Below, one piece after another: positions 1 to 36,546 of a stretch of DNA of 36,546 nucleotides. The translations under genes and the position numbers were made by a program. Within the stretch, counting starts at the first letter, position 1; each line of letters starts with the position of its first letter. Where the stretch lies: positions 1 to 36,546 of the forward strand of contig LT635941.1 of assembly GCA_900128565.1 (NCBI GenBank). The letters run 5' to 3'. Below the pieces are notes generated by a model, which did not search any database, had not been told where the DNA came from, and saw only the letters and a program-made list of their open reading frames with translations. This DNA is from Stramenopiles sp. TOSAG23-6. Its lineage: Eukaryota > Sar.

Positions 1-81
1 TTTCTTGGGTTTTGTCGGAGCATTCACCAGTACCATAACAACCTTCAACGGCAACACATACAGCAACAGCTGCAATATTTT
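1..81 (-). repeat. Segment almost identical to gene B 24999-25079
   Basis: Gene A 1-81 matches 24999-25079 at 80 of 81 positions (the one difference is at 56/25054). It encodes CVAVEGCYGTGECSDKTQE. Similarity drops sharply just inside the gene A copy. Confidence 0.9.
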
Positions 82-3000
82 GATGTATTTTTATATTTGC
101 CTTGACACTTGTAATAACGCAGTAATGGTGAAATGGTGAATCGCAAGGATAAATTTCACCTTCCTCGCAGTAAAACCCAACAGGACATTCAATTCGTTCA
201 CTACTTCCTTCAGGACATATGTAATTTTTACCAGTTACAACATCTGTGCCCGAACAATTTTTGCGTCCCTTTCGTCGTTCGCAATAATACCCCTCCGGGC
301 ATATCTCAGTAGTCTTTGCCTTGGGACAGAAAAATCCGGCTGGACAATGTTCTGGAACTAGTGAGCCTTCTACACAAAAGTGCTTGTATTCTTTATTTTC
401 TAATCTTACGTCGCCAATATTTAAAGACCAGTCACAAGATTTCGATTCTGCAGGGGTGTAGCAATAATTCCCAACAGGACATATGCTAGACTTTCTTGAT
501 CCTTCAGGACACCATTGGCATGTCTTCGGAGATGAGTCTGCACAAAATCTATCGATATCACATCGTACTTTCAGATCCGAAGTTTCACAATAAAATCCAG
601 CTTCGCATACTTCGGGGACAGCATTTCCTCCCATACACGAAAGAGACTTTTCTTCTGCGCCCCACGTAGCAGCAACATTCCACTTACATGGCTGAACGCA
701 TTGGGCTTCATTGGTAATCGAATTACAAGCATCACTTCCTAGGCATTGACTATGACATTTAGCGACAGTATCCCGTTCATCTGTTACATCATTCCCATCC
801 TGTGTCAAACACCTTCCTCTCTGGGAAGTAGGATGCAACGTCTCTATCCAAGCACCAGACCAAGTACATGTCTCTTCTCTTTCAGCATAACCCATTCGCT
901 TGTGAGTACACTGTGACAGCTTCTCTACTTCGTGTATATGATATTTACCTTCAATATTTTCGACGCATAAGGTATCGTGATCCGTCCATGTTCCAACCTC
1001 GCCTGTAGTATCATCAGATACCGTACACGATGTCCTTGTTTTATCAGGCAACAATCTACTACGAGCAGAAAACCACGTACAAACATCGCCAGTGCAATCA
1101 CTTTCGGACTTATCAATACAATCATCGGGACCATAGCAACCTTCTGATGCTACACAAACGGGTCCATGCCAAGTACCAACTTGGCCAGTAGTACTATTTT
1201 CAGTTTCACACGAAGATAAATTATTAAGGTCCAACACAACAGAAGCATCATTTACCCAATTACATTCCGACCATAAGCATTTATTTGACACACAAGTACT
1301 AGACGAAGCAATACCAGTACAACATGCATCTGATTTGACCCAAACATTAATGTCACTATGTTTTAAACTACTAGCTGACCATAATTTGCATTCACTGATT
1401 AAAATATTGAGACCCCGATTCTGTATTTGAGTAGTGTCACTTTTACCAAAAAGGGAAACCCCAAGATATGTGCCGTTCACACTAAATTTAATATAAAACA
1501 GCTCACTTGATTGAGGAATCGATAATGATTTACCCTGTATCGCACCTTCGGTTAGCCCTGCGACATAAATATTCCCAGCCGAATCTTCCGTTGCGGTGTA
1601 GGCATTAACGTTAGCATTGTCGTCAGATACAATCTCTTTGATGAACTTTTGTTTACCCGTCGAACTATCACAGCTAATCAATAGTAAATCAGTATTTCCT
1701 TTATCATTTACTCGAGAACCTACAATTATAACATCATTTGATACCGAAGAAACATATAATGCTGCCGCCGTCGTAGCAGTCCCTGGTTTACCAAATAATG
1801 TTGTGTTTAGTATTGTCCCAGTCCCACTCATTTTTATTAAAAATGCATCTTGTGTACCGGTAATGTTGACTTCATTAAGTGTGCCGTCAGGCGTTTTTAA
1901 TGTGTTTCCAACCACCCAAATATTTCCTTTACTATCTGCAAAAAGTGCAGTTACTGTGCCATTCGTAATGTTTAAGTCCTTCTCAAATATTTCCACTAAA
2001 CTCGTACCAGTTTGAAATGAAATCAGATAACTCGTAGACTTTTTATAGACACTATTTTTGTAGTCAGCCTCTTCAAACGTATTTACTAGAACATACACCT
2101 TGCCATCAGTAGCAATGATATCGACGGGTTCGACAAGCCACACAGGTTTGTCAAATTCAAAGCATTTTTTAGTGGGTTTATCGATATTTAAATGGACAAT
2201 ACACCCGTTCGCACCGGGTTCATCTATTTTTCCTTCCTTTAACAATGCAAATATTTTCCCGGATATTGGTTGCAAAGCAAGGCCAAATGGAGTATAATAT
2301 ACGCCAGTTTCCCCAATCAATGTTTCAGACTGTAACTCGCCGTCTAAATTAAATTTCACTACTAGTAAATCAGCCTTACCAGTTAAAGCAATGTCATTGA
2401 TTGTTGACTCGGAATTGCCCAAAACCCAAACATGAGATGAATCGGTTACAATTCCGTAGCTACTAGTAGACTTTGGTAAATCTTGAGGTGTATATTTCTT
2501 CTCGATGAAAGATTTCGATGGATCTTTTGGACCACACGAAATGTTACATGTTTCCTCCCCTGATTTCCAAGCACAATCTTTTGTTTCTTCATTGTCATCT
2601 GCATCAAAATTTTCACACTCTNTTTGGCGTGTTTTCCCAATACAAGCATCTTTAAATCCACCATTACCATCAGATTCACAGCCAATAGTAGTACCAGTTG
2701 CACATGTAATTCCTGATGTTCGGACGCATCTTGGCACAGATAAATTACAATTACCTGTGCCAAAGCAACCTTCTTTGCTTACACATACATCCAAATCAGA
2801 AATATTTTTGCCGCCTATTACACATGCGTGATGATATGGTGGATCACAAGGGTATACATCTTTTCCATTTTGACAGTAGAATCCTACTGGGCATTCTTTT
2901 GGTGATCCTGTACCCTCGGGGCAGTACCACCCAACATCAGATGTTTCTTCGGTTGGAGGTACATATGTAGCACAGCTTCCAGGAACGGTCCCTTTGGGAC

Positions 3001-6000
3001 AGTACATACCTTCTGGGCATGGGTCTATTCGTATGCCGTTGCTACACATCTTCCCAAGAGGACAATCATCAGGTGATGAACTACCTTCAAGACATATATA
3101 TGATTTATCACCTCCTGCTCCTTGCATACATGGAATTTTGGTAGAAGGATCCGGACAGAAATAACCAAGAGGACAAAGAGTTCTAAACTTGGTCCCGGTA
3201 GGACAATACGAAGCTTTGCCGTCAATGTCGAGACATTTAATTTGAGTTTTTGATGTGTTACATTCGGATCCCTCTTCGCAATCTTGAGGACTAGACATAC
3301 CTGCTTCAGAATTACAGTAGTACCCATAATCGTCCGATTCACACGAATGAACATGTAAACCTTTTGTACAATAAGATCCTGCTGGACATGCTATAGGCGC
3401 ATTATTTTTTCCTGGACAATACCAAACATAATCCCTGCCTCTGAGAACAGTAACTGTAGGGACTCTGCTAGGGTCCCAAACACACGATATCGCTTCATCA
3501 GAGGACTCACAGAAGTGTCCAGCAGGGCATTCTTGCGGGTTCTTTGATCCTCTGGGACAATACGATCCGTCATTTTTACAGTATACTTCTTCTGTGCTAT
3601 TTGGTGAATAATTAGACATTGACGAAACACTAGGAGTGCCCGAGCCTTCGGGACAGTACAAAGTAAGTTCCTCTTGAGACCATATACCCATAATTGGGTT
3701 CCATTGGCATCCTTCCTCTGACTTTGACTCACAATTTGTTTGATCATATTGATGGCATCCATCTTTTCCTGTACAGTGATTTTCGCAATCTAATGGATTC
3801 TTTCTTTCTGCAGTTACATCAAGGTTGCCGAATTTTGTGATACATTTACCTCTAGGCCTATTTGGATGAGTATGAGATTTCCACGAACCATCCCAATGAC
3901 ACGTTTCTCCTGTATTTGCAAGCCCAACATACAAACTATTTCCGTCGCAGGATGTTGAATCTACTACTGGAATTACTTTGGAGTGTGATGCTGTTGTTGA
4001 GACACATTTATTTTGGGAATCATTACAACCCTCCGTGTAACTTACATCTGTACAACATACTCTATGTGAAAACCTAACAAGTCTCGCATTAGTTGAATCA
4101 CTATAAATATTTGCCCAATAAATACGACATCGTGTGTAGACAATTCCCAATCCCATATTTGCTCGACCAGCTTCGTTAAGTAGCGGATAATTAGTCGATA
4201 TTGGTCTCAAATACGGATTCTCGCCATTGTTATCAAATTCAGCTAATTGCATACTCACGCTATCATCAGTCTTGGTCTGTACTGCTACGTAAATGTTATT
4301 AAATTCGTCGGCAACCATATCTAATGTTTTTATGAGCATTAAACTGCCTAAATTCAAAGTAAAATTACAATCTTTTGTTTCTGCATTACCATCTGCATCA
4401 ACATCTTCACATTCACTTTGTGTAAATTTCCCAACACAAGCATCTCTAAATCCACCAGAATTATCAGATTCACACCCTGTAGTAGTATCATTTGTACATG
4501 TTACAGTCGAAGCTTGAAAACACTCAACTTCCTTGTGAATTACTTCTTCAGTCATATTTCCACTATCGTCAAATTGTAAGAGTAATGCTCTCCGAGTAGT
4601 AGAGCCAGTGATTATGTTTTCCTTAAAGCCTGCAACCCAAATTCGTTCAATGGAATCAACAATTATAGAAGTTCCAACAGTTAAAGATAAAGGAATGGCA
4701 ACAATTTCAGTGAAAACGATATCTCCATTGCTCTGAATTTTTCTGAGAAAAAGACTTTGTTGGCCAGTTTTTGGGTCAATTGTGTGACCTGTGAGGTATA
4801 AATCCCCAGACGAGTCAATAGCAAAATCCTTGACACTTCCAAAACCACTAAAGATTTTTCTTTTTGTAGGGTTTGTATCTGTATCAGAAGGTTGGAATTC
4901 AACAAGCCAAGATTCCTGGTGATTCCAAAGACCGTACTTTTCAACAGTGATAAGTGTATAATATTTAGTTTTGCTAAAATTGGACAAAACTCCAATCGGA
5001 ATAGTTTTATAGCCCTTGCCAAAATTATCGAAATTTAAAGTTTTTGTACCTGTATGTGCACCATCCGAAGAGAATTGCAATAAAGATATCGGATGTTCAT
5101 CATAGTCAATATTTCCTTCTACGACAGCAACTATTACACCCCCGTCACCAGTAATGGCAAAACCACCAACATTGTAGGACTTTCCAGAGATACCCCACTG
5201 ATATGTAACAGTTTCGCTTTCACTGGCAATCTTTTGAAGCAAAATATCACGAATCCCTGTGAATCCATCATTTTCCCATGTACAATCCGATGTTTCTGTA
5301 TTATTATCTGCATCAAAATCTACACATTCACTTTGCGTTAATTTCCCGATACAAGCATCTCTAAACCCACCACTACCATCAGACTCGCATCCTGCAGTAC
5401 TGCCATCTGTGCATGTTACGGATGATGTTTGAGAACAGATAATTCCCTTTTCTGCGATGACCCAAACGACTCCATCTTTGTTTACATTTACCATAGCACC
5501 GGTAATATTCGTTGAACCTTCACCAAATACATGTCTATCCGTATCTTCTTCGGAAGTTCTATCTGTAAGGCTGCAGGATTGTATCGTGCTTGTTTCAGCA
5601 CAAATAGTTGATCCTTCCAATGAAATCCCTTTCAAAACACCAATTTTGTTGTTATTATTCTCATCATGAGTAGCGCATAGCGTTTCATCGCTATGACCTG
5701 TAATTTCGGTAACAGTTTCAACCCATTCACATCCTGTATCTCTACATTTATCGGCGGTATCTTGCAATTTACATGTATCATAACTTACAGTGATTATATA
5801 ATCACATTTCGCGTTTTGAAAACACGTTGTGGCATCTAAATTAGGACATTCAGAATAAGAACTAACACACTTTTTGTCATCTGTTAGCCATGTACACTCT
5901 GAATTTGATGTACACCCAGATATGTCTAGCCCACTACAATCAGATACTGCGCTTAGTTTACACTGACCTGTTGTATAACAGCCCCTTTTAATGATACACA

Positions 6001-9000
6001 TTTCGTTTTCTTCCCATGTTCCTACCAAGCCTGTTTCAGCTGTTGGTGTTATACAAGAAATTTCAGACGTTCTCGTATTTAATATTTTATTGCTACTGAT
6101 CCAGAGACACCCATCACCACACTCATTGCACCCACTTTGACACGAACTCTTAGTTTTAAGCGCATTACACGCGGCATTATTATAACATCCTTCAACAGCA
6201 CGACACACAGGGCCATACCAATTGATATTTATATCAGGAGAGCCGGTGGGGTAATCGAAACAATTTTTCACATCCTGTGCTGAAACAGAATAAGGTTTGG
6301 TTACACCATTATCAAGTATACAAGATGACCCTTGCCATGTACTTGTCCATATTCCTACTTTGCCATTGGTAGAATCATGTTTTATACATGATTCTTCAGT
6401 TAAACGAGACGTTAAAATATATGAGTTTCCAACTATCCATTCACAATTGCTAGTGTCATTGCATACCGAATCTACATCTGTATTACATCTACCTGTCCCA
6501 TAACAACCTTCTCTAGCAATACAAACATGGCCGTGCCAACTACCATATTCAAAAGTTGTTTCATCAGGTTCGCGGCAAGACTTGAAGTTTGTACGATCCG
6601 CCAGAAGCTTTTCGCCTTTATTAATCCAATTACAATTGGTAGAATCATCACACTCTTGCTTTGAACTATTATCAGTACAATCTTTACTTCCAAAGCAACC
6701 ATCCACACTAACACATGAAGCAACTTGAGCAATGTTTTTATTGTTTACAAGACATGCATGATGATACGGGGCATCACAAGGATACTTTGAATGGCCAAAT
6801 TCACAGTAGAATCCAGGAGGGCATTTACCTCTTTTGGCGCTTCCAGCTGGACAATAATCACCATTTCTATCGCATTGATGATTTTCAGTTTCACCAATGT
6901 CATCACAAAAATATCCCACAGGACAAGTGTGACACTGTGGAAGTTGATAATCAGATGTATTGTAACTCCCGGGAGAACAACTTTCACAAGAACCACCATC
7001 TTTTAAATATTTACCTGGGCCACACAAATTAGCTACTACAGGTTCACTCCAAGCTCCCCAGTCAATTTCAAAATCACCATTGCTTGCTCTAACCCTTACC
7101 CTGTATTCTTCACTGTCGTCAACAGGATAAAGCCGAAAGAATCTGTCACCAGAACTACATCCAGAGATGTCCATGATTTTATCATCACTACCTTTGTTGC
7201 CATCGTCGTTCTCCCCCGGAGCGTATACTCTAAATGCTTTTGTAACAAAGTCAATATTAGTGTTAACATCGAAGCCAATTTTTGATATCTTTCGTCCACC
7301 ATTTGCGGGACACGTAAACATTATAATAAGGGCTTCGCTTGAAGCACCTGTGGGTAAACGTACATCCCAACACTTCACATCACCCCCACAAGGAAATAAT
7401 CGGAAGTTTTTACCTACGCGTTTCATAGAAGTTGCAAAAGCTCCATCAGCAGAATTTGGTCCCTGAAACATTTGAACAATTTCTGGTGGACTAATATTCT
7501 GTATCTTTAAAGAGCTATACATGTCTGCAGATTTTCCAACGGAATTTGATGCTTGTACACGTAACATGAGATCCATATTTGGCTCATCGACAGACATATT
7601 ACTCAGCACGGCAAGCTTAAGTGACCCTGGGGTACCATATAAAACCCAACCGGGTGCATTCCAGTCACAGTTCCCACCACAGTCTGTCTTTCCCTTCTGA
7701 AGACATGTCTCATAAGAAGTTTTGACACAAAATGACTCTGTTTTATGTGGATCACGTACCCAGCTACAATCTTCATCGCCGTTACAAGAACTTTCGACAG
7801 TAATTTTGTCGCAATCGGTTACTATCGGCCTACAATATGCTTTGTTGCCCCACCCACAGTCCTCGTTTGCATCACAAGTATCTTTATCATGCTCAAAACA
7901 TTTTAGGTCATTTGATATGGCATGACATGCTTCGTATATAAATTGAAATTGGTATCTCATTTTCTCAGAATCGATGTCAATACCTTCAATAACTGGAACT
8001 CTTGCCACAATTGTACCATTCATAGATACAACTTGAATTGGTTTTGCATCGATACCATCTAACCAATATGGCTTTGTAATCTTTAGACACTGGCCTGGTA
8101 AAGATACTCTATATGTTGTATATATATCATGGTCAGTTAATGATGCCCATTCTTCTGTAGTTGCGTCCACAAATACATTCCTTGGTTTTTCAGCATATAA
8201 CTCTTCTAAACTCGAAATTGCAAACCCAATACCCGATTGAAATGTAATCTCCCCTTCCCACGAGCATTTTTCTGCCTTACTTCGCTCCGAGTTATCTAAA
8301 CAAACTGATGATGTATCGTGTTGTTCACAACCGCTACTTCCCGTTTCTATGTTTTTACAACTTATTTGTGTTGCTTCCTGAATTTTTCCAATTTCGTCAC
8401 CATTCGAATTATACACAGAATCATTTTGCTGAAAAGGTTGTGATATATCACCAGAAATTTTGATGACTGTATCATCAATTTCATATGCTTCAAGAACGCG
8501 CAAACGCTCACTGACTTTTCCAAAGTATACATTGTTTGGTGTAAATAAACTCATACCTGGAATAAACTTTTTCCATACAGGATCCATCCACGTACCATCT
8601 GAGTCTTTACACTGACTTTCCCAGCTGGAAGACGTGCCTTCACTTTCCACTGTATCGGACACATCGTGGGTCCCGTACATGCAGGAAGGAAACTTCAATA
8701 TGTTTTTTCCATTCTGGATGATTTTATTGAAGGTATTTCCTGGTAGTTTATATATTAATCGTTTATACAGTTCAATTAAATTTGGAAGTTCTTCCAAGGT
8801 TCCAGGAGCAAGAAAAGTAAGATTTGCTTCCCACGAACAAGCATCATTTCTTCGACAATCAATGAATGTTTTGTGCTTTGCACATTGGGGGGGGGTCTCT
8901 TTATCCTTACAAGCTAATTCTTCTACGCCAGTCAGTTTTCCTATTAAAGTTCCATCAGCTTTGTATACAGTGTCGCCTGGTTTAAATGAGTGGGGAATTG

Positions 9001-12000
9001 CACCACCAGATACCCTGATTATTGCTGTTTCCTTATTGTATGTGTTAATAACATGTAATGTAGAGTCACCGCCACATACATCGCATTCACTTTGTGTATT
9101 TGCAACACCGCCAGGAACAATGCATGTATTTTGGAAAAATATTTAACAAAAAATAGTTAGGTACAACATTTCGTACGAAAAAAAATCAAATTTGAAAAAA
9201 AAATAAAACATACATTTTTCTGGTATAAACGACGCGACTTCCTTTTCACCCTTGACCAAAGGCACATTTTTGTATACTGGATCACTCCAATGACAATTAC
9301 TCTTTAGACATGAACTTTCTGTCGTCAAAGAACTACATACTTTTACTTCTACTACATGTTTATCCCAGGTACCCCCTGAATCAGTACAATCTTTTTCATT
9401 GTCCACTTCATCGGATACATCATTGCCCCCGTACACACAGTAAGAAGCCGTACCACCAATGCAGCCCCCAGCATCACTGTAGCATACGTTGTAGTTGGTA
9501 ATCGCATCAAATCCTGAAGATAAGTGAAACTCAACAAAACCATGATTTAAATGTGTGACTAATAACGGAAATGGACCTGCTACAAAGTCAGTTGCAGTCT
9601 CACAAACTTCTTTGGTAATTACAATCAATGGCATTACTACCCACGCCCCATGATGTGGACTATCGCGAACAATATCTTCTAATTCAAAAGATAAGATTGT
9701 CTTTTCTTCATCTTCATTATTACGGATCGTACCATTATATGATACCACTTTGGGATTTTCAATACACATAGTTGCACCCGAACCACCTGTATACTGCCCC
9801 TCTTGGCATACTTTACAAGTCGATTTCGTATTCGCAAAAGCTGTTGATGGTAGTTCAGCACCTGGGCCTGTGGCACCTGGGTCAGGAAAGTATTTACCTA
9901 CTTCGCAATCTATACAATCACCAACCTCATCGTGATCAATTGCACGAACAATTGAGTTATCTGGAATTCTGATGTACTTTCCAGCCACACAACTTATACA
10001 AGATACCGATCCTGTCATATCCTGATACTTTCCAGGGTCGCATACTATACAACTGAAAGGAGCCCGATCGGTGTATGTGGCTAAATTCTGTGGTACAGGA
10101 CTATGTTTACCTTTTGCACAGACATGACATGTTCCTTCGCCTTCATTACTATACTTCCCCGCTTCACAGAGGATACAATCTCCTGGGGCATCGTGATTTT
10201 TATTGTACACTTCCCATTTACAAATGAATGCACGCCCCGAATACCGCCCATCCTTCCATATTCCAATTTTACCATTGTCATCCTCATCGGGTGCTTCACA
10301 CAATTCTTTTGTTTCACGAGTCAGTTTCTCCTCATTTACCCATGTACAGCCACTATCGCTTGATTCGCCACACGTAATTTCGTCGTCTATATCTCTACAT
10401 TGAACTGAACCGTAACATCCTTGTACACACATACACTCAGGAAGAGGGAAAGTCTCACTAATACACTTTGCTTTTGTGGAAATTGCGCTACAAGTATCGC
10501 CATCGTTACTATCTACTGCTGTACATGCTGGAGGAGTAGAAGGTAGATAGCTTCCAGCGGGGCACGATATACAATTAGATTCTTTCACTTGCCCGTCAGA
10601 ATCATTCCATTTACCCGTGGCACAAATTTTACAATCAGAAATATGATCATGCTCACTTTCACGTCCATCAGCAACACCTCCAGGAGCATCAAGATATTGA
10701 CCAGCAGGACAGTTCAGGCAACGATCTTCGTCTCTGACATTCATATCAGTTATGGCCCAAAATTTACCGGGGACACAAACAATACAATCCTCCACCTGAT
10801 TATGCAATGACGGTGTAACGTCATCAATAATGTATGAACCTGCTGGACAGTGTTTGCACCTTGCTGATGATTTCACACCATTGGGTTCATCGCTGTATTT
10901 TCCTGGGGGGCAAGTATTGCAAGAATTTATACTTATTTGGCCTATTTTTTCTTGATAAGTTCCACCTGGGCAGTTATAACAATCGCTTTCATGATCATGC
11001 TTACTTGTAGTATCATAACTTGTCAAGGGATTTAGTAAACCAGCTTCATCATTATATTTCCCCATGGGGCATTTTTCACATTCCGTGGCTCCAAGAGTAT
11101 CAGAATATCTCCCAATTTGACAAACAAGACATTTGCCAAGAGAGCTATGCGCATCAGATTTATCGCTGATACTCGCTGAGGCATCGGCACTGGCAAGAAA
11201 TCTACCTTTTATACACAATATACAATCTTTTACGGGATCTCCTTGACCCTTCAAAGGATTATATCTCCCACCAGGGCAAGGTTCACAGTCCCTTATATTG
11301 TCGTGGTCAGAAGGATTTCCCTGAGTTCTTACTGTCCCAGCGGGACACATAATACAAGAGGTAGCCCCCTTTATATCTACGTATTGACCTTCACTACAAG
11401 CTGCACAATCCATTATAGGATTTGAAGAATATTCGCCCATTTTACAGATATCGCATGTAGTAGCACCTATGCCTGTTCCGGTCATTGATCCAACGGGACA
11501 GACAAAACAAGAAGTTGGAAGATTGGGTTGGCCTTCAAAAGTGTATTTTCCAGGTCCACACTTTTCACATCTATCAGATCCTTCGTTCTCTGAAAATGAT
11601 CCGGGCTCACACTTTACACAGACATTATTATCATTGTGTTCCTTTTTTCCTGCCTCACAAGGCAAGCATTTGGTAGCGTCACCTGGTGGCGTGATATATC
11701 CTTCACGACAAGCTTTACAAGAAGATGCCCCCATGGTTTCAATAAATTTCCCATAAGGACAATTGATACAACTTGTTTCATTACGTTCAGAACCAATATA
11801 TTTTCCTACTTCACAGGGAGAACATGAACCACTCGCGTATTCCGTCGAGGTAGAAAATACGTCAGGTACAAAAAAGTTTCCTTTGGGGCACATTTCACAT
11901 AATGTATTTGTTGTTCGAGTGCCTAGAGTAATTACACAGTTGTCTTCGGAAGGTATAGTATGCGGCAGACATTCACCGAGACCGCTTTCTGGAGTATAGT

Positions 12001-15000
12001 AACCAGTGGCACATAATTTACACGCGCTATCAACGTAACTCCTATTTTTGAAACGAATAAGAACTTTTCCGTGGCCATCATGATCGCTCGGATGTTGAAT
12101 ATGATCAATGTATTTAATTTTTCGAAGGTCATCTTCGCTATTATCTGTGAGATTTGTGGCAATGAAACTTGTCCCCCCTTTACCTCCTCTATTATCAGTA
12201 ATGTACATCGTGTCTGGACTATTTTCACCAGAGTATCCAAAGTCTCCACCAATCCAACCACCTCCACCACCACCAGCATTTTTGCCGCCGTTACCACCAC
12301 CACCAAATCCACCCCATGCAAATGTGACACTACCACCGGCAGCACCTTCATCTATTGATTTGCCACCTCCTGCCGGAAGATTTGATTGATCTAATATATT
12401 TACATTATACACCGTAGTACCTGTCGACACTATCGAACATGTACCCCCCAAGCATGATGAATATTTTTGGTGCCAAATACAAGACGCCGCATAGCACATT
12501 TGAACATTTGTAGCTTTGCTACAATTTCCTGAATTCTCCAACGGATTATTAGTACACACAATATTGGGATCAAAATCAATTTTCATTCCCCATGTACAAT
12601 CCGAGGAGCCACACACTTTATCTCGAAGACATTCAGATGCCTTATACTCATAGACTTCTGAATCCATATTTGTCATACTATAGCACGCAGAATTGGAACT
12701 GATGGAAACCACTTCTCCTAAAAATCCTCCATGCTCGCTGTATACCCGATCCCCTTGTTTCCAAGACACGTATGGGGGTTCTGAAGCTGGTGCAGGTGCA
12801 GGAGTTTTTACAATAACTGATGGCATTCCAGTGTTTGTGTATGATATTGTATTAAATCCTTTTGGGAATTCATCAATAGCCTTGGCCCCATAACCAACTT
12901 CAGAAAACCCTGAACCACCAGCGCCTCCATTCGGTACAATTTCTTTTCTGCCATCAGCCATATTTAATTGAAGATCTGCACCAAAGCCACCCAATAACTT
13001 ATATAGTGGTTTATATTGACAGTTTCCACCCTTTGTAACTTTCACAATCGAGATAGGACCAGTTGCTTTCCATATACCCGTGCCAGTTTCTCGATTGACT
13101 GTCGTACACGAAGAATCTGGTGTTCGGGNATTCCATACCATGCCACGACAACCACCGCAAGTGACGGGACATGCTTGCATAGTAGTCTGAGCTGGATCTG
13201 ACCAAATGACGTCATCGGTGTTGCAATTTTCTACCGATTGTGCACAATACATTTGATCGTTGCTTTTATCTTCGCGATCTTTGCAAAGTGATGACTCGTG
13301 GTGATGGTGTGGACCTATGATCCACTCACAAGTTTCAACTTCCTCACACGTAGCCTTAGTCTCATATTTACCTTTGCACACGGAAACAGCCTCTTTCCAT
13401 ATACAACCTTTTGAAGTCAAATCATTACACGAAATTCTATCTTTTCCCGTACAGTAAAAGCACTTATTATCATTCACTGTATTNTCACAATCGCAAAATG
13501 CAGGCTCTTCGGGAGGGGATCCAACACCGTTGTGGTAACAACCTTGGTCAATGATACATTCTCCAAAGTCAACCCATATCCCCATTTCATAAGTAGTTGA
13601 GTTTACCCCTTCGCATGATGCTCGCGAATATTTTTCATGAAGTGATTTTGTATTGGCAGGTACCCAACTACAATTAAGGTTATCCTCATTGTGACATGTC
13701 TCTTCATCAGTTACACCACTACAATTTTCGAAACTATCATAACCACTGTCCATATTTCCAATGCACCCTTCTGCAGATATACAAACACCCGAATACCACG
13801 TACGANTTTTACCAGTTCCAGAATTGTTCTCACATGCGTCCATAAGGATTTCAGTTTCGGCTTTAATCCATTTACAATCGGTAGTATTTTCACATGTAAA
13901 TACGTTGTTAATATCAGCACAATTTCCAGTTCCGTAGCAACCTTCAGTTGTAACACATATAGGATTAGGACTCGAAGCATTACACTCAATTAAAATTTGA
14001 GCTTCAGGCATTTCTTCACAGCAGTTTTCTTCGCCTTCTACGCATTCGAATACAATATTTCCTGCAACATAACCATCACCCGCATTTATTATTTCAACAT
14101 TCTCCAAGACTTGATTTCTCATACGAGTTTTTCCTCCTCCTCCAACAGAGGTATTATACCCAGAGTAATGTGATGCAACACCTTCTGAATTGACACCACC
14201 ATTACCTCCTTCAGGTCCATTATTTGGATTTGCATAGTTGACCAAGTATAACACGGCATGTTCTTTCAAAGGAAGAATATCCCAAGAACACGAATCAGCA
14301 TTTTTACACTCTTGTTCGCTGTCTTCATATGTGCTACATTCTGCTGCGTCACCAACACAAGACATTTTATTATCCATTTCAATCTTTGCATAAAACAGAC
14401 AATTATCATGGTAATTGCAGTCATCTTTATCTAGCTTCTCGCAGTCACTTTCCGACGCAGTATTAATACCATGACAACGTGCAATCTGTTTGGCTGTCAC
14501 TCTACGAGAATCGCCTTCTTCTGTATACAGATTGTTGCCAATCTGAATGGCTCTCCAGAGGGTATCGTATTTTGTTTCATTCCATTCTCCTCCGACATCC
14601 CACCCTGATACCATAATATATGGAGGTGTACTTTTTTGTATTTTCCATCCTTCAGCTTGACCGTGACCATAACCACTACCACCAGCACCACCAGCAATAA
14701 GCAAAATATTCTTTTCTGATACTTTCTTTGGATTTTTGTCACTGCCGAGAAACACAAAAGTTCCACCAGAACCTCCACCGGAATATGTTGCGCGAGTGTC
14801 ACCCATGTTGGAAGAAGTTCCAATTGTACCCATCTGTCCTACTAAAATAAAAATCTTGGTACCTCTGGTGAGCTTAAAGTGACCTTCAACGTGTCCACCA
14901 TTTCCTTTAACTCTTGGCACATTGCGCGGACATGTGTAAGTTTTGTCAACCCCATTCATATTTGTTCTACATTCAGTCCAAACATCCCCTGCACCATATG

Positions 15001-17260
15001 CTTCAATTATATATTCAGCAGTAGCTGGAACAGTCCATACTTGGTAACCTGGAATTGGAACATCATAAAAGTATTTCTTGCGAATCCAATGTCCTGGGGG
15101 CAGATTTTCTTTTAAAATATATCCATCCGCTTGGGCAAGACAATCGTCTTCTGAGGGACCTTCGAATCCTGTTTTACCGCAATTATGAAATATATGTCCA
15201 GAAAACTCGTATAGATCAGCTGGTTCACCATTGCCGGAACGATAGGATCCTTTTGCACAAGTTCTGCATGTCGTCTTTGCCAATGTAACTTCGTTTGTCT
15301 CTGAATTCAATGTTGTATCATAACCAAACCCCCCTGAAGAAAATCCATATTTATCGGCACAAGAGCAACTGTATCCTCCAACATGGTTGATACACTCACT
15401 ATATTCTATATCGCTGTTTGCGTCCGACTTCAACTTACCAAGGCATGGATCCGGATCAGCTTCACAATATTTCTTCAGAACACAAGTTTCATTCTGAAGT
15501 TCGTAACCAGTAACGCAATTACAAGTGTAATCTTCCGCGCCTGTTTGTTCACACACGCCACCAACGCCACAATCTTTATTAAGACATAAATTTTGTGTGA
15601 TACATGGGTTCGGAAGAGTAGAAATTATATTTGGCCCTCCTATAATACCTACCACACCACAAACACAAGTATTGGTCGTATTTGAACACGTTCCTCCTCC
15701 TATACCACACATGCACTCATCAGGAGTCTTGCAAGAATCACTACCCCACCAATTACCAATTTTAAGTTCGTATTTTTTTTCACAAAAGGATTTGTTTAAT
15801 ACACATGGTCCCCCAATTAGACCTCCTTGAAAACCTGTTGGACAGGTGCAAAAATAATCTCCAGTAGAGGGAGTGCAACCATCACTTGTTTTTGAGCAAC
15901 AATTCGCATCCTTGTTCAAGTTTAGACCAATGTTGATAATTTTTGCTGTGCACATTTGTCTAGCAGTATCTCCACAAGGTATACTTGCACAAACATCATC
16001 TTCTATGCACTCATTTTGACCTTCATCGTTAACTTTACCAGAGTATCCTTCAGCACACTCACCACAATTGATTCCTTTGTATCCCTGAACACAAGTACAT
16101 TTGTATGTTGACTTCACATCACTACATTTACCGTGACCACTACAATTTTGTTCCGTTGGAAATTTGCAATTATCAATATTTTCACATGCTGAGTAGCAAT
16201 CCTTTACACATACATCGTCTTGCGATAAATCAGAGCAACCCGCTCCACATGCTTTGCCTTGGTCCTTACCGACATGACAACTAAGAAGATTAACACCACA
16301 AAATTGTCTTGCACCGGATAAACGAGGGAAAATCGCCGCACCATCCCCATGAGTACAAGGAAATTCCGTTGTGTACTCATCACTATCAATAGGACAATTT
16401 GTGGCTTCATAATCAAGACACATACTTGGATTTTCATCAACATTTTCTTCAACCTCAGTATTCCCAAAAATCCGAAAATCTGTGAGATAACGTAAATCTG
16501 CGACTACAGGTGGAATTCGACCATCAATGTGATTACCTTCTAATGAAAGTGTGATTATGTGTGTCAGCAGCGATATAGTATCAGGAACCCGGCCAACGAA
16601 TGAATTGCAACCCAAGTAAACGTGTTTTAGTTGTGCAATCTGCCCAAGCTCAGGTGGTATCTTACCACCAATACCTCCTCTTGGTCGATCTTCATCAGCA
16701 TCCGATCTCTTACAATTACTAATATTTATCGAAGTCAATCTCGTTAGATTTTTCACATTCGCATCAATAGCCCCTTTTAAATTGACGCCGTTTCTTCCTA
16801 AATTGAGATTTGTCAAAAATTCAATGTTATAGAAAGTACTTGGTATAGAACCATTGAGATTATTGCCCCACTTGTTTATTTGGGATGCGGCGTTACAATC
16901 ATCTTGTCCAACACAGTTACTGTAAGTTCCACTTAAATTAATTTTTGTTATGCGTAACTCATCGAGGTCAACTTTTAGACCTGATTCCCCACAACCAGCT
17001 ACATTTCTACAAAGCATACAAGTTATGCCATATGCGGGTATACACTCGTCCAAAGTTTCAGTGTCTAGTGAATCTATGTTTGTACAGCATATATTATTGT
17101 CGTCAATATTCCAACCAAATTTATTTTCCCAAGAATCTCCTCCTGTAGAATTATAAAGTTCATCTACACTTTCTCTATCATAGATATTGGTGTTATGACC
17201 AGCATTTACGACAAGCAAAATGCGCAAAAGAACAATGGAAAGTATCTTCATATAATACAT
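1..17260 (-). CDS. Gene A: giant Cys-rich LRR/EGF/glycine-rich/ephrin-receptor-like surface protein, 3'-partial
   Basis: The start is the ATG at 17260 (context gagaaATG), followed by a hydrophobic signal peptide. Coding continues to about 9216, is broken by a 90-bp in-phase insertion (9126-9215), and resumes at 9125. The same frame is open at every point I checked (codons starting at 9124, 7024, 2764, 1204 and 58) and runs off the left edge, so the C-terminus is missing. Order: signal peptide, LRRs, EGF-like modules, an ALK/LTK-type glycine-rich region split by Cys insertions, about 20 ephrin-receptor-like Cys repeats, the insertion, an FN3-like part, then Cys superunits with two beta-propeller-like blocks. 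About 5,720 residues are visible. By alignment with gene B roughly 6.8 kb is missing, including the membrane bundle. The product is probably an extracellular or surface receptor-like protein. Ligand and activity are unknown. Three N bases in the 5' part (13129, 13484, 13806) and one at 2622 give undefined residues. Confidence 0.85.
1330..2500 (-). other. Gene A beta-propeller-like block 2
   Basis: Strands such as SYGIVTDSSHVWVLGNSEST, ADSKGNIWVVGNT, DAFLIKMSGTGTI and DSAGNIYVAGLTEGAIQG fit SBBP-type propeller repeats (D..GN.yv.G.T.G...G). It is collinear with the propeller block in gene B. It ends at CKLWSAS followed by the Cys pair segment CCTGI. Confidence 0.65.
2560..2720 (-). repeat. Gene A 'CESD-GGF-DAC' Cys module, copy 1
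   Basis: About 45 residues: CATGT.IGCESDGNGGFKDAC, then IGK, an N-containing codon, EC and a DADDNEET acidic loop ending DCAW. It is one of three copies in gene A. The base at 2622 is N. Confidence 0.75.
4362..4510 (-). repeat. Gene A 'CESD-GGF-DAC' Cys module, copy 2
   Basis: Reads CTNDTTTGCESDNSGGFRDAC, then VGKFTQSEC and DVDADGNAET. It sits inside beta-propeller-like block 1. The acidic loop looks like a calcium-binding loop. Confidence 0.75.
5276..5435 (-). repeat. Gene A 'CESD-GGF-DAC' Cys module, copy 3
   Basis: Reads CTDGSTAGCESDGSGGFRDAC, then IGKLTQSEC and DFDADNNTET. It is closely similar to copies 1 and 2 at DNA level. I found no copy in the visible part of gene B. Confidence 0.75.
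7020..8300 (-). other. Gene A fibronectin-III-like region
   Basis: The end of the block reads RVRVRASNGDFEIDWGAW, the classic FN3 ending (Y.vrvrA.N......WS). Upstream, a second FN3-like ending (LRVQASNSVGKSA) is visible. It is followed at once by the CGPGKY Cys modules. Gene B has the same arrangement at 30920-32400. Confidence 0.6.
9126..9215 (-). other. 90-bp intron-like insertion in gene A with non-AG 3' end
   Basis: The coding frame of gene A reaches a TAA at 9143-9145 inside an AT-rich stretch that gene B lacks. Removing 90 nt restores a protein matching gene B (EKC then IVPGG, against DKC then TVPGK). The duplicated ATG at the two edges allows four equivalent cuts: AT-AC, TG-CA, GT-AT (9213-9124) and TA-TG. 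The GT choice gives a good U2-type donor, GTATGT, and CTAAC lies at 9160-9156, about 32 nt from the 3' end. There is no AG anywhere near the 3' junction. The ends are also short inverted repeats (ATGTAT and ATACAT). An intron is the best reading. A genuine stop or a retained insertion is possible. Confidence 0.7.
9750..12030 (-). repeat. Gene A ephrin-receptor-like / GCC2-GCC3 Cys-repeat array
   Basis: About 20 tandem units of 35-60 residues follow the pattern C..CP.G.Y....G...C..C, for example CEVGKYIGSERNETSC, CGPGKYTFEGQPN and CPAGTVRTQGNPSDHD. Many carry an acidic H-D-D-C linker. This matches the ephrin receptor-like (GCC2_GCC3) family that is often tandemly arrayed in protist surface proteins. 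One EGCYG module (about 10430-10250) interrupts the array. Confidence 0.85.
12030..15065 (-). other. Gene A ALK/LTK-type glycine-rich region, split by Cys-rich insertions
   Basis: The first part (about 15065-14100) starts WTVPATAEYIIEAYGAG and includes LVGQMG, GGGSGGTFVF and LLIAGGAGGSGYG. A middle part (about 13010-12880) has NGGAGGSGF. The last part (about 12400-12030) has AGGGKS, GGFGGGGNGG, AGGGGGGWIGGDFGY and HGHGKVLI. Order and motifs match the glycine-rich domain of animal ALK/LTK receptors (GGGGGGYIGG, GHGEVNI). Between the parts lie two Cys-rich stretches (about 14100-13010 and 12700-12420) carrying EGCYG modules that the animal domain lacks. Resemblance to ALK is in the extracellular domain only. 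No kinase is seen. Confidence 0.75.
15330..16260 (-). other. Gene A EGF-like modules
   Basis: Several EGF-like patterns occur in series between the LRRs and the glycine-rich region. Examples are NCSGHGKCSD followed by CTCVQGYKGINC, YFCTCPTGFQGG, YTCNCVTGYELQNETC and GGYSCSCADKYGF. These show the C.C..G[YF].G..C signature, and some have a calcium-binding-like spacing. They look like spacer modules of an extracellular stalk. Confidence 0.75.
16408..17191 (-). other. Gene A N-terminal leucine-rich repeat domain
   Basis: Residues about 24-285. It begins with an LRR N-cap of the plant/protist type (ELYNSTGGDSW, then a Cys-bearing segment ending YGITC). Repeats with the L..L.L..N...G.IP pattern follow (for example LNGSIPSTFYNIEFLTNLNL and VGRVPDTISLLTHIITLSLE). 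About five to six repeats are visible. LRRs of this class are usually protein-binding, so this is a plausible ligand-recognition tip. The partner is unknown. Confidence 0.8.
17201..17260 (-). other. Signal peptide of gene A
   Basis: The first 20 residues are a short positive start (MYYMK) followed by a hydrophobic core (ILSIVLLRILLVV) and an NA-G boundary after residue 20. This is a typical secretory signal with an AxG-like cleavage site. A second ATG at residue 4 (17251) would also give a complete signal peptide, so either methionine could be the true start. The signal supports a secreted or surface-exposed ectodomain. Confidence 0.85.
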
Positions 17261-17657
17261 TTCTCTACTATTATGGTTATATTACCGGTAGTTTAACTAA
17301 ATTTTGTGAAAAAACGGTTTCTACAAAGGCGGTGTGTCTCGTTCCAAAATATCAAGATGTGGACAATCTTTAGGTATAAAATTTCGTACCATTTTTGAGT
17401 TTGTAACGGTCAGTTTTTTTGGTTTCAAAAATTTTGATAAAAAATCTCCGATACGTACTATCATCCGAAGATCTGTCTCATCTATCTACAGATCTGATTA
17501 CGATTACAATTGCGACGGTGGATAGCTAATATTAGATAGTTGCCGCTACTGCAGTAGCAGTAGAATGTAAATGTATTGAATTAGCGTCAGCATGGATTAT
17601 TATATGTCAGACAATAATAAGTGTAATACAATGAGAGATGTAAATTATTTGTATTGT

Positions 17658-17742
17658 GGGAACTGAAAAATGCTTCTATATCACGAATAATCTTCTATAT
17701 CATGATTGTAGGAACTTAAAAATACTTCTATATCATGAATAT
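17658..17742. repeat. Imperfect direct repeat with 'cttctatatca' core
   Basis: Units at 17658-17689 and 17710-17742 share ggaact.aaaaat.cttctatatca.gaata. A third short core, tcttctatatcatga, lies between them at about 17691. Confidence 0.8.
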
Positions 17743-17754
17743 TCCTTGTGTCTG

Positions 17755-17826
17755 CCTACTTTATTTGAGAGATGTGCTTTTAGAATACAAATAATCGTTG
17801 ACTACTTACTTTATTTGAGAGAGACG
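17755..17826. repeat. Imperfect direct repeat 'actttatttgagaga'
   Basis: The string actttatttgagaga occurs at about 17758 and again about 17808, an offset of 50 bp. Together with the neighbouring repeats it shows that most of this spacer was built by local duplication. Confidence 0.8.
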
Positions 17827-17839
17827 TAGAGAGAGACAA

Positions 17840-18004
17840 AGAGAGAGAGAGCGAAGAAGAACAAGAAAACGGATAGATACAAGGAACGAATATATATTAT
17901 ATAGGCAAACGCAAAATAAGATTGAGAGAGAGAGAGCGAAGAAGAACAAGAAAACGGATAGATACAAGGAACGAATACATATTATATAGGCAAACGCAAA
18001 ATAA
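17840..18004. repeat. Two tandem copies of an 80-bp unit
   Basis: Copy 1 is 17840-17919 and copy 2 is 17925-18004, offset 85 bp, with one mismatch that I can see (tatata against tacata). Each starts with a GA-dinucleotide run, then cgaagaagaac, and ends gcaaaataa. Near-identity means a recent duplication. Confidence 0.95.
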
Positions 18005-18130
18005 CTGGCGATAACTATGTGTATTCATAGAGTCAAACTCTAGAAGAGTTGCGTAGAACATAACTCTCCATTCGTCTGTAAAAGTCATTTACAACATTCT
18101 TTTCTTAAATAAGTATTTTATACTATTACG

Positions 18131-18204
18131 CTATTTTATTATTTTACGCTCAAATTATAAGAAATTATTTTATACTATTTTATTATTTTACCCTGAAATT
18201 ATAA
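18131..18204. repeat. Direct repeat over gene B stop codon
   Basis: Two copies of ctattttattattttac.ct.aaattata, at 18131-18160 and 18175-18204, offset 44 bp. The second copy overlaps gene B's TAA. The duplication may therefore have copied the end of the coding region and its poly(A) signal. Confidence 0.8.
18178..18183 (-). terminator. Candidate poly(A) signal AATAAA for gene B
   Basis: AATAAA on the minus strand begins 16 nt after the stop codon. A second AATAAA at 18140-18135 arises from the duplication. In AT-rich DNA such hexamers occur by chance, so this is tentative. Confidence 0.35.
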
Positions 18205-18470
18205 TATTTGTTCATCAGGGCCATTTTCATTCCCATCAGAAGATGATGAGCTGCCAGACGAAGACGAACCTGAATCTGAAGAATCTGATTTCATACTTTT
18301 TCGCTTTTCTTCAATCAATTTGCGTTCTTCTTCATGACGTTTTAACCTTTTCAAATTCTCTTCATGTTCGTGCAATTTTTGCTGCAAGTTTGTTAAAGAC
18401 GGTCTGTTATTCCACTTTGCTGCTAATTTATTCAAAAACGCCCTTTGTTTCGGACCATACGTCATACGTA
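18199..18470 (-). other. Gene B cytoplasmic coiled coil and Ser-rich acidic tail
   Basis: After the last membrane segment comes a charged helical stretch (LQQKLHEHEENLKRLKRHEE) with heptad-like Leu and Lys/Glu, then a Ser/Asp-rich end (SDSGSSSSGSSSSSDG). The acidic Ser run could be a casein-kinase-2-type phosphorylation region. That is inference from composition. Confidence 0.65.
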
Positions 18471-21400
18471 TTGGTGGAAATTTGTTGATAATAGTTATGG
18501 CGCCTTGAAACATACACCATGAAAGTAAACCAATAAGAGCGTACCCAACATTATCATTTTCGTGAGCTCGAACAAATGCATTGCCTTCGAGTAACAAGAA
18601 CGCATAAAATGACATACACACAGTGAAAAGTAGCACAAGTTGTAGTGCGAAATCTCCGGTGAAGCGATAAGGTTTTACAACTGCAGTGATGCCTAGGAAG
18701 AAACAAGACACGACCACAGCAACTGCAGCTCTTGGAATACCTTTGGGTAGCGCAGCAAGCATACCTGTCATCATTGCCTTCCGCATCATTTCTATGAACT
18801 CATACCACCAAATACCATGCCTATAACTTAAGAAAAGTGAGCCATATTGTTGAGTGAGACGATAATGTTGCTCACGAAGCTCGGGTTGCGACATCATAGC
18901 ATCGTACATTTCATCCCCCATTTCATCCTCAGGAATCAGCCACATTCGCCGACGTCGCAAAAGAAAGAAACCAAACAATGGGATACCAATGACGTATGTC
19001 CCAACACCAGCACATGCTGTCCAATATAGACGGTTGTAACCCTCATCATCACATCTAACTGCCAAATCAGCCATCAAATATGATCGACCATTCACTTCCA
19101 TACAATTAAATACACGAAAACATTTAACAGAAAGACCAGGATACAAACAAAATATTACAAGAAGCAAAATTCGTGTACCATTCATCTTAATACTTTGATA
19201 AGTAAATTTAGCCCGCTTTCCACAACATTTGCGGATTAGATTTGCAGTTTGCAATGCAAAGAACAAAACAATCGTGAAAACAGGAACAAATGAAAAATGA
19301 CCGTAGAATTTCGTAGCATAATCTGTACTGAATGTACAAGGTTCAAGCCAAGTTGCAAACGTTGCCATATCAAAGTTAACGAGATCCAAAGTATCACAAA
19401 AGCTGATAAATTTTCTTGGCATTTTCTCTCCAGTTGTTCGTTTCAGCTGTGACATGACTTGCATGAAACTTGCACAAATTTTTATTGTTGCAATCCATTC
19501 TTGAAACATTTGTGCTTTGCGATCCTTCTTGTCATCGTGAGAATGTAAACGCTTGCGTTTCTTGAGATCTTTATGAGCTGCTCTTCCACCAGGTCTCGTA
19601 GCAGCTCTATGTAGTTTTCTCATCAGTTTATCCTGTCCTTTCCTTGTTATTACTTGAGATTTTAGTGTTTGCACTTTTTCTAATGCTTTAGTAGCGCGGC
19701 GTTTAACTGTCATAATTTTTTCCACATCTTGTACAGAATACTCTGTAGTTTCTGTCATTGCATGTTGCATTCGAGACAGCAGTAGAGCTCTCCTTGACGC
19801 ATTTTTCATTTTGCGTTTCATTCGTTTCATTTTTTGTGCAAATTCATCATGATAATACCCTTGATCAGGTTTTGACATTACAAATATCACTGTAAAAACA
19901 TAAGCCAGAAATCCAACAATTCCAAGAAGTAGATACATGGCATCTTTATTACCTTTGCTATCTAAATGTTCTTTTCCTTCGCATTTTTCACAGTGAACCC
20001 CATCAGCTTGTAACACATATCCTTTTTTACATATAGCACACATAATCCCTTCATGACCTTTCCTGCAATTTTGCCAATTTGTTTCGTACATTTCACCAGT
20101 TTCTGTATTGTTACGCAACGCCCCAGCTTCGCATACTTGTGGTGCGAAACAACGTCGGAGGGTACATTCAACAAATGTTCTTGAAGAAGATTCCGGGTCT
20201 GGGGCTACAGTGGGGTAGCATGCGCATTTATTACAAGGATCATCATTGCAGCTAGATGTGATATCTTTTGCACAAAAGTAATCTGGGTGTAACTTTAGAA
20301 GTTCTGGGTCTTGCCAATAACCAAACTCAGGTAAGTCACTTCGAGGGCCTAGCGGATATTTACCTTCTGATAAAAATGCTTCCTTTTCTGTATCGTCCAT
20401 TTCGTCCATAGGACAATCGTATAACCATGTTGTACCCTCAATTTTAGATTCAGATCCCAAAGCATGATACTTACATTTTCGCTTGCAAATCCCATTTTCA
20501 TCCTCACAAGGGGTAATGTGAATACGTCGAATTGCTTCTCTGGTTTGTAATGCTACACCAGGTCGATCACATTTTGCCCCTCTAGGGCAGGGTAAACATT
20601 TCTGTGACCATGTATCTGTTCCCATTAATATCTCGACAGGCAATGATTCCATCGTGAGAATATCCATCGCATTGCAATTATGTTCTTCTGCAAACGAGCG
20701 GCTTCCATGGGTAACACCTACTGGTCTCTTCCCTCCGCAATCGTCTCCAAATTCAAAGTACTTTGAGTTGAAATATTTCAATGTATATTTGAGCTGAAAC
20801 TCTTCCGTAGAAGGACATGCATCTGGATTTTCAAGAGATTTACCCTGGCATTCTCCATCAGGAGCCCAATATATATTGTTTCCTCCTAGATGCGCATAAT
20901 AGTTTGCTGGACATTCGCATCGGTCACGGACCCCACCGATAACATCACCTGTAACCAACTTGATATCACCCCATCTAGGACATGCTAACGGAGTTATTTG
21001 TCCAGAATCGCAAAACTCTTGCTCTTGACATGCAGTTTTCATTGCTGGGTTCATACAGTAATATCCTTTGGGACACATACTTGATGTATACCACCCACCA
21101 CGGATGATCTTTTTGGTTACGACTGCAGGATTGACTTTCGGTCCACAAAATACTCCAATTCCTTCACAAAGAGTCTCTTCCACTGAAGTTTCACAAAAGT
21201 ATCCCGCAGGGCACAAATGAGCAGAGTGACTGCCTTGAGTACATCGGTATGAGGTACCGTGATGAACTCCTCCCTTATCAACTATAGGATCAACTGTATC
21301 ATATTTTTCGTCAGACCAAGCCGCAAATTCTGTAGATTCGCATTCTTCCTTGGTTTCTATTGCCTCATAAAATGTACCAAGAGGTACACGATTTTCTGCT

Positions 21401-24400
21401 GCAGGATCCCAGACTTTCATAAAGCATTCATCTTTCGTTCTTGGATTTGATCTCGACTTTGACTGCCATGTACCAACAAGTGTACACTCATCTTTTGAAC
21501 GTCGTGGGAGATGTGATATTTCCGTCAACGGATCTATGCATTTCTCAGTCCCGTCTAATGTAACCCAAATACCTTTTGCTACACAGTTATCCTTATTGTC
21601 GCGAGAAGTCACTACTAAATTCTCGGAAATAGCATCTTCAAAATGCACTTCGGATTTAAATACGTATCTCGTGTTTCCATCAATACGGAACGGAAGATCT
21701 GATGCCGCCGTGGCTGGTAACCCGTCTACGTCGACGCCATATCTTCGACCAAATGGTTTGTAATTCATAACTGTTAAACCTGCAGGGAAAAAACAATATC
21801 CTAATGATGTGAGAACTTTATCCTTATCATTTTCGTTTATGCATGTATCAATGTCGACATTCACTGCTCGCTCATTCTTTGTGCCAAGCATACAGCCATG
21901 AAATGGATAGTCACAGGAATATTTACTCATGCCATTTTCACAATAATACCCCTCGGGGCACTTTTGGGGGTCTATTGAGCCCTCTTCACAGTACCACGAT
22001 TCTTCTTTTCCCTTTGAATGATCCGGATTATTTTCATCGTATGCACAAATCCGAGGGAAATTATCTGCATCATTTGCATCAAACACGCAACTCTGTGGGA
22101 AAAATCCTTCACAGCAGTAATAACCCGCCGTACAGATTTGATTCCTCACAGACGCTGAACATTCTCTCCCTGCAGGGCACGGTAGAGGGGTAACAGAACC
22201 TTCTAAGCATAACCAAGAATGTTTCTCTGATTTTAAATTATTATCTTGAGATTCATTGTCCCAAATACAAGAAAACTTAGTCGATGAAGTAGGACAATAA
22301 TACCCGGCTGGACAAAAAGATTTATTGGTAGTTCCTTCCGGGCAATACCATCCAGTATCATCACACTTTTCACGAGTGGCTGAATTTGGACATTCGTACC
22401 CTAGCGGACAATAGATAGGGACACTCGAGCCATAATCACAATAAAACGTATTGCATTTTGAATTTGCCTTACATTTGTCAAGCGTCATCCATTCGTTGGT
22501 ACTTCTGGCTTCAATACATTCAGCCTCTGTTTTATATTCTAGTTTATTATACGCATTACCTGAACCTAATGGGTTTACACACCTTTCATCACAAGAAAAA
22601 GCATAAATCTCTTCCTCACAGTAATATCCTTTTGGGCACAAGTTACTGCGGATACTCCCTTTTAAACAGAGTTGGGCTTTGTTTGACGATGTCTTGCAGC
22701 TTTTGGGTAACTCTCCTTGAGGGCAATAGAAGCCAGCTTCACAAGGGATTCTACCAGTCTCCCACGTTCCAAATTTACCATCATCCTGGCCATCAGACGT
22801 TTCACACAATTCTTTTGTATCACGAGGAAGTTCCTCCGAACGAGGATTTACCCATGTACAATCATTTATACACTTATCTTTAGTATTTATATCTCTACAT
22901 GCATCAGGACCATAACAACCTTCTACACAAATGCATACAGGTGAGTGGGGATTTTGCCCATCCCATGCTGCACAGTTCCATCCTTCTTCACACTGAAGCT
23001 CAGCATAGGTTCCCGTAGGGCAAAATTCACTTGATATGAAACCTGTGTCTGATTCAGCTCTTACCTTGGCCGTGCCTACTGTGCCTGAACCAGATACCCA
23101 ATTACACCTTTCTTTTGGTCTGTAGGACTTGGAACATCGATACATCGCATCACATTTTCTCTGGAGTCGAGTGCCTTCAGGACAGTAAAATCCATCGTCA
23201 CACTCAACAGCTTCCTCTGCATCCTCGCAGTAGTGACCTTTTGGACAGAAGGATTGCACTGCTGAGCCAATAGTACACAGTTTTGCCGATCCATCTTCCA
23301 CATAGTTATTAATGATTTCTTTCAGTGCTGTATTTGCTTCAACTTCAGTGTCGTATCTTTTTATGAACTGCGATTGTCCATCTTTGTCTTTGTATAAATC
23401 CCATATTTGGCTTCCTTCAGAATGATCTATGTGATTTCCGTCACAAAAACGTGTTTCCAGATTTGTTCCAAAATAATTGCAAAACGAACCAGCAGGACAA
23501 GGTTTCTCTTCCGTAGAACCTTCTGGGCACTCCTTGCCTATACCACACAATTTTGGGTGCTGCCCAAGAGCACAATAATAACTTTTGGGGCAATCTGTAA
23601 TATTCCATGCATCATTACAAACAACTCCAGCAGGGCATGCACTTCGTAACATTGTACCAGTTGGACAATACCATGAAAATGTTTTATCCTGTAACACCGA
23701 GTCCTGGGTTTTGTCGTCCCACATACAACTCATTTGAGAAGTTCTCGTAGAATTGCAATAGTAACCTTCTAAACATATTGATATCTCTTTTGATCCAACT
23801 GGACAATAGAAAGACTCATTTTCTGATTTAATACCTAGGCAATCAGTGGGCGTTGCTGACGTGGGACAAACAAAGCCAATTGGGCAAATCCTTAATTCTT
23901 TACTCAATGCTTCGCATATATAACCTTTATCTATATCCATTCCGTTGTCATACCATGTTCCAACTACTCCATTGGACGATGCTTTGCATTCGACTTCTGT
24001 TGACCGTTTGTTGTGCCAAATATGACCTTCACAATTACCCTCTTTAATCACCCCTGGCACACGTTCTCCCGTTGTTTGATTTAAGCAGATGCCTTCTTTA
24101 AATACATCATATCCTTCAACTGTGCAACTAATGTCACATGCATACTTGTGTATGCCATCAGGACAGTAGTATCCTTCAGGACAGTCCAGTGGCTTGTAAT
24201 TATTTCCTGGGCAGAAATATCCAAATTTCTTCTCTCTTAAATGCTTCAATTGGGCAGCTCGTGGAGCTTTACCTCGTGCCTCAACTGTTTCATCCCATAG
24301 ACAATCGTATGCGGTGGCGGGACTTGGACAGTACTTTCCGGGAGGGCATTGGAGTATTTCATTGGATCCTTCTGGACAATAATCTCCGTTTCCCCTATCA

Positions 24401-27400
24401 ATTTTCTTTTCGTCTCCACATGGAATTTCCTCTCCTGAGTTTGGGCAATAATATCCTTCTGTGCATGGTCCAGGACTGCCTACGCCCCCACCACAATATA
24501 GAGCATTTGTTTCAGTGAGAGATCGACCCTCTATCCAATGATCTTCAGGGCATAATATATCATCATCTGCATAACCACGCCATATACCAACTTTTCCATC
24601 TGTTTCAGCAATGCAGCTAGTCCGTGTATCACGCGATAGCAAAGAAACAAATGAGTTTTCAAGTATACATACATCTAATTTTGTCCAGACTCCAAACTCT
24701 TTAGTTGTAGCATTTACGCTTATGCAATCTGTTTCACCAACACGATCAGACAAGAGTATACTATTTGCATTAACCCAATAACACGCATTTGCTGTATCAT
24801 CTATACATGTACTGCTTTCTGTATATTGTCTGCATTCATTTCCACCAAAGCAACCTTCGGCGCTAATACAAAAAGGACCATACCAAGTACCAACATTTCC
24901 TGTATCATTTGGTGTCTCACATGTTTTAAAACTTTCTCTTTCCAGTAATGTAGTTCCAGCTGCAGTCCACGTACATTGTTCAGTGAGATTGCATGTATTT
25001 TCTTGGGTTTTGTCGGAGCATTCACCAGTACCATAACAACCTTCAACGGCAACGCATACAGCAACAGCTGCAATATTTTTTTCACCGATGAAACAGTAGT
25101 GGTCAAATGGTGGGTCGCAAGGATATTTATACTTACCCAATTCACAATAAAATGCGACCGGGCAAATACTAGGAAGATTACTAGCAGCGGGGCAAAGATA
25201 ACTTGTTTCATCAGAGCCGGTGACACACGATTGAAGACCAAGTCTCTCCGGACAATAATACCCTTCCAAACAAAGTTCTGTAGTATTTGCGTTAGGACAA
25301 TAATATCTTTCTGGACAATAATCCGGTTTCACCGATCCTTCTGGGCAAAAATATTTATATTCTTCTTTCTCTAACTTTGGATCAGAAACAGTTGAATCCC
25401 ATACACAAGATTTTGGTTCAACTGTTGTGTCACAATACGATCCAGCAGGGCATATAACAGGTCTTCTCGATCCTTCAGGGCAGTAAGTACAAGTTTTAGT
25501 CGTATGACAATCATCAACTACTAAACATTGTTTTTCTTTCGCTGAGCTTGCGCAATATTTCCCCGCAGAACAAACAAGAGGTTCAGCAGTACCGCTAGGA
25601 CAAAAAAAAGCATCTTCATCCTCAACCCAACGACCAAGTTGAGTAAAAGTGTAAGCGTCCTCGGTCCAATCACACCCACTAGTGTCACCACACTTCTGGC
25701 GATTTGTTATTTCATAACATGTAGAGTTGCCTTTGCAACCCTTTTCACATTCATATACATTTGGCCTTGTTGATGTTACATCTGCCCCAGTAGATCGCAG
25801 TAGACATCTACCTAGTTGTCGAGGTCTAGTTGCATCAAATGCAGCAGACCATTTACCATGCCAGTGACATTTCTCTTGAGTATCTGCACGACCAACCAAC
25901 ATAAATTCACCATTGCATTGTTCTGGGTTTGGTTCGGCTTTGATTTTGTATTCCCCATCTACAAACTCTAGACAAAGATCATTGCCATCCCATGATACAT
26001 CTTTCCAGTGAAACGTTTTCCCACCTTCGTTTAAAGTTGCACATTGCTCTGAATCTTGACCATACGAAAATTCTGAGTATGCATGAATCCAATTACAACT
26101 TTGATTAGCATCACACGTTGTTTCTTTATCTAAATTACGACAATCCCCTGGCCCATAACAACCTTCTACCACTATGCATATCCCTCGCAATGTTGTAGTG
26201 TCATCGTATACTTCTCGCCAATTTCCGTTTTGACCAGAGGAATTATCCTCACAATCATTTTTAGTTGTACGCAAACGAAGTAACTTCGAGTTTTTAGAAT
26301 ACCAAATGCATCCTTGTTCTTCATTGCAAGCTCCAGTGGTCGTGTTTTCGTTGCACCCACTAGCTCCAAAACATCCTTCTTCGGCCACACACACAGGACC
26401 ATACCACGTACCATTTAAATCGTGACACGCCTTCGAATTACTGGCTGATATTGCTTCTTCGTTGCGAATACATGCACTGCCTTGCCATTTGCTTACCCAA
26501 TCACCAACTTTTCCATCTGAATCGGGGATTGAACACTCTTTTTCCGATTTACGAGAAATCATGATTGAAGTATTTGCAACAATCCATGAACACGCGTCAT
26601 CATCATTACAATCACCTTGATTATTTTGGACACAGTTACTTTCGCCATAGCAACCTTCCTTAATTACACATATGTTTCCATGCCATGTGCCGAATTCACC
26701 TGTATCACCATCTTTAGTCAGACAATCTTGCATGTTTGATACTGTTTCAAGTAATTTATCTCCATTTATTTTCCATTCACAATTGGACCAAGTACAAGAC
26801 GCGACATTTTCACATATAGCATTGTTCATTCCACCACAACATATATCTGAATTTTTCCATACAAAAAGGTCAGAATCCCTAGTATTATTATCCCCTGCAA
26901 TCTCAACATTTGCATTTCTTGAACCAACGTACCATAAATTACACGAACTGAGTGAAATATCTGTATTTTCCAACATTTCGCTGTTTATCCCATCCACAAC
27001 GAGTACATATGTATCTTGATGGTTGGCGTCGTTATCAAATTTGGATACAAACAAATTCATATTTGAGGCAGTTTCTGACAAGGTTGAGATATCCGCGTCG
27101 GGGATGTTTTGTTTTTGTCCTTTCAAATTACCTTCAGTTGTTCCCGCAAGGTAAATACTATTGCTATCAATACTAACATTGAGACCTTTGACATTCTTCG
27201 AATCTGAACTTATGTTATACTGTTGTAGCCTCACTTCCCCATTTGAACTAAACTTAGTAATTGTTGCCACAGAAATATCTGATACAGTTTTAGTTCCCCC
27301 GACCCATATGTGATCAGAAGAATCAAACGCGATACTTTCTCCAGAAGATTTTGTATCGTCGGAATTTTCCCGATGAAAGAAAACAGATTCCCGATTTCCA

Positions 27401-30400
27401 GTTTTAGGATTAATTTGCATTAGCATGATTTCTAAATCGTTAGTTGTTGTTTTTTGAAAACTTGTATCTGCGGTGGTAGGGTCAATAAATCCAGTACCCC
27501 AAAGATTGCCAGACGAGTCTAGGCCAATATCGCGCAGAGAAGCTGAATGAGGCTCCCAATTACCTAATTCTGACGGTGCGAATAATTGAATTCCAGCCGG
27601 ATTATATTTTACAATCCAGTACTCAGTTCCAAAAAGGACTAGTGCATATATATTTCCAGTATCCTCTACTGTCATTGCTACTGGGACTAACTCTCTTAAA
27701 GAATCTTTTTGTGAAGTTATAGATATTTGAAATGAAGAATCTACCTCATCATCTGTGTCGTATATATGTATAAATGTACCAGCATATGTGTTGGACTGAA
27801 ATTTTTGATAAATTAATACGACATCATTGGTATTTGGAGTATTTTTAATAACACTTGCTTCATACCTATAGCCATCTTCACCGATCAATTTGTTTTTTTG
27901 TACGTCATCACTAGAACTGTATTGAATTATAACAATGTCTTGTACACCTGTTATAGCTTTACCATTAATATTTCCCGTTGTGTGCCCCAGTACCCAAGTG
28001 TAAAGTTCATTGGAAGTTATACCAATTCCCTCTGTAATCGCAGTCGTCGCACTATTTTCGTACTGGATAAACTTAACATCATTACTTTTCGGTTTTTCAG
28101 CTGGTAAACACTCGGAAAAGCAACTCCCCTTACTATTGTATTTATCACATTTGCCTTCTCCAAAACAACCTTCCGAGATGACACAAGAGTCTCTTCCAGA
28201 TATATTTTCTTCGTTTATTGTGCAACTGTGATGATACGGTGGATCACAAGGATATTTTTTTTTCCCGCCTCGTATACAATAAAAACTCTTGGGACATTTG
28301 GTAGGAACTTTTGTGCCACTTGGACAATACCAACTAGGATTACCAGGTTCATTGTGTGTAGTATATGTATGATCACAGGGTTTAGGTATTTTGCCAAATT
28401 CACAATAATATCCTTCCNCACAATCTTTTTCGGTTTCTCCATTAGTACATTCTTTTCCGGCCGGGCATTCAACGCGATTAGTTGAACCTGGATAACATAT
28501 GAATGAAGTTCCTTCAGGTGCTCCAAGCATGCATTTTGTTTTTGTTTTAGGAGTTTCACAATAGTAACCTTTGGGACAAATGAGTTTTTCTTTTGTGCCT
28601 TCTGGGCAGTATGATGCCTTTCCATTATATAGTCCACACGGTGTTTGCTCAGAAGCTGATGTCTCACATTCAAACCCGGCTTTACATTTAAGAGGATTTG
28701 GGATTCCACCTTCAACTGTTATAGGGCAATGCCAAGCAAATGTCTCCCCTTCTTCATCGCATGATGTTTTAGTTTCCCCTTCTTCGCAATAATATCCCTT
28801 TCCACAAGGATCTGGGAATTTTGAACCAGCTGGGCAAAAATATGAATGTTCTTTAGATTTAAGATATTCTCTTTGAAATTCCATATTACTGTGACCTGAA
28901 TCCCAGACACAGGATTCCGCAGTAGTAGATAACATACAATAATTACCAGACGGACACGGCAAGGGATTTCTCGTACCTCTTGGACAGTAGATACCATTGT
29001 CATCACATCTTTGTTTATTCATACTATTCGCGCAATAATGACCAACCATACAAATAAGAGGTTCCGATATTCGCTCTGGACAGTATAACGCAAGTTCTTC
29101 TTCAATCCACATTGCAAGGTTTTCGTACCATTCGCAATTTGCCTCACTCATGCAAGTAGTCTTTGAAATTATAGGATTACATAAAGCATTGTTTTTACCA
29201 ACACATTGATAATCACAATAAAGATAATTCCGTCTTGTGTGTGTAACGTCTTCTCCACTAAATATTTCAACACATCTACCCCTAGGCCTTTCATCGTGCA
29301 ATGTTTGTGTCCATGCGGGGCTCTTCTCTAGGATATACGTGTTGTCGCGTTTGGTATACTTTTCGTAGTTATCTGGCCATAAACAAGAAGTTTCAGTATT
29401 CGCAAATCCAAGATGTTGCTCGGAATTGCCTGTATTACAATCTGATGTAGGTATAATCCTTATATCGTCCTCATGATTCTTATTGAATATGTTATGTACT
29501 TCAAGATATGACACACAAATTTTATTTCCATCCCAAGATATTTGTTTCCATGTACCTTGTTTTTGATCCGTACCTTTTGTATCAGCACAGTCAGCTTTTG
29601 TCCGATCGGATAGGATTTCCGAAGAATCCTGAATCCATGTACAACCGTTTGGATTTGATCCACATGGACCCTCCATAATTTCACTTGTACATGAACCATT
29701 TCCGTAACATCCACCAATAATGAGACACATCTCACCATGTTGCCATGTACCTACTTTACCCGTCGTTTCGTCTGGCACAGAACAACTCAATTCATCGCGT
29801 GAATGTAACAGCATCGAGTTTTCATCAGTCCAAGTACAGCCTACTTTACCTTCACAAGATGCTTCGCTATCTTCTGTCGTGCATCTACTTGTACATTCTG
29901 GTGTAGCTTCGCATGTTTCTGTACCTGCATTCCACTCACAAAGATCATTATCTTTACAACTTGTTTCATCGCTATTTGCACAATTTTGCGGGCACATTCT
30001 TTTACCAAAACATCCTTGAAGACTGACACAAACAGGCCCGTGCCATTTCCCATTCTGCGCAACACATGACTCGATATTTCCAGCCGTTACATGCTCAAGA
30101 TTTCCACTTCCATTTATCAAGCAAGCATCACCTTTCCAAGTTCCACCCCATATACCAACTTTGCCAGTATCTTGATCAACTGTTGTGCATGATGTTTCAT
30201 TTGCACGAGAATGTAATACAAACGTGTTACCCGTGGACCATTCACAATTATCAGTGCATTGACTCTTTAATTTACCTTGGCACACAGCATCACTATTTTT
30301 TTTATAGCACCCTTCCGCGAGGACGCAAATAGGGCCGTGCCAGGTTCCGTGTTCATGAGTTATTTCAGAAGCTGTCTGACATGATTTGAAGTCAACACGA

Positions 30401-33400
30401 TCCGATAAAAGTTTTTCACCTGCATTGACCCACAAACAGTTTTCAGTATCACTACAGCTTGATTGATCAGTATTACTCGAACAGTTAATTACCGGTATGC
30501 ATACTTCTGTATCTGAATTCCATGTACAAAGATCAGTTTCATCACAGCTTGATTGATCTTCTTTATTTATACATGTTTGTGAATAGCACCCATCTACAAT
30601 AACACATGACGCAGCTGCGGCGATGTTTTTATTGTCTACCATACATGTATGATGGTATGGGGGATCACAAGGATACTTGTCTTTGCCAGCCTCGCAGTAA
30701 AATCCATCAGGACACCAACTGTCTTTATCGCTAGTATTCGCCGGGCAATAATCTCCTATGCCATCACAAGGTGCATATTGAATTTGACCTGTGCTTGCAC
30801 AAAAATTCCCTTCCGGGCAAATGTGGCATTCTGGGAGTTGATAATCAACTTCGTTATACCTGCCTGGAGAACACAACATACACCCGTCGTTACTAAAGTA
30901 TTCTCCTGGCCCACAAAATTCAAAAACCTTGGTGGGACTCCATGCACTCCAATCAAGTGAAGTGTCCCCATTAGCTGCTCTCACTTTGACGTTATATCTG
31001 TTTGGTTCACGAAGTCGATATAGCCTCACAAATTTATCACCTTCTTTACAATCAAATACTGAAACCAATTGTGTCGATAATGATAAGTCATCACCTTCAC
31101 CTTCTACTTTATACGCTTCTCTTACTTCGTCTACTGTAGCGCTAACATCAAAGCCAAACTTTGATATTTGACGACCACCATTAAATGCAGGACATTCAAA
31201 CATTATAACAAGAAATTCTTTCGGAGTATCCGCAGGTAATGCAACATTCCAACAAGGATAGCTCGAGCCCTCATCACAATCAAACATTCTAAAATAAATA
31301 CCATTTTTTTGTAAAATACTTACAAACACATCTTCTTTATCTCCTTCATCTGTGCGTTTTCGAAAATAGTTCACAGGATCTGGAGGCTTTATGTCTTTTA
31401 TGAGTAAGCTTTGTGTAGGACTAGATTTACCCATAGAATTAATGGCAACCACTTGGACCAAGATATTATGTTTGAATAACATATCAGTTAACACGATAAG
31501 TTTATATTCTGCTGGGCGTGGACACTCTTTATTATATTCTCCTTCTTTCAGGTCAGCACAATGTTTCTCAAATACTTGCCAATCACAATGACTACCATAC
31601 TCTTCGCACTTTTCTTTTGAATCGTTTTTTTCGTCTTTTACGTCGTTATGCGCACAACCATGACCTTGGCATTCAGAATAATCATAAACTATCTTATATT
31701 TCATAAGAGGTGTTCCGGAATCTGTACCACCGACATCTGGAGCCTTTATTACAATAGTCCCAAAGGAGGAAAGAATTTGTGTTGGGATGGCGTTTTCTCC
31801 ATCTATCCAAAATGGCGCGCTTATTTTTTGACAAAACCCGGTTAGTGATACTTGGAAAGTCATGTATAATTCATCCCCAGAGTTCAGTTGAAGGTCTGCG
31901 GGTACGTCGAGCAATAATGTAATTTCATTATAGTTTATTTTCACTATTTGGCCAACGAGATACTTATCTGCCGTGTATATTTTCATTGCAATATTATAAG
32001 CATTGGTAGCATCCTCTCCTGAAACTGTAAGTACTTTCTTATTGTGTGAATCGTATTTTACACCCGTTTGATATATACTCAAACTGTATAATTCGTCAAA
32101 TTCTTCAAGATCTACCTTGATACCATCGTGAAATGTTATGTCCGCTTCCCATGAACACTCTGCACGTATACATGCATACGCTGTAATATGTTGTGCACAG
32201 TCACTACTATTTTTACAAGATAAGTTCTCCACTTCTGATAATCTCCCAATTTCATTTCCCTTTGAATCATACACCATTTCATTTACCTGTAACTTCATAG
32301 AGGAACCAGAAACTGTAAAATTTGTTTTACCTTTAGAAGTGTCATCAATAACATATAACGTTGTATCCCCTCCACAAACATCACATTCAATTTGTTTTTT
32401 AGCAACTTTTCCAGGTACAGTACATTTATCGGGTATAACCGAAGCCGCCAGAGAAGAAGAACCAATTACAAATGGAACTGGTAAATATGAATGATCGCCT
32501 CTCCATGAGCAATTGTTCTTACTATCTTCACACGACTCCTGTTCCATATGCCGATTACATTCTCTTATTTGCGGAGGTTCTTTTCCTTTTTTGATATACA
32601 TAGAGTATATTTGGTGCAGAGTGTGATCTTTAGGGTTATCACATTTATCCTCGTAGAGATAACAACAAAAAGGAGAATGATTTTTATATGCAATCGCATT
32701 ACAATTGGGAAGTTTAAGGCAATCATTTTTACATGATTCAAGATTAGATGGTTCGTGGTCATCGAGACACTTTCCCCAACCATAACCACTTAAAAATGCA
32801 TATCCTCCCTTATTTTCGCCAAGTTCAGACAGATCATCACCATCATCAAAGTCAGATTCAGGTCCAATGCACAGTTCTTTATTTCCATCTTTTACAATAG
32901 TCCCAGGTCTAAAATCATCCATATAAGAAGGCCCTATACACCCATTTGTGTTACTATAACATATATTATAACTTGTTGAATCGACCATTGCATCTTCCCA
33001 AGAACAAGAATGATTTTTACAGTCATCCTTTATTTCATGTTTTGAACAGTCAATAGGATCCCCAGAACAAACTTCCTGGGACCATGAACAAGAATGTTTT
33101 TGACATGTTGTTTCTGNTACATGTTTTGCACAGGCTATATAACGTCCTTTACAAGATGCAGAGAATGTGACATCTACTGTACCGTAAGACATTACGGACG
33201 AATTTTCTTCAACCTTGGTCTTTGTTACGTTTATTGGTTTTGGACCAGCAGCTGCATTTGAGAAACTTTCGCATTCATCCTCAGTGACTACAATTCGAGG
33301 CGTCTGGAGCCAAGTACGATCTTCATCACGTTTAAAACTTTCTATCTCAAAACCAAGTGTTGTTGTACTATCATTTCGAAGTAATCCTGTGAAAGATAAA

Positions 33401-36400
33401 AGTTTTGGTGTTTGAATACATGCTATTGCGCCTTCTCCCCAAATGTATTGTCCGTTGGTACACATCTTACATGATGAGTTTACATTATCCCCTGGCGTGG
33501 TGCTCGTTCCGGGAGCGATAATGCCTTTGATTTCGGAATATCTACCATTAGGGCATAATAAACAATCGGAAGAACTAGCATGATTCTCGGCAGTGTCTTC
33601 GTCAGAAATATATTTACCCTTATCACATAGTTTGCAATCAGTGGAACCTACAATTTCTTGATATTTACCAGGATCACAAACTTCACAATTTAAGATTCTC
33701 CTATTCTCAGCTACTGGGTGTACCGATGGATTATATTTACCAGCATCACACCCTATACACATACCCTCCCACTGACAAACTTCTGTCTCCTCCCCATCCA
33801 CTGTCTCTGTGTGACATGTGTATACTCTATCTGGAGCACTATGAGCTTTATGACTGTACCTGCCTGAAGGACATACTATACAATCATCAATGCCATTTGA
33901 TTTATTACTTATTTCAACATCCGTGGGGGAACCATCTTCACAATCTTTATCCTTTTTTTCATTATTATCCAACTCGCAACGAGAACCAATAGGCGTTTCA
34001 GGTAAATATGTACCTGCAGGACACCCAATGCAATCATCTGAAGATTTTTGTCCATCAATATCTTTCCAATAACCAGGGGGGCAAATTTTACAATCACTGT
34101 AATGATCATGAAATGTTTCGAGACTTCCATCTGCCGAACCACCTGGGTCATCATTGTATCTACCAGTAGCGCAAGTCTGACAACTACTTTCACTAACCTT
34201 GGGTTGATCATTTGTTGAATCCCAATACTTACCGGGCCCACAAACAATACAATTCGATCTATCGGTATGCTTTTCAGCATTCGTTTTATCGGGGTTAAAC
34301 GATCCATCTGGACATTCTAAACATTTATCTACAGATATACCCGCTGACGACCCTGGATTATATGTTCCTGCTGGACATACTGTACATGAATTTATAGATG
34401 TCTGACCTTCTTGATCTTGAAAAGTTCCCCTTGGACAATATTCACAGGCACTTTCTGAATCATGGTACAAGTGATAGCTACCTTCGGGCTTGCCCGTAAA
34501 GAAGGCGTTATGTCGTACTAGAGGGATCCCGTCGTTTGTCATCATAACACGGATATTGTCCTCCGTATCGTTCTGCATTTTTAAGTATTTCTGGTACTGC
34601 GACGTGTCGCCAGTTTGTTCACCGTCCTTAAAGAAGGCGTCTTGCTGTGATGTGGGAATTCCGTCGTCGGTCATCTCGTCGCGGATATCGTTCTCTGACG
34701 TATTCTGTATATCGACGTACTTCTGGTACTGTGGCAGTGAATTCATCGGTGGCCCAGCGTCGTCTGTAGCAATTCGCCCACCCATTTTATCATTATATCT
34801 TGCCCGAGGACAATTTATACATAAACTCCCACCTCTTATATTTTGATATTTTCCAGGATCACATACAACGCAATCCGAGACCTCATCATGTGCGTCAGCA
34901 GTATTTATATTGGCTAGACTCTTCCCTGCGTCGCATTTTATACAAGATGTATGCACAAATTGGCCAACCAATATATTGTACTTCCCAGCAGGACATATTA
35001 TACAATCATCGATATTATCGTGCTTGGATGCGGAGTCACCTGATGGTCTGTATGTACCTGCCGGACACTGAATACACTCTGTAGATTCTAAAGTATCAGT
35101 ATATTTACCAGCTTCACAAAGCTTACATTGTATATCTAATGGGTCATTAGAAAATGTACCAATTGGACAGGGAGTACAGGATGTCGCACCTAGACGTTCA
35201 TCTACCACGGATCCTTCAGAACACTGATTGCAAGCCACAGGGGGTGTTTTTGAATTTTGGGCTTCGGTAGTATATTTTGATAACGAACATAATGTACAAT
35301 TTTCGGATCCAGCATACTCCGAATATTTACCTTGATCGCAGGTAATGCATTCTTTTCCAAAAGGAGAAAATTTCCCAGCCACACATTCGTCGCATTTAGT
35401 GAAATTTTCAGTCGTATACGAACCAGCAGGGCAAATTTTGCATTCTGTTTGTGACGTATCTTCAGTATACTTCCCTTCCGCACAAGGAATACATTCTCTT
35501 GAGTTATTCCCCCCCTCGTTGTACTTGCCAGCTTCGCAAGGTAGACATAGTCCTCTTGTATACTTGTAGTTTTCTCCCTCTGAATTGGTGAGAGGCCAAA
35601 ATTTTTCACCTTCTTTACATTTTCCACATATTGCATCTGTACTAGTAGTACCCGGTATAATCACACAATCCTCCCCAATGTGTTCACTATGCGCAATACA
35701 AGATTCCGAGCCAAGATATTTAGTAAACTTTCCATCCGGGCAGTCTGAACAAGTACCATCAACATAACCCCTGCTAGAATCTCTAAAACTAATAACAACT
35801 TTTCCGTGGCCATCATGATTGCTTGGATGTACGGTGTGTTTTATGTATTCGATTTTTCCAAGATCACCATCTTCACCATTATCTTCGAGATTTGTGGCAA
35901 TGAAACTTGCCCCCCCCTTTACCTCCTCTATTATCAGTGATGTGCACACTTCCTGAACTATTTTCACCGGAGTATCCAAAGTCTCCACCAATCCAACCAC
36001 CTCCACCACCACCAGCATTTCTACCGCCATTACCACCACCACCAAATCCACCCAATGAAAAGGTGACATTTCCACCGATAGCACCATCTTTGAATGATTT
36101 ACCACCTCCAGCTGGAAAATTTGATTGTTCAGATATATCCACATTGTACACCAAATTATTTGAAAGCGATTCACAAGTCCCACCAACACACTCAGAATAC
36201 TTTGATTCCCATTTACATGAAGAAATTTCGACGCAAGTTTCAATTGTTTTTCCCGAAGCACATTTTGGAGAGTTATCATCGCTAGTGCATGCAATGTTTT
36301 CATCAAATGAAATTTCAACGCCCAATACACAGTTTTGAAGAAGGCATGCTCCATCATTTGAACATTTGGCGGCATTATCTGCATATTGAGGATCTTCCAC

Positions 36401-36546
36401 AGATACAGTAGTATAGCATCTAATCTCGCTACCAATACTTTCAACAATACCTAAAAATAAACCTGTTGATGTATAAAGTTTGTTGCCTGTTTCCCACTCT
36501 GCTGGGGGTCCTGAATTGTAAGGCCTTTTTATAATTATACTCGAAG
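18199..36546 (-). CDS. Gene B: giant Cys-rich multidomain protein with C-terminal 8-TM bundle, 5'-partial
   Basis: This is a paralogue of gene A. It enters from the right edge within the glycine-rich region and ends at TAA 18199-18201. From about 35909 leftward one frame is open for about 5,900 codons with no intron. To the right of the C8 run at 35910-35917 the homologous reading lies in another frame, which stays open to the window edge. Order: end of the glycine-rich region, ephrin-receptor-like Cys array with a Cys-free KYxKM-like insert, PAN/apple-like module, FN3-like part, two superunits of EGCYG and CPxGYYC modules with one beta-propeller-like block, further Cys arrays, a juxtamembrane Cys domain, about 8 membrane segments, a coiled coil and a Ser-rich tail. 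The membrane part resembles the multi-pass bundle that ends many large protist Cys-rich proteins. Channel or receptor activity is inferred, not shown. Ns at 28418 and 33117 give undefined residues. Confidence 0.88.
18480..19970 (-). other. Gene B multi-pass membrane domain (about 8 segments)
   Basis: Hydrophobic segments, with rough positions: AMYLLLGIVGFLAYVFTVIF (19950-19880), WIATIKICASFMQVM (19500), FVPVFTIVLFFALQTANL (19300-19230), RILLLVIFCLYPG (19175), GVGTYVIGIPLFGFFLL (19020-18955), AAVAVVVSCFFLGITAV (18740), LQLVLLFTVCMSFYAFLLL (18650) and YALIGLLSWCMFQGAITII (18550). A long basic loop (19860-19520) separates segments 1 and 2. Motifs YEFIEMMRKAMMTG and KPY match the family of protist multi-pass proteins sometimes described as TRP- or polycystin-like. 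Channel function is not demonstrated here. Confidence 0.75.
20000..20940 (-). other. Gene B juxtamembrane Cys-rich domain
   Basis: Contains CPANYYAHLGG, CLPCPRGAKCDRPG and CTLRRCFAPQVC, then CRKGHEGIMCAICKKGY and HCEKCEG just before the first membrane segment. An EGF-like C..G..G..C..C..GY unit immediately ahead of a multi-pass bundle is common in large protist Cys-rich membrane proteins. Confidence 0.65.
26860..28090 (-). other. Gene B beta-propeller-like block
   Basis: Begins KFIQYENSATTAITEGIGI and continues with WVLGHTTGNINGK, DIVIIQYSS, LDSSGNLWGTGF, FDSSDHIWVGGTK and IYLAGTTEGNLKGQ. These are typical SBBP-like strands (G.T.G...G......d..v.k). About 410 residues suggest one propeller of 6-8 blades. 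It ends CNLWYVGS and then CCGGM, as in gene A block 2. Confidence 0.65.
30920..32400 (-). other. Gene B fibronectin-III-like region
   Basis: Starts at the conserved ECDVCGGD segment and includes ILVQVVAINSMGKSSPT and NVKVRAANGDTSLDWSAWSP, both FN3-type strand endings. Between them are short Cys pairs (CQGHGC, CEEYGSHCDW). It is collinear with gene A 7020-9120. Confidence 0.6.
32590..32890 (-). other. Gene B PAN/apple-like module
   Basis: After YGWGKCLDDH comes SCKNDCLKLPNCNAIAYKN, then CCYLYEDKC and a closing hydrophobic strand (YSMYI). Cys and aromatic spacing fit PAN/apple-type modules, which bind proteins or glycans. I see no counterpart at the equivalent place in gene A (about 9370-9480), so this looks like a domain difference between the paralogues. 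The family call is by motif only. Confidence 0.55.
33420..35760 (-). repeat. Gene B ephrin-receptor-like / GCC2-GCC3 Cys-repeat array
   Basis: Tandem units such as CEAGKYNEGGNNSREC, CPAGKYNILVGQ and CVVCDPGKYQNIRGG. It is collinear with the gene A array but lacks its EGCYG interruption and instead carries a Cys-free KYxKM-like insert at about 34490-34731. It ends with the conserved segment TPKLLSFTGLLRN, matching NPKVVSYNGTIRN in gene A. Confidence 0.85.
34490..34731 (-). repeat. Cys-free tandem repeat (44-residue unit) inserted in gene B Cys array
   Basis: Two units begin QYQKYVDIQNTSEND and QYQKYLKMQNDTEDN. Their first codons lie at 34731 and 34599, exactly 132 nt apart. Each continues with M..DGIP and ends AFF. 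The KYxKM...M..DGxP...FF pattern resembles the short repeat seen in the WASH subunit CCDC53 and in many stramenopile proteins, although the usual GVPxxAV core is replaced here. The stretch is GC-richer than its surroundings (many CGTCG and GACGG-type triplets), has no Cys, and is absent from gene A. Confidence 0.75.
35770..36170 (-). other. Gene B glycine-rich region (C-terminal part)
   Basis: This is the counterpart of 12030-12400 in gene A, with PAGGGKSF, GGFGGGGNGG, AGGGGGGWIGG and HGHGKVVISF. Nucleotide similarity to gene A is visibly high (long matching stretches around 35920-36055 against 12180-12320). The C8 frameshift lies inside it. Confidence 0.8.
35910..35917 (-). other. One-base frameshift in C8 homopolymer of gene B
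   Basis: The minus strand reads AAA followed by eight Gs, then CAAG. The homologous site in gene A (12173-12178) has six Gs followed by ACAAG. Removing one G here gives KGGASFIA, matching KGGTSFIA in gene A. The open frame on both sides argues for a sequencing error or a very recent mutation. Confidence 0.8.

Follow-up and report, generated by a model that had tools for sequence, protein, structure and literature searches.

A 90-nt insertion that splits one of two paralogous genes in the window (the whole stretch analysed, 36,546 nucleotides of contig LT635941.1 from Stramenopiles sp. TOSAG23-6) is most probably one copy of a family of elements of about 90 nt, predicted to be spliceosomal introns that end in AT and likely to be mobile in the manner of introners, with duplication of two target bases. 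Copies of this family lie in sense orientation in coding frames, restore these frames exactly when they are removed, rarely end in AG and vary jointly at their two edges. The original prediction had offered a choice between a non-canonical spliceosomal intron and an introner-like mobile insertion; the dispersed family, the reading frames, the motifs and the direct repeat support the two together. The copies likely illustrate the spread of new introns, and introners are among the best evidence for the bulk origin of introns.

An intron-like insertion in one of two paralogues

Gene A (positions 2–17281, minus strand, open at the low end of the window) encodes a long Ephrin_rec_like-repeat protein and appears in the list of open reading frames as two open parts, 17281–9143 and 9142–2 of the minus strand. 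The domain PF07699 (Ephrin_rec_like) was recognised in it with an E-value of 1.5e-39 (piece 9143–17281 scanned). Its paralogue, gene B (18199–36450, minus strand), is a single open frame of 6083 codons, read from 36450 to 18199, for a very long protein built of the same kind of repeat (PF07699, E = 9e-28, piece 28000–36450 scanned). Direct reading of the sequence bore out that gene A is split by a stop-containing insertion without an acceptor: it measures 90 nt, occupies 9124–9213 of the minus strand, contains stops and has no AG at all. As predicted, only one paralogue carries it; gene B is colinear across the junction and has its empty site between 32424 and 32423. With the exons of gene A joined, ...SFIPEKCIVPGGVANTQSECDVCGGD... 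is colinear with ...SVIPDKCTVPGKVAKKQIECDVCGGD... in gene B, and a longer view of the junction sets gene A minus the insertion, ...SFIPEKCIVPGG..., beside ...SVIPDKCTVPGK... of gene B.

The element, supported by the sequence, the genome-wide repeat and the colinearity with gene B, runs from GTATGT to ATACAT when read in the GT-AT register. The donor GTATGT lies at 9208–9213 (minus strand), as seen in the sequence and in the family alignments. CTAAC at 9156–9160 (minus strand) is a putative branch site within the family core TGTACCTAAC and is followed by a T-rich tract, and the non-AG 3' end ATACAT lies at 9124–9129 (minus strand). All three features, already noted for the window copy as an intron-like 5' end, CTAAC and an ATACAT end, recur across the family. 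ATG stands at both edges on the minus strand, as the upstream copy of a direct repeat at 9213–9215 and as the downstream copy at 9123–9125, so the cut in the window copy can slide by up to 3 nt, and this copy taken alone equally allows an AT-AC intron at 9126–9215; the original statement that the duplicated ATG permits AT-AC or GT-AT therefore holds, and the cut is not fixed by this copy. The test across the family covered two bases of the direct repeat (AT in the window copy), and these repeat beyond chance. Just upstream of gene A, at 17348–17390 of the window, part of the element profile was also matched weakly (E = 0.0078; 0.0064).

The element recurs throughout the assembly

Further copies were sought, as the original prediction had proposed, in the assembly to which the window belongs (8.03 Mb, 408 contigs). 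A 141-base query gave at least 43 matches, a lower bound because just 40 of the 1211 first-look candidates were scored. Apart from the window, 39 of the 42 matches were 88–95% identical and three were 74–83% identical, and nearly all covered the element from end to end. The 16-base core GTACCTAACGATTTTT, when up to one mismatch was tolerated, was counted at 1011 places over the whole assembly (520 forward, 491 reverse) versus a single place for the reversed control; fewer than 1011 of these places are distinct because some contigs are duplicated or palindromic, and the count omits diverged copies. These matches and core places refute the idea of a unique insertion.

With a profile derived from 94 copies we obtained 35 matches at E ≤ 0.01, some of them copies that had contributed to the profile, in 94.5 kb made up of the window and six stretches of 8–10 kb chosen irrespective of known copies; the reversed sequence gave 0. 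Scaled to 8 Mb, this density would correspond, as a rough figure, to about 3000 copies. Among 94 copies picked by their end pattern, identity to the family consensus had a median of 92% and a maximum of 98%, so that part of the family looks young, in a sample found by similarity and leaning to young copies. The genes that host copies encode HSP70, kinesin, SET, USP and pyrophosphorylase proteins, among others. We also considered a viral source: an exact 23-base pattern gave 0 matches in IMG/VR, a result of little weight since it concerns one exact pattern.

Some contigs drew attention in their own right. The match positions make contigs C2, C58, C75 and C37 look like inverted duplications, loci L018 and L019 are alike around their copies, and C13 and C14 appear near-identical, as in whole-genome-amplified single-cell assemblies. 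On C18, copies are clustered at about 26.9–27.6 kb (L043–L045), one of them apparently inside or fused with another, and the core GTACCTAACGATTTTT occurs twice in this cluster with a spacing of 63 bp.

Removal of the element restores coding frames

Reading frames were tested in 79 clean-ended copies, taken from 133 distinct profile matches with enough flank (duplicates excluded, 54 dropped). Excision of the element left a 240-nt sense frame open in 67 of the 79 copies; in the same copies, cuts shifted by 1 or 2 bases left 13 and 10 open, retention of the element 8, and the antisense strand 6. Element lengths were evenly distributed modulo 3 (24, 25 and 30 copies), so the preservation of the frame is not due to length. 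Over 150 nt, the exact end gave an open frame in 65 of 69 copies, compared with 22 and 16 for shifted cuts, 6 with the element retained and 12 in antisense. No open frame followed exact removal in 12 of the 79 copies and in 4 of the 69.

Homologous proteins allow the junctions to be placed. The HSP70 gene on C83 carries three copies, and once these are removed it aligns to bovine Hsc70 (3c7n_B) with 774 bits and without a gap at any of the three junctions, each at ATACAT. Five further copies were read by eye in kinesin genes, including a head-to-tail pair on C76. From the frames and the homologous proteins we infer that the elements would be spliced out.

At the kinesin locus L128 (C76:2500–2770), the two head-to-tail copies occupy a single intron position, at about 50–240 of the locus, and the second begins at the AT end of the first. 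In other HSP70-family genes, at L010 (C16) and L011 (C120), the profile search listed no copy; L010 is one open frame of 622 codons.

A usual donor and likely branch site with an AT end

The family consensus of 94 copies reads GTATGTTTTATTTTTT...TTTCGTACGAAATTTTGTACCTAACGATTTTTTTT...GAAATATTTTTCCAAAATACAT, in which some positions of the ends and of CTAA were prescribed by the search pattern itself. A second common form starts with GTACGTTTTCAT and ends with CACAATACAT. GTATG or GTACG followed by TTT is found in nearly all aligned copies, which the search pattern partly imposed; in one family alignment the row of the window sits one base off. The distance from the branch A to the end of the element has a median of 35 nt (range 32–56, 69 copies). 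When the donor and CAAAATAC were held fixed, matched patterns ended in AT at 273 places versus AG at 5, so that candidate introns with a non-AG end, which the original prediction had suggested looking for, are plentiful; two of the five AG-ending places are the halves of one palindromic contig. The few AG-ending copies that we noted are L056 (at 351–442), L066 and L129–L132. The upstream dinucleotide was AT in three of the four AG-ending copies fetched, and the AG ends suggest a later T to G change that would have created an ordinary acceptor.

Compared with the motifs of U2-type introns, the elements have a fitting donor, GTATGT, and CTAAC at a usable distance, and they have no AG acceptor. 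U12-type AT-AC introns have an ATATCC donor and a TCCTTAAC branch site; the donor here is GTATGTTTT and the branch region TGTACCTAAC, which are not U12 signals, and we rejected this assignment. The inverted repeat that had been noted at the ends of the window copy is real, as complementarity of GTAT and ATAC, but it is just 4–6 nt long, and roughly one copy in four has lost its fourth terminal pair (T 0.76 at position 4). When four copies were folded as RNA, the z-scores were −0.06 to −2.3, the window copy folding like its shuffles (z = −0.06). The complementarity therefore looks minor, and a strong end-to-end hairpin was discarded.

Canonical introns occur in the same genome. By eye, the HSP70 gene on C282 contains an intron of the form GTAAGT...CAG and also enters an element copy at the contig end, and an HSP60-type gene on C380 has three introns of the form GTAAGT...TAG with no element copy seen. 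In the third HSP60-type intron (L123–L124, 32378–32045), itself canonical, one sequence of about 90 nt, GATGAGGACAAAATGACTTATGC..., is present in two copies. Prp8 is encoded on C84 (PROCN, 766.8 bits). Rfam models of U2 and U6 snRNA had no match in the assembly and likewise none in control genomes, and a U6 motif pattern matched one place, which Rfam did not recognise. A 564-nt stretch of eukaryotic SSU rRNA, which may be of stramenopile type, is present at locus L047.

The two edges vary together

The dinucleotides at the two edges were equal in 60 of 79 copies, versus 46.6 expected from their frequencies, and none of 10000 permutations reached as high a count. Among the 19 copies with mismatched edges, 17 carry AT downstream and a varied dinucleotide upstream. 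We widened the informative set to copies whose donor is preceded by CT, GT or TT, which are found at 31 places; five lay in loci already sampled, and the other 26 were fetched. Of these 26 copies, 16 end in AT, 8 repeat their upstream dinucleotide and 2 do neither. The pooled set comprised 93 copies, enriched for non-AT dinucleotides by the 26 selected ones, and 87 of them were open on removal. Ends other than AT occur in 18 of the 87 open copies, and in 15 of these 18 the end equals the upstream dinucleotide (TT in 8, GT in 4, CT in 3). TT ends, for instance, are found in 8 of the 15 copies with TT upstream versus 0 of the 72 others, and the association of the end with the upstream dinucleotide has Fisher p-values of 1e-7 for TT, 3e-4 for GT and 8e-4 for CT.

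A target duplication of 2 nt leaves edges that vary together in this way. The short target duplication of the original prediction is thus upheld in that a 2-nt repeat co-varies at both ends, but with many exceptions, including the AT ends of 16 of the 26 selected copies. So many AT ends after a non-AT upstream dinucleotide mean that the duplication is not always simple, or that the intron end was later drawn to AT. We also considered the edge mismatches as synonymous drift in the exon, which was not supported: 8 of 26 were synonymous in a single open frame, and the synonymous rate computed from AT/AT copies is 19–29% (8, 12 and 8 of 42 for C, G and T). The same 8 of 26 carry no information on the splice register. 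Taken with the number of copies, the edges suggest that the element is, or has been, mobile.

Position of the cut and competing explanations

The register can be read from copies that have differing edge dinucleotides and lie in genes for known proteins. In a SETD3-like gene (SET, L056), the GT-NN cut scored 59.3 versus 55.8 bits with the best chain, and Asn-His, common to the four PDB chains listed, arises only with this cut; in the GT-AT register the L056 copy would be GC-AG. The GT-NN cut also scored higher in a ubiquitin hydrolase gene (USP, L092; 48.6 versus 47.3), where it gives a Leu present in three listed hydrolase chains, all USP15, and in an EF-hand gene (L003; 49.0 versus 47.1), where Phe is retained. 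In the kinesin at L128, read by eye, it yields DSLGG, which we take to be the conserved form of the motif, and the other cut yields DSHGG. A UDP-sugar pyrophosphorylase (L069) leans weakly the same way (54.9 versus 54.3; Ser in 4 of 5 listed chains). The same introns might instead be cut as AT-AC or NN-AC, so that the intron begins at the upstream dinucleotide and the exon retains the downstream one. This cut is equally possible wherever the edges are identical, and the 17 of 19 mismatched copies with AT downstream look as if the upstream dinucleotide were free to drift. A WD40 repeat (L104) prefers it, with 28.0 bits versus 24.2 for GT-NN, as does COP beta-prime (L100) in that all four listed PDB chains match the NN-AC residue, Pfam preferring GT-NN there by 74.1 versus 73.3; at L059 the WD40 families disagree, and neither cut is favoured by L072 or L096. 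However, an AT-AC cut would place the GTATGT donor 2 nt inside an intron whose first base is unconstrained, and in SET, USP, EF-hand and kinesin it would lose the conserved residue, which the GT-AT register preserves. Of the two cuts originally offered, GT-AT is thus favoured by four protein comparisons and AT-AC is leaned to by two; we consider GT-AT clearly the better supported and the AT-AC alternative unlikely.

Several other explanations would account for part of the observations. The five matched-pattern copies that end in AG and the canonical GT-AG introns of this genome speak for ordinary GT-AG introns with their true acceptor farther downstream, but a cut at the first AG at least 10 nt past the branch A left the frame open in 26 of 69 copies, versus 65 of 69 for the exact end, and in 0 for AG alone, never rescuing a copy in which the exact end fails. 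The frame thereby rules out a hidden downstream AG, the HSP70 junctions are gap-free at ATACAT, and we regard this reading as highly improbable. We give as little credence to a DNA segment eliminated during development, like the internal eliminated sequences (IES) of ciliates, even though the elements are short, AT-rich and exactly removable and have a 2-nt direct repeat and short inverted ends. Ciliate IES are independent of the orientation of the host gene; here sense orientation prevails, removal restoring the frame in 67 of 79 copies versus 6 of 79 in antisense, and elimination needs neither a donor nor a branch motif, yet the copies carry both. The complementary GTAT and ATAC and the absence of AG at the 3' end could also point to removal outside the spliceosome with paired ends, as proposed for euglenid nonconventional introns. 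This is very unlikely, as the pairing is 4 nt long and lacks its fourth pair in about a quarter of copies, the folds of four copies are no stronger than z = −2.3, and the donor and branch motifs are spliceosomal. That gene B is intact without the element would suit a pseudogene in the A/B family, inactivated by the insertion or misassembled; we find this barely credible, given that numerous unrelated genes, HSP70 and kinesins among them, carry the same element, and that the pieces on either side of it mostly fit together (67 of 79). A different question is how the copies spread. A route by reverse splicing into RNA and subsequent reverse transcription, rather than by transposition of DNA, would be compatible with GT-AT splicing and would explain why copies sit in genes in sense orientation and have exact intron ends; it predicts no target duplication, whereas the upstream dinucleotide recurs at 15 of the 18 non-AT ends, which makes this route unlikely, though it has a real chance of being right.

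Under the explanation that we prefer, GT-AT introns spread by insertion into DNA, the element would insert at sites that are mostly AT and double two target bases. One of the doubled copies would stay as the last bases of the exon, and the other would become the last bases of the new intron. The GTATGT donor and the likely CTAAC branch site would travel with the element, so that a U2-type spliceosome would commit to it and take it up, and the second splicing step would use the bases directly after AATAC, of whatever kind. A bolder form of this proposal, which we hold tentatively and judge a little less probable than its opposite, is that these are self-spreading introns without an acceptor of their own, whose end is simply the doubled target bases (AT, TT, GT, CT and, by chance, AG). 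An intron that ends on the target copy would require the spliceosome to pick the 3' end by its position after the branch site and AATAC, and not by AG. If this were true, introns would have been created en masse while exempt from the AG rule.

Intact donors and branch motifs without AG, beside GT-AG introns in the same genome, amount to a natural experiment on how the 3' splice site is defined. Since copies ending in AT, TT, GT, CT and AG are otherwise alike, RNA from the host would directly measure the importance of AG. Gene finders that require AG would miss such introns, so similar families may hide in other uncultured eukaryotes.

Comparison with known systems

The nearest published case that we found is that of the introners of Amoebophrya A25 and A120, which the passages compared describe as short, repeated introns supported by RNA-seq, with non-canonical ends and no clear terminal dinucleotide signature, inverted repeats of 8–20 nt and direct repeats of 3–5 nt; they coexist with canonical introns, and a transposon-like spread was proposed (Farhat et al. 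2021, PMC7789003). The family described here resembles them, as far as those passages go, in being repeated, in its non-canonical ends, in the direct repeats at its edges and in the canonical introns alongside. It differs in its 2-nt repeat and 4–6 nt of complementarity, both outside the Amoebophrya ranges, and in the prevailing combination of a normal donor and branch motif with an AT end.

Introners have been surveyed across 175 genomes, with target duplications in 49 of 130 assessable families; the passages compared describe near-identical introns in many genes, splice sites that some families derive from the target copy, and GY/AG splice sites, among which GC and GA donors also occur (Gozashti et al. 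2022, PMC9860276). Near-identical insertions in many unrelated genes are likewise found here, and their removal restores the sense frame exactly (67 of 79). A target duplication and inverted ends are shared as well, the repeat being of 2 nt with many exceptions and the inverted ends of 4–6 nt. Unlike the GY-AG families in those passages, these elements end in AG at 5 places versus AT at 273.

AT ends are also known from the tunicate Fritillaria borealis, for which the passages compared report AG/AC and AG/AT introns, 95% of introns being non-canonical, a last triplet that is almost invariably YAY, and divergent U2AF paralogues said to recognise the non-canonical 3' ends (NAR 2026, PMC13326754). 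The CAT with which our elements end fits YAY; in contrast to what is described for Fritillaria, their donor is GTATGT and not AG, and canonical introns occur beside them. In the compared passages on euglenids, nonconventional introns have non-canonical borders, direct repeats flank a recently gained intron, and the best conserved feature is pairing of positions +4 to +6 with −8 to −6 (Milanowski et al. 2016, PMC4770533). Our family shares the non-canonical borders and the direct repeats at the edges. By eye, its consensus has TGT versus AAA at these positions, so that the middle pair (G/A) fails, and it consists of near-identical copies, a trait that those passages do not mention for euglenid introns.

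The family is not described in the passages compared from Farhat, Gozashti, NAR 2026, Milanowski, Seeleuthner and Labarre, of which the last two, on uncultured marine stramenopiles, were compared for their passages on introns, splice or splicing, repeats and gene prediction. The kind of element is known; what is new with respect to the literature compared is a normal donor and branch motif joined to an AT end that is set in a 2-nt duplication.
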